Positions 1-52,768 of a stretch of 52,768 nucleotides of DNA are shown piece by piece (positions within the stretch are counted from its first letter, which is position 1; the number at the start of each line of letters is the position of its first letter). Both the position numbers and the translations under genes were made by a program. Below the pieces are notes generated by a model. That model saw nothing but the letters and a program-made list of their open reading frames with translations. It was not told where the DNA came from and made no database searches. Origin of the DNA: Caldisericia bacterium (GTDB lineage Bacteria > Caldisericota > Caldisericia > JAAYUI01); assembly GCA_017992555.1 (NCBI GenBank), contig JAGOOK010000006.1, forward strand, positions 1 to 52,768, given 5' to 3'.

Positions 1-48
1 TGGAAAGACAGCGTTGCCTTCCTCCGGAGAGACAATAAAAGATGTACC

Positions 49-123
49 AGATTTACCTTCCCCCTCCGGGGGGCTATTAGCGCCAGGAAAAGGTGCAGCA
101 GATTTACCTTCCCCCTCTGGGGG
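49..123. repeat. Short direct repeat, 51-bp period, inside R-M gene
   Basis: The motif AGATTTACCTTCCCCCTC followed by C or T and a G run occurs at 49-73 and again at 100-123. The period is 51 bp, a multiple of three, so both copies encode DLPSPSGG in the same frame. Each copy contains a C-run/G-run palindrome. The second copy is also the left hairpin of the composite element at 107-219. Confidence 0.7.
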
Positions 124-219
124 AAGGTGCCGCAAGGCGGCGGATGAGGGGGTTTTGAAGTCTTATGGTGCGGCCTCGAAACAACCACCTCACCCCGACC
201 CTCTCCTGAAAGGAGAGGG
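107..219. repeat. Composite palindromic repeat (three hairpins), in frame in R-M gene
   Basis: Three perfect hairpins occur in a row: a 9-bp stem CCTTCCCCC/GGGGGAAGG at 107-127, GCCGC-AAG-GCGGC at 129-141, and CCCTCTCCT-GAA-AGGAGAGGG at 199-219. Between them lie GATGAGGGGGTTTTG and its inverted partner CCACCTCACCCC. The same architecture at nearly the same length recurs in the intergenic region at 19108-19216. The element is read through in frame by the methyltransferase coding sequence. Confidence 0.8.
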
Positions 220-582
220 GGTGTTGGCCGCGTCGGGAGGGCAGAGGGAGCTAGAGGACGGATGCGGTTTTGATGCGGTGATCGGGAACCCACCATACAT
301 AGGTTTTCATGGTTTCAGTGAAGAAAAAAACTATTTCTCGCAAAAGTATATCGCAGCTAAAGGTAAGTATGATGTTTATCTATTATTTATTGAGCAGGGA
401 TTAAGGTTACAAAAAGGAAATGGTTTGTTTGTTTTATTTGTCCAACTAACTTTACTAAGAGAGAGCATGGTAAATCCTTAAGAGGATGGTTATTAAAATA
501 TTTTACAATTATCGAAATAATTGATTTTGAGGACAAACAAATATTTAAAAGAGCAACAAATTATACAGGCATATTCATAGTT

Positions 583-1584
583 TTGAATAAGAAGACTAAC
601 CTAGAACATTGTATATCTTATAAGAATAACATTACTCAAGAAAATAACTACTTAATACCACAATCAAGTTTAGATATAAATACATGGATTTTTAGAGAAG
701 AATTGTCAAATCCGATAACTGAGAAAATAAAGCATAATACAATTACTCTTTCAGAAATTTGCAGTGGCATTTCAGAAGGAATTGTGAGCGGAAAGAATGA
801 TGTATTTGTTATAGCAGTCGACTTAAAAGAATTATTAAAATTTGAATCAACTATCTGGAGGAAGTGTATCAGAGGAAAAGAAATCCAAAGATACTCCTTG
901 GATGCTATTAATGAGGTTATTTTCTATCCATATAAATATAGCGATAATAAAACGATTGCTTTATCAGAATATGAATTGTCATCATACGAATTTACATACA
1001 AATATCTTAAAAAAAGTCAAAATGCTTTAGGTGGAAGAGAATATTTTAATAAATCTGGGAAAGCTTGGTTTGAACTTTGGTGTCAGAGGGACATTAAAAA
1101 TCATGAAACTATAAAAATCGTGGTACCAGAGCTTGCTGATAAGAATAGATTCTGTATTGCAGATAACTCAATATTTTACGGGGATTCTGTTTGCGGGATC
1201 GTATTAAAAAATGATATTAAGATTGGCATATTGTATCTCCTAGGACTTTTAAATTCAAAATTAATAGAGTTCTATTATAAAAAAACAACGGTTCCTAAAG
1301 CTGGTGGTTACTATATATACAAAACAATGTTTTTAAAAAACATACCCATCCGCACAATCGACTGGAACAACAAAAAAGATGTTGAACACCACGACAAAAT
1401 GGTAAAGCTGGTCGAGCAGATGCTTGACCTGAACAAAAAACTCCGCGCCTCCTCGACCCCGGACGAAAAGGCCCACCTGGAGCGCGCGATAGGCGCCACA
1501 GACCGCCAGATTGACCAACTTGTCTATGAATTGTACGACCTGACCCCGGAGGAAATCGCAATCATCGAGGAACAGTCAAAATAG
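583..1584 (+). CDS. Type IIG R-M enzyme, C-terminal target-recognition part
   Basis: This is the 3' portion of the restriction-modification gene that starts before the window. The reading frame is continuous with the methyltransferase from about position 433, so the start at 583 (TTG) is only the first usable codon after the frameshift. The pattern WRKCIRGKEIQRYSLD, then ELWCQRD, VPELADKNRFCI, LLGLLNSKLIEFYYKK and KNIPIRTID is typical of the TaqI-like C-terminal specificity domain, which recognises the DNA target. It is followed by a helical tail (VEQMLDLNKKL to LTPEEIAIIE). The recognition domain is clearly A/T-rich, while the last 240 bases are G/C-rich like the host genes, which suggests that the recognition domain was exchanged by recombination. 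If the frameshift is real the enzyme is probably inactive. Confidence 0.8.
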   Translation: MNKKTNLEHCISYKNNITQENNYLIPQSSLDINTWIFREELSNPITEKIKHNTITLSEICSGISEGIVSGKNDVFVIAVDLKELLKFESTIWRKCIRGKEIQRYSLDAINEVIFYPYKYSDNKTIALSEYELSSYEFTYKYLKKSQNALGGREYFNKSGKAWFELWCQRDIKNHETIKIVVPELADKNRFCIADNSIFYGDSVCGIVLKNDIKIGILYLLGLLNSKLIEFYYKKTTVPKAGGYYIYKTMFLKNIPIRTIDWNNKKDVEHHDKMVKLVEQMLDLNKKLRASSTPDEKAHLERAIGATDRQIDQLVYELYDLTPEEIAIIEEQSK

Positions 1585-1592
1585 GGGAGGAC

Positions 1593-2480
1593 TTACTTGC
1601 CCTTCCCTGAAGCTGGAGTTTCTGTGAGCGTCTCACCGTCGGTGCGCAAGACCATGCCGGGGGCAAGCAGTGTTCCCTGGGTCGCAGGTTTTGCGTCCTT
1701 GTTTGCAACAACAAACACTTTTTCCGGAGACAGGGCCTTCATGAAGCCCTCGGTCATGCTTCCCTCCGGCGCGCCATTGGTTGCGATGACTGCCGAGACT
1801 TTTTTGAGTTTTCCTCTTTGGATGAGCTTGTTTTCTGCCGTGCCGTCAATCTGGCCGGTCAGAAGGAATGAGACCTTGCCTTTTGTGACAAGCACTACCG
1901 ATGTTTTGTCCTGCACCCTTCCGCCTGCAAAATCGTCCTGCATTGGATAGAGAATATCAAAAGAAACACCGTTCAGATACCAGATCGACCCTGCGGCCAG
2001 AAGCTCAATCATGGATTTGCCCATGACAGCCCTTTCGAGCCTGATAAAGTTTTCATCGCCGATTAGCCGCTCGATGTTGCCAATCTGGATTTCACCAGCA
2101 AGGCCCATTGCGCCCATGTAGCCTGCCGGGTCGGAGGATGGCTGGATGAGGTAGTCGATGTATTTGATGCCTTTGCTTTTGAGGACCTTTGCGAGGTTTT
2201 TGCCCTCCTGCTCCGGCCCTGCTCCGTACAACACGACAAACGTATCGTCCTTTATCAGGATTGGGTTTCCCTTTACAGGGAGCACTTCTATCGTCAGCTC
2301 TGACTGGATTTCCGGCATGCCCTTTCCAGGGGCGAATGTGTCGTCCCTGGTTGCTGGCGAAGTGTCGGTTACCGGTTTTTCTGCTGGTTTTGACCATTCA
2401 CCTTTTTTAGGTGTGGCACTTCCGCAACCAGCCAGGACGATGGCAACAGAAACAAGCACAAGAACAAGTGTTTTTTTCAT
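1593..2480 (-). CDS. Lipoprotein with degenerate ComEC-type metallo-beta-lactamase fold
   Basis: The start is set at the ATG at 2480, 4 bases after the metK stop, because the signal peptide begins there with MKKTLVLV. A lipobox LAGC puts the lipidated cysteine at residue 19. The rest follows the layout of the ComEC/Rec2 C-terminal metallo-beta-lactamase domain: LIDxGP appears as VLYGAGP, then GIKYIDYL, SVVLVTKGKVSFLLTG and a segment ending EGFMKALSPEKVFVV. All expected metal ligands are gone. The HxHxDH site reads PSSDPAGYM, the LTGD aspartate is Q, and the HHGS motif reads NGAP. It is therefore probably a non-catalytic, lipid-anchored pseudoenzyme of unknown role. It lies immediately downstream of metK and is probably co-transcribed with it. 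Confidence 0.8.
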   Translation of the reverse strand: MKKTLVLVLVSVAIVLAGCGSATPKKGEWSKPAEKPVTDTSPATRDDTFAPGKGMPEIQSELTIEVLPVKGNPILIKDDTFVVLYGAGPEQEGKNLAKVLKSKGIKYIDYLIQPSSDPAGYMGAMGLAGEIQIGNIERLIGDENFIRLERAVMGKSMIELLAAGSIWYLNGVSFDILYPMQDDFAGGRVQDKTSVVLVTKGKVSFLLTGQIDGTAENKLIQRGKLKKVSAVIATNGAPEGSMTEGFMKALSPEKVFVVANKDAKPATQGTLLAPGMVLRTDGETLTETPASGKGK

Positions 2481-2484
2481 TTTG

Positions 2485-3651
2485 TTACAGCAACTTTTCT
2501 GCAAGCTTTGGCGCCAGCTCGTTTGTGTTTTCCCAGGTAATTTCCGGGAGTTCCTTGCCGAAATGGCCGTAGTTTGTTGTGAGCCTGTAAATCGGACGTC
2601 TTAGGTTGAGCTTTTCGATGATGGCTTTTGGGCGGAGATCAACAAGATCTGTAACAGCCTTGGCTATCGTCTCATCGCTGACTTTGCCAGTGCCGAAGGT
2701 GCGGATTGCAAAATGGGTCGGCTCTGCCCTGCCAATGACGTATGATATCTCGGCCTGGCAAACATCGGCCAGTCCTGCGGCAACAACATTTTTTGCAACA
2801 AAGCGGATCATGTAGGAAGCGGAGCGGTCAACTTTTGTTGGGTCTTTGCCGGAGAAGGCGCCACCACCATGCGGACACGCGCCACCATAGGTGTCCACTA
2901 TTATCTTGCGGCCGGTTATGCCAGTATCAGAAACTGGGCCACCAACCACAAATTTCCCTGTCTGGTTGATGTAGAATTTTGTCTTCTCGTCAATCAGATT
3001 GGAGGGGATAGTTGGAACGACAACAGCTTTGATTATCTGTTTGCGTGCAGACTCGGTTATGATGTTGGGATTTGCAGGGTCGAGGATCTCGGTTGTGTGC
3101 TGTGCACCGACAACGATGGAATCAATCCTTTTTGCAACGCCGTCAATGTATTCCACAACGACTTGTGTTTTGCCATCCGGACCAAGCCAGGGGAGCACTT
3201 TTTCCTTGCGCACCTGGGCGAGGCGTTTTGCAAGCAGGTGTGCATAGTGGATGGGCATTGGCATCAGCTCCGGGGTTTCGTTGCAGGCGTATCCGTACAT
3301 CATGCCCTGGTCGCCAGCCCCGCCTGTATCAACGCCCTGTGCTATGTCGGGGGACTGCTTTCCGATTGCGTTGAGGACACCAACCGTGTTGTATGTGAAA
3401 CCTGTCCAGTCTTCGGTGTAGCCAATGTCTTTTACAACGTCCCTAACCAGATGTGAAAGGTCCACGTAGGTTTTTGTTGTGATCTCGCCGCCGACAATGA
3501 CCATCCCCAGTGTAACGAAGGTTTCGCAGGCAACGCGACCCATTGGGTCATCTTTAAGGATTGAATCCAGAACGGCGTCGCTGATCTGGTCGGCGACCTT
3601 GTCCGGGTGCCCCTCGCAAACAGATTCTGATGCAACAAATCTTTTTTCCAT
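2485..3651 (-). CDS. metK: S-adenosylmethionine synthetase
   Basis: The enzyme makes S-adenosylmethionine from ATP and methionine in the cytoplasm, the methyl donor for DNA and RNA methylation. At 388 aa it has the normal family length. Visible signatures are [16 protein letters not shown] near the N-terminus (methionine and ATP binding), [16 protein letters not shown] around residues 112-127, and [17 protein letters not shown] (phosphate-binding loop) around 263-279. The ATG at 3651 follows a Shine-Dalgarno AAGGGGGAT. A good sigma70-type promoter lies in the 47-base gap to the upstream glycosidase gene (3683-3710). No SAM riboswitch can fit in that gap and I see none. The lipoprotein gene follows after 4 bases. 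Confidence 0.97.
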
Positions 3652-3682
3652 CTCATCCCCCTTTATTACAAATTGACTGCAA

Positions 3683-3710
3683 TTTATAGCATAAACGGTC
3701 AGGGTGTCAA
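3683..3710 (-). promoter_or_regulatory. metK promoter (sigma70-like)
   Basis: On the minus strand TTGACA (3710-3705) is separated by 16 bases from TATAAA (3688-3683). The -35 box overlaps the last codons of the upstream GH2-like gene. metK starts 31 bases after the -10 box, behind a good Shine-Dalgarno site. Confidence 0.75.
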
Positions 3711-6700
3711 TCTAGTTAAGAACAGCCTGCCAAGGAAAAGATTGCGGTCTTGGGGTGGCTTGTAATAATCATTTTCAAAAACAAGCGCCACCTCGCAGTC
3801 GCCGGAAGGTGCGACCATTTCCAGCCTGTAAAGCTGTTCTGCAGTAGATTTCACCTCTATTGACCCAATTTTAACCCCAGAAAGTAAAATCGAAAGCTTT
3901 GCGTTCTCATTGCCAGCTTTTTGCTGGTAAAGCGCAAGATTGAGCTGGAATTTTGCCCCAGGCTCCAGCTTTGTCTGGAATTTTGCCTTGCCATTGGTCA
4001 GGAAGGCAATTTTTTCCTGGCTGTATCTGGCGCCACCCTCAAGCTTTAATGATGACAGTGGTATTTCAATACGGTCAGCATTAAAAGTTTTTTTGCATCC
4101 AAGATTTTGGAGTAGGAGCGACAGTGGCATGTTGAAGGGGCCTTTGTCCCAGTCGGTCATGTTGACGAAGACCGTTTGTGGGTACAGGCCCTCAACCTTG
4201 CAGAAATAGCCTTTTACACCCCATGTCAGCTTTGCGTTCTTAGGGATTGTGAATTTTTCTATTGTGGTTTTTCCAAGTGGAGCAAAGTTTTTTCCTCGCC
4301 TATCATACACAAACCCCGTTGCCTCGATGAATGAAAACCTTGTCACGCTGTCAAGCTCCTTCATGTCCTGAAGGTCGACTGCCGGCTCCGGTTTTGCCTG
4401 AACTACTTTTATGTCCAAACCGTCCTGTTTTGGAAGGAACGCAGGCCCTTTTCTGTCAAACAGAATCGTTTTTATGGTACCGAGTTTTTCAATGTCCTTC
4501 AGCGTGATGGTATCAGCTTCACCAACGTACAGGACGCCATTTGCAATATTGTTTTTTGTGGTTATGAATCCAAGCGAAGATAGATAAGATGATGATTTGT
4601 CCGAAAGCGCAACAAGCTGGGCCTGCAAGGATTGCCTATCTTCTGACAGGTAGCTGAGCATGGAACAGAGAATTTCGTGGCACCTTGGCTCAGTTGATAT
4701 TTTTGTTGCCAATTCGATGCATGTCACAAAGCCCTTCTGCTCCACTTCGAACCCGACACACACGAGGCCATTTCCTGTTCCTGCGCTGGCAAATGGAACG
4801 CATGGCGCATCGCTGTACGGCCTTAATGCGCCCGATGCGATTATGTTGTCGCCTGCAAAATACTTTATTAGCGAATCCTTTTTGAAAGGACCAATGTCTT
4901 TTGAGAATGACACATGTGTAAACCTGAAAGACTGGGTTTTGCCCCTTTCAATTTCACGCTCTGCAGAAACAATCGAGCAATAGGGGATGGAACCCTCTGG
5001 CTGTGGACCAAGGATGATATATTTGATGCCCTTTTTCTCGAGGGCCTGAATTATGTTGTTGCTTCCATCAAATGTTTGTTTTTTCAGGAAATCTGGGGCA
5101 ATGATAGCGATGCTGTCTGTGATCTCTTCCACAGTTTGCGTCTTCTTGTGGAACAGCCTGGCATTTGACAGGTCCTTTGAGAGTTGATCACTCCCACCGA
5201 GAAGGGTAAATTTTGCTGGCTGTTTTGATGGCATCGAATATGAGTGTATCTGGTGTTCTTCCTCATGCACAGGGATATTTCCGTCGAAAAGCGCCATTTT
5301 TAGGGGAACGTCCTCCCATGAGCCCTGTTTGCCAAAAACCAATCCACCAGGCAGTTCAAGTGTTATTGCGATCGTCTTTGTTTCATCAGGCCCAAGTCTA
5401 AATGAAAGCTCGCCCGATTTTGAGGAGTCGACACCTTTCCCGAAGCTCCAGGCCAGCTTGAGGTTTTTTGGCTGTTCTGACCAGTTCTGGATGGTCACTG
5501 TCCTGAAGATTTTTGATCCTGCGTAGTGCCAGTCGTCTTTTTGCCTTACAAAAAACCTCACCGGTTTGTAGTAGTTGCTGACAACACTTTGCAATTCGGT
5601 CAGCTGGCTCGCAGAAATTGTTTTTTCATTCTCATCTTCAAAAGGATTCCAGGGACAGAATGCTGATATCTCCAGCTCCCTGAATGCCTGGATGTAATCG
5701 GCAAACAGCTCCTTTTTTGATTCGTAATAGCCCTTTTTCAGGTCCTGGTATGTGTAGTCACCGCCCGTCACCGCATACTCATGGAACGGGCCAGGCATCC
5801 ACAGACATTCCCCGATGTACATTGGCTTTGATCTGTCCCATTTTATTTCCTTGGCTGGATAGATGTCAGCAAAGAATGACCCATCCAGGAAATAGGCGTC
5901 ATTCGGGTAGGTGAAATGTGAGGAGGGTTCCCAGGGGTAATGCAAGTTGATTGCGTCTGCACTGCCATTTGGGTCATAATCACCCTCGAACATGACCAGT
6001 CTGCCGGAGGATTCTCTGATGTATTTGCCAAGCTTTTGCAGGTTTTCCTGTATATTTTTCCTTTTTGCGCCGCCTGTCAGCATCAGCTCGTTTTCTGCGG
6101 AGGCAAGCACAAATGAAGGGTGATTGTAGTCTCTTTTGATGTGGTCGTCCCACTGCCTGTAGAGGTTCTTCCAGAATACATCGTTTTCAAGCGCATAGGC
6201 ACCGCCAAAGGTCCATGCGGCCGATTCGTCAACTATCATGATTCCCTGGGCATCAGCCTCTTCAAGGAAGACTTCCGGATAAGGATTGGCATGCAATCTC
6301 AGGATGTTGGAATTGAATGCCTTGGCTTCCTGGATGACCTGCTTTGCAGTTTCTTCCATGTCAATATCGGCCCATCGCTGGCTGAACAGGTGCCTTGAAG
6401 TTGCCCTCAAGTGGATCTTCTTGCCATTCAGGAAGAAATTTCCACCCTGGACCCAGAACTCCCTGAAACCAAAGCGCGTTTTGTCTTTGTGGATCTCCTT
6501 GCCATTTTGCGAAAGGACAGAGACGAGGAAATACAGGTTTGGGTTTTCCGGGCTCCAAAGTTTCGGATTGTTCCAGCTTACTTTGAATTCCTGAAGTGGG
6601 ATTTCTTTGCCTGTATCAACATTTTTGTTGCCGAGTGCAAACAATTTTGCGCCCTGGATGTCTTCTACCCACAATGAGAGGGAAAGGCCTTTTTTGCCTT

Positions 6701-7319
6701 CTGTCAGGCCACCAAGCATTACCCTAGCCTTCAAGGTTTTTTGTCTCACAGATGTGTCAATCAATACTTTTTCGACAAAGACAGAAGGCAATTTTTTGAT
6801 TGAGGAAGGAAGCCACATTCCTCCGATCATGAAGGCTGAGCCAATCGGGAGCGTGACCGAGTTTTCTTTCATTGCCCTTGGATCTTTGGCGCCAATTTCT
6901 GGCACGACACCAAGAATTCCCTGTGCTCCAAGCACAAGCTCGTTTTTCCCTTTTTTCAGTAGGCCGGTGATGTCAAATTCAAACGGCAGGTACCCGCCAA
7001 GGTGTGATCCGGCCTCTTTGGAATTCACCCACAGCTTGCAAAAGAAATTGACTGCACCGAATTTTATTCTGATTGTTCCTGTACCATCCCAGTCAAACTT
7101 TCCCCTGTAGTAGGATGTTATGGCAGTGTTTGTGGTGTGTGGGAAGAAAAGTGGCTTGAATCCTTTTTTGGGAACATTTTTTAGCGACAACTCTTTCTGG
7201 GTCGATGCCGCCCACTCATAAAAAATCGAGTCTTTTTTTGGTTCGGCATTCCTGGCTGTGCCATGGGAAAACTGGAGCACCATTGCAAGACACAAAATAA
7301 GGGTCACAAATTTGTTCAT
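3699..7319 (-). CDS. Secreted GH2-like glycoside hydrolase, multidomain
   Basis: A 1206-residue exported protein with an N-terminal signal peptide ([17 protein letters not shown], cleavage near SHGTARNA). Residues about 30-180 form the jelly-roll sugar-binding domain of GH2 enzymes ([31 protein letters not shown]). An Ig-like domain ([11 protein letters not shown]) follows, then a TIM barrel from about residue 290 ([12 protein letters not shown]). The acid/base motif is retained as SAENE with E411, and the likely nucleophile is E504 in MYIGECLW, so it should be catalytically competent. About 600 further residues are beta-rich and not assigned. GH2 members include beta-galactosidases, mannosidases and glucuronidases; the substrate cannot be read from the sequence. 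The start is supported by AAAGGGG upstream of the ATG. The gene is collinear with metK. Confidence 0.85.
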
Positions 7320-7384
7320 TGAAGCGCCCCTTTCATTTGGTTATTCAGGATATAATACGCCATCTGAAAGGGATTGGTCGCATC

Positions 7385-8890
7385 CTAGAAAGATTCCAGA
7401 AATGTTTTTACAATCTCTGGGTCAAAAGCCCTCCCTGCCTGGCGCGAGAGCCACACCCTTTCACTTTCTACGAGAACAAAATCCTTCAGGTCCATTGAAT
7501 GCTGGGCAATCCTTGAAGAAAGGGCTTGCACAAAGACAAGTATTCTTGAAAGTTTTGGTATCTCCTCACCTTTTAGCCCCATGGGGTAGCCATAGCCATC
7601 CCATCTTTCGTGGTGGGTGCGGATGACAGAAACGCATTCCGAGAGTGATTTTACCGATTGAACAAGCTCTGCTGATTTGATTGGGTGTTCCATTATTGCT
7701 CTCATTGTTTGGGGCCCGGAGACGGTTGTTCCTTTCACAAGGTATTCTTCAAGCGCCCTGTGGTCCATGTAAATGAGCGATATATCAACAAGCATCAAGG
7801 ATTTCTCAAGGACCTTTTTTTCATTTTCATCCAGACACAATGCCCCTGAAAGTATGGAAAAGATTTTTTCGGCGTTCTCCAGTGTGGAGTGCGCCTGTGG
7901 ATTTGATGATTTTATCATCGTAGACATGGAAAATAAGGCCGAGGCGTATGCTTCTTGCATGCATGCCTCCAAAAAATCTCTTCTGAGTGCTTCTTTTGTG
8001 GCAAGTTCAGCGATTTTATGCAATTTTTCAGTTTCCTGCGGTGATGGTGCAGTGGTCTCAACCACTGTCGCAAACGCTGTTCCCCTGTCATCTTTGTGGT
8101 GCCTGATCGAGAGCACCTTCCCATCTGCAGAAGAAAAATCTTTGTCCACGAGAGGTTTTAATTTGGCAAGAATTTCTTTTGATGGAACATCGTTGGATAT
8201 CCAGCCATCCTCCTGCTTTGACGAGAAAAATACCCTGTTCATGGAAATGCCAAGGAGTTTTGTGTCTTCTGGCAGGAGCATATTATAAATGGCAGTATTC
8301 AGCGAGCCAACTTTCTCTGCCTCAAGGAATATCTCTTTGTAGTTTTCGAGGTTTTTGATGACGAGGATGCCCAGTTCATTGTTCTTTTCCTGGAACCTCG
8401 AAGAGAGGTTTGCGTAATCAATCAACAGTGATACTTCATAGGTAGCATTCGAGAGCAAGATTGATTCGGCCCTATTGTAGGGCAGGTCTGGCCTTACAAA
8501 AATAAACGCACCCTTGAGCCTTTTTTCTTTTCTCCATGGGATGACAAGCATGTGGTGTTCAGTCCCAAGAAGCATGAATTTATCGGCGGCCCTTTGGCCG
8601 CGTGCCAGTTTTTCTTCAATGTCTGGCAGTGAATTTTTGAAATGTTCCAAAAAGGGGTTGATGTTTTCAAAATTGGGCGAATGCGATGCAATAATTATTG
8701 TTCCTCTTCCCCTTCCGAGTTTTGCCGCTATTCCGCATGACGAGCCAGTTGATTTTGTCAGCCTGGTAAGGATTTTCTGGAACTGTTTTTCGCCGCATGT
8801 GTCCTCAATCTGGCTGTTCCAGTCATAAAATATTGATAGTTGTTCCCAGGCCGAGGCGAGCTCCCGGATGATGTTTTCTTCGTCGTTCAT
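7385..8890 (-). CDS. HD-GYP-like protein with N-terminal sensor region, degenerate active site
   Basis: A 501-residue protein translationally coupled to the CheY-like gene upstream (ATGA overlap, 4 bases). The N-terminal ~290 residues resemble a GAF-type sensor region. The C-terminal part (about 310-500) matches HD-GYP cyclic-di-GMP phosphodiesterases: a first histidine is kept (H334), then HP at 402-403, HHERWDGYGYP at 426-436 and LKGEEIPKLSRIL. The hallmark HD pair reads V368-D369 (MLVDISLI instead of LLHDIGKI), and the later metal-binding aspartate of the AD-x-x-DA motif is replaced (VFVQALSSR). The protein may thus bind rather than hydrolyse cyclic-di-GMP, or respond to its partner regulator. 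Together the two genes look like a split two-component output module. Confidence 0.85.
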   Translation of the reverse strand: MNDEENIIRELASAWEQLSIFYDWNSQIEDTCGEKQFQKILTRLTKSTGSSCGIAAKLGRGRGTIIIASHSPNFENINPFLEHFKNSLPDIEEKLARGQRAADKFMLLGTEHHMLVIPWRKEKRLKGAFIFVRPDLPYNRAESILLSNATYEVSLLIDYANLSSRFQEKNNELGILVIKNLENYKEIFLEAEKVGSLNTAIYNMLLPEDTKLLGISMNRVFFSSKQEDGWISNDVPSKEILAKLKPLVDKDFSSADGKVLSIRHHKDDRGTAFATVVETTAPSPQETEKLHKIAELATKEALRRDFLEACMQEAYASALFSMSTMIKSSNPQAHSTLENAEKIFSILSGALCLDENEKKVLEKSLMLVDISLIYMDHRALEEYLVKGTTVSGPQTMRAIMEHPIKSAELVQSVKSLSECVSVIRTHHERWDGYGYPMGLKGEEIPKLSRILVFVQALSSRIAQHSMDLKDFVLVESERVWLSRQAGRAFDPEIVKTFLESF

Positions 8891-9270
8891 TGGACGCCAC
8901 TTGAGAGGATATTTTTAAGTATTGTCACAAGCCCTGTTGGGGAAAAGGGTTTCGTAACATATTCTAGCGCACCGAGCCTGAAGGCCTTGTCCTTGTCCTC
9001 ATCCTGTCCCCTGCAGGTGAGCACTATAACAGGGAGCTTGTTGAGGCAAGGTTCCCCCTTCAGTCTGGAGAGCAACTCGAAACCGGATATTGTTGGCAGC
9101 ATGAGGTCCAGCAATACCAAATCTGGAGGGTTTTCTTTTATTTTCTCAAGCGCCTCCCCGCCATCAAAGATTGCCCTCACTTGGAAACCGGCGCTTTCGA
9201 GCACATAGGTAATAAGTTTTGAGATTGCGATTTCATCTTCGACAACAGCAATGCTCTTTTTTGGCTCCAT
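8887..9270 (-). CDS. CheY-like response regulator receiver
   Basis: A single receiver domain of 127 residues with no output domain. The acidic pocket is E11-D12, the phospho-acceptor is D55 (LVLLDLMLP), and the conserved T85 (VIVLTC) and K107 (YVTKPF) are present, so it should be phosphorylatable. Its stop overlaps the start of the HD-GYP-like gene, suggesting a stoichiometric partnership; a sensor kinase is not visible in this window. There is no Shine-Dalgarno sequence before the ATG. The -10 box of a good promoter lies only 8 bases upstream, which predicts a leaderless transcript. Confidence 0.93.
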   Translation of the reverse strand: MEPKKSIAVVEDEIAISKLITYVLESAGFQVRAIFDGGEALEKIKENPPDLVLLDLMLPTISGFELLSRLKGEPCLNKLPVIVLTCRGQDEDKDKAFRLGALEYVTKPFSPTGLVTILKNILSSGVQ

Positions 9271-9278
9271 CTGTCTAG

Positions 9279-9307
9279 ATGATAGTTTTTTGCTGTCTGT
9301 AAGTCAA
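9279..9307 (-). promoter_or_regulatory. Promoter of response regulator gene, leaderless configuration
   Basis: On the minus strand TTGACT (9307-9302), 17 bases, then TATCAT (9284-9279). Only 8 bases separate the -10 box from the ATG at 9270, so transcription should start at or next to the start codon. No ribosome binding site fits. Confidence 0.65.
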
Positions 9308-9420
9308 ATCGTTTGATGTATGCAAAACGCTTTATTTGTTGTTTGAAATGGCAGTTGGGTTTTTAAGATAATTTTTGTTGGGTACTTGATTGGTGAGGAT
9401 TTCTTGATAATGAGTTTACA

Positions 9421-9468
9421 AAAAATCCCCACAGCCATTGTCTGCTTGTTGAAACAGCTGTGGGGATG
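9421..9468 (-). terminator. Rho-independent terminator
   Basis: An 11-bp perfect stem, ATCCCCACAGC (9426-9436) pairing with GCTGTGGGGAT (9458-9468), has a 21-base loop. On the minus strand it is followed by six T residues (9426-9421). It lies 11 bases beyond the stop of the 9480-9980 gene and fits as its terminator. The rest of the 9271-9479 gap holds only the response-regulator promoter. Confidence 0.8.
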
Positions 9469-9479
9469 GTTATTCATAG

Positions 9480-9980
9480 CTACTTTCTGTTCCAGGGCCT
9501 CAATGGATGCTTGGCCAGCACATAGGAGGCAAGTGGAATGGATTTTCCGGTCTTCTCGTCAAAGAGTGGCGTTCCGCCCATGTACATCATGTCTCCAGGG
9601 TCGCCATACTGGTTTAGCCCCTGCTCTTGCGCCCACTGCCTGAAAAGCGTTTCCTCTCCAGGAGCAAATTCCGTGAGCCATGCTGGATCAATATCATTCC
9701 ACGGCCTGTCGCGATGGTTGGAGCGGATATACTCGTACCTTTCCCTTGCCTCACCCTTTGCCTCGTCAAACAGAGGGGAGCCGCCTGGGTACACCATGTC
9801 TTTTGGATCGCCAACGTAGTTGAGCCCCTTGTGGGCAATCCAGGCCTCAATCCTTGGCTTCTCTTCCTCAAGCGTCGGTCCCACTGATTTGTCTCCAAAA
9901 ATCCATACTGCCACCAAGATGCCTGCAATTAGCATTAGAGCGGCCACCACAATGGCTACCGGAACTGGTCTTCTTGTCAT
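9480..9980 (-). CDS. Membrane-anchored protein with two YGDP repeats
   Basis: The start is placed at the ATG at 9980 because AAGGAGG precedes it by seven bases and the membrane segment follows directly; a longer frame to 10061 lacks a site. The 166-residue product has one transmembrane helix (about 8-28) and two tandem copies of a ~50-residue unit at about 43-95 and 113-164. Both copies read GLN-x-x-GDP, DM-x-Y, GG-x-PLFDE and end in RPWN. The repeat is probably extracytoplasmic. I do not recognise a function; the internal duplication is clear. It is transcribed divergently from miaA and ends at a strong terminator. Confidence 0.8.
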   Translation of the reverse strand: MTRRPVPVAIVVAALMLIAGILVAVWIFGDKSVGPTLEEEKPRIEAWIAHKGLNYVGDPKDMVYPGGSPLFDEAKGEARERYEYIRSNHRDRPWNDIDPAWLTEFAPGEETLFRQWAQEQGLNQYGDPGDMMYMGGTPLFDEKTGKSIPLASYVLAKHPLRPWNRK

Positions 9981-10045
9981 TTGCGCCTCCTTGAATACCA
10001 AACAGGCCAGATACCCCTGTTGTTCAATATGATATTTAATCCCCT

Positions 10046-10073
10046 TTGCCTTATTTGGCAATTCTGTTATAAG
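10046..10073 (+). promoter_or_regulatory. Candidate miaA promoter
   Basis: TTGCCT (10046-10051), 16 bases, then TATAAG (10068-10073). The GTG start of miaA lies six bases further on, so the transcript would be leaderless or nearly so, although AAGGAAAG before the GTG could also serve as a Shine-Dalgarno site if transcription starts elsewhere. Confidence 0.4.
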
Positions 10074-10079
10074 GAAAGT

Positions 10080-10991
10080 GTGAAGAAAGTAGCTGTAATA
10101 TTTGGCCCGACTGCAAGCGGGAAGACAGACCTTGCCGTAAGACTGGCAAAAGAGTTTGGAGGAGAGGTTGTTTCTTGTGATTCACAACAGATATATCGCG
10201 AGCTTTTCATTGGTACTGCCAGGCCGACAGAAAATGAGATGGACGGAATTGTCCATCATCTCCTGGGGCATGTCAGCGTAAGGGAAAAATACAATGTTGC
10301 CAAATACCTTGATGATGTGAGCATTGCAATAAATGGGGTTCTCTCCAGAGGAAAGCTACCGATAGTTTGCGGTGGCTCTTACATGTGGCTAATGATGATG
10401 ATTGATGGTATCTCGAAGACCCCGGAGGGTGACTCGGATCTGCGCAGAAAACTTGAAAATGAAGCCAAAGAGAACGGATTGGAGGCCCTCTACGTCAGAC
10501 TCCAGGCGGTTGACCCGGCCTCAGCGTCAAAGATAAAACCGACTGATTTGAAAAGGATTGTAAGGGCACTGGAGATTTACGAGCTTTCCGGAAAGACCCA
10601 GTCGGAGCTTTTTTCCGAGAGAGAGCCGTTGCCCTATGATTTCATCAAGATTGCCATCACGAGGCCAAGGGAAGAGCTCTACGAGAGGATAAACAGGCGC
10701 ACCGATGAAATGGTCAGCGCCGGCCTGCTTGACGAGATAAAAGCAGTAATTAAAAATGGCCTTGAAGCTGATGTCCTCAGGGTGATGTCCCATGGGTACC
10801 CTTTCCTGATCGATTACTTTCATGGCAGGGCAACGCTTGAAAAGGCGCTCTCGGACATGAAGCTCGTGACCAGGCACTATGCAAAGAGGCAGATGACTTT
10901 CATCAGGTCAAGGCAGGATTTTAATGTGTTTGATGCAAGAGATTTTGATGGAATTTGTTCTTTTGTCCACGCAAAGCTTCTTGACAAATGA
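10080..10991 (+). CDS. miaA: tRNA dimethylallyltransferase
   Basis: Transfers a dimethylallyl group to N6 of adenosine-37 in tRNAs reading UNN codons. The product of 303 aa from the GTG at 10080 has the usual family length; the frame is open further upstream, but conserved sequence begins exactly here (VKKVAVIFGPTASGKT). The P-loop is at residues 9-16, followed by the substrate-binding strand VVSCDSQQIYR and the motif GTARPTENEMDGIVHHLLGH. The C-terminal part carries HYAKRQMTFIR, typical of MiaA. AAGGAAAG precedes the start. The SDH-type protease gene follows after 44 bases. Confidence 0.95.
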   Translation: MKKVAVIFGPTASGKTDLAVRLAKEFGGEVVSCDSQQIYRELFIGTARPTENEMDGIVHHLLGHVSVREKYNVAKYLDDVSIAINGVLSRGKLPIVCGGSYMWLMMMIDGISKTPEGDSDLRRKLENEAKENGLEALYVRLQAVDPASASKIKPTDLKRIVRALEIYELSGKTQSELFSEREPLPYDFIKIAITRPREELYERINRRTDEMVSAGLLDEIKAVIKNGLEADVLRVMSHGYPFLIDYFHGRATLEKALSDMKLVTRHYAKRQMTFIRSRQDFNVFDARDFDGICSFVHAKLLDK

Positions 10992-11035
10992 CAGCGACTG
11001 GAGACATTTAACAGGACAAAAAAGGAGGACACAAA

Positions 11036-11992
11036 ATGGACCCTACAAGGAACGAACGCCACCAGGCTATAGAAAGGATCGAGGCCGAGAGAAATTCGAA
11101 AGTCATATCCTACATTCTCCATCCGGAGGGCGCCTCGATTGCTGATGATGTCGTCCCTCCGCTCTACCACCAGCTCATGACAATGGGCAGAACAGACAGG
11201 CTCGATGTAATACTAGCATCCAGGGGAGGTTCACCAGAGAGCGCCTGGAGGATTCTGACTCTTTTGAGAGAATTTACGGACCATCTATCGGTCATTGTCG
11301 GTTTCAAGGCCTTCAGCGCAGCGGCATTCATTGCCCTTGGTGCCGACGAAATTGTCATGTCGCCACTCTCCGAACTTGGCCCCGTGCACATACAGACAGC
11401 AAGCCCGCTTGCGCCGATCGGTGCTGACGGGAACCCGGCATGGGTCAGCCCTTATGACATCATGACTTACGTCGAGTACGCAAAAACAAATGGCGCCAAC
11501 CCGGAGATGATATTTGGCGATATTGACCTTCACCCGCTTGTTCTTGGTTCTGCAATGAGGGCGTACAATCTCGCCAAAATGGTCGCCACAAAGTGCCTTG
11601 GCCTTTCTGGCAAAACCAGGGGGCAGAGCGAGATGGACAGAATAGTCGACGCATTTATTGGTGGTACGCACTCCAGCAGCATGCCATTTACAAGGTACGA
11701 TTGCCTTGAGGAGCTGAAACTGCCTGTGACCTATGCCTCGCCACAGCTTGAGGCCAGCATTGGCATGCTGGTTTCAGTTTACAACCAGAGCGTGTCATAC
11801 AGCTCGGAACCGGAGACCGACCCGGTTTCAAAAAGGGAATACAGGACAATAACTCCAGCAATCCTTGAGAGCCTTGGTCTGACCCAGGTCTACAAGAGAA
11901 GGATCGAAAGGATTGTCACACCAGAAGGCAACGTCACCGAGGTGCCTGGCTGGGGTGGATGGATGAACGAAACCGTCCAGGAGGCGATGTAG
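11036..11992 (+). CDS. SDH-type serine protease (ClpP/crotonase fold)
   Basis: A 318-residue cytoplasmic protein of the serine dehydrogenase proteinase family. Diagnostic features are LDVILASRGGSPESAWRI (oxyanion-loop region) and GFKAFSAAAFIALGADEIV followed by MSPLSELGPVHIQ; S94 in AFSAAA is the likely nucleophile. There is no signal peptide or membrane helix, in line with the soluble SDH branch rather than SppA signal-peptide peptidases. The start is fixed by AAGGAGG seven bases before the ATG. A perfect TTGACA overlaps the end of miaA (10981-10986), but its -10 partner is poor, so separate transcription is uncertain. A strong terminator follows. Confidence 0.85.
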   Translation: MDPTRNERHQAIERIEAERNSKVISYILHPEGASIADDVVPPLYHQLMTMGRTDRLDVILASRGGSPESAWRILTLLREFTDHLSVIVGFKAFSAAAFIALGADEIVMSPLSELGPVHIQTASPLAPIGADGNPAWVSPYDIMTYVEYAKTNGANPEMIFGDIDLHPLVLGSAMRAYNLAKMVATKCLGLSGKTRGQSEMDRIVDAFIGGTHSSSMPFTRYDCLEELKLPVTYASPQLEASIGMLVSVYNQSVSYSSEPETDPVSKREYRTITPAILESLGLTQVYKRRIERIVTPEGNVTEVPGWGGWMNETVQEAM

Positions 11993-12013
11993 AAAGTTTC
12001 GCTTCCGATAAAT

Positions 12014-12043
12014 AAAAAAGCCCGGGTTTCCCCGGGCTTTTTT
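12014..12043. terminator. Bidirectional rho-independent terminator
   Basis: AAAAAAGCCCGGG (12014-12026), loop TTTC, then CCCGGGCTTTTTT (12031-12043): a perfect stem flanked by A and T runs, so it can stop transcription both from the SDH-type protease gene (plus) and from the Ig-repeat protein gene (minus). Confidence 0.92.
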
Positions 12044-12058
12044 ATATGGAGAGAGCGT

Positions 12059-13459
12059 TTATTTGTATTTTATGGTAAATTTGACCACCTTTATCGTGCC
12101 ACAATCTGCCTTTATTGTTATTTCGAACATCCTTTCCTTCTCATCATGCTGTTTACCAGGCATTGTTATTGTGACCTTCACCTTTTTCTCGTGGCCATTT
12201 GGAACTTCCAGCCTGTCAGGGCTGAACTTTATTGCAGAGGAGCCTGAGGAAGCAGAAAACTTCATGTTCTTGCCTGTTTTGTTCTTGATGAGCAGGTTGA
12301 AGGATTCTCTCTGACCGGCCTTTAGTGGTGTATTTGCCGGGTTCTTCTCCCATCTTACCTCAAATTCACAGTTGTTTACCGGTGGCGTTTTGTAGAAGAT
12401 CCTGAAGGAAATCTGGGCCTTCTGTCCGCATGAGGCAACAAGCACAAACGAGAACTTTGTGGAAGGTTCTTTGCCGACTGGCGGCTGTTTTACTGTCACC
12501 TTCAGAACAAACTTTGCGCCTGGCTCCAGCTCAAACTCTCTTACTGAAAACTTGAGAAATTCACCGGAATATTCAACCTTGATTGTGGTTTTTTGAGTGC
12601 CCTTGTTTGTGACTTCGAGCGGGAACTCAGCCTCCTGGCCAGGATCAAGCTTTACGGATTCCGGGGACTTTTGCCATCTGAAGGTAAACTTGCATGATGG
12701 CTGTTCTGTTGCCTTAAAGAACACCCTGAATACGATTTCTTTTCGCCCACCACAATCAGTTGCAATCACAAAGGCCCATTTTGAGAAAATCTCCTGGCCT
12801 TTTGCAGTCTGTTTTACTATTACTTTCAGGACAAACTTTTGCCCGGCCTCGACAGAGAATTCGTTTACCGAGAAACGGAGCCCTTCGGTTTTTGGAGTCA
12901 TCTTGAAGGTTATTTTGGAAGTTCCAAGATTTACAACCACAAGATTGTATTCACCCTCTTGCCCTGGATCGAGCTTGCCTGATGTTGGATCCTTCTCCCA
13001 CTTGACGCTATACCTGCACTCCTGGGTGATCTTGTATCTTGTTATAAACTTGAATTCCAGCTGTTTCCCATATTGGGAGACAAGCTTTATCATCCAGTGG
13101 ACTTCATTGGAAATTCCAGATTTTGGTGGTTGTTTGATTTTGACTGTCAGCTTAAAAGTGCCCTTTGGTGCGACCTCGAATTCAGCATTTCCTAGTTCCA
13201 GTCCGGTATTCTCAGAAGAGGCCTTTATCTTGAGCTCCTCCATGCCGCAATTGTTTGTGACCAGCAAAGTAAAAGTCTCTTCCTGGCCAGCTTCCATTCC
13301 TACCGTTGCGGGCTCTTTTTCAAACCTTGCCGTAAAGTTGCATTTTTCTTCTTTTCCACCACCACCCTTGTCGCCCTCTTTTGCAAACAAAACAGGTGAG
13401 AAAGCAAACAATGGGACTGCCATGAGGATGGTCAATAAAATCGCCAACAGTTTCTTCAT
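12059..13459 (-). CDS. Secreted protein with four Ig-like repeats
   Basis: The start is placed at the ATG at 13459 behind AAGGAGG; the signal peptide starts there (MKKLLAILLTILMAVPLF). The 466-residue protein consists of four repeats of about 108 residues, starting at C40, C148, C256 and C364. Each opens with C-x-F/Y-x-x-(R/K)-(F/W), followed by a GQE turn and a T/V-N strand, as in bacterial Ig-like (COG1470-type) folds. Repeats 2-4 have a second cysteine 88-89 residues later, always in CG, which suggests one disulfide per repeat. In repeat 1 the second cysteine is at 71 instead. It is probably an extracellular scaffold or adhesion protein without an anchor. No enzymatic domain is visible. 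Confidence 0.85.
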   Translation of the reverse strand: MKKLLAILLTILMAVPLFAFSPVLFAKEGDKGGGGKEEKCNFTARFEKEPATVGMEAGQEETFTLLVTNNCGMEELKIKASSENTGLELGNAEFEVAPKGTFKLTVKIKQPPKSGISNEVHWMIKLVSQYGKQLEFKFITRYKITQECRYSVKWEKDPTSGKLDPGQEGEYNLVVVNLGTSKITFKMTPKTEGLRFSVNEFSVEAGQKFVLKVIVKQTAKGQEIFSKWAFVIATDCGGRKEIVFRVFFKATEQPSCKFTFRWQKSPESVKLDPGQEAEFPLEVTNKGTQKTTIKVEYSGEFLKFSVREFELEPGAKFVLKVTVKQPPVGKEPSTKFSFVLVASCGQKAQISFRIFYKTPPVNNCEFEVRWEKNPANTPLKAGQRESFNLLIKNKTGKNMKFSASSGSSAIKFSPDRLEVPNGHEKKVKVTITMPGKQHDEKERMFEITIKADCGTIKVVKFTIKYK

Positions 13460-13537
13460 TTGAAACCTCCTTGGTCTTTTCTGAAATCTAATACGGTGCA
13501 TGTATTTAAAAAGTTTACACTTTAATAAAACTCTCTC

Positions 13538-13565
13538 TTGAAAACAGAAAATTAAATATTATATC
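13538..13565 (+). promoter_or_regulatory. PadR gene promoter, leaderless configuration
   Basis: TTGAAA (13538-13543), 16 bases, then TATATC (13560-13565). The ATG of the PadR gene begins 11 bases after the -10 box, leaving a leader of only a few bases and no Shine-Dalgarno site. Confidence 0.5.
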
Positions 13566-13576
13566 GAAATCCGATA
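13562..13576. promoter_or_regulatory. Inverted repeat abutting PadR start codon (candidate operator)
   Basis: TATCG-AAATC-CGATA is a perfect 5-bp inverted repeat with a 5-base centre. It overlaps the -10 box and ends at the base before the ATG. PadR proteins commonly repress their own operon by binding such palindromes, so autoregulation is plausible. Confidence 0.45.
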
Positions 13577-13912
13577 ATGGAAGACGATATATGTTTTGAA
13601 GGAAACTTCACCAAGGATTTTTTTCTTGGGTTCATCAAATTGCATATACTGCACCATTCAACGAAAGGTCCGGTATATGGGCTCTGGTTTATCGAGGAGC
13701 TTTCGCACCATGGCTACAAGATAAGCCCTGGGACGCTTTATCCTATCCTCCACCAGCTTGAAAAGAGTGGTTATCTTGAGTCATTTAAGAAAAGAGTTGC
13801 TGGAAGGCTCAGGATCTACTATGAAGCTACACAAAATGGGAAGAAAGCTCTGGATGAGGCAAGGGAGAAAATCAGGCACCTTATAAAGGAGGTTTTGTAT
13901 GACAGGGATTGA
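13577..13912 (+). CDS. PadR-family transcriptional regulator
   Basis: A 111-residue winged-helix regulator. The PadR signature is evident: GFIKLHILHHSTKGPVYGL, WFIEELSHHGYKISPGTLYPILHQLEKSGYL (recognition helix GTLYPILHQLE) and the wing GRLRIYYEATQNGKKAL. Its last 14 bases overlap the P-type ATPase gene, whose Shine-Dalgarno AAAGGAGG lies inside this gene. The two are therefore co-transcribed, and the regulator probably controls the pump. An inverted repeat sits at its own start codon. Confidence 0.92.
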   Translation: MEDDICFEGNFTKDFFLGFIKLHILHHSTKGPVYGLWFIEELSHHGYKISPGTLYPILHQLEKSGYLESFKKRVAGRLRIYYEATQNGKKALDEAREKIRHLIKEVLYDRD

Positions 13913-16322
13913 TCTTGGATTGACTTCTGCAAAGGCGAGGGAACTTCTTTCAAAATTTGGCCCAAACAGGATATTTAAACCGTATACGGTGAGCCTTATG
14001 GGCATCTTTATTGAGGAAGTCACGGAGCCAATGATCCTCTTGCTCCTCGTTGTCGGTATCATCTACAGTTTTCTGGGTGAGCTTGGCGATTCGATAACGA
14101 TATTCTCGATCATAATCCTTCTCACGCTTGCCGAGGTGTTCAACGAATACAGGGCCAAAAAGGCCGTCGCAAGTCTTAGTGAGATCGCCTCTCCGAAGAG
14201 CAAAGTGATAAGGGACGGCAATGTCACAGAGGTTGACTCGCTTGAGGTAGTGCCTGGCGATGTTCTTGCCCTCTCCCAGGGAACAAAAATTGCTGCTGAT
14301 GCAAAAATAATCAGGTCGGTTGGGCTCCAGCTGGACGAATCGGCACTCACCGGCGAGTCGTTCCCGCAAGACAGGGACGCTGGTGAGGCCATATTTGCCG
14401 GGACCGCCGTTGTTTTTGGTGAGGGTGAGGCAACAGTTGAAAAAACCGGTGCAAGCACAAGGCTTGGTGAGATAGCTGCAAAAACAAAGGCTCTAAAGCC
14501 ACCAAAAACCGCCCTCCAACGCGCAATGAAATCGCTCTCCGGCCAGCTTGTGTGGGTGGCACTTTTCTTCTCGATAACGATACCGCTTGTCGGGTTTCTC
14601 AGGGGCGGGGACTGGAAGGCCATGATATTGACGGGCCTTACGCTCTCTTTTGCCACAATTCCGGAGGAATTGCCAATCATCATCACGATGGTGCTGGGCA
14701 TAGGTGCCTACAGGCTGTCCAAGAAGAACCTCCTGATAAAAAAGCTCAAGGCGGCTGAAACGCTTGGCAACACCACGGTCATTGTCACCGACAAGACAGG
14801 GACAATCACGCAGGCAAAGATGTCTGTTGCAGCCACTTTCCCGAAGGACGCAAAAGAGTCCCTCTCCCTTGCACTCCTTTCAACCACCGATTATTCAAGC
14901 AACCCGCTGGAGACATCAATAAAACAGAAGGCGCTGGAACTCGGTGCATCGCCAGCATCGCCGGAAATTTTCAGACAGAGGTCAGTTGGCGATGGCAAAA
15001 AATCCAAATCTGTGATCAGAAAAAATGACTCGATTTATACCCTCTACAAGAGTGGCGCGCCGGAGGACGTGCTTACAAGCTGTGCCAGTGTCCCCAAAGA
15101 GGTCCTGGAAGAGCTTGAAAAGCAGGTGGAGAATGGCAGAAGGGTCATCGCCATTGCAACAAAAAACCTCACCCAGGGCGAGGCCAAAGAAGATTTTGAC
15201 AAGCTCGAAAAACAGATGGCGTTTGAATCACTGATCGCCTTTGAAGACCCGCCAAGGGACGGCGTCAGGGAAACAATAGCAAGAGCAAAAGGTGCCGGAA
15301 TCAGGACCATAATGGTCACGGGAGACCATCCGAAGACGGCCGCATTCATAGCAAACCAGGTTGGAATCGACACTGCAAACGTTGTGACTGGCGACAAGCT
15401 CGACCTGATAAGCGATTCAGAGCTGAAAGAAACCGTCAGGAGGGCGTCCGTTTTTGCCAGGACAGTCCCGGAGCACAAATACAGGATTGTAAAGGCGCTC
15501 CAGGAAAACAGCGAGGTCGTGGCCGTGACTGGTGACGGAATCAACGATGTTCTGGCGCTCAAGGGCGCAGACATCGGCATCGCAATGGGCAAAAGGGGGA
15601 CCGATGTTGCCAGGGATGCGGCCGAAGTTGTACTCTCCGATGACAACTACAACACAATTGCAAGCGGAATCTTTGAGGGCAGGGCGTTCTTTGACAACCT
15701 TCAAAAGGGCCTCAAATACTACCTTTCGGTCAAAATAGCCCTCGTGCTGACATTCCTCCTGCCTGTAATCCTTGGCGTGCCGATGCCGTTTGCTCCAATC
15801 CAGATAATCGTCCTCGAACTGTTCATGGACCTTGCCGCCTCCGCCGCTTTTGTCGCAGAGCCTAAGGAAAGCTCCATCTACACGAGAAAGCCCAGAAACC
15901 CGAAAGAGAACGTCCTTGGGTCAAAGGTGCTTGCTGACATCGCCATCAAGGGTTTTGCCCTGTTTGCAACCGTCTGGATCACATACGGCCTTGCTCTCTG
16001 GCTGAGCATTGGCGATGCGAGTATCGCAAAAACACTGGCCTTTGCGGCGTGGATGTTCGGCCATGTGGCCCTGGCCTTTGCCTCCAGGTCGGACAGAAAA
16101 CTGCTTGTCCAGATGAACCCGTTTGGCAATGTGGTCATGGACCTGTGGGGGCTTGGAGCCATCGCATTTTTGCTGCTTGGCGCCTATGTGCCATACCTCA
16201 ACGAGAGGCTCCAGCTGTTCCCGGTTTCACCATCGCTCCTCTTGTGGCCGCTCGGGATTGCGGTTGTGGTCATGCTCCTTCTTGAGGTGAGGAAGCTGTT
16301 TGGGAGGAAGAATTCCCAATAG
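13899..16322 (+). CDS. P-type cation-transporting ATPase
   Basis: An 807-residue membrane ion pump of the calcium-ATPase-like P2 group. Landmarks in order are TGES at 151-154 (actuator domain), the membrane motif PEELP at 255-259, the phosphorylation site D298 in DKTGT, MVTGDHP in the nucleotide/hinge region, and GDGIND at 545-550. Several hydrophobic helices surround them. Classic Ca-ATPases have PEGLP in helix 4, so the second glutamate is unusual and the ion (Ca, Mn or other) cannot be fixed from the sequence. Expression is coupled to the overlapping PadR gene. The 3' end overlaps the convergent AAA_13 gene by 53 bases. Confidence 0.93.
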   Translation: MTGIDLGLTSAKARELLSKFGPNRIFKPYTVSLMGIFIEEVTEPMILLLLVVGIIYSFLGELGDSITIFSIIILLTLAEVFNEYRAKKAVASLSEIASPKSKVIRDGNVTEVDSLEVVPGDVLALSQGTKIAADAKIIRSVGLQLDESALTGESFPQDRDAGEAIFAGTAVVFGEGEATVEKTGASTRLGEIAAKTKALKPPKTALQRAMKSLSGQLVWVALFFSITIPLVGFLRGGDWKAMILTGLTLSFATIPEELPIIITMVLGIGAYRLSKKNLLIKKLKAAETLGNTTVIVTDKTGTITQAKMSVAATFPKDAKESLSLALLSTTDYSSNPLETSIKQKALELGASPASPEIFRQRSVGDGKKSKSVIRKNDSIYTLYKSGAPEDVLTSCASVPKEVLEELEKQVENGRRVIAIATKNLTQGEAKEDFDKLEKQMAFESLIAFEDPPRDGVRETIARAKGAGIRTIMVTGDHPKTAAFIANQVGIDTANVVTGDKLDLISDSELKETVRRASVFARTVPEHKYRIVKALQENSEVVAVTGDGINDVLALKGADIGIAMGKRGTDVARDAAEVVLSDDNYNTIASGIFEGRAFFDNLQKGLKYYLSVKIALVLTFLLPVILGVPMPFAPIQIIVLELFMDLAASAAFVAEPKESSIYTRKPRNPKENVLGSKVLADIAIKGFALFATVWITYGLALWLSIGDASIAKTLAFAAWMFGHVALAFASRSDRKLLVQMNPFGNVVMDLWGLGAIAFLLLGAYVPYLNERLQLFPVSPSLLLWPLGIAVVVMLLLEVRKLFGRKNSQ

Positions 16323-18540
16323 CCCTCTCCAAAGCTTCATAATGTACTAGATCATTTTTTTTGATTCCGTTGATAATTATATCTATTACTTTCTTGCATT
16401 CGCTGATATTGGAGAAAGATATCATGCTTTGTATACCACCACTGTTATGCGATAATTCATTTAAGAACTTATCAATTAACTTCTGTTCATATATATTTTC
16501 TGTTATAAGATTAAGTTTATCTGTCCATAGATTGCAATCTGGTTTTCTTGCGCCGAGATAGGTATCCAAGAATCTCCTTGCGATATTTTGAATCGTATAT
16601 TGTTTGCTGTATCCATCTTCATTATTCCAATCAGAGCAATTATCCTTTACAGTTTTTAGCTTCCAATAAAGATAAACATATTCGGAGCGAAATTTAGCTA
16701 ATACAGAAGGTGCATTTTTGATGTTTGATCTCAATGAGTCATCTAATTCTATAAAATATAATTTTTCTCCATCAAAACCTCCTCTGTTTTTAATCAGGGT
16801 GAAAAACTCCATATTGTGTGTGGTAATAAACAATTGTCTGCAATCTTTAAAATTCTTGTAGATTACACAGTACATCATGTACAAATGGTTTGAATCTAGA
16901 CTGGATATTGGATCATCAATGAAAATAATTTGGTCTTTAATGTTTCCTCTCTGGGCATCATCTAATGAAGCCAGAAAATGCGAAAAAGCAATTATAGTTT
17001 TTTCGCCTTCGCTTAGCTTTTCTGCAAGCTCCCCGTCCCTCTTGATTATGTATTTATTATTAATAACTTCCACATTGAATTTTTTGCTACCAAAAAATGA
17101 TTCCAGATATTCGTTAATCTTTGAAGCTCCTTTTGAGATGCCACTGAGTTCCTGTTCAATAGATAGTTTTTTTGAATCAAGATCTTTTTGTTCTCTATCT
17201 AATATTTCTTTTTCTTTTAATGCGCTTTCTGCTTTTTCCTTAAGTTCTTGGATGTTGTTATTGATAGCCCAAGTTGCTATTTCATGTCTTAATAACAATC
17301 TTTTTGCTGTTTCTTTGCTATTCCCTAACTGTTCAATTTGAGCGTTATTTTTATTTAATAAATCGGTCAAATATGTAATATTTTCTGCAAATGAATTACA
17401 ATCTTTTGATAAATCCTCCAAAGGAGCAGTCAAAGGTTCGATTATTGTATTTTTTTTCTTTATAATGCAGTCTCTTATTTGCTTTAATGAGGCGATATTC
17501 TTGTCACGAATATCAATAATGACATTTTTATTAACTAGATATAATTTCTGGAATTCAGGCAAAAATCTCATTTCATCTGGCCAAGTTATCTTCTCCAGCT
17601 TGATAATTTGATTTGAAATATGGTTTTCAAAATCACTCAGGGCAGATTGCATTCTCTCATATTCTTTTGTGAAGTAATTTTCCAGTTTTACATATAAATC
17701 ACTTGGCAAAAGATTACCACAGAACAGACATTTTGTTTTTCCTTGATGAAGTTGCTTGCCTTTATATATCCATTCTACAATATTCTCGCCATCACCAGCA
17801 ATATCTAGTATGCTTATGTTTATCGATGGTATCTTATGCAAAATTGTTTTAAGATCTTCAATATTAATCCCAAAATTAATTTGAGGGTTTTCTATAAAAT
17901 TATCTATATTTGAATAATTGTCATAGGTTCTATAAATATTATCTTGAAGTTTGTAATTTTCATCATCTAGTATGTATTGTTCTAAGGGTATAATTATTTC
18001 TTTATAAATCTGATCTAAATTATTTTTATCAAACTCAGGAATTGAAAATTGTAATTTAATATCTTTTGCTTTATCAGTTTTAGATTTGTCGAGTTTTTTC
18101 CCCAATGTTTTAAATTCTGTGCCAACTCTTGCTTGTTCATTTCCAATTCTTTTTAATTCTGATGAAATATTATTTAACATGATTTTTTGCTGAACGTTTT
18201 TTGCACCCAACACAAAAATTGTTTCTATACCTTCATTGTTGGTCGTAAAATCTTTTAAGTTGGATGAGACATAATCTCTATTGAATACAGCAATATCTAT
18301 TGGTCTGCTGTCTTTTTCTTTAATTTTGTTCCCATCATCTAGCTCAATTTGCCATTCACCTGAATTTTCAATAGCTTTTCCTATGGAAGCGAATACCCTA
18401 GATAGAGTTGTTTTTCCAGAATAATTCCAACCATAAATAAAGTTATATTTAGTGAAATCATCAAGTTTGGAATTTTCCCAATTAAAATCTTTAAATACAC
18501 CGAAATCTTTGATATAAGATACACGTTTTATTGAACTCAT
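16270..18540 (-). CDS. AAA_13-family ATPase, RloC/PrrC-like
   Basis: A 756-residue ABC/SMC-like ATPase of the AAA_13 family, which includes the anticodon nucleases PrrC and RloC. The Walker A is GWNYSGKTT (37-45), the signature loop LSEGEKT is near 510, and the Walker B FIDDPISSLDSNH near 538; a long coiled coil lies between them. A CLFCG motif near 270 within the coiled coil recalls the zinc hook of RloC. Near the C-terminus, RRFLD and 43 residues later LSHNS place R, D and H in an arrangement like the R-x3-E...H nuclease triad of PrrC, with D in place of E. The gene is strongly A/T-rich compared with both neighbours, which points to horizontal acquisition and a defence role. Its last ~17 codons run antisense into the P-type ATPase gene. 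Confidence 0.8.
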   Translation of the reverse strand: MSSIKRVSYIKDFGVFKDFNWENSKLDDFTKYNFIYGWNYSGKTTLSRVFASIGKAIENSGEWQIELDDGNKIKEKDSRPIDIAVFNRDYVSSNLKDFTTNNEGIETIFVLGAKNVQQKIMLNNISSELKRIGNEQARVGTEFKTLGKKLDKSKTDKAKDIKLQFSIPEFDKNNLDQIYKEIIIPLEQYILDDENYKLQDNIYRTYDNYSNIDNFIENPQINFGINIEDLKTILHKIPSINISILDIAGDGENIVEWIYKGKQLHQGKTKCLFCGNLLPSDLYVKLENYFTKEYERMQSALSDFENHISNQIIKLEKITWPDEMRFLPEFQKLYLVNKNVIIDIRDKNIASLKQIRDCIIKKKNTIIEPLTAPLEDLSKDCNSFAENITYLTDLLNKNNAQIEQLGNSKETAKRLLLRHEIATWAINNNIQELKEKAESALKEKEILDREQKDLDSKKLSIEQELSGISKGASKINEYLESFFGSKKFNVEVINNKYIIKRDGELAEKLSEGEKTIIAFSHFLASLDDAQRGNIKDQIIFIDDPISSLDSNHLYMMYCVIYKNFKDCRQLFITTHNMEFFTLIKNRGGFDGEKLYFIELDDSLRSNIKNAPSVLAKFRSEYVYLYWKLKTVKDNCSDWNNEDGYSKQYTIQNIARRFLDTYLGARKPDCNLWTDKLNLITENIYEQKLIDKFLNELSHNSGGIQSMISFSNISECKKVIDIIINGIKKNDLVHYEALERAIGNSSSQTASSPQEGA

Positions 18541-18566
18541 TTATATACCCTCATCAAACCTTTATC

Positions 18567-18595
18567 ATGATAACTAAAATATTTTCATTAAGCAA
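18567..18595 (-). promoter_or_regulatory. Promoter of the AAA_13 gene
   Basis: On the minus strand TTGCTT (18595-18590), 17 bases, then TATCAT (18572-18567). A 26-base leader with GAGGG in Shine-Dalgarno position precedes the ATG at 18540. Confidence 0.6.
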
Positions 18596-18700
18596 TAATA
18601 TGGATGGCCTAAACCTAAAGGTCTCCAAAAATATATCTAACACCTATACCTTCCAACCAAAGCAATCGATCATTTGTTTGGATTATAATCACTGTGTCAA

Positions 18701-18743
18701 TTCAAAACCACCTCACCCCTGCCCCTCTCCTTTTATGAGAGGG
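18701..18743. repeat. Palindromic repeat, half-element
   Basis: CAAAACCACCTCACCCC followed by an imperfect CCCCTCTC...GAGAGGG hairpin is the right half of the composite element seen at 107-219 and 19108-19216. Confidence 0.7.
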
Positions 18744-18782
18744 ATACCACTTGTGGTTCCACGTCCCTATGTTCCGACTCCT

Positions 18783-18861
18783 CCCTCTCCTGGAAGGAGA
18801 GGGACTGAAAAGCAGCCTGAGCCGGTGAGCCGCCAACCTTATTCTCCTGAGAGGAGAGGGA
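18783..18861. repeat. Two isolated palindromic repeat hairpins
   Basis: CCCTCTCCT-GGA-AGGAGAGGG at 18783-18803 and TCTCCT-GAG-AGGAGA around 18843-18857 are isolated copies of the third hairpin of the composite element, in the region without genes between the AAA_13 and DUF4389 genes. Confidence 0.7.
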
Positions 18862-19107
18862 AACCACTCATGGTTCTACCCGGTAATGCTCTGTGAGGGG
18901 GCAAATCTTTTGTTCACGCCACTCCTGAGAGAGAAGACGCGGGAATGGTAATAAATTATGTGCTTTGCTTAAAAACATTATTTTTGCACGTCTTTTTTTC
19001 TTTTGGATGTAGATTACAAATTTACCTCCACGCTGGTGCGAATTATTTTCCTCTCTCTGGTGGAGGATGACACCATATTCCACTGTGACCGGAGGTTTTC
19101 ATATTTT

Positions 19108-19270
19108 TCCTCTCCCACCGGGAGAGGATGCCCGGAGGGCAAGTGAGGGGGTTTAAGGTGTCTATTTCCAGAACTCAAAACCACCTCACCCCCTACCCTC
19201 TCCTGAAAGGAGAGGGAGAAAAAACAAACCTTGCAATCATCCCTCACCTTGTTTCTTGAGAGGAGAGGGA
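19108..19270. repeat. Composite palindromic repeat, intergenic copy, plus extra hairpin
   Basis: Hairpins TCCTCTCCC-ACC-GGGAGAGGA (19108-19128), GCCC-GGA-GGGC (19130-19140) and CCCTCTCCT-GAA-AGGAGAGGG (19196-19216) are separated by GTGAGGGGGTTT and the inverted CCACCTCACCCC. This matches the element inside the restriction gene in order, spacing and length (109 against 113 bp). A further related hairpin ends at 19270. Apart from these repeats and the promoters I see no gene between 18541 and 19518. Confidence 0.8.
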
Positions 19271-19440
19271 GAAACTAAATCTAGTTTGCCTGCCGTTGCT
19301 TGTCATCGTTTGCCATAATCTGGATCATATTTTTTGTAAATCTCAGACAAAGATAATGAGCGACCATCATCACTTTTTAACCTGTGCTGAAATTTCTCAC
19401 ACTAACTCAATTGTTGCCAAAAAGTAAGATAACAGGGGGG

Positions 19441-19469
19441 TTGGCAGAACTGTGGGTATTGGCTATAAT
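19441..19469 (+). promoter_or_regulatory. Strong sigma70-type promoter of DUF4389 gene
   Basis: TTGGCA (19441-19446), exactly 17 bases, then a consensus TATAAT (19464-19469). The gene starts 49 bases after the -10 box behind AAAGGAGG. Confidence 0.85.
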
Positions 19470-19518
19470 ACGCTTGTTTTTAAAAACATATTAATCACAA
19501 AAAAGGAGGATTTTAATT

Positions 19519-19815
19519 ATGTATCCAGTGAAACTTGATGTTGATTATCCAGAAAAATTGTCCAGGGGCATTCTGCTTCTCAGGACATTCTTTGGCGTTT
19601 TTTATGTCATGATTCCTCACGGTTTCTGCCTAATGTTCTACGGAATTGCCGCAATGGTTGTTCAGTTCATCGCTTGGTGGGCAATCCTTTTCACAGGCAA
19701 GTATCCAAAGGGGATGTTTGATTTCGTGGTCGGCTACTACAGGTGGTCAATGAGAGTCAACGGCTACATGGGATACATGACCGACGAGTATCCACCATTC
19801 AACGGAAGACCGTAA
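19519..19815 (+). CDS. DUF4389 small membrane protein
   Basis: A 98-residue integral membrane protein. The family pattern is easy to see: a hydrophobic segment beginning RGILLLRTFFGVFYVMIPHG, then AWWAILFTGKYPKGMFDFVVGYYRWSMRVNGYMGYMTDEYPPF at the C-terminus, where the tryptophan-rich helix, GKYP-x-G and DEYPPF are typical of DUF4389. Two transmembrane segments are expected. It is a monocistronic gene with a consensus promoter and its own terminator, which suggests high expression. The function of the family is unknown. Confidence 0.88.
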   Translation: MYPVKLDVDYPEKLSRGILLLRTFFGVFYVMIPHGFCLMFYGIAAMVVQFIAWWAILFTGKYPKGMFDFVVGYYRWSMRVNGYMGYMTDEYPPFNGRP

Positions 19816-19832
19816 GAGATTATTTCCAGATT

Positions 19833-19863
19833 ATAATGCCCCGCCATTTTGGCGGGGCATTAT
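19833..19863. terminator. Rho-independent terminator
   Basis: A 13-bp perfect stem, ATAATGCCCCGCC (19833-19845) with GGCGGGGCATTAT (19851-19863), has a 5-base loop and is followed by TTATTTC. It serves the DUF4389 gene and may also stop the convergent glycosidase gene. Confidence 0.88.
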
Positions 19864-19889
19864 TTATTTCTGTCGCTGGCCAGTGACTG

Positions 19890-22800
19890 TCAAGCTGGCC
19901 ACCACTTGATGTCCACCCTTCTTTCCTTGGAGTTCCATTCGACGTCGGCGCCAAGGACTTCGGAGACAAATCGCAGTGGCACCATTGTTGTTCCGTTTAT
20001 AATGACTGGCGCCACAGGCAGCTCAAATGTCTGGAACGCCGGAAGCATCGAGCCGAAATCAGATGTTGCCTCCTTTTTGCCGACCCAGAGCGTCACTTTT
20101 TTGGTGTAGCTCCCGTCAGGCTTCAGGCCGAATGTTAGGGTTATTTCTTTTGTTTTCTGGTCATAGCCGACCTTTGCCCCGAACGTCTCGGAAATGAACC
20201 TCACCGGCACCACTGTGTAGCCCTGTATGATTGTTGGCGGCTCTGCAAGCTGTTTTTTCTGCCCACCCACCTGGGCCTCTTTCTTGCCTATCCACAGTGA
20301 AATCTCCACTGGCATGGTGTTTGAGACCTCAATCTGAAGGAGGGCTTCGGCAGAACCCTGGCCCGTTGTTGCGGAGACTGCAACAGTGTATTGCTGACCG
20401 GCGCTTGCAACCAGCGTGGAAACTGTGAGTGTTGCCTCTTGGCCAGACTTCACTTTTTCCGGGCTGATTGTTGTCCCGAGGGTTTTTGTGCTTGGAGCGG
20501 AGAGGATTGCCTCGCCCTCAAATCCTGTCACGATTATTGTTGCCGTGTCTTTTTGTCCGGGGTTGACCGTCATGACTGCCGGGTCAATTTTTATCTCGAT
20601 CTTGGGCGCAGTCGCGTTTGAAGGCCTGATTATGAAGGGTTCCAGTCTGTCCACCGGTATCTTGAACTCGCCGTCCTGCCTGAATACGGTGACTTTTTTG
20701 AACGTGGGCTTGCCACCAGTCTCTTTTCCGCTTTTCTGGTCCGGTACCAGGTACTCGAGCTCAAGCGCCTGTGTGGCCGGAAAATCAAAGTCCACATAGG
20801 AGAAAGTGGGTGGTTTTGATCCGTTTACCCAGGCGATGACGAATGGATCATTGATGCCAAACCTCATCCCCCAGAGGCTGTTGTATTCTGGTGCAATCCA
20901 TCTCCCGATTGTTGTCTTGCCGCCGGGGAGATTGTATGGAAGAACCTGTACTTTTGAGGTTTCAAGCAGGAGCTTCTGCATTGAATAGTAGGAAAGCCTT
21001 GGGTTTCCGTTCAGGTCGAGCAGTCCGCATGAGCCAAAAATGTTGCTTGAAACATCTTTCTCCATGCCCCAGCAGGCGGTCTGGCACCCGTTCCCAATCA
21101 TTGTCATGATGCGCTTCACCAGCTCGTTTGCCTGGTCTCTTTCGGTCTGTTCCGGATAGTCTTTTGCCACACCAACATAGTTCATGGCAGACAGGCATGT
21201 TATCGGTATTCTCTGGAGACCGTTTTCATCCAGTAGTTTTCTGGTGCTTCTTGAGATGCGGTTTATGAAATTGTAGTTTTCGGAATCGGCCCTTGAGGAG
21301 CCAAAGTTGTTTGAAATGGCCATTATGTCAAAGAATGGATAGCCAGCCTCAGCTTGAAATTTTCGCAGTTCATTGAAGATTGCCGGCCAGATGCGCGCCT
21401 TGTTGTCGCTGAATCCACCCACAATCAGTTTTGCACTTGCGCTTGCCGAGACAACAGCCCTGCCTGACGTTTTTATCATTTGCGCATAACACTTGGAAGA
21501 TTCTGAGATATATGAAGTGTCGCTGATTCTTGCATCGAGGTGGAACTTTGTGCAAAGGGTGCCTGGTGCGTCCAGAATGCCGTCCCCATCGTATCTTTCT
21601 ACAACCGCAGCAACAAATTTTAAAAATTTGGCGGATTCAACTGGCTTCGAGAAGCATTCGGCCTCGACATTTATTGCGAGTATTGCAGATTTGCCAGCCT
21701 TCACCAGTTTTGTGATTGCCAGGTCGGTTTTTGAAAAATCCGGTTTTCCACCGTCAACCCATTTTATGGCGTTTTCTTTTGCCAGGTACACTTCACCCAC
21801 CGGCAGGTCAATATCTGTTGATGCTGAGAGTTTTGCGATACCAATTTTCTCCGAGAGTGTCCTGGATGGAAGGGGCTCTACTGCAATTGGTCCTTTGGCA
21901 AGCATGGCATAGATTCCATTCAAGTCGGTTGGGTCAATGATTTTTGTTTCTATGGCTCCATCCAGCTTGTCATACTCGTCACCGCTTTCCCCAATCGGCA
22001 CCAGCGAGGTCACCCTCATCTTTTCAGTGACTGGAAGCGGTACTTTCCTTGCCGTTTCCTGGTTTGAAAGGAAAACAAAATAAACGGGCTGAAGGCCAGG
22101 TCTGTTGAACCTGAAGGCTCTTATGCCGACACCAAGTGTCACCTCCAGTATGTCATCAAAAGTGACTTGCGAAAGATAGAGCGAGAGAAGCTTGTAGGTC
22201 CAGAAAACCTTTCTTTTGTGCCATGGGCCATTGCCAAATTTTGTAATGCCATTGTGAATTAGCCCCATCTGGCTGAAATACCCATCCACCTTGTCGTCCA
22301 TCACGCCATCAACACAGCTTATGTAACATATACCCTTTATCCCGTTTGCGAGAGCGAGTATTGTCCTCTCGGCAAACGTTTTCGCTTGTATGGTTTCGCT
22401 CGAGTCGTCCATTTTCGGCATTTTGCCGCAGTAGGTGCCATATTCAGTCATAAACATTGGGGTATTCGGATCATACCCTGCATCAAGAAGGCGCTCCCTG
22501 AAATTTTTTGAGCACCTTTCAACCATGAGCGAGTCCGTTGCCTGTCCGTAAATATGTATATCGACTGCATCAAATGCAGGCTGGCCACCCAGTTCACGCA
22601 AAATATCAGCATACACCTTATTTTCTGCATCCGAGGCTTCACCAGCCATTACAACCACACATGAAGGGTCGGAATTCTTTGCCTCGTTATAACAATCAAG
22701 GAGATGCTTTGTGTATTCTAGAAGGGTCCCCTTCCAGAAAATGTCCTTCATGTTGATTTCATTCTCAATCTGCCATATTTTTACGACAGCACCAAAGGGA

Positions 22801-23279
22801 TTGTCGTCTTTTCCGTCCCCATCATAGTATTCGACAATGTCTCCGACAGTCCTGGCATTGTTCGGCAAAAAACTCCTGAAATTCAAGGTAATGATATGCT
22901 CGATGCCCTTTGAGTTCTCGAGTGCGATTTTTTTTGCAGCATCTTTCCACTCAAAACTGGGCGCCCACATAAAGAAGTCTTGCCTGTAGAAGGTTGGAGC
23001 AAGCTCATCAAGGTGCTTGGTGAGCTCGTCCTTGTATTCGTCGTAACCTTTGACTCCAAGGGAGTCAAATAACAATTTTGTAAGCTTCGGGGAGAATTTC
23101 GGGTATCCGTAGGGATCAAGAAAACCCAATCTTGTCCTGCCAAGTAGCTCATTGCCCAAAACTTGCCCTTCGCCGTGTATTGAACCAGCCATTTGGTTTT
23201 TTGCATGGGACATTTCCAATACTGGGAAAACCTGGGTCAACAAGAACAGGCAGACCGCAAAAATTATAATTTTCTTCAT
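19890..23279 (-). CDS. Exported double-TIM-barrel glycosidase with stalk domains
   Basis: The start is taken at the ATG at 23279, because GGAGGTC lies just before it and the signal peptide starts with MKKIIIFAVCLFLL; an ATG four codons upstream would fall on the Shine-Dalgarno site. The first barrel (about residues 45-370) resembles GH39/GH5-like enzymes. It has the acid/base in QIENE (E174) and the nucleophile in FMTEYGT (E279). A second barrel (about 515-820) repeats landmarks of the first, such as VVERYDGDG for IVEYYDGDG, but lacks both catalytic glutamates (KFHLDAR and TCLSAMNY). Ig-like domains and two copper-amine-oxidase-like stalk domains (VVPVRFISETFGA and MVPLRFVSEVLGA) close the protein. 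It probably degrades polysaccharide outside the cell; substrate unknown. Confidence 0.82.
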   Translation of the reverse strand: MKKIIIFAVCLFLLTQVFPVLEMSHAKNQMAGSIHGEGQVLGNELLGRTRLGFLDPYGYPKFSPKLTKLLFDSLGVKGYDEYKDELTKHLDELAPTFYRQDFFMWAPSFEWKDAAKKIALENSKGIEHIITLNFRSFLPNNARTVGDIVEYYDGDGKDDNPFGAVVKIWQIENEINMKDIFWKGTLLEYTKHLLDCYNEAKNSDPSCVVVMAGEASDAENKVYADILRELGGQPAFDAVDIHIYGQATDSLMVERCSKNFRERLLDAGYDPNTPMFMTEYGTYCGKMPKMDDSSETIQAKTFAERTILALANGIKGICYISCVDGVMDDKVDGYFSQMGLIHNGITKFGNGPWHKRKVFWTYKLLSLYLSQVTFDDILEVTLGVGIRAFRFNRPGLQPVYFVFLSNQETARKVPLPVTEKMRVTSLVPIGESGDEYDKLDGAIETKIIDPTDLNGIYAMLAKGPIAVEPLPSRTLSEKIGIAKLSASTDIDLPVGEVYLAKENAIKWVDGGKPDFSKTDLAITKLVKAGKSAILAINVEAECFSKPVESAKFLKFVAAVVERYDGDGILDAPGTLCTKFHLDARISDTSYISESSKCYAQMIKTSGRAVVSASASAKLIVGGFSDNKARIWPAIFNELRKFQAEAGYPFFDIMAISNNFGSSRADSENYNFINRISRSTRKLLDENGLQRIPITCLSAMNYVGVAKDYPEQTERDQANELVKRIMTMIGNGCQTACWGMEKDVSSNIFGSCGLLDLNGNPRLSYYSMQKLLLETSKVQVLPYNLPGGKTTIGRWIAPEYNSLWGMRFGINDPFVIAWVNGSKPPTFSYVDFDFPATQALELEYLVPDQKSGKETGGKPTFKKVTVFRQDGEFKIPVDRLEPFIIRPSNATAPKIEIKIDPAVMTVNPGQKDTATIIVTGFEGEAILSAPSTKTLGTTISPEKVKSGQEATLTVSTLVASAGQQYTVAVSATTGQGSAEALLQIEVSNTMPVEISLWIGKKEAQVGGQKKQLAEPPTIIQGYTVVPVRFISETFGAKVGYDQKTKEITLTFGLKPDGSYTKKVTLWVGKKEATSDFGSMLPAFQTFELPVAPVIINGTTMVPLRFVSEVLGADVEWNSKERRVDIKWWPA

Positions 23280-23316
23280 CCTGACCTCCATAGTCTACAT
23301 TATAAGCATAGTATTC

Positions 23317-23345
23317 TTGACTTTACAGCGCTGTCCAAACATAAT
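23317..23345 (+). promoter_or_regulatory. Promoter of DUF4388 gene, leaderless configuration
   Basis: TTGACT (23317-23322), 17 bases, then CATAAT (23340-23345). The ATG of the gene lies 10 bases after the -10 box, and no Shine-Dalgarno sequence is present. Confidence 0.65.
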
Positions 23346-23355
23346 CCTAAATTGA

Positions 23356-23904
23356 ATGGGTCAGTCAATTTCAGGACAACTCCAGTATTTAAGCCTGCCC
23401 GATGTCATTAGTCTCATAAACCAGAGCTCAATGAACGGGAGTCTTCAGGTGGCCACCGAGGACGGTGTGAAGGGCACCCTCATTTTTGTGGGGGGCAAGC
23501 TTGTGCATGCCGTTTATGGCAACATCTTCGGTGATGAAGCAGCAAACCACATCATGACGTGGACAAATGGCACTTTCAGCTTCACACCTGGCGACTGGGA
23601 TGGTGATCCGACAATCACTCTCAGCGTCGAGAAATTCATCCTTGATTATACACTGAGGCAGGACGAGGACATTGCAGAGATTGGGCAATCCATCTCCGGC
23701 ACCCACCAGATAAGGCTTGCCAGGGACACTTCCCAGCCAGACGGTATAGTACTGGAGCCAATTGAATGGTCTTTCCTTTCCTGCATCCAGGACGGCGTGT
23801 CCATTGCCCAGATTACAAGCGAGCTTGAAATAACCACTGATGAAGCGCGCAGAATAGTGGCAAAGCTCACAAAGCTCGGTTTTGTAAAAATAGTGGCCGA
23901 ATAA
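23356..23904 (+). CDS. DUF4388 (PATAN-like) protein with C-terminal winged helix
   Basis: A 182-residue cytoplasmic protein. Residues 1-95 match DUF4388: SGQLQYLSLPDVISLINQSS, then NGSLQVAT, GTLIFVGGKLVHAVYG, DEAANHIMTW and GTFSFTPG. This domain occurs in regulators linked to two-component systems and gliding or type IV pilus control in other bacteria. The C-terminal ~70 residues look like a winged helix (FLSCIQDGVSIAQI, TTDEARRIVAKLTKLGFV). The conserved domain begins at the first codons, which supports the ATG at 23356 even though there is no ribosome binding site. It converges on the propeller/stalk gene with a 3-base gap. Confidence 0.85.
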   Translation: MGQSISGQLQYLSLPDVISLINQSSMNGSLQVATEDGVKGTLIFVGGKLVHAVYGNIFGDEAANHIMTWTNGTFSFTPGDWDGDPTITLSVEKFILDYTLRQDEDIAEIGQSISGTHQIRLARDTSQPDGIVLEPIEWSFLSCIQDGVSIAQITSELEITTDEARRIVAKLTKLGFVKIVAE

Positions 23905-23907
23905 CTT

Positions 23908-26439
23908 CTAGGGTCTTTTCGGGTAGTAAATCACGGCCGTTTTTTTCTGTTCAACCCACTCGACATCGCAACCAAGTGCCTCGGCAACAAACCTTACCGG
24001 AACATAGGTTGATCCACTTGCGAGTATCACTGCTGGCGGGTCGATGTTTACCTGATTGCCATTCACCTTTGCCTGCGGCTTGTTTATCCAGATTTCGACA
24101 GTCCCGCCATCAAGAGAGTATGTGACTTTCCTTTCGCTGGCGTTCCAGTTTACTTCAGCTCCCAGTGCTTCACCAAGCGCCCTAAGGGGAACAAGCGTCC
24201 TGCCCTTTATGATTACTCCTGCCCTACCGGCATCGTATTTTTCCTCGTCGCCATCGGTTTGTATCAGGAATGATGTTGAAAGGAGCGATATTGAGATCTT
24301 CTTGCCGGTTATCTGCACTGACACTGGTACATTGGCTGATCCGCCGTTCGTCTGGATCCTTATTTCACCCTTGAATGTTTCCCAGGCATCGTCCCTTCCT
24401 GGGTCAACGGTTACTCTTATCGCCTTTGTTTCTGGGTCAATCTTTTCCGGGGAAACCACAAACATTTTGGAGGTGCTTGTTATATCACCCTCAAGTTCTT
24501 CCTCGCCCAGGTTTGAAATTGCAATTTCTAGTGTTTTGGCCGGTTTTTCGTAATATATCTTGCCAAAGTCAAGTGAAGCTTTGTCAACAGACAGTTTGGC
24601 CGGTTTCTTTTCAGGCGGTGGAGGCTCGACTTCTTTGAATGAGACATTCAGTGCCCTTGAATTGCCAACATCGAGAACAGTCAGGGTCCCGTCCTGGTTT
24701 GATCTTATCCTTGAAGGATACGCCAGTGCATCTGGCTCCTTTTTATAGTCCTGGACAGTCTCGGTTTGTGCAAGCCACCCTTTTCGGCCGTATGCCGCAA
24801 TATTTTTTCCATTTTCTGAAAATTCGATGATTTGCCCTATCGCCGGGTCAGTTATGATTATTTCTCCGGATGGCCTTGTGCAGATTGAGGACGGCATCTC
24901 GACCCCCTCGAGTGCAAATTCAAATTTCTTTGTGCCGGTCTCGGAAAATGCCTTTATCTTCTTTTCTTCAGGGAAAAGCAGGAGAATATTGCCGTCCCTG
25001 TCAAAAGTCACGTCAATAGGATTGCCTTCTACCTTGAATGTCGATGGCAATCCACCAGTCATGAATATTACCTGGCCCTGCCTGTCAAGCGCCACTATTT
25101 TGTTTCCGGATGATGCCAGTGCCATTATGATGTCGGGTATATCGACATTTTTCTGGAGGTCATAGGAACCCTTGAATTCAAATGTTAGATTGTCGTACCT
25201 GCGGATTTCCCATCCAGAGGCCACCAGAAGCTCGTTTTGGGTCATTGCCATGTCCGAAAGAACACCAAGTGAATCTCCAGCTGGCCCCTCAGATTTTGGG
25301 CCAGAAAGAGCAACTGTTTTTTCTGGGGTGCCATCCGAACCAAAAATATGCAATTTTCTGTCAAGTCCTTCGAGAATGACCGTTTTTCCTTGTGGCAATT
25401 TCATTGCAGAAATAGGATTTTTAAGTGTTTCCTCAAGGATCTTTCCCAACTCTTGCGCGGCACCGTTTGCGTCCAGGACTGCTTTTGAAAGAAAGGGCAT
25501 GGCAAGGGCTATTTTGCCACCATCGTCTACAAAGAATGATGAGACATAGCCACTTACCAGGTCATCAGACTGCTTAAGTTCTATCTTTTCCTCAAAATCC
25601 CCGCTTGTTTTGTATTTTCTTATCACCCATGTTGGTTTCCCTGAAAAGCTGACGTCAAGGACAAAAATCTCCTGGCCCTTCGAAAAACCTGCAAAACCAA
25701 CCTGTATCCGGCTGTCATCGCCACCCATCAGCCCAAGCTGGCCAAATTCCCTGATGAATTTCCCCTCGCCTGAAAAAATCATTATTCCTTTTTCATCGGA
25801 TGAGACCTGCTCTGAAGTTTCCTCATTCCAGGTGTCCAGAAGTGCAATACTTCCATCTTCAAGCGCCATTACAGCATATGGATTGAGAGCCTTCCCTTTG
25901 CCTTTTCCCAGCTCGCCTATTTTTGTGGCTTCTTTTCCATCACTTCCATACTTTGTGATGCACCTTTCATGGTCAAGCGTGAAAATGTTGCCTTGCCAAT
26001 CTACCGCTATCGAAACAGGAAGCAGTTGTTTTTCAAGCTCGATTCTTTTGGAGGTCTCACCAATCTGGATGTTTATTTGATAAACGCCGTCCTTGCCGAT
26101 GTAGTAAAGGCTGCTTTTCCTATCCGAGATCAATTTGATTTGTGCAAATGAGAATGGAATGGAATCTGACATATCGGGAGGCAACACTGGGATTGTTTCC
26201 CTGTCTATCGGGTAGTAGTTTTTTATCACGCCGTCCGGTCCAAAAAAATTGATCCGAGACGTTCTGCCGTCGAGGACTGCCACGTCCCCACCAGAAAGCG
26301 GAAGGATCGCAACTGGAACAGCAATCTCACCCGTGGTTGGCCCATTGCCAACCGGTTCGATCACGACCTGTTCTACGGCGATGGATGTGAATGGAAAACA
26401 GACTACAAAAACCAAAAAAATCGCGGCAAGGCGTTTCAT
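23908..26439 (-). CDS. Exported beta-propeller protein with Ig-like and stalk domains
   Basis: The start is placed at the ATG at 26439, six bases after GGAGG. A signal peptide (MKRLAAIFLVFVVCFPF) leads into a region of about 570 residues of NHL-type propeller blades (repeats of the type VAVLDGRTSRINFFGPDG, IFTLDHERCITKYGSDG, ILLLFPEEKKIKAFSETG). An Ig-like ASPM/SPD-2/Hydin-type domain follows (LDFGKIYYEKPAKTL, about 612-710), and then two stalk domains (LVPLRALGEALGAEVNW and YVPVRFVAEALGCDVEW). Its layout resembles the 48.4-51.4 kb protein, with an NHL instead of a PQQ propeller. It is probably a surface binding or scaffold protein; no catalytic motif was seen. Confidence 0.85.
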   Translation of the reverse strand: MKRLAAIFLVFVVCFPFTSIAVEQVVIEPVGNGPTTGEIAVPVAILPLSGGDVAVLDGRTSRINFFGPDGVIKNYYPIDRETIPVLPPDMSDSIPFSFAQIKLISDRKSSLYYIGKDGVYQINIQIGETSKRIELEKQLLPVSIAVDWQGNIFTLDHERCITKYGSDGKEATKIGELGKGKGKALNPYAVMALEDGSIALLDTWNEETSEQVSSDEKGIMIFSGEGKFIREFGQLGLMGGDDSRIQVGFAGFSKGQEIFVLDVSFSGKPTWVIRKYKTSGDFEEKIELKQSDDLVSGYVSSFFVDDGGKIALAMPFLSKAVLDANGAAQELGKILEETLKNPISAMKLPQGKTVILEGLDRKLHIFGSDGTPEKTVALSGPKSEGPAGDSLGVLSDMAMTQNELLVASGWEIRRYDNLTFEFKGSYDLQKNVDIPDIIMALASSGNKIVALDRQGQVIFMTGGLPSTFKVEGNPIDVTFDRDGNILLLFPEEKKIKAFSETGTKKFEFALEGVEMPSSICTRPSGEIIITDPAIGQIIEFSENGKNIAAYGRKGWLAQTETVQDYKKEPDALAYPSRIRSNQDGTLTVLDVGNSRALNVSFKEVEPPPPEKKPAKLSVDKASLDFGKIYYEKPAKTLEIAISNLGEEELEGDITSTSKMFVVSPEKIDPETKAIRVTVDPGRDDAWETFKGEIRIQTNGGSANVPVSVQITGKKISISLLSTSFLIQTDGDEEKYDAGRAGVIIKGRTLVPLRALGEALGAEVNWNASERKVTYSLDGGTVEIWINKPQAKVNGNQVNIDPPAVILASGSTYVPVRFVAEALGCDVEWVEQKKTAVIYYPKRP

Positions 26440-26457
26440 CAATTACCTCCTGCACAA

Positions 26458-26485
26458 ATTCTATTTCTGGCGTGTTGCACGTCAA
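26458..26485 (-). promoter_or_regulatory. Promoter of propeller/stalk gene
   Basis: On the minus strand TTGACG (26485-26480), 16 bases, then TAGAAT (26463-26458), 18 bases before the ATG at 26439, with GGAGG in between. Confidence 0.65.
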
Positions 26486-26527
26486 TGGCTGGAAAAGTTC
26501 ACAGTCTCACCAAAAAATAATTGTGAG

Positions 26528-26576
26528 TATACTATAAATATAAGCAAAAATCATATTAGTCAGCTATACTCTAAAT
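26528..26576. repeat. Paired TATACT-TAAAT direct repeats upstream of terminase gene
   Basis: TATACTATAAAT (26528-26539) and TATACTCTAAAT (26565-26576) differ at one base and are 37 bases apart. The first overlaps an 8-bp palindrome AGTATACT. They lie in the otherwise empty gap ahead of the particle cluster, where its promoter must be, but no good -35 box stands at standard distance. They could be an activator site or non-standard -10 elements. Confidence 0.4.
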
Positions 26577-26649
26577 GTCGGAATTTGACAACCACACCAC
26601 CTAAGATTACAATTCACTATCGTTGGGAACCCACGGAAGGGAGGGGCAA

Positions 26650-28047
26650 TTGGGAGTGCCACAAACCCTTTCTGAGAAAGCATTTGACTTATGCAAGAAA
26701 CTGCAGTTTGATCTTCCTGCCCATCAAAAAAAATGGATAAGATGTTTTGATGATCCATGGAGCAGGAGGGTCCAGCTTGCGCCACGTTGTCATGGTAAAT
26801 CTACTATATGGACGGTGATATTTTCACAAGCCTTCCTCTTGTTAAATCTTGGGGCGAGAATACTGGTTGTTTCAAAGACCGAGCAGCTTGCATCAAGGCT
26901 TTTGAGGCAGATTGAATCGGCCTGCATCAGGCTCTGGCAGACAGGGTATGCACCAAAACTGTCCAGTGCAACAGCAACCGAAATGAGGCTGGAGGGTTGT
27001 GACTCAAAGGAACCAAATGTTTCCTGTTCGGGCATCCTTGGGTCGCTCACCGGTGGCCACTATGACCTGATCATCTGCGATGACGTGCTTGATGACCGCA
27101 ATACACAGACGCCGCAGGCAAGGGAGGAAGTCGAAGAGTGGTTTCATGGGTCATTGCTCCAGCTTTGTTTGCCAGAGACGAGGCTTCTTGTTGTCGGGAC
27201 AAGAAAGCACCCGGAGGATCTCTATGGCAAATTGGGGAAAAACCCAGCCTGGGAGTTTGTTTCAGAGAAAGCAATCATCAAGTGGCCATCAAATTTCACG
27301 GAAGCGTTGGAAAAGGGGATGCCAATATCCGAATTTTTCAGTTTTGGCGACAAGGGCCAGCTGCTTGGCGTGAAAAAGGAGGGCAAATGGCAAGTGCTAT
27401 GGCCCAAAATGTGGGGAGTAGACAGGCTTCTTCTAGACAGGTTGATGACAGGCCAAGCAATGTTTGACAGGGAAAAGCAGAATGATGTGAGTTTCTATCT
27501 GGGCAGGACTTTCAGGAGGGAATGGCTTGTGTTTTACGACTTGCTCCCCGAAAGGTCATCGTTGTCGGTTTATACGGCCTGCGATCTGGCCATATCCGAG
27601 AGAGAGGGTTCGGACTGGTTTGCGATGGTCACGGTTGGCGTTGATTCTGCTGGCGCCATATATCTTCTCGATTGCATCAGGGGACATTTTGGTTTTTCAA
27701 GACAGGCGGAAGCCGTGAGGGACTCTTGTGAACTCCACAAACCACTTCTTTTAGGAATAGAGGATGTTGCATACCAGAGGGCGCTCATAGAGCACCTTTC
27801 AGGCAATCTGGCAATTCCTGTCAAGTCAATCACCCCGCTTGCGCCAAAGCAGTCGAGGATAAGGGCGCTCCAGCCGCTGTTTGAATCAGGGAAGGTCCGC
27901 GTTGCGCCCTGCCACGAACTTTTTGTCAGGGAGCTGCTGGAGTTTCCGGGAGGAGAGCATGACGACATGATAGATGCTTTTGAAATGGCAGTTTCACTTG
28001 CAAGGCAGGGAACATCGCCGAGGGTCGACATTCTGGAGGTTTTATGA
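26650..28047 (+). CDS. Phage terminase large subunit
   Basis: The packaging motor ATPase and nuclease, about 465 residues from the TTG at 26650, which follows GGGAGGGG at good spacing; GTG at 26656 is an alternative, and a longer frame to 26623 lacks a site. The Walker A is APRCHGKST near residue 43, and the Walker B with its catalytic acid LIICDDVLDD near 141. The RNase-H-like nuclease has its first acid in ACDLAIS near 308, then LGIEDVAYQRAL, and the C-terminal GGEHDDMIDAF near 437. All key residues are present, so it should work. A small terminase is not found upstream. It overlaps the portal gene by 4 bases (ATGA). Confidence 0.95.
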   Translation: MGVPQTLSEKAFDLCKKLQFDLPAHQKKWIRCFDDPWSRRVQLAPRCHGKSTIWTVIFSQAFLLLNLGARILVVSKTEQLASRLLRQIESACIRLWQTGYAPKLSSATATEMRLEGCDSKEPNVSCSGILGSLTGGHYDLIICDDVLDDRNTQTPQAREEVEEWFHGSLLQLCLPETRLLVVGTRKHPEDLYGKLGKNPAWEFVSEKAIIKWPSNFTEALEKGMPISEFFSFGDKGQLLGVKKEGKWQVLWPKMWGVDRLLLDRLMTGQAMFDREKQNDVSFYLGRTFRREWLVFYDLLPERSSLSVYTACDLAISEREGSDWFAMVTVGVDSAGAIYLLDCIRGHFGFSRQAEAVRDSCELHKPLLLGIEDVAYQRALIEHLSGNLAIPVKSITPLAPKQSRIRALQPLFESGKVRVAPCHELFVRELLEFPGGEHDDMIDAFEMAVSLARQGTSPRVDILEVL

Positions 28048-29234
28048 AGCAGGCAAAGCTTGATTTTCTTTCGTGTGAGACAAGACAGGTCACGGAAAAA
28101 CCACTGGGCGCATCCGGGGTAGTGGAACCACCCCCGTACCTGGATTTTGAGAAGCTGCTCGAGCTTTACCAGAGCAATGAGATCTACTACAGGGCAGTGC
28201 AGGTAAAAGCCCAGTTCACAGTTGGACAGGGCTGGAGGCTTGTGGATGAAGGTGGTGGAGAAGACGCCAGAAAGAGGTTGTTCCAGTTTCTTGAGGAGTG
28301 TAATCCGGGCCAGACTTTTGACGAACTGCTGTTCCAGCTGATGGTTGACCTGGAATGCCTTGGGAATGGATACCTTGAGGCCACGAGAGACTCATTCGGA
28401 AAAGTTGGGAGGCTGTACCATGTTTCTGCCAGGAACATAAAACTGCTCAGGGACGGCGGTTTTGTACAAACGATAGGCACCCAGAAGAGGAAATTTGCCA
28501 GCTTTGGCGGCGGTGAGATTTTTGAGGGTGATGCCAGCAATCCGTCTGAGATCGTGCATTTCAGGAAATACAATCCTTCCTCGCAGTTCTATGGCCTTCC
28601 TGATTCGGTAGCCGCGATAGGCTCCACAATGGGCGATATCCTGGCCAGAGACTACAACATCCAGTTCTTTGAGAACAATGCCACACCAAGGTTTTGTCTT
28701 ATTATATCTGGCGGCTCGCTCTCTCCGAAGGACAAGGAGGAGCTCCAGAACTACATGTCAAACCTCAAGGGCAATCCGCACAAGACAATGGTCTTGCAGT
28801 TCCCTCAGGGTGTCACCGGTGAAATAAAGCCGATCCAGACAACACCGCAGGAGGCCTCTTTTGCCGACTACAGGAAGATGAACCGCGACCTGATGGTTGT
28901 TGCCCATGGTGTTCCACCGCACCTGCTTGGCATAATCGAGAGCGGCAATCTTGGCAGTGGCACCGGCCAGTCGCAGCTGCAAAACTTCAAAAATCTTGTC
29001 ATTGCCCCGAGGCAAAGGTTCCTGGAAGAAAGAATCAACAGAACAATCATCAGGGAAGGATTGGGGATTTCTGGGTGGAGGTTCCGCTTCAATGAAATGG
29101 ACGCCGAAGACGAACTTTGCAGGGCGCAGACAGACAAAATACTCATCGATTCAGGGATGATTTCAGCCGATGAAGCCAGGGTCAGGATGGGCCTCCCGGC
29201 CAGGGAGGTTGAAGGGGCCGGCAAAAACCAGTAA
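28044..29234 (+). CDS. Phage portal protein
   Basis: The 396-residue head-tail vertex protein through which DNA enters and leaves. It follows the PBSX/HK97-type portal pattern: an N-terminal segment YQSNEIYYRAVQVKAQFTVGQGW, then VDLECLGNGYLEATRD, FRKYNPSSQFYGLPDSVAA, the stem/wing ARDYNIQFFENNATPRF, and the crown region FADYRKMNRDLMVVAHGVPPHLLGI, followed by LIAPRQ-type helices (LVIAPRQRFLEERIN). Its start overlaps the terminase stop (ATGA), giving translational coupling. It is of normal length for the smaller portal families and appears intact. Confidence 0.94.
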   Translation: MKQAKLDFLSCETRQVTEKPLGASGVVEPPPYLDFEKLLELYQSNEIYYRAVQVKAQFTVGQGWRLVDEGGGEDARKRLFQFLEECNPGQTFDELLFQLMVDLECLGNGYLEATRDSFGKVGRLYHVSARNIKLLRDGGFVQTIGTQKRKFASFGGGEIFEGDASNPSEIVHFRKYNPSSQFYGLPDSVAAIGSTMGDILARDYNIQFFENNATPRFCLIISGGSLSPKDKEELQNYMSNLKGNPHKTMVLQFPQGVTGEIKPIQTTPQEASFADYRKMNRDLMVVAHGVPPHLLGIIESGNLGSGTGQSQLQNFKNLVIAPRQRFLEERINRTIIREGLGISGWRFRFNEMDAEDELCRAQTDKILIDSGMISADEARVRMGLPAREVEGAGKNQ

Positions 29235-29237
29235 TAT

Positions 29238-29528
29238 GTGCTCATGTCACTGAGATTCTCAAAAACTGACAGAAAGCTCTATTTCGACTCAAAGCTGGAT
29301 GCCATCTGGGCAGTGCCGGTGGGTCTCCTGCTTTGTGCCGGGTGGTTTTATGGCCTTGGCTATGTCGTTTCATGGCTCTGGAACATAACCATATACAGGT
29401 TTTTTGTGCCGGCACCACCACTGGATGTCTACACGGCGTGGGGAGCAATGATTGTGGTGTGGCTTATATTCAATGCGCCTTTTGCACCACTCGGACTGGC
29501 CAGGTTCTTCAAAAAGAAGTCAGACTGA
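29238..29528 (+). CDS. Small two-helix membrane protein in particle cluster
   Basis: A product of 94-96 residues, from GTG 29238 or ATG 29244, neither with a clear Shine-Dalgarno site. It has two hydrophobic helices (AIWAVPVGLLLCAGWFYGLG and WGAMIVVWLIFNAPF) and a basic tail RFFKKKSD. Two helices plus a charged C-terminus are compatible with a holin, which the cluster otherwise seems to lack, but its place between portal and protease genes is unusual for one. No family was recognised. A hairpin with a T run follows the gene. Confidence 0.65.
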   Translation: MLMSLRFSKTDRKLYFDSKLDAIWAVPVGLLLCAGWFYGLGYVVSWLWNITIYRFFVPAPPLDVYTAWGAMIVVWLIFNAPFAPLGLARFFKKKSD

Positions 29529-29556
29529 CGCTACTTGGCATAGACAAAAAACACTG

Positions 29557-29582
29557 GGCCCTCTTTTGCTGGAGGGCCTTTT
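29557..29582 (+). terminator. Intra-operon terminator or attenuator
   Basis: GGCCCTC (29557-29563) pairs with GAGGGCC (29572-29578) across an 8-base loop and is followed by TTTTC. It sits between the small membrane protein and the protease gene, inside the particle operon, so partial termination could adjust head-gene expression. Confidence 0.55.
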
Positions 29583-29597
29583 CATTTGGAGGGGACA

Positions 29598-30026
29598 ATG
29601 GCAGGTAAAAGCGGGGATGCTTTGGGGATCGTATGGGGCTGGGCCTCCACAGAAGCACTGGATTCACAGGGGGACATCATAAGCACAGGGGCTGTAAAGG
29701 AGGCCCTTGGCGCCTATTCAAGGTGGAGAAATGTCAGGGAGATGCACGAGCCGAGGGCAGTTGGTGTTGCATCGCATCTCTCGCTCACACCAAAAGGCCT
29801 CCTGGTTGGTGCCGACATCTACGACAAGAAGTGCTGGGACAAGATAAAGAGGGGAATCTACAAGGGGTTTTCTGTTGGGGGTGTGGTCACATCGAAAAGA
29901 CCAAAGAACTTTGAAGGCAAGACTATTGACGTCATCACCGGGATGACAATTGCCGAGATTTCTGTGGTGGATCAGCCGGCAAACCCGGAAGCCGGGTTCA
30001 TTCTTGTTTGCGAAAGAAAGGAGTAA
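29598..30026 (+). CDS. Prohead maturation protease (XkdF/S78-like)
   Basis: The 142-residue serine protease that cleaves scaffold and capsid N-termini during head maturation. The start is the ATG behind GGAGGGG. The sequence WGWASTEALDSQGDIIS is characteristic of the XkdF-like S78 group. The catalytic pair is probably H50 (EMHEPRAVG) and S92 (YKGFSVGG), and IAEISVVDQPANPEAGF is the conserved C-terminal strand. It precedes a small coiled-coil gene and the capsid gene, the standard order. In RcGTA the protease occupies the same position between portal and capsid. Confidence 0.9.
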   Translation: MAGKSGDALGIVWGWASTEALDSQGDIISTGAVKEALGAYSRWRNVREMHEPRAVGVASHLSLTPKGLLVGADIYDKKCWDKIKRGIYKGFSVGGVVTSKRPKNFEGKTIDVITGMTIAEISVVDQPANPEAGFILVCERKE

Positions 30027-30029
30027 GTG

Positions 30030-30305
30030 ATGCTGGGAAGGTTTTTTAAAAAAGGGGAGGAAAAAAAAGACGATTTTGAATGTATGCCGGAGCAGCTTCT
30101 TGAGAGCCTGTCCGCAAGGATAAAGGAGATGGAGGAGCGGATGGATTCGATGTCCGAGGCCTTGTCATCACTCGAGGAGAAATTTGATGACGCCATGCTC
30201 AGGCTTGGGGCAATGGAAAAGGGGCTCCTCAAGACAAAGGCAATTGTGGCCGACGACAAAGCTGAGCCAAAAATGTGGGCGTCCGTTGTGGCGCTCCTTT
30301 CATGA
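30030..30305 (+). CDS. Coiled-coil protein, candidate scaffold
   Basis: A 91-residue charged protein starting with MLGRFFKKGEEKKDD and containing one long predicted coiled coil (LLESLSARIKEMEERMDSMSEALSSLEEKFDDAMLRL region, about residues 25-65). It starts three bases after the protease stop, with AAAGGAG in front (GTG 30027 is an alternative start). Position between protease and capsid and the coiled coil fit a small scaffold protein, although sequence alone cannot prove it. The stop lies 11 bases before the capsid start. Confidence 0.65.
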   Translation: MLGRFFKKGEEKKDDFECMPEQLLESLSARIKEMEERMDSMSEALSSLEEKFDDAMLRLGAMEKGLLKTKAIVADDKAEPKMWASVVALLS

Positions 30306-30316
30306 TGGGAGGAAAC

Positions 30317-31495
30317 ATGATAGGAAATGAAAAACTGCTTTCAAAAGCTGCCATAACTTCAGGGTCTTTTGCCCAGAGGATCGGCCTTGCAACAGAGGAT
30401 GCAAACCGTTTTATTGACTACATTGTTGATGCCTCGTTCCTCAAGAACAACGCAAGGGTCGAGAGGATGAGGGGCAGCACAAAAAAGCTTGTGAGGCTGG
30501 GGATTGGTGAGGAAGTCCTCAGGCCTGGAAACTATGGCTCTTCAGGAGATGGCTTCTCCGATGTCTCAACATCGGCTGTAACGCTCACCTCGAAGGCCAT
30601 GAAAGCCGTTGTGCCGATTGCAGATGATGCACTCATGGACAACATTGAAGGCGAGTCATTTGCCGACCACCTCATGAGGGTAGTGGCAAACCAGATAGGC
30701 AACCAGCTTGAATATGCCTACCTCATGGGGCAAGACACTGGGGCACTTCCAAAAAACCATATCTGGGAGATGGTTGAAGGATGGTACCCGAGGGCAGTTT
30801 CCGAAGGCCATCTCATAGATGCCAAGTCTACTTTTGCTGACAGGGACATCAGCGCGGAAAAACTCTCGAGGACACTGAAAACCCTGTCGAGCAAATACAG
30901 GGGGAAGAGGGAAAACCTCAGGTTTATAATGAGTGATGACCTGTACCAGGACTATGTTGATGCGCTTGGAAGCAGGACGACTCCCCTTGGAGATGACGCA
31001 ATAACCGGAGATTCGCTCATGAGCTTCGGCAAAGTGCCAATCTCGCCATGCGCTCTTGTTCCTACAAATCTTCCGGTGCCTGTTTCTGGTGGAGGAAATA
31101 CCACCATGTCATCGGCCTCTGTTGCTGGAGATACAACAATAGAAGTCACATCCGCAACAAATATCCAGCAGGGCGACACGCTGGCCATTGGCGAAGGGGC
31201 GACCCGCGAAATCAGGAAAGTTGCTTCCATTGTGGCAACCGATGTCACACTGGATAGTGCTCTGGTGTTCCAGCACCAGCTGGGCGAGAAGGTCGTCGAG
31301 TGCACACTGGACGGGACTTTTGTCATGCTTTGCGACACAAGCAATCTCGTACTGGGCATCCAGCAGGACGTGACCATCGAGACAGAGCGCAGGGCAACAG
31401 AGGGTGTTACTTACTTTGTCGTGACGATAAGGTGTGATTGCGCCCTTGAAAATCCTGATGCAGTAGTGGTTTTGAGCAACCTGAAGGTGAAATAG
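30317..31495 (+). CDS. Major capsid protein (HK97-fold) with inserted beta-domain
   Basis: A 392-residue capsid protein. The ATG at 30317 follows GGGAGG; a frame to 30275 overlaps the previous gene and has no site. The HK97-like pattern includes an N-terminal helical region, GNYGSSGDGFSDVST, TSKAMKAVVPIADDALMDN (E-loop/P-domain helix), and RGKRENLRFIMSDDLYQDY followed by TGDSLMSFGKVPISPCALVP. After that a ~70-residue module is inserted (about residues 259-330: AGDTTIEVTSATNI, GDTLAIGEG, ALVFQHQLGEKVVE), then the capsid fold resumes (GTFVMLCDTSNLVLGIQQDV). Related modules are found in the tail-tube and a tail-tip protein. The module probably projects from the capsid surface. Confidence 0.88.
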   Translation: MIGNEKLLSKAAITSGSFAQRIGLATEDANRFIDYIVDASFLKNNARVERMRGSTKKLVRLGIGEEVLRPGNYGSSGDGFSDVSTSAVTLTSKAMKAVVPIADDALMDNIEGESFADHLMRVVANQIGNQLEYAYLMGQDTGALPKNHIWEMVEGWYPRAVSEGHLIDAKSTFADRDISAEKLSRTLKTLSSKYRGKRENLRFIMSDDLYQDYVDALGSRTTPLGDDAITGDSLMSFGKVPISPCALVPTNLPVPVSGGGNTTMSSASVAGDTTIEVTSATNIQQGDTLAIGEGATREIRKVASIVATDVTLDSALVFQHQLGEKVVECTLDGTFVMLCDTSNLVLGIQQDVTIETERRATEGVTYFVVTIRCDCALENPDAVVVLSNLKVK

Positions 31496-31870
31496 ATGTA
31501 CGCTGGCATTCAGGATGTAAGGAAGGCACTCAGGGGAATTGGCGAGGAGGTCATTCCAGACACCTCCGAGAACAGGTTTTCCATCGAGCAGGCAATCTTG
31601 AAGGCCAGCAGGATGGTTGACCTTGTTGTTTCGTGCAACTTCCAGGTGCCGGAACAAGTGCCTCTGCCAATCAGGGAAATAACGGTTGATCTGGCGTGCT
31701 CGTTTTGCCTTGAGTACGTTTTTCAGGAGCAGGGCGATTCATGGTGCCAGCAGGCACAGAACCTTTACAAGAGGTCGCTGGACATGCTCCGTGAAATAAG
31801 GGACGGCAGGGTCTCGGCAGATCTCCTGCCACGGTCCGGCATCCCATCAGGACTCTGGGTGTCTTCGTGA
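31496..31870 (+). CDS. Head-tail connector/adaptor protein
   Basis: A 124-residue helical protein that begins immediately after the capsid stop. The N-terminal YAGIQDVRKALRGIG, the central helix FSIEQAILKASRMVDLVVSC, and IREITVDLACSFCLEYVF with the following LYKRSLDMLREIRDG fit the gp6/DUF1320-type head-completion adaptors that bind the portal. The position directly behind the capsid gene supports this. Its stop overlaps the GTG of a 45-codon ORF. Confidence 0.75.
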   Translation: MYAGIQDVRKALRGIGEEVIPDTSENRFSIEQAILKASRMVDLVVSCNFQVPEQVPLPIREITVDLACSFCLEYVFQEQGDSWCQQAQNLYKRSLDMLREIRDGRVSADLLPRSGIPSGLWVSS

Positions 31871-32004
31871 TCCAGATAAAGCATGATCTGGGAAAAGCGG
31901 TTTTTGCAGACAAGGTCAGTGACATTGCAAAAAACATCAGGAAAAAGCTTGAATCTTTGGCCAGCCACGGGAGTGGCAAAAAGACATCGGGAGGGCGAAA
32001 ATGA
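31867..32004 (+). CDS. 45-aa basic protein, coupled small ORF
   Basis: A short gene between adaptor and tail-terminator candidate. It starts with GTG overlapping the adaptor stop (GTGA) and ends overlapping the next start (ATGA), so it is translationally coupled at both ends. The product is lysine-rich (DIAKNIRKKLESL, then GSGKKTSGGRK). Without it, a 130-base hole would break an otherwise gapless operon. It could be a small neck protein; no family was recognised. Confidence 0.6.
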   Translation: MIQIKHDLGKAVFADKVSDIAKNIRKKLESLASHGSGKKTSGGRK

Positions 32005-32408
32005 CGCCATACAGGGAGGTTCTGTTGCAGGCAAAAGACGCCCTGGAAACAAAATTTCCGGGTGTGGAGATAGTTCTGGGGCCAAGACAGCTGGCAAAAC
32101 AGTTTCCATGCCTTGCCCTGTCGATTGCGCCTTCGGAGGGAAGGGCAACAACAATAGGCGGTGGCAGGGAATCTATCATTGGTCTCACAATCAGTGTGCT
32201 CTCAAGGGACTATCAGGGCAGGGAGCAGGGATACCTTGCGCTTGCAGACATCATATCGAGGATCGAGGAAGAGGCAACCGAGCCGACATTCCTGCCGTCA
32301 TATCTTGTCAGGCACGTCGAAACAAATTTTTCACTGGAGCCATTTTACCATGAAAACCAGTTTGTACTTCAGGGTGCTGTTGGCCTCCAGGTAGAGGTTG
32401 AAAACTAG
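32001..32408 (+). CDS. Tail terminator/neck protein candidate
   Basis: A 135-residue protein whose ATG overlaps the preceding small ORF and follows GGGAGGGC. It starts TPYREVLLQAKDALETKFPGVEIVLGPRQLAKQFPCLALSIAP and contains SIIGLTISVLSRDYQGREQGYLALADII. The alternation of a long helix and beta strands and the place just before the tail-tube gene match tail terminator proteins (lambda gpU-like), which cap the finished tail tube. The assignment rests mainly on gene order and size. Confidence 0.65.
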   Translation: MTPYREVLLQAKDALETKFPGVEIVLGPRQLAKQFPCLALSIAPSEGRATTIGGGRESIIGLTISVLSRDYQGREQGYLALADIISRIEEEATEPTFLPSYLVRHVETNFSLEPFYHENQFVLQGAVGLQVEVEN

Positions 32409-32417
32409 GGAGGAAAA

Positions 32418-33662
32418 ATGCCAAAAGGCGAATCCAGCTATTTCGGTTTTGGGAGGGAGACGCAGTTTGCAGAGCCTGTGGCACCGGACAATTTCTGGAA
32501 GGTGTTATCCTGCAATGTCAGCTGGGGCAGGGACATGTCAAAAAGGTTCCTGATAGGCAACTCGGCCCAGCAATCGGAGATGGTCCAGAAGGGCTGGACA
32601 CAAAAAGGAGATATAACGCTTGATGCAAATCCTGTTGCCACTGGCCAAATATTGTATTGGCTCTTTGGCCAGGACAGCGTGGCGGCTGTGCCGGAGGCAA
32701 AATCTGGAGGGGCATCAACAACGCTGTCCTCACAGTCACCGGCTGGCGCCACAACGATAGAGGTGGCTTCGGCAGACAGCCTGGCAGTAAACGACTGGGT
32801 GGCCATCGGCACCGGTCAGGTTTGCGAGTTCGCGAAAATTGTCTCTATAAACGGAACAATACTTGGCATCGAGGCAAAAGGGACTTCTGGCGGGCTGGTT
32901 TTTGCCCATGATCTCGGGTCGACGACCGTGGAGAACGTTCCGGATATTGCCTACAAACACACTTTCAGCCAGTCAGGGACGGTGCCCAGCCAGACATGGG
33001 AGCTTGATCTTGGTGCCCCCGACGGGCACTCTGCCGCCAGGTTCTCCGGTATGATGACAGAAAGTTGCTCAATCTCGATGCTGCCTGCAGAACCAGTCTC
33101 TATTTCTGCCTCATTTGTTGGCTCAAAGATGTCTGCCCACAACACGAGGGCGACACCGGTTTATCAGGAATACGAGTCCTTCAAGCCTGCCGGCTCATCA
33201 ATCACGATTGAGGGAACACCCAAAACGTCTCTGGTCAAAAGCCTGAAACTCTCAGTTTCAAACGGACTGGAGGCATCAGAGCGGACGCTTTCCAGTGGTG
33301 CATTTATCTCAAAGGGCAGTGCAGGGACAATATCGGCAGAGCTTGATGCCGAGGCTCTCTTTGAGGACGATGCTGAACTGCAGAGGTTTCTGGGCGGAGA
33401 CGGGGCAGACTACGCGGCAAAGAATGAGACAAAACCTTTTGCCTGTGTGGTTGAGATGCAGGGTTCGCTGATTGGCCCATCATCTGCAATTCCAGGCTCG
33501 CTCAAGGTAACATTGCTAAAGTGCTACATGACCGCGTGCTCCGTGCCGGTCCAGGTCGGCAGAAAAACGGCCCAGAGCTGGAAGGCCAGCGCGACATTCA
33601 GCCAGAGCGATGGTTTTGCCGTAAAAGCAGAGCTTGTTTGTGGAAAGTACAGCTTCCTGTGA
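32418..33662 (+). CDS. Major tail tube protein with inserted beta-domain
   Basis: A 414-residue tail-tube protein. The N-terminus SSYFGFGRETQFAEPVAPDNF and the later GSSITIEGTPKTSLVKSLKLSVSNGLE and LFEDDAELQRFLGG are characteristic of long-tailed phage tube proteins of the class with N-terminal GxGxE. A module at about residues 97-174 (AGATTIEVASADSL, WVAIGTG, LVFAHDLGSTTVE) resembles the one in the capsid protein. Start ATG behind GGGAGG. Its stop overlaps the GTG of the G chaperone gene. The presence of a tube gene and absence of a sheath gene indicate a non-contractile tail. Confidence 0.85.
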   Translation: MPKGESSYFGFGRETQFAEPVAPDNFWKVLSCNVSWGRDMSKRFLIGNSAQQSEMVQKGWTQKGDITLDANPVATGQILYWLFGQDSVAAVPEAKSGGASTTLSSQSPAGATTIEVASADSLAVNDWVAIGTGQVCEFAKIVSINGTILGIEAKGTSGGLVFAHDLGSTTVENVPDIAYKHTFSQSGTVPSQTWELDLGAPDGHSAARFSGMMTESCSISMLPAEPVSISASFVGSKMSAHNTRATPVYQEYESFKPAGSSITIEGTPKTSLVKSLKLSVSNGLEASERTLSSGAFISKGSAGTISAELDAEALFEDDAELQRFLGGDGADYAAKNETKPFACVVEMQGSLIGPSSAIPGSLKVTLLKCYMTACSVPVQVGRKTAQSWKASATFSQSDGFAVKAELVCGKYSFL

Positions 33663-33985
33663 GCTACCTCAGGGAAGAGTCGTTTGGCTTTGCCAATTTT
33701 GATGCAAGGGCAGGAAAGGATGACAGGGCCAAGATCCATGGAGTCTCAGTCGGTGAATTCTTGGAGGTCCAGAGATTGCTTGCCGCGACCGAAGGAAGCA
33801 GGTCAGAAAATGTTTTCAGGGCAAACCTCAAGCTCGTTGCCTTTTCGTGCCATGAACTGCAAATAGATGGCAGGACATTGAAGCCAACCGAGGACGATAT
33901 AGAGGCACTTGATGCACTCTATTATCAGGTCTTGCTTTCAAGGGTGCTGTCTTTCCACGATTTTTCGGAGCAGGCAAAAAACTGA
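33659..33985 (+). CDS. Tail assembly chaperone G
   Basis: A 108-residue protein that starts with GTG overlapping the tube-protein stop (GTGA). It begins SYLREESFGFANFDARAGKDDR, and the C-terminal half is helical (EDDIEALDALYYQVLLSRVLSF). In siphophages the gene between tail tube and tape measure encodes the G chaperone, which coats the tape measure during tail assembly. Its last codons, GCA-AAA-AAC-TGA, contain a perfect -1 slippery heptamer, and a second frame continues for 83 codons. This reproduces the lambda G/GT arrangement. Confidence 0.82.
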   Translation: MSYLREESFGFANFDARAGKDDRAKIHGVSVGEFLEVQRLLAATEGSRSENVFRANLKLVAFSCHELQIDGRTLKPTEDDIEALDALYYQVLLSRVLSFHDFSEQAKN

Positions 33986-34025
33986 CCGAGGAGGCGCTCT
34001 TTGGGATTGATACCGGGGTGCCTCC
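33976..34025 (+). promoter_or_regulatory. Programmed -1 ribosomal frameshift site (G to GT)
   Basis: The slippery heptamer A-AAA-AAC (33976-33982) sits in frame directly before the G stop codon TGA. A Shine-Dalgarno-like CGGAG lies 5 bases upstream (33966-33970). Seven bases after the heptamer a stem GGAGGC (33990-33995) can pair with GCCTCC (34020-34025). These are the three elements of bacterial and phage -1 frameshift signals, placed exactly where tailed phages use them. Confidence 0.78.
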
Positions 34026-34233
34026 CTATATAGGACAAGTTTTGCCTGTCTTGTCGAAAACGCTTGGGCTTGGCTTGTGGCCATCATCCGGGGGGATGCT
34101 TGAGCAGGACTGGATTTTTGTGGAGCTGGCCTGCCTGGTTGGGGAAACCAGGAACAAGAAAGCCAGGCTTTCTGAAAGAAGCACCAGATTGGAACAGGAG
34201 CAAGGGGGGACATGCAGGAAAAGGCAACCATAA
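33982..34233 (+). CDS. T domain of GT tail assembly chaperone (by -1 frameshift)
   Basis: A frame open from 33911 to 34233 with no convincing start of its own; the first in-frame GTG (34018) has no ribosome binding site. Slipping at 33976-33982 would join 83 residues (LTEEALFGIDTGVPPYIG onward) to the 108-residue G protein, giving a GT fusion of 191 residues. The T part runs 22 bases into the tape-measure gene. In lambda the T domain recruits the tail-tube protein to the tape-measure/chaperone complex, and the same role is inferred here. Confidence 0.75.
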   Translation: MTEEALFGIDTGVPPYIGQVLPVLSKTLGLGLWPSSGGMLEQDWIFVELACLVGETRNKKARLSERSTRLEQEQGGTCRKRQP

Positions 34234-36491
34234 CAATTGAGGCAAAAGACCTCGCAACCAGCGAGATCGAAAAGGCAAAAAAATCCCTGGACCTGCTTGC
34301 CTCTTCGGCCGAGGAGGCAAGCGAAAAGGCCCGGGAGGCTCAAAAGGTCTGGGAGGAAGCAGGGGAATCACTGGACAAGCTTTCCGAGACATTCGGGGGG
34401 CTTGATGAAAACCTGAAAAGGCAGGGCGACAGGCTCCTTGGGACAGCTCAGGAGATCGGGTCAAATTTTGGAAGAAACCTTTGCAATTCTGTGGCCCTGT
34501 CCACTTCGCCCATTCCGGCAATGATGGCAGGGCTTGGGGCAAACTCTGCAAAGATGTTTGCGCAGGGGCTCCTTTCCGGGCTCTCCGAGGTCGAGAGCGC
34601 CGCAAGCTCCATAGCTTCGGTAATCTCCGATTTTCTCGAACTGCATTCCCCCGCCAGGCTTGGGCCGCTTTCAAAAGAGGACCCGACCAACTGGACAAAG
34701 CGCCTTGCAAAGATGCTGGAACAGGGCCTTTTGAGCGGTGAAGACTTCCTTCGCGGGTCATCAGAGAGGGTGGCCCAGGCGCTTTTTGACGGGTTTTCTT
34801 CCCTCCCTTCAAGGCTTGCCGGCATTGCAGAAGGGATCACCAGCTCATTTTCCGTCCTGAGATCTGCGCCGCAGGGCGAAAAATTTGGCGGTCTCTTTAC
34901 AGATGGACTGAACACATCCATCGATGATATTAAAGAAAACCTTTCCAGGGCGGCGTCATCATACAGAAATGCCAGCGAATTTGATGCCATGTTCTCGGTG
35001 CTGACAACGTCTCTGGGTGGAGGAGGCAAGCAGGGTGCTTTCCCTGCATGGGCGACTAAATACCTTTCAAGATCGGGGCAGGTCACCGATGCAGAGATTT
35101 CCGAGCTGGATTCAAAATGGCGCGATTACGGCTGGTTTGGTGAGGGAACAGCCCTTCCCGAAACAAGGGAAGAATGGGAGAAGGCAAGGCAAAAAGAGGG
35201 CCTTCAAGGACCTCCGCTTGATCCATTTGGCGCTGGTGAGCTTGGGGCAAAAAACATGCTTGACTGGCTCTGGGAGGGCAAAAGTGGCCAAAGAAACTGG
35301 GACCTTTCGCTTAAAAAGCCGTGGTTTGCGATGCTCAACTACATCAAGTATCTGTCAGGCTTCAAGAAGAGCGATTCATACCAAGTTCCTGATGACCTGA
35401 AGGATACCGGGTTTGGCAAACTGCTCGAAGGTTCTTCTGCCGATGTTTCCGGCCTTCCATCAAACATAGTTGGCAATGATCTTTTCAAGGCCCTGGCGCC
35501 AAAGATGACGCTTGCTGATCTGGAGAAGCTTTACTGGGGTTCACCAATCGGATTGGGGCTGACGCAGGGTCCAGTGGGGCAGGCAGACAAGCTACTTCCA
35601 ATAAGGGAATTTCTTGCAAAATACAATGGAAAAATCAACAATTCGGCGCTAGACAGGGCCCAAAAGGAGCTTGGGATAGGGTTTGACTACAACCTTGGTT
35701 TTTTGAAGGAGATCCTGTTTGACCAGAATGGCTCGCCAAACACCACTATTGACCCTGTCTCCGAAGGGTCATCGAGATTGAAATCTGCCTATGAGATAGG
35801 CCAGAGGCTGTATGGCATGCTCTCCAATGCCGAAGGAACAAGCGCATGGCAGTATGATGTTTCTGGGAAGAACGCCTATTTGAAAGAACTGTTTGATTCA
35901 CTTGGCATAAAAAAAGATGGAAAAACCTGGTCACAGATGGCACCAAGGGAGGGCGAAGGACTCTGGGGTGGGGCCAATCTTGAGCAGGTGAATCTTGTCA
36001 ATTCCCTTGTCAGTTCAGGGTCATCATTCGAGGATGCCGTTTCAGAGGCCGCAAACGAACTGTTCAGGCAGGCTGTGTCGGCCAGGCAGGAGGAGCTGGG
36101 CAAGGGCAAGGCCAATCCTGCGCTTTATGGCGGATGGGCAGGCACTGACTACTGGAAACTGGTTGATCCGGCATGGATTGCGACCCATGGCTCCGAGGCT
36201 TCGACCCTGACAACAAAATACCTTGACGATGTCGTATTGTCAAAGCTCTTTTACCAGACGGGAAACATCGACCTGACAAGTACCTTGGGCGAGGGAAAAC
36301 CATGGCAACCAGACAGTGGCTACGGGGTGGGCATGCAAACTGGCGCCGGGAAGATTGAAATCAACCAGACATTCAATCTCGATCTCGGTGGCTACGAAGG
36401 AGACATATCCTCGCTTGCCAGGGAGATTGCCCAGCAAACGGTCATTGAAGCCCAGAAAGCCCTTCTGGAGCTCGTGAATTTCAGGGGGTAG
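34212..36491 (+). CDS. Tail tape measure protein
   Basis: The longest gene of the cluster, 759 residues, directly behind the G/GT genes. Start ATG with GGGGG upstream. It opens with a coiled coil (SEIEKAKKSLDLLASSAEEASEKAREAQ) and contains the motif HSPARLGPLS near residue 147 that occurs in many tape measures. It ends with NQTFNLDLGGYEGDISSLAREIAQQTVIEAQKAL, also typical. At about 0.15 nm per residue it would specify a tail of roughly 110 nm (inference). The middle part is not strongly helical and has no recognisable lytic domain. Confidence 0.85.
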   Translation: MQEKATITIEAKDLATSEIEKAKKSLDLLASSAEEASEKAREAQKVWEEAGESLDKLSETFGGLDENLKRQGDRLLGTAQEIGSNFGRNLCNSVALSTSPIPAMMAGLGANSAKMFAQGLLSGLSEVESAASSIASVISDFLELHSPARLGPLSKEDPTNWTKRLAKMLEQGLLSGEDFLRGSSERVAQALFDGFSSLPSRLAGIAEGITSSFSVLRSAPQGEKFGGLFTDGLNTSIDDIKENLSRAASSYRNASEFDAMFSVLTTSLGGGGKQGAFPAWATKYLSRSGQVTDAEISELDSKWRDYGWFGEGTALPETREEWEKARQKEGLQGPPLDPFGAGELGAKNMLDWLWEGKSGQRNWDLSLKKPWFAMLNYIKYLSGFKKSDSYQVPDDLKDTGFGKLLEGSSADVSGLPSNIVGNDLFKALAPKMTLADLEKLYWGSPIGLGLTQGPVGQADKLLPIREFLAKYNGKINNSALDRAQKELGIGFDYNLGFLKEILFDQNGSPNTTIDPVSEGSSRLKSAYEIGQRLYGMLSNAEGTSAWQYDVSGKNAYLKELFDSLGIKKDGKTWSQMAPREGEGLWGGANLEQVNLVNSLVSSGSSFEDAVSEAANELFRQAVSARQEELGKGKANPALYGGWAGTDYWKLVDPAWIATHGSEASTLTTKYLDDVVLSKLFYQTGNIDLTSTLGEGKPWQPDSGYGVGMQTGAGKIEINQTFNLDLGGYEGDISSLAREIAQQTVIEAQKALLELVNFRG

Positions 36492-36494
36492 ACG

Positions 36495-38162
36495 ATGTTC
36501 TGCGGCATATCAAGGGTTGAAACGGGCAATCAGGACATAACAGACCTTGTTGCCTCGATAAAAATAACCGAGGCTTATGGCGAACCGTCGTCCTGCACGA
36601 TCGAGACTGTTCTGCTTCGGACGGATCAGGTCCCACAATATCAGCCTTTTTGCCAGATAGGTGTTTTTGGTGAGAGCGGAGAGGTGGTTTTTGGCGGGAG
36701 GTGCGACGGGGTGCCCAAAAAAGAGGAAACACCTCTTGGCACAAGGCTGGTTTTTGAGGCAAGGGACTGGTCTGCCGAGTGCAAACATCGGATGGTCAAC
36801 GAGCACTATATGGAGTGGATGGCATCTGACATCTACAAGTCTCTTGTGGCCAAATATCTTCCCGGACATACGACTGATCTGGTCAGGGACTGTGATGACA
36901 CTGTTTCGGTGAAGTTCAATGGACAGAGTGTTGAGCAGTGCTTCAAAACACTCTGCGATTTTACGGGATGGGTGTTTCGCGTTTCACCGCAGAAAATCCA
37001 CTATTTTGGCCCAGCATTTCTGGAGCACCTCCAGGTCACGATAAGAGATCCGCACTGCGACATGTCAAAAGGGCAGACAACGCCTTTCGAGCCTGATTAT
37101 TCCACGCTTGCAAACAGGGTTTGGGTTGAGGGTGGGGAAGGCGATGCGGAGAATTTTACAAAGCAGTATATTCTTTCCTCCGAGTTGCCAGACACGCCTG
37201 ACCCGAACATCTGCACGCTTTATCCATTTGCTTTTCCGATATGGTACAAGTGCTCCAGCCTTTCAGTCTATGCAGTGTTTGATTCTGGCGACGGTTTGCT
37301 TGAGAAAGGCAGCCTTGTCCTGCTTGATTGCGACACGGACGGTCTTTCTGTGAAGAATTCTGTTGTAAAGACCAACGAGCCGCTGGACACAAAGCCAGCC
37401 CTGTCGTCCCTCATTTTGCATGATGAGGCTGACACAAACCTTCCTGGGACATTCTCCTCGGACCACAAGATTACAGTCAGTTTCGATGCCCTGTATTGTC
37501 CAGATGCGACAGCAGGGGCCCAGGGTGGATGGGTATATCTGAGCAGGAGCGTCAAGGAGGCCAAGGGCCTCCTCGGCTTCATGGTCAAATACAGAAGAAA
37601 GCTCAAAATAAGCTATGTTTCCGAAGCAGACGAGGAGTCGGTTGGAAAGTATGGCGTCCAGATAGACCTGCCAAAGGTCACCAAGCCTGCAATAAAAGAC
37701 TGGGCGATACTTTACAAATATGCCGACTACCTTCTTTCATCCCACAAAGACCCGCCAAGGAAGGGCAAGGCCACCGTGTACCGGTACAAGGGCGGGCAAA
37801 TGGTCTATCCGGTGCCTATAAGAGCAGGTGTTGTTGCCGATTTTGAGTTTGATAGGTTTGGGGTATGTGAAGGAGCCAGGATTTCAAGGGTCACACACGA
37901 AATCACGCCAATGCAATGGAGGATGGTTTGCGAGTCCAGCCTCGACCCCAATCTCTACGCCAGCCTGCTTGCCGATGTCATCAAGAGGCTTGCCCAGCTT
38001 GAGCAGGAGGCGTCTGAAGGAGACATCATCAATGCGGCATCGGGGCTTTCTTCCGGGGCTGGGGTGATGGATTTTGCGCCGTCAATAAAGAGTTTTCTGC
38101 CCAAAAACGACTATGGCTTTGGTGAGTCGCTTTTTGGGGCGTGCGAATGGGAGGGACAATGA
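36495..38162 (+). CDS. Tail hub / tip protein
   Basis: A 555-residue protein right after the tape measure, start ATG behind AGGGGGT. It begins FCGISRVETGNQDITDLVASIKI. The segments GEPSSCTIET, FGESGEVVFGGRCDGVPKK and LVFEARDWSAECKHRMVNE resemble the gp27/phage-late-control-D type hub domains that close the tail tube, and CFKTLCDFTGWVFRVSPQKIHYFG fits the second hub barrel. Many cysteines are present. It overlaps the next gene by 4 bases (ATGA). The hub assignment rests on gene order and these general similarities. Confidence 0.72.
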   Translation: MFCGISRVETGNQDITDLVASIKITEAYGEPSSCTIETVLLRTDQVPQYQPFCQIGVFGESGEVVFGGRCDGVPKKEETPLGTRLVFEARDWSAECKHRMVNEHYMEWMASDIYKSLVAKYLPGHTTDLVRDCDDTVSVKFNGQSVEQCFKTLCDFTGWVFRVSPQKIHYFGPAFLEHLQVTIRDPHCDMSKGQTTPFEPDYSTLANRVWVEGGEGDAENFTKQYILSSELPDTPDPNICTLYPFAFPIWYKCSSLSVYAVFDSGDGLLEKGSLVLLDCDTDGLSVKNSVVKTNEPLDTKPALSSLILHDEADTNLPGTFSSDHKITVSFDALYCPDATAGAQGGWVYLSRSVKEAKGLLGFMVKYRRKLKISYVSEADEESVGKYGVQIDLPKVTKPAIKDWAILYKYADYLLSSHKDPPRKGKATVYRYKGGQMVYPVPIRAGVVADFEFDRFGVCEGARISRVTHEITPMQWRMVCESSLDPNLYASLLADVIKRLAQLEQEASEGDIINAASGLSSGAGVMDFAPSIKSFLPKNDYGFGESLFGACEWEGQ

Positions 38163-38650
38163 GAGAATGGCTGGAAAACATCAGGCAGGCCATTGGAGAG
38201 GTCTCCGGCGAGGCAGGCGCATATTTTGCGCTGAAGGGGAGGCTCCACGGAAGAGTGACAATTGGCGATCAGACAAGGGAAAATACTGTAACAGATGCCG
38301 GAATAAGGGCCATCGCGAGGGCACTTTGCTCTCCAGTCAGGCAATCGGGCAGGACGCTCTCACCGGTTTTCAGGATCGAGTGGTTTGCGGCATCCACCTC
38401 TGCAACACCGCCAACACCAAAAGACACAACGCTTGGCGGGAGCGTTTCATTGAGGAGCGTGGAGCAGGTGGACGCATTGGGAAAGAAACTTGTGGTGACC
38501 AACTTTATTGGCCAGCCGGAGTTCAATTTCACATGGCGCAAGGCCGGGCTGCTCCTTACTGATAGCACAGTGTTTGCGCTTTGCGGTGTTTATGAGCCAA
38601 AGACCGACCAGGTGAGCAAAACCGTTGTCTGGGAAATAGAGTTTTCATGA
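38159..38650 (+). CDS. Tail-tip/fibre-associated protein
   Basis: A 163-residue protein whose ATG overlaps the hub stop and follows GGGAGGG. It has a short N-terminal helix, then RENTVTDAGIRAIARALCSP, a stretch with PPTPKDTTLGGSVSLRS and VTNFIGQPEFNFTWRKAGLLL. This order (T-x-AG..IA, P..DT.LG, then ..AGL) is shared by many small phage tail-tip and fibre N-terminal proteins that attach receptor-binding parts. The function is inferred from that pattern and location. Confidence 0.6.
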   Translation: MREWLENIRQAIGEVSGEAGAYFALKGRLHGRVTIGDQTRENTVTDAGIRAIARALCSPVRQSGRTLSPVFRIEWFAASTSATPPTPKDTTLGGSVSLRSVEQVDALGKKLVVTNFIGQPEFNFTWRKAGLLLTDSTVFALCGVYEPKTDQVSKTVVWEIEFS

Positions 38651-38660
38651 GGGAGGGAAA

Positions 38661-39944
38661 ATGTTGCCTTCAAGACCAAAGATACAGCCGGTAAAGGGTG
38701 GAGCAAACAGGGACCCGGTGAGTGCAGGGTGGGGGAATGGCATTTTATCGGAACTCCACCTGCCGCAGGAGAGGGTCTATTTTGATTACCAGGAGGTTGG
38801 ACCCATTGAGGTGGATGGCAGAAAAGTGACTTTTGAGAGCGTTTTTGCAAAATCATATTCCGATTTTGGCCCAAACTCCTTTCATGCATCGGGGTCGGTT
38901 ATGGAACAGGGGCAGGCCTCGGAATTGCTCCTCTCGTGTGACTCCTTCTACTCCTACCTGGTAAACGAAGAGCAGCTCTCGACTGAGGACTGGACGACCC
39001 TCAAGTCGGTGCATGGTGACTGGCTCCGGGAGCCTGTGACTGTTGTGACAGTCAATGGCACCATCATCGGTGAAGCAGAGTATTCGATTGATTATGGCAA
39101 TGGCACCATTGTTTTTCCGCAAAAGATCAGGGGGAATGCACATCTGGTTTCACAGGCGCAGGCCGGCGCAATATCAATTGTTGTCGATGATGTGGTTGGG
39201 TTTTCTCCTGGAGACATGGCTGTTATTAGAGGTGAGACGACCTCACAGGATGAAGTGGTCATTGTCCAGTCTGTTATTTTGCCGAACACGATAACACTTT
39301 CCGGGGCACTGTCGTTTTCTCATGCCACAGGCAAACAGATTGAGGAAATGGCGCCGGTTGTTAGGGCGACATACCGCTACATCGAGCAGCACCTCTCGCT
39401 GTATGAGTTCAATCCTCCAAACCCGGCAGGGCCGCAGGCCATGATGCCTGCAATGTCTCATGAATTCTGCGAAACAGGCGACACCGGTCTTGGAATCCTG
39501 CGTCTCAAGAACCCGATCTTTGACTCCTGGACCGGAAGCATGCCGGACGGATGGGCAACTGGTGGCCTCGGTGCCTTGCAGACAGCGAAGGGCCAGGGGA
39601 TTCTGGGTGATTTTTCCCTGAGATTGACAGCGACCCCAAACACTGGTTGGAGCTATTGCCACCAGACACATCCAGGCACGCATTCCGGAAACATCACATT
39701 TTCTTGCTGGGTGCGCACCGACCAGACGGCAAAGATAGAAATAGTGCTATCTGGAGCACCAGCAGTTTCAACATGCCTTGACTGCAGGGCAGGGCAGGTT
39801 GCTGAGACATTCAAAGACAAATGGGTCAGGCTCTCGGTTTCCGTCCAGGGGCAGGGCCCCTTTGAAGTCAGGCTGTATGCCCAGTTGTCAGAGAATGATG
39901 GTGGAACGGCGAGCTTCGATGGTTGTTGCCTGCTTGTCAAATAG
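38661..39944 (+). CDS. Tail fibre-like protein with shared module and lectin-like C-terminus
   Basis: A 427-residue protein, start ATG behind GGGAGGG. Residues about 158-230 (AGAISIVVDDVVGF, GDMAVIRG, ALSFSHATGKQI) are a third, more divergent copy of the beta-module found in the capsid and tube proteins. The C-terminal ~145 residues (NPIFDSWTGSMPDGWAT, then SLRLTATPN, TFSCWVRTD, WVRLSVSVQ and GTASFDGCCLL) look like a CBM4/9-type carbohydrate-binding jelly roll. The protein therefore probably binds cell-surface glycans at the tail tip. Several paired cysteines are in the jelly roll. Confidence 0.72.
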   Translation: MLPSRPKIQPVKGGANRDPVSAGWGNGILSELHLPQERVYFDYQEVGPIEVDGRKVTFESVFAKSYSDFGPNSFHASGSVMEQGQASELLLSCDSFYSYLVNEEQLSTEDWTTLKSVHGDWLREPVTVVTVNGTIIGEAEYSIDYGNGTIVFPQKIRGNAHLVSQAQAGAISIVVDDVVGFSPGDMAVIRGETTSQDEVVIVQSVILPNTITLSGALSFSHATGKQIEEMAPVVRATYRYIEQHLSLYEFNPPNPAGPQAMMPAMSHEFCETGDTGLGILRLKNPIFDSWTGSMPDGWATGGLGALQTAKGQGILGDFSLRLTATPNTGWSYCHQTHPGTHSGNITFSCWVRTDQTAKIEIVLSGAPAVSTCLDCRAGQVAETFKDKWVRLSVSVQGQGPFEVRLYAQLSENDGGTASFDGCCLLVK

Positions 39945-39953
39945 GGAGGGAAA

Positions 39954-40034
39954 ATGAACCTGCTTTATGTCACAGTATTCCTGTCAGCCATTTTCTGCCT
40001 GTCAGGGATTTTCATCATGCCAGGGGGCGTCTGA
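39954..40034 (+). CDS. 26-aa single-helix membrane microprotein
   Basis: The ATG at 39954 follows an excellent Shine-Dalgarno GGGAGGG. The frame encodes 26 residues, almost all of it one hydrophobic helix (NLLYVTVFLSAIFCLSGIF), and ends in TGATG, overlapping the next start by one base. The strong site and the coupling argue that it is translated. It could be a lysis-related or membrane-docking peptide; no homolog was recognised. Confidence 0.55.
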   Translation: MNLLYVTVFLSAIFCLSGIFIMPGGV

Positions 40035-40759
40035 TGGCACTGCCGCCTGCTATATGCCAGATAATTTCCGAGGCGCAGAGATTGTACAATAATGCCTTTT
40101 CCCAGATGGACGAGACGGATGATGACAGCCTTGCCCTCGACCTCGAAAAGAAGTTTGACGATTTTGCGCTCTCGCTTGACGCGCTCCTTGTCGACCTCTC
40201 CCAGACACTTCAGGCTACATCAAGAGAAATAAGCGATCTGGTGAACCCGAACCAGTTGCCGATGTACCTGCACCTTGATGCGCACATTCCGGCAAGATCG
40301 GCTGGCTATCCGGAGCAGGCGTTGCCTGATTCTGGCCCCATTGCCAGTTTCTACAAGGGAAAGGGCAAAATACACTGCCTGGGGCTTGCAGGGTCGTATG
40401 TCCCTCAGTCAGTGAAACTCATTATAAGACAGTACGATGAGGAGATGAACCAGACGAGAGAAAAAACCATCTGTCAGGTGCCGGTTTGCCACAATGGCTC
40501 GCCACCGCCTGCATCCTTGCATGTTATTCCTTCGCCATTCTGGGCCTCATATTGCTGGATGAACACCCCGGAATTCCCGCACATGGTCTCGCACGCCTCG
40601 TGCGCACTGCCATATTTTGAACTGTTTGGCTACGCCAGCCCGACCACATACACTCATTTTCTGGTCGAGGCAACACCGGCAAACGTCTTCTGGTCGGCAG
40701 GGATCGCATTCGAGTCCCAGTACCAGCACGACAGCGTATACTTTGGGGAGGGCCTGTGA
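40034..40759 (+). CDS. Particle protein of unknown function
   Basis: A 241-residue protein starting at an ATG that overlaps the stop of the 26-aa ORF. The first ~80 residues are helical and acidic (LYNNAFSQMDETDDDSLALDLEKKFDDFAL), and the remainder is beta-rich with several Cys, Trp and Tyr (PSPFWASYCWMNTPEFPHMVSHASCALPYFELFG). No family was recognised. It overlaps the next gene by 4 bases (GTGA), placing it firmly in the tail-tip/lysis end of the operon; a structural or adhesion role is likely but unproven. Confidence 0.6.
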   Translation: MALPPAICQIISEAQRLYNNAFSQMDETDDDSLALDLEKKFDDFALSLDALLVDLSQTLQATSREISDLVNPNQLPMYLHLDAHIPARSAGYPEQALPDSGPIASFYKGKGKIHCLGLAGSYVPQSVKLIIRQYDEEMNQTREKTICQVPVCHNGSPPPASLHVIPSPFWASYCWMNTPEFPHMVSHASCALPYFELFGYASPTTYTHFLVEATPANVFWSAGIAFESQYQHDSVYFGEGL

Positions 40760-41466
40760 GGGGATACGAAATAGTGGCATGGGCGCAGTGCAGAAGGGCA
40801 AATGGTGCCATCAGCAACCTGGTTGGCTACACAAAAGATAAGGTTGGTGAAACACTCCTCGAAGCCGGCGCAAAGGCAGTCTTGTGGTCATACAGCCTGA
40901 AGGAGCTTTTTGGTTCTGCAAAATCTGACATCACTTCGTCGATGCTGCTGCTCTCGGGCTCTGGCGACCAGAACGGCGAATACATACCACTGCCAAACCT
41001 TGAGGGCTACCTCACCCAGAGCATGCAGTGGCAAAAAATTATCACGCTGACAGGTTTTGCAAATGTCTATGGCATCAGCATCTCGGCGGCACCTGACTGG
41101 ATCATTCCGCCGTCTCAGCCATATTCTAGCGAGGTTCTGCAAGGATCGGTGGCGATTCTCACGGCAACCCAAAACCCTGGCACCGGGCTTGTGAACCTGA
41201 CAGACATCAAAAAACCGAGGTTTGATTTTCCAAAAGTTGTCAGCCAGGGCTGGAGCGACAAGCCGGTCCCGCCGATGGCGGTGCCCTGGGACATCAACCC
41301 GGACACGTATTGCACGCCACCCCAGCTTGAGGCCGCAAACTACAACATCAACATCCCGATAGCCAAGCACAGGGTACCCTCCTCAGGGCTGGCAGTCTGG
41401 GCGTACTGGGCAACAGCATCCAATCCAAGGCTGAGGGTGACGCTGGTGACAGCGCCGGAGAGGTGA
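40756..41466 (+). CDS. Particle protein of unknown function
   Basis: A 236-residue protein with a GTG start overlapping the previous stop (GTGA), behind GGGGAGGG. It begins RGYEIVAWAQCRRANGAI and is rich in Pro, Trp and Tyr in its second half (GWSDKPVPPMAVPWDINPDTYCTPPQL). No transmembrane helix or known catalytic motif was seen. It is translationally coupled to the lysin gene (GTGA), so it is probably needed together with it, for example as a tail-tip component. Confidence 0.6.
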   Translation: MRGYEIVAWAQCRRANGAISNLVGYTKDKVGETLLEAGAKAVLWSYSLKELFGSAKSDITSSMLLLSGSGDQNGEYIPLPNLEGYLTQSMQWQKIITLTGFANVYGISISAAPDWIIPPSQPYSSEVLQGSVAILTATQNPGTGLVNLTDIKKPRFDFPKVVSQGWSDKPVPPMAVPWDINPDTYCTPPQLEAANYNINIPIAKHRVPSSGLAVWAYWATASNPRLRVTLVTAPER

Positions 41467-42107
41467 GAGCAGTGGAATACATCCTTGATGACCCGAAATA
41501 TCTTGTGCTCCACCATTTTGTAAATGGAAAAATTGGTGCGACAAAAGAAAAGGCCCTTGTTGTGGCAACAAAAAAGCTTAATCCCAGGGAGTACCATTAT
41601 GTGGTTTACTCTGACGGCTCGTGGGAGGGCTGGCAAAAGGAGGGGCTGGTTGCGGCGCACTGCGGTGCCGACAATCAGTCCCAGAGCAGGTGCGGGGCAC
41701 ACAATTTCAATTCGATCGGTGTCTGCTGCATGGGCAATTTTGAAAAAGGCCCGATGGAAGAAAAACAGCTCTCAGGCCTCCTTGCCCTTGTCAGGGATAT
41801 TGTCACACGGCATGGCATTGTACCAGAGAACATTTTGCCGCACAGCGCGATTGCACCAACGGCTTGTCCGGGAAAATATTTCCCACTTTTGGAGGCAAGA
41901 CAGGCGGCGGACGTTCCGCTTGTGAGGGTGGCGATAAACTCTGACCAGGCGCTTGTCATGGGCAGGCCGGACAAAATGCCGTTGAAGCTGGTGCTGGACA
42001 GGGGGCATGCAGTTGCCCCCCTGCGCTGGCTTTGCGAGGCGCTTGGATTCAGGATTGTTTTTCTAAGGGATGGCGGGGTTGTGGAGGTGAGGAAGAAGTT
42101 TTCGTAG
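41463..42107 (+). CDS. N-acetylmuramoyl-L-alanine amidase (lysin) with stalk domain
   Basis: The lysin of the cluster, 214 residues with a GTG start overlapping the previous gene. The N-terminal ~150 residues are an amidase_2 domain. Zinc ligands are H17 (or H18) in LVLHHF, H127 in LPHSAIAP and C135 in TACPG, almost the spacing of T7 lysozyme (H17, H122, C130). The lysine of T7 near the last cysteine is a threonine here. The C-terminal ~60 residues (MPLKLVLDRGHAVAPLRWLCEALGFRIVF) are one copper-amine-oxidase-like stalk domain, the same module found in large host surface proteins, so it may direct the enzyme to the host wall. There is no signal peptide, so a holin or other exit is needed. Confidence 0.88.
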   Translation: MRAVEYILDDPKYLVLHHFVNGKIGATKEKALVVATKKLNPREYHYVVYSDGSWEGWQKEGLVAAHCGADNQSQSRCGAHNFNSIGVCCMGNFEKGPMEEKQLSGLLALVRDIVTRHGIVPENILPHSAIAPTACPGKYFPLLEARQAADVPLVRVAINSDQALVMGRPDKMPLKLVLDRGHAVAPLRWLCEALGFRIVFLRDGGVVEVRKKFS

Positions 42108-42134
42108 GTTCTGAGCTGTAATTTCAGTGATCAG

Positions 42135-42173
42135 CTGGCCTGGGTATCTTAGAGACACCCAGGCCAGTTTTTT
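42135..42173 (+). terminator. Rho-independent terminator of particle operon
   Basis: CTGGCCTGGGT (42135-42145) and ACCCAGGCCAG (42157-42167) form an 11-bp perfect stem followed by six T residues (42168-42173). It lies 28 bases after the lysin stop and closes the cluster. Confidence 0.93.
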
Positions 42174-42184
42174 GTTTCTACCGT

Positions 42185-42213
42185 TTGACAAAACATGTTG
42201 ATTTGGATATCAA
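42185..42213 (+). promoter_or_regulatory. Promoter of OLD-family gene
   Basis: A perfect TTGACA (42185-42190), 17 bases, then TATCAA (42208-42213), 27 bases before the ATG at 42241, with GGGGGT as Shine-Dalgarno. It is independent of the particle operon, whose terminator ends 12 bases upstream. Confidence 0.7.
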
Positions 42214-42240
42214 TTTTATAAAGCCTTTGTTGGGGGTAAT

Positions 42241-44091
42241 ATGAAAATTAAAAAGATATCCATAAAAAATTTTAGAGGCATCAAATCACTCGAAAATCTG
42301 GAACTAAGCGATTTTACAACAATTGTTGGAAAGAATGACGCAGGAAAATCAACTATAATATATGCCATTAATGCATTCTTCGAAGAAAAAGTAATTCCTG
42401 ATGATTTTAATTATGATATGGGCAGTAATGAAAAAATTGAAATAAAGATTTCCTTTGCTCTTGATGAACTTGATTTGAAAAGTAGCGCAATTTTGGATAA
42501 GGATGGCTATTTTTCCTTAAAGAAGGTTTTCTCAAAAGACACATGCAAATTAACATCGATGTTTTATTTTGTTTATGAGACTAGCCAAACAGAATTTCAG
42601 AATCTTTGGGCCAAAGATGATAATAAAGGCGAGTTGGACAATTTGATAAAAAATTTAAGCCTAGAATCGAGGCCAAAGAATAGTGGTTACAAAAAAGCAG
42701 ATAGGATAAAATCAATTTATTCTTCTTTTGAGAGTGCCAATGGTGGCACCTTTATTGAAAACGAGTACCCAATCAATAGTTCTGATCTGAAGAGCATTAC
42801 AAGTTCACTTGAAATAGATTTGCCAACCATATTTTATGTTTCTGCTGATCAAGGCTTGGATAGTAATGATAAGAATTACTCACCACATTATAAGACATTA
42901 TTCAAGTTATTTACAAAAGGCATTGAGAATGAGTTGAATAAAATTCAGAAACATTTTGATGATAGCATAGAAGATTTTTCTGAGAAAATAAAAAATAATC
43001 TTGTAGCAAAACTGAATAAGAATGTAGAAATCAACTCTCGTATAATTTTTGATATTAATAAAGCGTACTCGGAATCAATTTTTGAAATAAAGGACGAGCA
43101 AGAAAACAAATTTATCCCGATTGGAATGAAAGGCGCTGGAATTAAAAGATTATTTGTGATTTCTTTGTTGGAGGCCATAAATGAAACCGGTAACAATGAA
43201 AATATCGTATATCTGATAGAAGAACCTGAGACTTACTTGCACCCGTCTGCCCAAGAGGAGCTTTTCAATGTTTTAAAAGAGTTGTCTGTAAAATCGCAAG
43301 TGTTTGTTACCACTCATTCACCCTTTATCGCTGGCAAAACTTCAATGCAATCCATAGTTTTAGCCAGGAAAGACAATTTGAACCCAAAATATATTACCAA
43401 AAAAGATATGGAATATGAATTATATAATGAAATTGCTGATGATTTAGGGATCAAACCTTATATATTGGATAAAAATGCTGATTACATAATATTTGTTGAA
43501 GGTTCGAGCGATAAAGTATTTATAGAAAGTTCATTTGAAAAATTAACAGGCCAAAAATTATCAAATATGAGTATATTTGTCATTTTTGGAGGGGGAGATT
43601 CAATTGCTAGTTTCATTACGTTAGAATATTTCAAAAAAACAAACAGCTCTCATTTTGATTTCTCCGTAGTTCTTGATGGTGATAAAATAATTGTTGATAA
43701 CAAATCAAATAGAAAAATATTTGAAGCTGTGAATAAATTTTGTCAAGATTATAGCGGTCATTTAGAAATACTTGAAAAATATAATATTGAGAATTATTGT
43801 CATCCAAAAATAATTTGTGAGATATCATCAAAATTACCTTTCTCAAAAGATGATTTGAATAAATTCGATCACAAAAAATCAATGGCATCACAAATAGTAA
43901 ATTTATTAGAAAAAAAATCTATTGATCAAGAGATAATAAAAAACGTGAAAAATGTTGTAAAAAATAATAATATAGCAATATTTGAAAAAATGACAGAACA
44001 AGAGTGGTCAGAGATGGATAAGAATGGAAAACTCAAGGAATTTTATACAGGAATAATTGATATAATAAAATCTCATAGAAGTACTCAGTAA
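42241..44091 (+). CDS. OLD-family ATP-dependent nuclease (ATPase-TOPRIM)
   Basis: A 616-residue protein with an ABC-type ATPase interrupted by helices, followed by a TOPRIM nuclease. The Walker A is GKNDAGKST (30-38), with KNFRGIKSLENL before it. The signature/Walker B region is YLIEEPETYLHPSAQ, and the H-loop follows in FVTTHSPFIAG. TOPRIM begins near residue 415 with IIFVEGSSDKVFIES (catalytic E), continues with IFGGGDSIASF, and has the metal-binding SVVLDGDK. OLD nucleases act in phage defence; class 1 members work alone, class 2 pair with a helicase (Gabija). No helicase is adjacent, so class 1 is likely. The gene is very A/T-rich and thus probably acquired. Confidence 0.88.
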   Translation: MKIKKISIKNFRGIKSLENLELSDFTTIVGKNDAGKSTIIYAINAFFEEKVIPDDFNYDMGSNEKIEIKISFALDELDLKSSAILDKDGYFSLKKVFSKDTCKLTSMFYFVYETSQTEFQNLWAKDDNKGELDNLIKNLSLESRPKNSGYKKADRIKSIYSSFESANGGTFIENEYPINSSDLKSITSSLEIDLPTIFYVSADQGLDSNDKNYSPHYKTLFKLFTKGIENELNKIQKHFDDSIEDFSEKIKNNLVAKLNKNVEINSRIIFDINKAYSESIFEIKDEQENKFIPIGMKGAGIKRLFVISLLEAINETGNNENIVYLIEEPETYLHPSAQEELFNVLKELSVKSQVFVTTHSPFIAGKTSMQSIVLARKDNLNPKYITKKDMEYELYNEIADDLGIKPYILDKNADYIIFVEGSSDKVFIESSFEKLTGQKLSNMSIFVIFGGGDSIASFITLEYFKKTNSSHFDFSVVLDGDKIIVDNKSNRKIFEAVNKFCQDYSGHLEILEKYNIENYCHPKIICEISSKLPFSKDDLNKFDHKKSMASQIVNLLEKKSIDQEIIKNVKNVVKNNNIAIFEKMTEQEWSEMDKNGKLKEFYTGIIDIIKSHRSTQ

Positions 44092-44368
44092 GCCTACTTT
44101 TAGTAAGCCAATCATCATAGAAATAACAAAAAAGATAATATATCAATTATTAATTATAGAAAATTATATCTAACCGTGAATATTTATGAAAGTATGTTTT
44201 TAATAACTATTATTTATAAAAATATATAGACAAAGATATTGTATTTATGAGATGTCTCAGTTATTTATTAAGTAATAATTACTTTTAGCATATTGACAAA
44301 GACATGCACATAAATTAACCCTAATCTGATATTGTGATTATAAAAGTTAAAAAAAGAGGTGGGTAGTT
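44092..44368. other. A/T-rich intergenic region
   Basis: Strongly A/T-rich spacer between the OLD gene and the beta-helix surface protein. It contains TTGACA at 44293-44298, but nothing convincing at -10 distance, and no open frame or hairpin that I can support. The promoter of the following gene should be here. Confidence 0.4.
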
Positions 44369-47300
44369 ATGCTCATGAAAACAATAGTGGGCCTTCTTTT
44401 GGCAATTGGGTTGGTTCTTTATCCTGTTGCTCCGTCAACATTTGTCCAGGGGAGTGACAACAGGAAAATTATAGAAGATGTTCCCATCATCACCCCACAG
44501 GCTATTGTCACCTATCCTGATTGGGTTTTTCCTGCCGCATCGTTCACGACATATCATTACAATGACGTGTATAATCTGGTCCAGAGCGATGTTATTCTGA
44601 AATATACGCTTGACACCGCCAGTCTGTCCCTTCCTTCAAGTTCATGGAGCTATTGGCAGCAAATCGGCATTCATGCGTTAGGCGTGGGATCTGATTTTAA
44701 CCCGCCCATTGGTTCGGGGTGCTGGATGTCGTACGGTGCAAAAGACACTGTGCCTACCCCAGGAGTCCAAAATTCCCAAGACAAATTCAATCTCCAGTAC
44801 CAGGGTGGTCGTGATGAGAGATACTACGATTCGTACAGCCCTATCACGGTAGATTCTCAGGTGGGTACGCCAACGGCCTGGAACAATTATGGATTGTGGT
44901 TTGATCGTGACACGGTTGATCCATGGCAAGATGACATGTGGGGCAATCTTGATGGATGGACATACAATACTGGCGGCATTTACAACGTCGAGATTGCATA
45001 TCACGCAATCAGCCCAACACAGGGTACTGCTTTTGCGACAGTCAACGGCGTGCCAGTTGGTTTTTATACGGCCTGGTCGGCAAACGGCCCCAATCATTCC
45101 TACAATATCGGCATGAGCTTCACCGGGGATATGACCCAAATGCAGATTTTTGGTGGATGCTGGTCAGGGACTGGTTCGGGCCAGAGTATTGCAAGAAATA
45201 TCCAGGTCATAACAGATCAGTCTGTGTGTGGCCCTGGCACGCAATCTGCAGGGAACCGCTACTATTATTATGACCAGGGAGGTGACAGGGGCACAATAAA
45301 CATGTCAGACGGCCAGATTTATGTGGCAACACTGAGGGATATAGACATGTCCATGTCTGGCAATGCAATGCCCCCGCAAACATCAGTAAAGAAATTCAGG
45401 ATGCTGGTTGAAGACTGGGGACTGGGTTCTGGAAACGAGCAGATTCCTCTCCAGATGTACTGGAACATAAACCATCCCAACCCGCCAAATATTTTCTGGA
45501 GCCCCGGAATGAGCGCGCCAAGGCTTGAAAGTGTTGATGAAACAAACGCTGTTCAAAGAACTATGGATTTTGCACCGGGCGTAAGGGGATCTGGCGCGAC
45601 CTCTGCCAACACTCCTTCCCAAGTCCCGGGGACTTTTGATGTCAGGCTGGTGATGGGTCAAATCGAGTCCGGGCCAGATATTGGCAGGTGGAATGTGATT
45701 CCTTACTATAGGTTGCCTGCCGGGGGCTGGACATCCTTTCCCGGTGGCGCGTGGATGACACCAACGGCATTTGACCTTACACAGGCACGCTTGACTTTGC
45801 AGATAAACAGTGATTCGGATGGGTGGACAATCTTTACACCGCCAACAGTCAACACAATAGATCCTTTTGAGTCCTATGTTGATGATGACTGGATTGGTTT
45901 GCCGTACATGGCAGAGGTCAATTTCCCATGCGATCCAGGCAACATACATTACATTGGTGTGGATGCCTTCCCGTCCATAAACCAGGCATACTCGGCCGCC
46001 ATTCCTGGCGCAAATATAAATGTTGCACCTGGCGACTACCAGGAGACAGTTGCAATTAACCAGACAAAGGACGATATAACCATAAGGGGCATGTGCTGGA
46101 CAGACCCGGGACTTTCACCCATAAACACCACAAGACCACATATCTCCGGCCCCAATGGAAGCTTGATTTTTGCCAACAGTGCACAAATAAACAACAACAG
46201 ATTCGAGGACTTGATTATCACAAATGGCGTTCAATTCGTAAATTATGCCCCAATAAATAACCTGTCTTTTGATTTTGTTTATTTCATGGGAACGTTCCCT
46301 GGTCAAGTTCCGATATTTGCCATGAACCAGCCCCCAACAGGAATCGTGAGTAATTTCTACATGGAGAACTGTGTCATTGATGGTGAAAACAATATCAACA
46401 GGGCGGGCATCGGTGGCAACCGCTTTGCGGGTGATTTTACAATCCTGTCAACAGAATTTACCAGGATTATGAATTGGGGAGCCGTGATGGACATTGACAT
46501 TGCATCCGATTACTCGCCATATGGTGGCAACGGGTTCCAGCTGGATGTTGTCACCTTCTCTGACAATTACATTCATCATTGCAACGGGTCCGTCTCTTTG
46601 AGGGGTCATTATATTCAAAAAACGACACAGGTCTTTGCCTCAAACAATCGATGGGAAACAATTGGTGGCAACCAGGGCCTCCAAGGTGAGCAGTGGGCGG
46701 CCCTAGAGGTCAACCATGCAAGCTACGCCAGGATTGACAACAATTTTGTGAATGGTGTTGTCTTGGGCATGTGGGGAGAGGGCCAGGCATTCCAGTTCTG
46801 GGACATTGCCATTCTGGATTGTTTTAGAAACACGATCATAAACAACTATCAGGGGATCTGGATATTTGGAGGCGAAGCCCAGGGAAGCTATGGCGGGCCG
46901 TGGCCAATCCCTGGAGGGTCAATCCACCACAATATCATCTGCGGCAACCAGGAGTATGGTCTGTCTGTTGATCCAAATTGCACAGGAGCAAACCCATTGC
47001 TGGCAGAAAACAACTGGTGGGGTGCAAATGATGGCCCTGAAAAAGATGGCCATGGCGATGAAGTGATCGGGCAGGCCGATTTCAATCCATGGCTTGTACT
47101 CAAAACGTTTGCCCTGCCAGCCAGAATCTTGATTGGTGGATCTGCATCGACCATTACCGGTGACATGAGGATCAATAGTGATGATGTGGACACCTCGGCC
47201 CAGGGATTTTTGCCAGACAACCAGATACTGGTGAATTTCAAGACAAATTTCGGCAGTCTGAATGGAAGTGGCGTTGATGCCTCGGCGTATGTCATAGGTG

Positions 47301-48103
47301 GTGTTGCAACTGTCACCCTCAGGTCTTCAAATACTGAGCAGATAGCAACTGTTTGCGCCAGTGCCGAGTGCAAGTCTGAATATTCCGAGGCCTGCGTCAA
47401 AGTGGAGTTTTATGGCAGGGTGGAATTCAAGATAACAAAGAATGCCGGAAAATCTGTCTATGGCGAGAAAGACAAGTTCACATATACCATCTTTGTCCAC
47501 AATGTTGGCAGTGGAGATGCCGTGGATGTCACCCTCACTGATGTATTCCCGAGGGAGCTTGAGTTTGTGTCCTCCAGGCCCTCTGCAACATCTTCCAACA
47601 CTTCCGTAAGGTTCTCCGTTGGTTCTTTGAGGGTTGGGGAGGCATTTACGGCCACGCTCACATTCAAACTCTCCGAGAAAATAGAGATCCCGGAAAATGG
47701 CCTAACACTCACAAATCTTGCGACTGTTCAGGGCAAGCACCACACATCCGGACAACAGGATTCAAAAACAGACTATGCCTCCATATTCATTCCAAGACAA
47801 CAATCTGTGGAAGTCCTCCAGTTCGAGGTCAACTGGAAGGGGATTGACCTGAAGACAGGCAATGCAAAACTTGGCAATGAAGTGGAATTGCGGGCCAGGG
47901 CAAAAGGTGGCTCCTCGCCTTACAGATTGACATGCTCGTTTGGCGACAACAGTGCTGACCAGAGCGCCGATCTAAAGAATTCTGACAGCGAAGCTGTATT
48001 CAAGCACGCCTTCAGTCAGGCCGGAGACTATAATATTATTATCGCTTGCACTGATACCTATGGTACAACAAAGAGAGTCGAGAGGACCATACATTTAAAA
48101 TAA
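44369..48103 (+). CDS. Giant exported beta-helix protein with DUF11 and PKD domains
   Basis: A 1244-residue exported protein, start ATG behind AGAGGTGGG; a second ATG two codons later is possible. A signal peptide (KTIVGLLLAIGLVLYPVAP) is followed by a Trp/Tyr/Gly-rich region of about 500 residues without a recognised fold. From about 528 to 907 it has a right-handed parallel beta-helix (FPSINQAYSAAIPGANINVAPGDYQE, then repeated N-N-x-F and HHNIICGNQEYGL turns). An Ig/invasin-like domain, a DUF11 repeat (KDKFTYTIFVHNVGSGDAVDVTLTDVFP, about 1019-1140) and a PKD domain (SPYRLTCSFGDNS) follow. It probably acts outside the cell as a glycan-binding or degrading surface protein. No anchor was recognised. 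Confidence 0.82.
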   Translation: MLMKTIVGLLLAIGLVLYPVAPSTFVQGSDNRKIIEDVPIITPQAIVTYPDWVFPAASFTTYHYNDVYNLVQSDVILKYTLDTASLSLPSSSWSYWQQIGIHALGVGSDFNPPIGSGCWMSYGAKDTVPTPGVQNSQDKFNLQYQGGRDERYYDSYSPITVDSQVGTPTAWNNYGLWFDRDTVDPWQDDMWGNLDGWTYNTGGIYNVEIAYHAISPTQGTAFATVNGVPVGFYTAWSANGPNHSYNIGMSFTGDMTQMQIFGGCWSGTGSGQSIARNIQVITDQSVCGPGTQSAGNRYYYYDQGGDRGTINMSDGQIYVATLRDIDMSMSGNAMPPQTSVKKFRMLVEDWGLGSGNEQIPLQMYWNINHPNPPNIFWSPGMSAPRLESVDETNAVQRTMDFAPGVRGSGATSANTPSQVPGTFDVRLVMGQIESGPDIGRWNVIPYYRLPAGGWTSFPGGAWMTPTAFDLTQARLTLQINSDSDGWTIFTPPTVNTIDPFESYVDDDWIGLPYMAEVNFPCDPGNIHYIGVDAFPSINQAYSAAIPGANINVAPGDYQETVAINQTKDDITIRGMCWTDPGLSPINTTRPHISGPNGSLIFANSAQINNNRFEDLIITNGVQFVNYAPINNLSFDFVYFMGTFPGQVPIFAMNQPPTGIVSNFYMENCVIDGENNINRAGIGGNRFAGDFTILSTEFTRIMNWGAVMDIDIASDYSPYGGNGFQLDVVTFSDNYIHHCNGSVSLRGHYIQKTTQVFASNNRWETIGGNQGLQGEQWAALEVNHASYARIDNNFVNGVVLGMWGEGQAFQFWDIAILDCFRNTIINNYQGIWIFGGEAQGSYGGPWPIPGGSIHHNIICGNQEYGLSVDPNCTGANPLLAENNWWGANDGPEKDGHGDEVIGQADFNPWLVLKTFALPARILIGGSASTITGDMRINSDDVDTSAQGFLPDNQILVNFKTNFGSLNGSGVDASAYVIGGVATVTLRSSNTEQIATVCASAECKSEYSEACVKVEFYGRVEFKITKNAGKSVYGEKDKFTYTIFVHNVGSGDAVDVTLTDVFPRELEFVSSRPSATSSNTSVRFSVGSLRVGEAFTATLTFKLSEKIEIPENGLTLTNLATVQGKHHTSGQQDSKTDYASIFIPRQQSVEVLQFEVNWKGIDLKTGNAKLGNEVELRARAKGGSSPYRLTCSFGDNSADQSADLKNSDSEAVFKHAFSQAGDYNIIIACTDTYGTTKRVERTIHLK

Positions 48104-48222
48104 TTGAGTAAAGTTGTCCACTGAACACTGGGTCAGCAGTAGATTTTATGTTGGCTCTATTTTTAACATGAGTATACAGTTATTGTCATATCTAAGTTTT
48201 CCAAGCCTTCAGGTTCCTCTTT

Positions 48223-48239
48223 TGAAACTCAGAGTTTCA
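48223..48239. promoter_or_regulatory. 17-bp palindrome, candidate operator
   Basis: TGAAACTC-A-GAGTTTCA is a perfect palindrome about 130 bases upstream of the promoter of the PQQ/stalk gene. It resembles a regulator binding site, but may equally fold as a small hairpin. Apart from this and the promoter, the 48104-48411 gap shows nothing. Confidence 0.35.
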
Positions 48240-48366
48240 TGGGATGTATATCAAAGAATTAATCATTCACAGATTTGTTCATAGACGTGATGTTATTTCA
48301 ATAAAATAAGCTACAAAAATAAATCGGCACTGATCCTGAAAATCGTAAACAGCTTGTAACAAATTA

Positions 48367-48395
48367 TTGACACAAAATGAGTACAAATATATTCT
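48367..48395 (+). promoter_or_regulatory. Promoter of PQQ-propeller/stalk gene
   Basis: Perfect TTGACA (48367-48372), 17 bases, TATTCT (48390-48395). The ATG at 48412 lies 16 bases later with AGGAGGT (48402-48408) in between, so the leader is short but includes the ribosome binding site. Confidence 0.75.
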
Positions 48396-48411
48396 TGTAA
48401 CAGGAGGTACC

Positions 48412-51369
48412 ATGAGAAAAACTAACCTTGCAGTCGCAATATTATTCTTGTTTTCTACAGTCTTTCAATTTTTTGGGCCAATAAATTCTTTTTCTGTGAA
48501 ATGCGACTGGCTCATGTATATGAACGGGCCGGAGCATTCCGGAAATGCAAATAGCGATTGCGCACCGTCCTCAAAGGACTTTAAAAAAACCTGGGAATTC
48601 AAGACTGGCGGGGGAATCTACTCGTCTTCTGTGATAAAAGACGGGCTCATGTATTTTGGCAACGCAAACAACATGTTTTATTGTGTTGACATCAACACCG
48701 GGTCAAAGAAATGGGACTTCCTTATTGGCGAAAGCTGCAAGAATGAGCAGAAAGCAATAATTGGTGGCACCATCTCGACACCTGCGCTTTTTGACGGGAA
48801 AGTCTATTTTGGGACAATCTGTGGAAGTGTCTTGTGCCTGGATGAGAAGACAGGCAAAAAGCTGTGGGAATACGCGAACAGGGACAAAGTAGAATCCTTC
48901 AACAGCGCAATCATCATTGCGGATGAAAAAATTTTTTGTGTTTCAACCGCACAAGTTGCTTATTGCCTTGATGCAAAAACAGGGAAAGAAATCTGGAAGA
49001 CTGCCGTGTTGAACAACGAGATTTCTTCCCCGTGTTTTTATGACAATGAAATATATATTGCCAGCTCATATTTTTTAAAATGCCTGAATGCCAAGAGCGG
49101 CAAGGAACAATGGACTTACTGGCACCGCGGAAAAATAGTCGAACAAAGTGAGCCCTGTATATATGGTGGTAAAGTATTTTTCGGCACTGTTGATGGTTTT
49201 CTGTGCTCATTTAGCACATCTGGCGGAGAGAAAAGCTGGGAAAGGGAATTGCCAAAATGCGTAACCGGCATAGCATCTGACAAGTCTTGTATTTATTTTG
49301 GCGGGTTGGACAAGAAGATTTATTGCGCCAACAAATCTGATGGAAGCACGAAGTGGGAATACGCAATAGACACTATTCCAGCTGCTTCTCCTGTTGTTGG
49401 TGGATCGATGGTGTATGCCAGTTCAATGTCAGGTACTTTTTATGTCCTGGATGCGGAGACCGGTGATCTGGTCTGGTCATATAAAACTGGTGGCCCGGTC
49501 CTGTCAGCTGTATCGATTTATGATAAAAGGGTCTTTGTGGGGTCAATGGATGGAAACATGTATTGTTTTTCCAGTGATACCGTCACCCAAAAAACGTCAC
49601 TGGAAAAAATTGTCATTACTCCTGAATTATCAGACGTCAAAATAAAAGAATCGGTCTTGTTTTCTGCTGCAGGCTATGATTCGGAGGGCAAAAAAATTGG
49701 CATAAATCCGAAATGGTCAGTAGACCCGCCAGAAATGGGCACCATAGCATCCAATGGAACATTCACCGCAGGTACAAAAGCTGGAACCTGCACAGTGAAG
49801 GCTTGTGTTGGCAATATATGCGGCGAGGCCCAGATAACGGTAATTGAACCGCAAATCCTTGCAAAGATTGAGGTCAGGCCGGAGCACAAAGAAATGTTTA
49901 TTGGCGAGAGCGTGGTATTTGAGGCCACAGGATATGACCAGAATGGCAAGCAAATCCCCAACATCACATTTGTCTGGAGCACAAATAACGCATCTGTCGG
50001 CTCCATAGATTCGAATGGGCTGTTTTTGGCAAATGGGCCTGGCAGCTGCAGCGTGATTGCGAACTTGGGCGATGTTCGCGGCGCGGCCACGGTGGTAGTG
50101 GAGGACATTGAAAAAATCGAGCTTGAGCCTGATAAAATCAATATCAAAAAAGGGCAGACTTACCAGATAAAAGTCTATGTTGTGACACTTTCTGGCAGAA
50201 GGGCTGAATTAAACAAGGAATTAAAATGGTCCCTTGATCCAGAAGGCCAGGGGAGCATCACAAAAACAGGCCTGTTTACGGCCCCAAACGAGCCCGCATT
50301 GAAAGGGTCAATCATCTGTGAATATCTTGGCAAAACGGCCAGGGCTGAATATGCAGTCGAGGACGACAGAACGGCAAATATTACCCTATCAACGAATTTG
50401 CTTGATTTTGGCGAATTGGCCGCGGGCCAGACAAAGACACTGAAGCTGGTTTTGAAGAACACCGGCAACAAGGGTGCGCAAGTAAAGATCACAGCAGATT
50501 ATGATTTTATCGTCATTGGCCAAAAAGAATTTTTGCTGGAAGCTGGTTTTCAAAAAGAGATGGCCGTAATTGCTGACAGCACAAAATTAAAACCTGGAAA
50601 CACCTACAATGGTTCCATTCTGATAAAATGGGAGACGGGGGAATCAAGCGTCAAATTTGTGCTGAAAACTGCAGAAAAGCCGAAAAACTGTCCCAAACTG
50701 TCACCTGGCGAGTTCTATTTTGGCGACATCAAGCGTGGAAAATCAATGTCTTTGCCGTTTTCCCTGGATTTTCCGCAGAGCGGAACTTTCAAGGGCACGA
50801 TAAAAGCTAGTGCCAGCTGGATTGAGGTGAACCCGTCGACGTTTACGGTAAACGGAAACAGGTTTGGTGGAACCATCTCGATAAAAGCATCTGCGATGCC
50901 GAAAGGAACCGATTTTGAGGAAGAAATCACAATCCAGGTTGAAGATTGCCCCGAGATAAAAGCAAAATTGAAAGTGCGAACAGAAAACAGCATATTCGTC
51001 AAACTCGTGCTTGGCGAGAAAAAGGCCCTGCTAAATGATGACGAACTTGAGCTGGATGTCCCGCCCCAGCCGGTTGGCGGCCGAACGCTTATCCCTGTCA
51101 GGTTTATTTCGGAATGTTTTGGCTGCAAGGTTGACTGGTTGCCCTCCGAGGGCAAGATAACCATAACGAGGAACGACTTTAAAATAGTCATCTGGAAGGA
51201 CAAGAAAGAGGCGCTGGTGAATGGCCAACCTTTTGTTCTTGATGTTCCAGCATCCATTATTGCCGGCAGAACACTTGTACCGCTCAGATTTATCTCCGAG
51301 GCTTTCGGGGCCAAGGTGGAATGGAACCAGAGCACAAAGGGCATAACAATTCTCTGGGAGCCATTTTAG
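48412..51369 (+). CDS. Exported PQQ-type propeller protein with BIG2 and stalk domains
   Basis: The start is the ATG at 48412 behind AGGAGGT; the frame is open to 48367, but that region is the promoter. The 985-residue product has a signal peptide (MRKTNLAVAILFLFSTVF) and then a PQQ-like propeller (about 55-390) with blades of the type VYFGTICGSVLCLDEKTGKKLW and VFVGSMDGNMYCF. Three BIG2-like Ig domains follow (about 397-651, e.g. WSTNNASVGSIDSNGLF), then two further beta-domains (LDFGELAAGQTKTL and FYFGDIKRGKSMSL). Two stalk domains end the protein (LIPVRFISECFGCKVDW and LVPLRFISEAFGAKVEW). It is probably surface-located and used in binding or sensing; propellers of this type often lack enzymatic activity. 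Confidence 0.85.
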   Translation: MRKTNLAVAILFLFSTVFQFFGPINSFSVKCDWLMYMNGPEHSGNANSDCAPSSKDFKKTWEFKTGGGIYSSSVIKDGLMYFGNANNMFYCVDINTGSKKWDFLIGESCKNEQKAIIGGTISTPALFDGKVYFGTICGSVLCLDEKTGKKLWEYANRDKVESFNSAIIIADEKIFCVSTAQVAYCLDAKTGKEIWKTAVLNNEISSPCFYDNEIYIASSYFLKCLNAKSGKEQWTYWHRGKIVEQSEPCIYGGKVFFGTVDGFLCSFSTSGGEKSWERELPKCVTGIASDKSCIYFGGLDKKIYCANKSDGSTKWEYAIDTIPAASPVVGGSMVYASSMSGTFYVLDAETGDLVWSYKTGGPVLSAVSIYDKRVFVGSMDGNMYCFSSDTVTQKTSLEKIVITPELSDVKIKESVLFSAAGYDSEGKKIGINPKWSVDPPEMGTIASNGTFTAGTKAGTCTVKACVGNICGEAQITVIEPQILAKIEVRPEHKEMFIGESVVFEATGYDQNGKQIPNITFVWSTNNASVGSIDSNGLFLANGPGSCSVIANLGDVRGAATVVVEDIEKIELEPDKINIKKGQTYQIKVYVVTLSGRRAELNKELKWSLDPEGQGSITKTGLFTAPNEPALKGSIICEYLGKTARAEYAVEDDRTANITLSTNLLDFGELAAGQTKTLKLVLKNTGNKGAQVKITADYDFIVIGQKEFLLEAGFQKEMAVIADSTKLKPGNTYNGSILIKWETGESSVKFVLKTAEKPKNCPKLSPGEFYFGDIKRGKSMSLPFSLDFPQSGTFKGTIKASASWIEVNPSTFTVNGNRFGGTISIKASAMPKGTDFEEEITIQVEDCPEIKAKLKVRTENSIFVKLVLGEKKALLNDDELELDVPPQPVGGRTLIPVRFISECFGCKVDWLPSEGKITITRNDFKIVIWKDKKEALVNGQPFVLDVPASIIAGRTLVPLRFISEAFGAKVEWNQSTKGITILWEPF

Positions 51370-51443
51370 GGGGTTGGCTGACTGGGCCGGCTAATAAACG
51401 TTCCTCAGGCTCTAACCTCTTTCATTCTGGCGGGACGGAGCAA

Positions 51444-52109
51444 TCAGTTAAAATTTTTCTGCAAAAACGACTGGTTGTTCCAGTCCTGCTGTATTTTCTT
51501 GGCAACCTTTTCCACAATGTTTTTGTCAATAATTCTCACGTTCATTTCAAGATTTGGTTTTTTGCAGGCAGAGTTTATTCCGGAATAAGTGAAGTTTGAT
51601 GATCCAATCCACAATTTGTCGTCATCAATGATGCACACTTTTCTGTGGAAGGTTCTGTTACTTTTGAACCACCTTATTTCTTTCTTCTTGTTTTTCTCAA
51701 ACTCTTTTTCGAAATTTTTGAGGGCAGCACGATTTTTTGAGGATTTGCTTATTTGGGTGTTCTCATTCTGCAAATCAACAATAATACTTATTTGCAGGTC
51801 TTTCTTTGTACTTTGAAGAAGATTGATAATGCTTGGTTTTTGTATCTTGCCATCATTAATACCGTCTGTTAGCATATAAATCTCGATCCAGATACGTTTT
51901 TTCGCTCCCTTGATCAATTTCTCCAGTTCGGCAAATGAGTTCTCCTCTGTGAACATTTCAATATTTTGCAATTGGCTGGGTTGTTCCAGAGTTCCGGTTT
52001 CCTCTCTTGCCCCGAAGACGCCCCAATCGCCCCTGGGCAGGGCAATAAAGAGCAATCCTGTCAAAATGGTGTTTGTGGCCAGAATGACCAAAAAAGTTTT
52101 GCTGTTCAT
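51444..52109 (-). CDS. PLD-family nuclease, membrane-anchored or exported
   Basis: A 221-residue protein with an N-terminal hydrophobic segment (TFLVILATNTILTGLLFIAL) and one phospholipase-D HKD motif: H155, K157, D162, with GSSN at 169-172 (FHRKVCIIDDDKLWIGSSN). One motif per chain is typical of Nuc-like endonucleases, which work as dimers, and of BfiI-type restriction enzymes. Start ATG behind GGAGGAG. It lies directly downstream of a DNA methyltransferase gene on the same strand with a 17-base gap, so the two are probably co-transcribed. The membrane segment argues for action at or outside the membrane, for example on incoming DNA. Confidence 0.85.
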   Translation of the reverse strand: MNSKTFLVILATNTILTGLLFIALPRGDWGVFGAREETGTLEQPSQLQNIEMFTEENSFAELEKLIKGAKKRIWIEIYMLTDGINDGKIQKPSIINLLQSTKKDLQISIIVDLQNENTQISKSSKNRAALKNFEKEFEKNKKKEIRWFKSNRTFHRKVCIIDDDKLWIGSSNFTYSGINSACKKPNLEMNVRIIDKNIVEKVAKKIQQDWNNQSFLQKNFN

Positions 52110-52126
52110 GAAATCTCCTCCAGCGA

Positions 52127-52768
52127 TTATTTCACCTCCACTTCAAGCACAAGCGAGGTGTCAACATGTAAAATGTCCACTACCTTGACCATTATCCTGT
52201 ACTTCCCTGGCTCTTTGTAGGTGTGTTCTGCAAAAAATTCCAGCCCGCCATTTTTTGTCCTAAAAGACTGCCACTCGTTTTCAAAGATATAATTGCCGGT
52301 CCAGACTTCTTTTGCGTCCCCATTTTTGCCGATCCTGATGATTTCCCTTTTGCTGCCATAGTCAAAATCAACGGCCCAGTAGTCAATCCAGTCTTTCCAG
52401 GATTTTGTCAGTATCTCCGGCGGAGAGCAAATGCCATTCTCGTCTTTTGAGACCCTTTTGATTGTGCCGTTCTCGATTATCACCTGAGACTTTCCCTTTC
52501 TCAGTCCTTCCTCAACCATGGCAAGGTCGTCCTGGGTGTATGAGGTGGCAAAATTGGCCAGTGTGATGGTGACCTTTTTGCCCTCCACTTTTGATTTTGC
52601 CTCGATGTATGCGGCGTCATAAAATTTGACCTGCCCCTTCTTTACTGCCCTCTCGTCAAAGACCTCGGTCGGGATGTATTTGAAATTCATCTGCACTCCC
52701 TTGTCCTGGTAAAACTCCTGGGCGGTCTCCGGAACAAGGCCCATCTCACATTCAAAGCCAAGCACGTC
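52127..52768 (-). CDS. C-terminal part of a site-specific DNA methyltransferase (Mod-like), partial
   Basis: The frame is open to the window edge, so the N-terminal and catalytic part lies outside. The visible ~213 residues contain FKYIPTEVFDERAVKKG, KKVTITLANFATSY and WIDYWAVDFDYGSKREII, then VWTGNYIFENEWQSFRT and a final PKD-like strand region HTYKEPGKYRIMVKVVDI. I associate this combination with the C-terminal region of type III-like adenine-specific DNA methyltransferases, from memory and without a search. Catalytic motifs are not in the window, so this call needs the neighbouring sequence. It is followed by a PLD nuclease gene on the same strand. Confidence 0.6.
   Translation of the reverse strand, partial: DVLGFECEMGLVPETAQEFYQDKGVQMNFKYIPTEVFDERAVKKGQVKFYDAAYIEAKSKVEGKKVTITLANFATSYTQDDLAMVEEGLRKGKSQVIIENGTIKRVSKDENGICSPPEILTKSWKDWIDYWAVDFDYGSKREIIRIGKNGDAKEVWTGNYIFENEWQSFRTKNGGLEFFAEHTYKEPGKYRIMVKVVDILHVDTSLVLEVEVK

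Follow-up and report, generated by a model that had tools for sequence, protein, structure and literature searches.

The window, a stretch of 52,768 bp analysed at its full length, is an entire contig (C16) of a Caldisericales MAG that measures 1.5 Mb and is 70% complete. The host belongs to the phylum Caldisericota and to an uncultured family, and an origin in sludge digesters is suggested by the isolate names of two near relatives. Here G000 denotes the MAG of the window, G001, G002 and G003 are genomes of the same genus, and G004 represents a second genus of the same family.

Positions 26650-42107 hold an intact head-tail cluster of 15.5 kb, which is a single run of same-strand genes. The order is TerL, portal, a small membrane protein, S78 protease, coiled coil, capsid, Gp36-type adaptor and tail terminator, followed by tube, G/GT chaperones, tape measure, five tip/hub genes and amidase. 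An earlier note on this DNA, which read the cluster as a gene transfer agent (GTA) or domesticated prophage, had described an intact one-strand head-tail cluster in canonical order; its coordinates were right, and matches of TerL, portal, protease, capsid, adaptor, tube and amidase confirm the description. The features of the locus and its left flank are as follows.

19890-23291, minus strand: host left-flank gene, 1133 aa, syntenic in 5/5 genomes
23356-23904, plus strand: host left-flank gene, DUF4388, syntenic in 5/5 genomes
23908-26442, minus strand: host left-flank gene, 844 aa, NHL / Cu_amine_oxidN1, adjoining terL in 5/5 genomes
26585-26613, plus strand: sigma70-like promoter TTGACA-17-TACAAT upstream of terL (11/12 matches)
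26650-28047, plus strand: large terminase TerL (phrog_38, E 1e-80)
28044-29234, plus strand: HK97-type portal protein (PF04860, 9e-40)
29238-29528, plus strand: small protein with two hydrophobic segments, possibly holin-like, confined to the window genus
29586-30026, plus strand: prohead protease, Peptidase_S78 (Pfam/PHROG matches)
30027-30305, plus strand: coiled-coil, scaffold-like protein, sharing one ORF with the protease in G004
30317-31495, plus strand: major capsid protein (MCP), HK97 fold with an inserted beta domain at residues 252-335 (PF05065, 1e-6)
31496-31870, plus strand: head-tail adaptor, Mu Gp36 / phrog_195 (profile match)
31867-32004, plus strand: 45-aa ORF, open in 4/4 same-genus genomes, positioned where G004 and L047 have their Neck1/tail-completion gene
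32001-32408, plus strand: probable tail terminator, 98% identical within the genus (role by position)
32418-33662, plus strand: tail tube protein with the capsid's inserted beta domain (PF18906)
33659-33985, plus strand: tail assembly chaperone G (frameshift analysis)
33976-33982, plus strand: -1 frameshift heptamer A AAA AAC, directly 5' of the G stop codon
33983-34233, plus strand: T extension of the G-T fusion, accessed by -1 frameshift
34212-36491, plus strand: tape measure protein, 759 aa
36495-38162, plus strand: probable baseplate hub / distal tail protein, g13 (position and conservation only)
38147-38650, plus strand: tail tip/fibre-like protein, with phrog_5417 and, weakly, tail-fibre families matched by the homologue in L047
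38661-39944, plus strand: tail tip protein with the shared beta domain
40034-40759, plus strand: tail tip protein, fold unknown
40756-41466, plus strand: tail tip protein, conserved across both genera
41463-42107, plus strand: N-acetylmuramoyl-L-alanine amidase (lysin, Amidase_2) with a weak Cu_amine_oxidN1-like C-terminus
42135-42173, plus strand: intrinsic terminator after the amidase, 11-bp stem then T6, read directly from the sequence

Of the four same-genus genomes, three retain the promoter sequence before terL, and in G003 it has diverged. TerL retains intact Walker A/B motifs and nuclease aspartates. When the portal was compared with the PDB, the RcGTA portal was the best match (E 1.8e-8), with portal 8cez next and about equal. 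An AF2 model of the capsid (pLDDT 78) matches HK97-fold capsids; that of g13 had a mean pLDDT of 41, a confidence too low, and was not used. No Pfam or PHROG match was obtained for tip genes g13 and g15-g17, and their roles rest on position. All five genomes, from both genera, retain the frameshift site A_AAA_AAC.

Two candidate genes were rejected. The ORF at 31883-32353 is a spurious overlapping frame, the true gene being 32001-32408, and 'g11' is not a separate gene but the -1 frameshift extension of g10 at A AAA AAC.

A beta domain of ~80 aa is common to the capsid (residues 252-335), the tail tube (residues 91-176) and the tip protein at 38661-39944, and its copies in capsid and tube are about 38-45% identical. 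Inserted in these three proteins, it possibly forms a shared surface decoration.

The closing terminator that the earlier note had claimed is present at 42135-42173, with its 11-bp stem and T6. The strong link that it had drawn between the lysin and host domains did not survive, as the lysin C-terminus gives only a sub-threshold Cu_amine_oxidN1 match (15.9 bits vs a cut-off of 24.2) and weak matches to other host proteins. Large surface-type proteins ending in Cu_amine_oxidN1 domains are encoded at 19890-23291, 23908-26442 and 48367-51369, and this module is abundant across the class.

Inheritance and constraint

TerL and MCP searches found the cluster in one copy in each of the five family genomes (two genera) and in none of the 44 other genomes of the class. 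Because the same cluster is present in five genomes, it is not a chance pattern. TerL matches outside the family are all distant, at 40% identity or less, and mostly partial. In all five genomes the neighbours of terL are one set of three host genes, with order and orientation unchanged, bearing out the claim that host-type genes lie directly on the left. No empty site was found in close relatives, and outside the family the empty-site test was uninformative, the flank genes having no clear orthologues there.

Between the genera, identity is 33-50% for the flanks, 52% for TerL, 61% for the portal and 72% for the capsid. The family clade has 100/100 support in both the TerL tree and the MCP tree. 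The cluster is also present on an IMG/VR contig (L047/L115) that groups with the second genus. L047, a 15.7-kb relative classed as viral in IMG/VR, contains particle genes and almost nothing else, and is the only source of a g13 homologue in IMG/VR; no homologue of this hub gene was found in any phage record.

Within the genus, the TerL branching ((G000,G001),G002),G003 is weakly supported and matches genome distances over 100 kb elsewhere, which are 7.0, 8.1 and 14.4% from G000 in branching order. The proposed check of a TerL tree against the host was passed to this extent. The expectation of vertical inheritance at one site holds for two genera sharing the site, but recombination has occurred within the genus at other cluster genes, for example the capsid gene. 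Inheritance of the cluster is thus mostly, not purely, vertical.

Core genes are free of stops and frameshifts, and every genome compared has all frames open. The dN/dS is about 0.03-0.10 for nearly all core genes, the same as for neighbouring host genes, so the purifying selection proposed as a check is there. For TerL and portal it is 0.03-0.09, a constraint as strong as that on capsid and tail. Equal selection on TerL, portal, capsid and tail therefore points to a DNA-packaging particle. Ordinary phages are also under purifying selection, and this evidence is informative only in combination with fixed, vertical inheritance.

The cluster has a GC content of 52%, the host 45% on average, and by codon position 1/2/3 the values are 0.55/0.44/0.58 for the cluster and 0.51/0.39/0.47 for the host. 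In RcGTA, GC is elevated at codon positions 1 and 2, not 3 (PMC7360931), a pattern that the cluster does not meet. The GC test is not diagnostic, because position 3 rises too and because the V-ATPase and a large surface protein are equally GC-rich in G000. Carbon per residue is lower in the MCP (2.70) than in viral homologues (2.89, sd 0.06), and TerL is not lower than its viral homologues. Codon adaptation gave no signal in the cluster.

Absent phage functions and lysis genes

The earlier note's statement that integrase, repressor, replication gene and small terminase (TerS) are lacking agrees with the Pfam and PHROG profile searches, which recognised none of them in the cluster. No flanking direct repeats or att repeats were found around the window cluster, and the window has no tRNA or Rfam match. 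An integrase, a replication gene, an att site or an empty site in close relatives would have refuted the GTA reading; all were looked for, and none was found. Related viral contigs supplied 1931 ORFs as queries against nearly all of the remaining G000 assembly (1.445 Mb); these matched only housekeeping proteins and two methyltransferase-like proteins, and revealed no further phage structural genes. This absence is valid only for the 70%-complete assembly and the baits used. The sole tyrosine recombinase of G000 is Xer-like and lies among kinase, FHA, queA-like and rpoN-like housekeeping genes.

The lack of TerS is not disqualifying, because the Caulobacter GTA has no known TerS (PMC11841831), and as a sign of random packaging of host DNA it is suggestive only. 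The most awkward gap for the GTA reading is the loss of Neck1. This tail-completion gene of G004 and L047, whose L047 homologue is phrog_26, is absent in the window genus and in the rest of the window MAG. Head-completion replacement in GTAs is known from Sphingomonadales (PMC9765227).

The G004 cluster has no amidase. On another contig of G004, a cassette standing alone among host genes encodes a small TM protein, Amidase_2 and Holin_LLH. Neither this cassette nor any holin was found in G000, whose MAG at 70% completeness is also missing the tpiA and ybeY region. By inference, the unlinked G004 cassette may serve the particle; RcGTA genes are spread over five loci (PMC9662315).

Known systems and rival readings

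GTAs are defined by six features (Kogay et al. 2022, PMC9662315), three of which are met as far as sequence can tell. First, a virion-like particle made from caudoviricete-derived proteins is supported by gene homology only, particles being unseen. Second, endogenisation, often at several loci, is met by the same site in 5/5 genomes and by the unlinked lysis cassette of G004. Third, mostly vertical inheritance with host co-diversification is met by two genera, one site and a TerL tree matching host distances. Random packaging, incomplete self-packaging and delivery need experiments.

The cluster resembles RcGTA (Rhodogtaviriformidae) in head-tail cluster size and order, non-contractile tail, HK97-type portal, HK97-fold capsid, vertical inheritance, elevated GC and lysis genes unlinked in some members. 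It differs in having no TerS, in GC that is up at position 3 too and in its host phylum, Caldisericota. MCP profile, tube and hub searches of PDB sequences gave no match to RcGTA chains, and the head genes are nearest to other phage lineages (27-43% identity). Judged from these comparisons, the cluster would be a lineage separate from RcGTA; without a tree that includes RcGTA, it is not shown to be RcGTA-like. CcGTA of Caulobacter crescentus likewise has no TerS known (PMC11841831), but is of an RcGTA-like lineage, to which the Caldisericota sequences are not shown to belong. FpGTA of Faecalibacterium is also a near-ubiquitous phage-derived operon in one non-alphaproteobacterial group, but it is podovirus-like and its DNA packaging has been shown (PMC12946183), whereas the Caldisericota cluster is siphovirus-like with packaging unproven. 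Streptomyces phages such as LukeCage and Birchlyn have a homologous capsid (27%) and portal (33%), but are full phages of about 130 kb.

We consider it probable that a domesticated prophage of independent origin works here as a GTA and has its head-tail locus in the cluster, with packaging, release and transfer inferred. The operon would be expressed in some cells from a host-controlled promoter, and a siphovirus-like particle would assemble from its products. TerL, with no pac-recognising TerS encoded here, would fill heads with non-specific host DNA, and the producer would be lysed by the amidase and a holin. Tail adsorption and natural-competence proteins would then bring the DNA into relatives, where it would recombine. 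The non-specific packaging, the lysis, the delivery and any benefit to the host are inferred. ComEC, present in 5/5 family genomes, is compatible with DNA uptake, which is permissive and no proof of delivery. The earlier reading as a GTA or domesticated prophage has thus passed most sequence tests, and its random packaging and delivery are unproven.

The main rival, which is unlikely but cannot be excluded, is a domesticated particle like PBSX of Bacillus subtilis, packaging host DNA on lysis without delivering it and acting as a bacteriocin against relatives. PBSX, too, is a domesticated prophage particle that packages host DNA; it kills, and its tail is contractile. It is described as not injecting the host DNA that it packages (PMC12946183). 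Such a particle should leave the same genomic signs, namely vertical inheritance, selection and no replication genes. However, a contractile tail is not supported, as no tail sheath was recognised in the Caldisericota cluster by Pfam or PHROG match and the tail looks siphovirus-like. In addition, tip proteins vary little within the genus (g17 97-100%, g14 92-99%), where killing specificity would predict hypervariability, and no immunity gene was identified.

Less credible still is a virion locus domesticated to serve the host in some other way, for example through controlled lysis, release of matrix or formation of an extracellular structure, with DNA packaging incidental. TerS and Neck1 are missing in the window genus and function is untested, which leaves room for such a use. 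Yet the constraint on TerL and portal equals that on the capsid and the catalytic motifs are intact, which is hard to explain without DNA packaging.

A true temperate phage or satellite, integrating repeatedly at one site with its early genes lost or unrecognised, could account for the fixed site and for a 15.7-kb relative classed as viral, L047. We regard it as very unlikely. The marks of an active temperate prophage (integrase, repressor, replication module, att sites) were not found: the window cluster is not flanked by att repeats, and nothing at the site was recognised as an integrase, a repressor or a replication gene. Moreover, between genera, identity to relatives scales with host divergence, and L047 itself amounts to little beyond particle genes. 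A functionless, decaying remnant, to which the loss of Neck1, TerS and early genes might point, is refuted by core frames open in 4-5 species, dN/dS of about 0.06 and the conserved frameshift site.

Genetic definition has reached only a few GTA lineages, most of them from Alphaproteobacteria, Brachyspira and, recently, Faecalibacterium, and no report of a GTA in Caldisericota was found in the literature searched. If the GTA reading is true, conversion of a prophage into a host-owned DNA courier is wider than known, with an independent domestication in an uncultured, poorly studied phylum. It would also offer a fresh case for asking which GTA genes are indispensable, with no TerS and with lysis and neck genes replaceable, and a mechanism for the frequent inter-species recombination in the window genus.

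Exchange between species and neighbouring genes

Within the genus, most cluster genes depart from the host tree by G001-G003 exchange, and divergence between these two genomes is 5.9% in the cluster vs about 13% elsewhere. The exchange is general rather than cluster-specific, because similar patches occur on another contig. Mosaicism is genome-wide: on contig C10 of G000, divergence to G003 switches over tens of kb from about 8% to 25% and back, and exchange of G001 with G003 can be seen there at 36-72 kb. Exchange of genes between species is no specific mark of a GTA.

Over 40535-45447 (4.9 kb), the window and G002 differ by a single mismatch, whereas the surroundings differ by about 8-9%. 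No other near-identical tract above 700 bp is present in the roughly 126 kb that were compared. The left boundary of this segment falls within the cluster, and the segment takes in the cluster end and an OLD-type nuclease gene. The tract fits transfer of a fragment of a few kb, and equally any other recombination route; an assembly error in one MAG is not fully excludable. That a still active, independently domesticated Caldisericota GTA moves chromosome segments between species, and that this tract is the footprint of one particle load, is a speculation that we hold to be rather doubtful.

Defence-like genes of about 30% GC lie in two variable spots, at 16270-18540 (AAA_13) and 42241-44091 (OLD/AAA_15). 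Most relatives have other genes there, and the OLD gene is not conserved. In Caulobacter, GTA release is under the control of a defence-like system, LypABC (PMC13236601). At the left contig end, 14-1584 contains fragments of an Eco57I-type restriction-modification methylase.

Follow-up and report, generated by a model that had tools for sequence, protein, structure and literature searches.

The head-tail gene cluster of a Caldisericia bacterium contains a small gene, G, and a second reading frame, T, that very probably encode a tail assembly chaperone of the G/GT type, predicted to be made through programmed -1 frameshifting. This reading, developed from a window of 52,768 nucleotides (the whole stretch of DNA analysed), follows from four elements taken together: a slippery heptamer, entry into T at that heptamer only, selection on the two frames, and the predicted fold of the G product. 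The frameshift signal is conserved and real, and it is of an ordinary, textbook kind that is already known. The features of the locus are collected in Table 1.

Table 1. Position of the putative G/GT locus and its surroundings in the window.
Feature	Position	Strand	Remarks
Whole head-tail cluster, ~15.5 kb, GTA-like	26623..42107	+	One-directional
Major tail tube protein gene (Phage_tube_2)	32418..33662	+	Pfam PF18906, E 3.6e-11
Gene G, predicted tail assembly chaperone, zero-frame product 108 aa	33659..33985	+	GTG start; fold matches; PHROG 344
SD-like CGGAG, 5 nt before heptamer, role doubtful	33966..33970	+	Anti-SD pairing
Slippery heptamer A AAA AAC	33976..33982	+	Same place in 6 copies, 3 lineages
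T frame (-1), predicted C-terminal domain of GT	33982..34233	+	Homologous in 6/6 copies
Zero-frame stop of G, TGA (TAA in L017)	33983..33985	+	
Downstream hairpin, 11 bp and weak inner 2-bp helix	33990..34025	+	Arms 33990-34000 with 34015-34025
Tape-measure protein gene, 759 aa	34212..36491	+	Pfam TMP_3 weak (E 0.0019); several PHROG tape-measure matches

The genes are arranged in the order tube-G-T-tape measure, with the small G directly between the major tail protein and tape-measure genes. The GTG codon of G at 33659 overlaps the stop of the tail tube gene, and translational coupling of the two is likely. G ends in GCA AAA AAC TGA with the heptamer in register and the stop immediately after it, as the sequence-only reading had recognized. 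That reading had also described a second frame, open for 83 codons and overlapping the tape-measure gene, and this is borne out: T is open from 33982 to 34230, closes with TAA at 34231-34233 and shares 22 bases with the tape-measure ORF, which begins with ATG at 34212. Among the genes of the window, A AAA AAC occurs 11 times in 15,854 in-frame positions, and of the 11 only that of G is found at a gene end next to the stop.

The locus is known in six copies: that of the window, those of three congeneric species (L014, L015 and L016), one in a species from a different genus (L017) and one on a contig from IMG/VR (L027); the four from one genus are nearly identical at the junction. In all six, representing three lineages, A AAA AAC makes up the last two codons of G, the stop comes directly next (TAA in L017, TGA in the others) and T is homologous. 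Across genera, G is ~39% and T ~34% identical, and a conservation check set in advance found the heptamer kept together with the T frame in every relative, including the other genus at 39% G identity. The probability that the conserved Ala/Glu-Lys-Asn end is spelled xxA AAA AAC by chance is ~0.10, 0.19 and 0.18 under the codon usage of the respective lineages, or ~0.003 jointly if lineages are treated as independent and shared ancestry is ignored. In the tail region examined of a Zipacnadia relative (L018, portal 38-40%), no G/T pair was found, nor was a matching slippery site at a gene end, except for GGGGGGC far from the tail genes. No homologues of G were found among 50,697 phage records, and a scan of viral contigs with the tube protein recovered only L027. 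Among phage records, HHTV-1 alone has a tube protein resembling that of the cluster (29% over part of the protein), and its gene layout before the tape measure differs. L027 carries, at 1-15740, a third diverged copy of the cluster that extends from the terminase to the gene preceding the position of the amidase.

Folding reveals a hairpin with three G-U pairs (-22.1 kcal/mol) that starts 7 nt 3' of the heptamer and is likely to be the frameshift stimulator. A GC-rich stem had been proposed at precisely this distance, but with 6 bp; it comprises 11 bp, the six pairs being its Watson-Crick core. The equivalent hairpin has 11 bp and a 5-nt spacer in L017, and 13 bp with one bulge and a 3-nt spacer in L027. 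A stem is found 3-7 nt after the heptamer in 6/6 copies, in each case stronger than expected from null sequences in which synonymous codons were sampled from the lineage's own genes, with the window's pool used for the congeners (p 0.002-0.017). The conservation of the stem in homologs, put forward as a check, is thus seen in all lineages with a shift in the position of the 3' arm: L017 and L027 have the same 5' arm and a 3' arm right after a 4-base loop, and the congeners have the 3' arm further downstream. The persistence of a stem despite the moved arm suggests that selection acts to keep it. Measured against plain dinucleotide shuffles, the signal is strong in L017 (z -5.1) and weaker for the congeners (z -1.5 to -2.3). 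An Rfam search of the junction element gave no match. A longer fold, in which the slippery region pairs with TTTTGCCT further downstream, was noted by eye in 4/4 congeneric copies, is absent from L017 and was not used. A Shine-Dalgarno-like CGGAG was said to lie 5 bases upstream of the heptamer; it does, but a stimulatory role was rejected as unsupported, its pairing with the anti-SD (-5.8 kcal/mol) being indistinguishable from the background of random cluster positions (median -4.8). The value at the L027 site is -4.5, and the host anti-SD CCTCC was detected in 3/5 genomes of the family.

That slippage takes place, and that it is the ribosome rather than RNA polymerase that slips, is what we infer from these signals. 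Frameshifting between G and T is a widely conserved trait of long-tailed phages, and in E. coli A_AAA_AAC is much less slippery than A_AAA_AAG (PMC5009743). Slippage of RNA polymerase on the run of A residues could also fuse G to T, as insertion of one extra A would give the junction KKL in place of KNL; slippage of two tRNAs in tandem would yield KNL, and slippage of a single tRNA would likewise yield KKL. The run has 6 A in the genus of the window and 7 A in L017 and L027, and transcriptional slippage serves some bacterial genes, e.g. dnaX of Thermus (PMC5009743). We nevertheless consider this improbable; the run is short and never exceeds 7 A in any lineage, and what has been kept is the C of A AAA AAC, the register with the stop and the hairpin 3-7 nt downstream, all of which fit ribosomal slippage.

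The beginning of T bears on how the frame is entered. T has 83 or 67 codons depending on the copy, and 21 residues are invariant across the six, including the motif LGxWPxSGG..QD. Homology starts with the first T codon (LxEExLxG), immediately after the heptamer. In the -1 frame, L017 has a TGA directly before the heptamer, and L027 has a stop one codon further upstream (TAA CGA AAA AAA CTG). Taken together, the upstream stops and the homology from codon 1 imply that T can be entered only at the heptamer. It has to be considered that T is a separate protein, made from an internal start or by reinitiation after the G stop, since codon 13 of T is GTG in the genus of the window and TTG in L017. 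However, L027 has no start codon at this position or anywhere before codon 29, which excludes independent initiation of the conserved N-terminal part in that copy; moreover, the conserved L1, E3, E4, L6 and G8 precede codon 13, and the homology begins exactly at the heptamer. We regard a separate T protein as highly improbable. The claim that T is without a start of its own consequently holds for the conserved first 12 codons and fails beyond them, as ATG, GTG or TTG codons are present in the frame from codon 13 onwards.

The frames proposed for G and GT are also those under selection. Among four congeners, the T region read in the -1 frame gives a dN/dS of 0.30, compared with 0.98 for the zero frame and 1.75 for the +1 frame; the value for G is 0.04-0.09 (four congeners). 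It is hardly credible that the split reflects a sequencing or assembly error in the A run, with G and T in truth one ORF, or a decaying gene with a dead T: errors are common in homopolymer runs and every sequence used is metagenomic, but the same architecture recurs in diverged sequence in an IMG/VR contig and in five metagenome-assembled genomes that stem from several projects, a co-conservation that in the main refutes this reading, and both G and T are under purifying selection. As a separate observation, synonymous divergence is lower in T (33982-34211) than in any other cluster gene compared, and T holds the four lowest of 582 comparison windows, with pS of 0.05-0.07 against a mean of 0.29 (four congeners). 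This may reflect RNA-level constraint or recent gene conversion.

For the product of G, structure prediction gives the fold of the tail assembly chaperones HK97 gp13 and YqbN. An AlphaFold2 model based on the six sequences has a pLDDT of 88, and Foldseek against the PDB ranked the HK97 tail assembly chaperone (2OB9) first (E 0.022, probability 1.00). VIA-align gave Z 8.9 for YqbN (3KLU) and Z 7.6 for HK97 gp13 (2OB9), both at 3.3 A over 88 residues; Z values near 8 are inconclusive by themselves, and the position of the gene agrees with the assignment. Next came 5IR0, a protein of unknown function from a PICI-like element, with Z 5.9, and the rest scored at most 2.7. Four of the six G homologues match PHROG 344 ("tail assembly chaperone") weakly (best E 0.017). 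T had no match among PHROGs and its sequence matches no known family; its structure model is poor (pLDDT 64).

In the mechanism that we propose, the cluster would yield a siphovirus-like particle and its tail assembly chaperone would be made in two forms. The majority of ribosomes would terminate at the TGA at 33983 to produce G, and a minority would slip by -1 on the heptamer, aided by the hairpin, to produce GT of 191 aa. The roles of the two parts are modelled on phage lambda, in which the tape measure is bound by both gpG and gpGT, the tail-shaft subunit is bound by T and the ratio of the two forms is ~30:1 (PMC5009743). By analogy, the tape-measure protein would be coated by the G part, present in both forms, and tail-tube subunits would be recruited to it by the T part, which only the rare GT carries; both forms would depart before completion of the tail.

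The cluster encodes a large terminase, portal, S78-type protease, HK97-type capsid protein and Mu Gp36-like protein. After these come the tail tube, G, T, the tape measure, additional tail genes and an amidase. As no match to a sheath gene turned up in the cluster, its product is likely a siphovirus-like tail, judged from gene content. The capsid protein (30293-31495), the tail tube protein and a further tail protein (38661-39944) apparently have an inserted domain of ~75 residues in common (44% identity between capsid and tube). The amidase (Amidase_2, 41463-42107) has a C-terminal tail that, judged by eye, is similar to the copper-amine-oxidase-like domain found in host surface proteins; Pfam matched the amidase only. 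Directly after the cluster, at 42241-44091, is an OLD-like AAA/TOPRIM gene of low GC (33%), possibly a defence gene, which is identical in genome G002 and 47% identical in G003, with no match in the stretch examined of G001.

In 5/5 host-family species with a sequenced genome, the cluster occupies one and the same chromosomal site, and its three upstream neighbours are shared by both genera. It has no integrase or replication genes next to it; tyrosine-recombinase matches map to other contigs, with none detected in genome G004. A search of 54 genomes of the phylum did not find the capsid protein in the remaining 49. Synonymous divergence of the cluster resembles that of the flanking genes, most cluster genes have dN/dS of ~0.05-0.1 against congeners, indicative of purifying selection, and the identity between genera of portal (61%) and capsid (71%) is comparable to that of MAT (76%) and MiaA (58%). 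Synteny across two genera fits mostly vertical co-diversification, but within the genus of the window the splits of the element disagree with those of its flanks. The flanks and the terminase mostly group the window with G001, and most genes from the portal on group it with G002 (28044-44091), the part at 40756-44091 being nearly identical to G002. These conflicting groupings indicate that the element has recombined within the genus, which would count against strict co-divergence with the host.

In these features the cluster resembles a gene transfer agent (GTA), as the features of such elements are listed in PMC9662315. We see an evenly balanced case for the more specific view that it is a GTA or other domesticated phage particle of one Caldisericia family, independent of the three classified GTA groups, with a chaperone frameshift that selection has maintained from a time before the split of the two host genera. 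A literature search found no report of a gene transfer agent for this phylum; one thermozyme review naming both terms was left aside. The GTA-like setting is of more interest than the frameshift itself. The frameshift is nevertheless valuable as a test of function, because a dead prophage would lose the heptamer, the hairpin and the second frame across two genera. Upkeep of the signal suggests continued use of the particle by the bacteria. Purifying selection, seen in most genes of the cluster, speaks for use of their products; the particle itself may be functional. Together, the conserved frameshift, fixed position and purifying selection suggest that an uncultured bacterial lineage maintains a tailed particle.

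The G/GT tail assembly chaperone of phage lambda was reportedly treated by Levin in 1993 and by Xu, Hendrix and Duda in 2004, 2013 and 2014, and a review covers it (PMC5009743). The locus described here resembles it in having a short G between tail tube and tape measure, a -1 shift near the 3' end of G and a T extension that adjoins the tape-measure gene. The lambda heptamer is G GGA AAG, whereas that of the present locus is A AAA AAC, with the stop directly after it and a strong hairpin after the site, and T has no sequence similarity to known T. The initial suggestion that lambda G/GT is reproduced is thus upheld for the programmed -1 join of G and T and for the predicted chaperone fold, and has to be amended for the heptamer and the strong, dnaX-type stem; by the same analogy, we infer that G and T have the roles of their lambda counterparts. 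HK97 gp13 (2OB9) and Bacillus subtilis YqbN (3KLU) are alike in predicted G fold at 8-11% sequence identity. The g-t site of Haloarcula californiae virus HCTV-2, whose host is archaeal, has the same heptamer, A_AAA_AAC (PMC5009743). In E. coli dnaX, an A-rich slippery site is likewise followed by an 11-bp stem-loop (PMC5009743), and the strong stem downstream of our heptamer would be a stimulator of the dnaX type; dnaX differs in being another gene, with the heptamer A AAA AAG and a proven SD stimulator. In contrast to RcGTA, BaGTA and BhGTA, the cluster, a candidate GTA, is marked by within-genus recombination rather than strict co-divergence. With these GTAs (PMC9662315) it shares head-tail genes whose chromosomal site is fixed throughout a host family, the absence of integrase and replication genes next to the cluster, and purifying selection.
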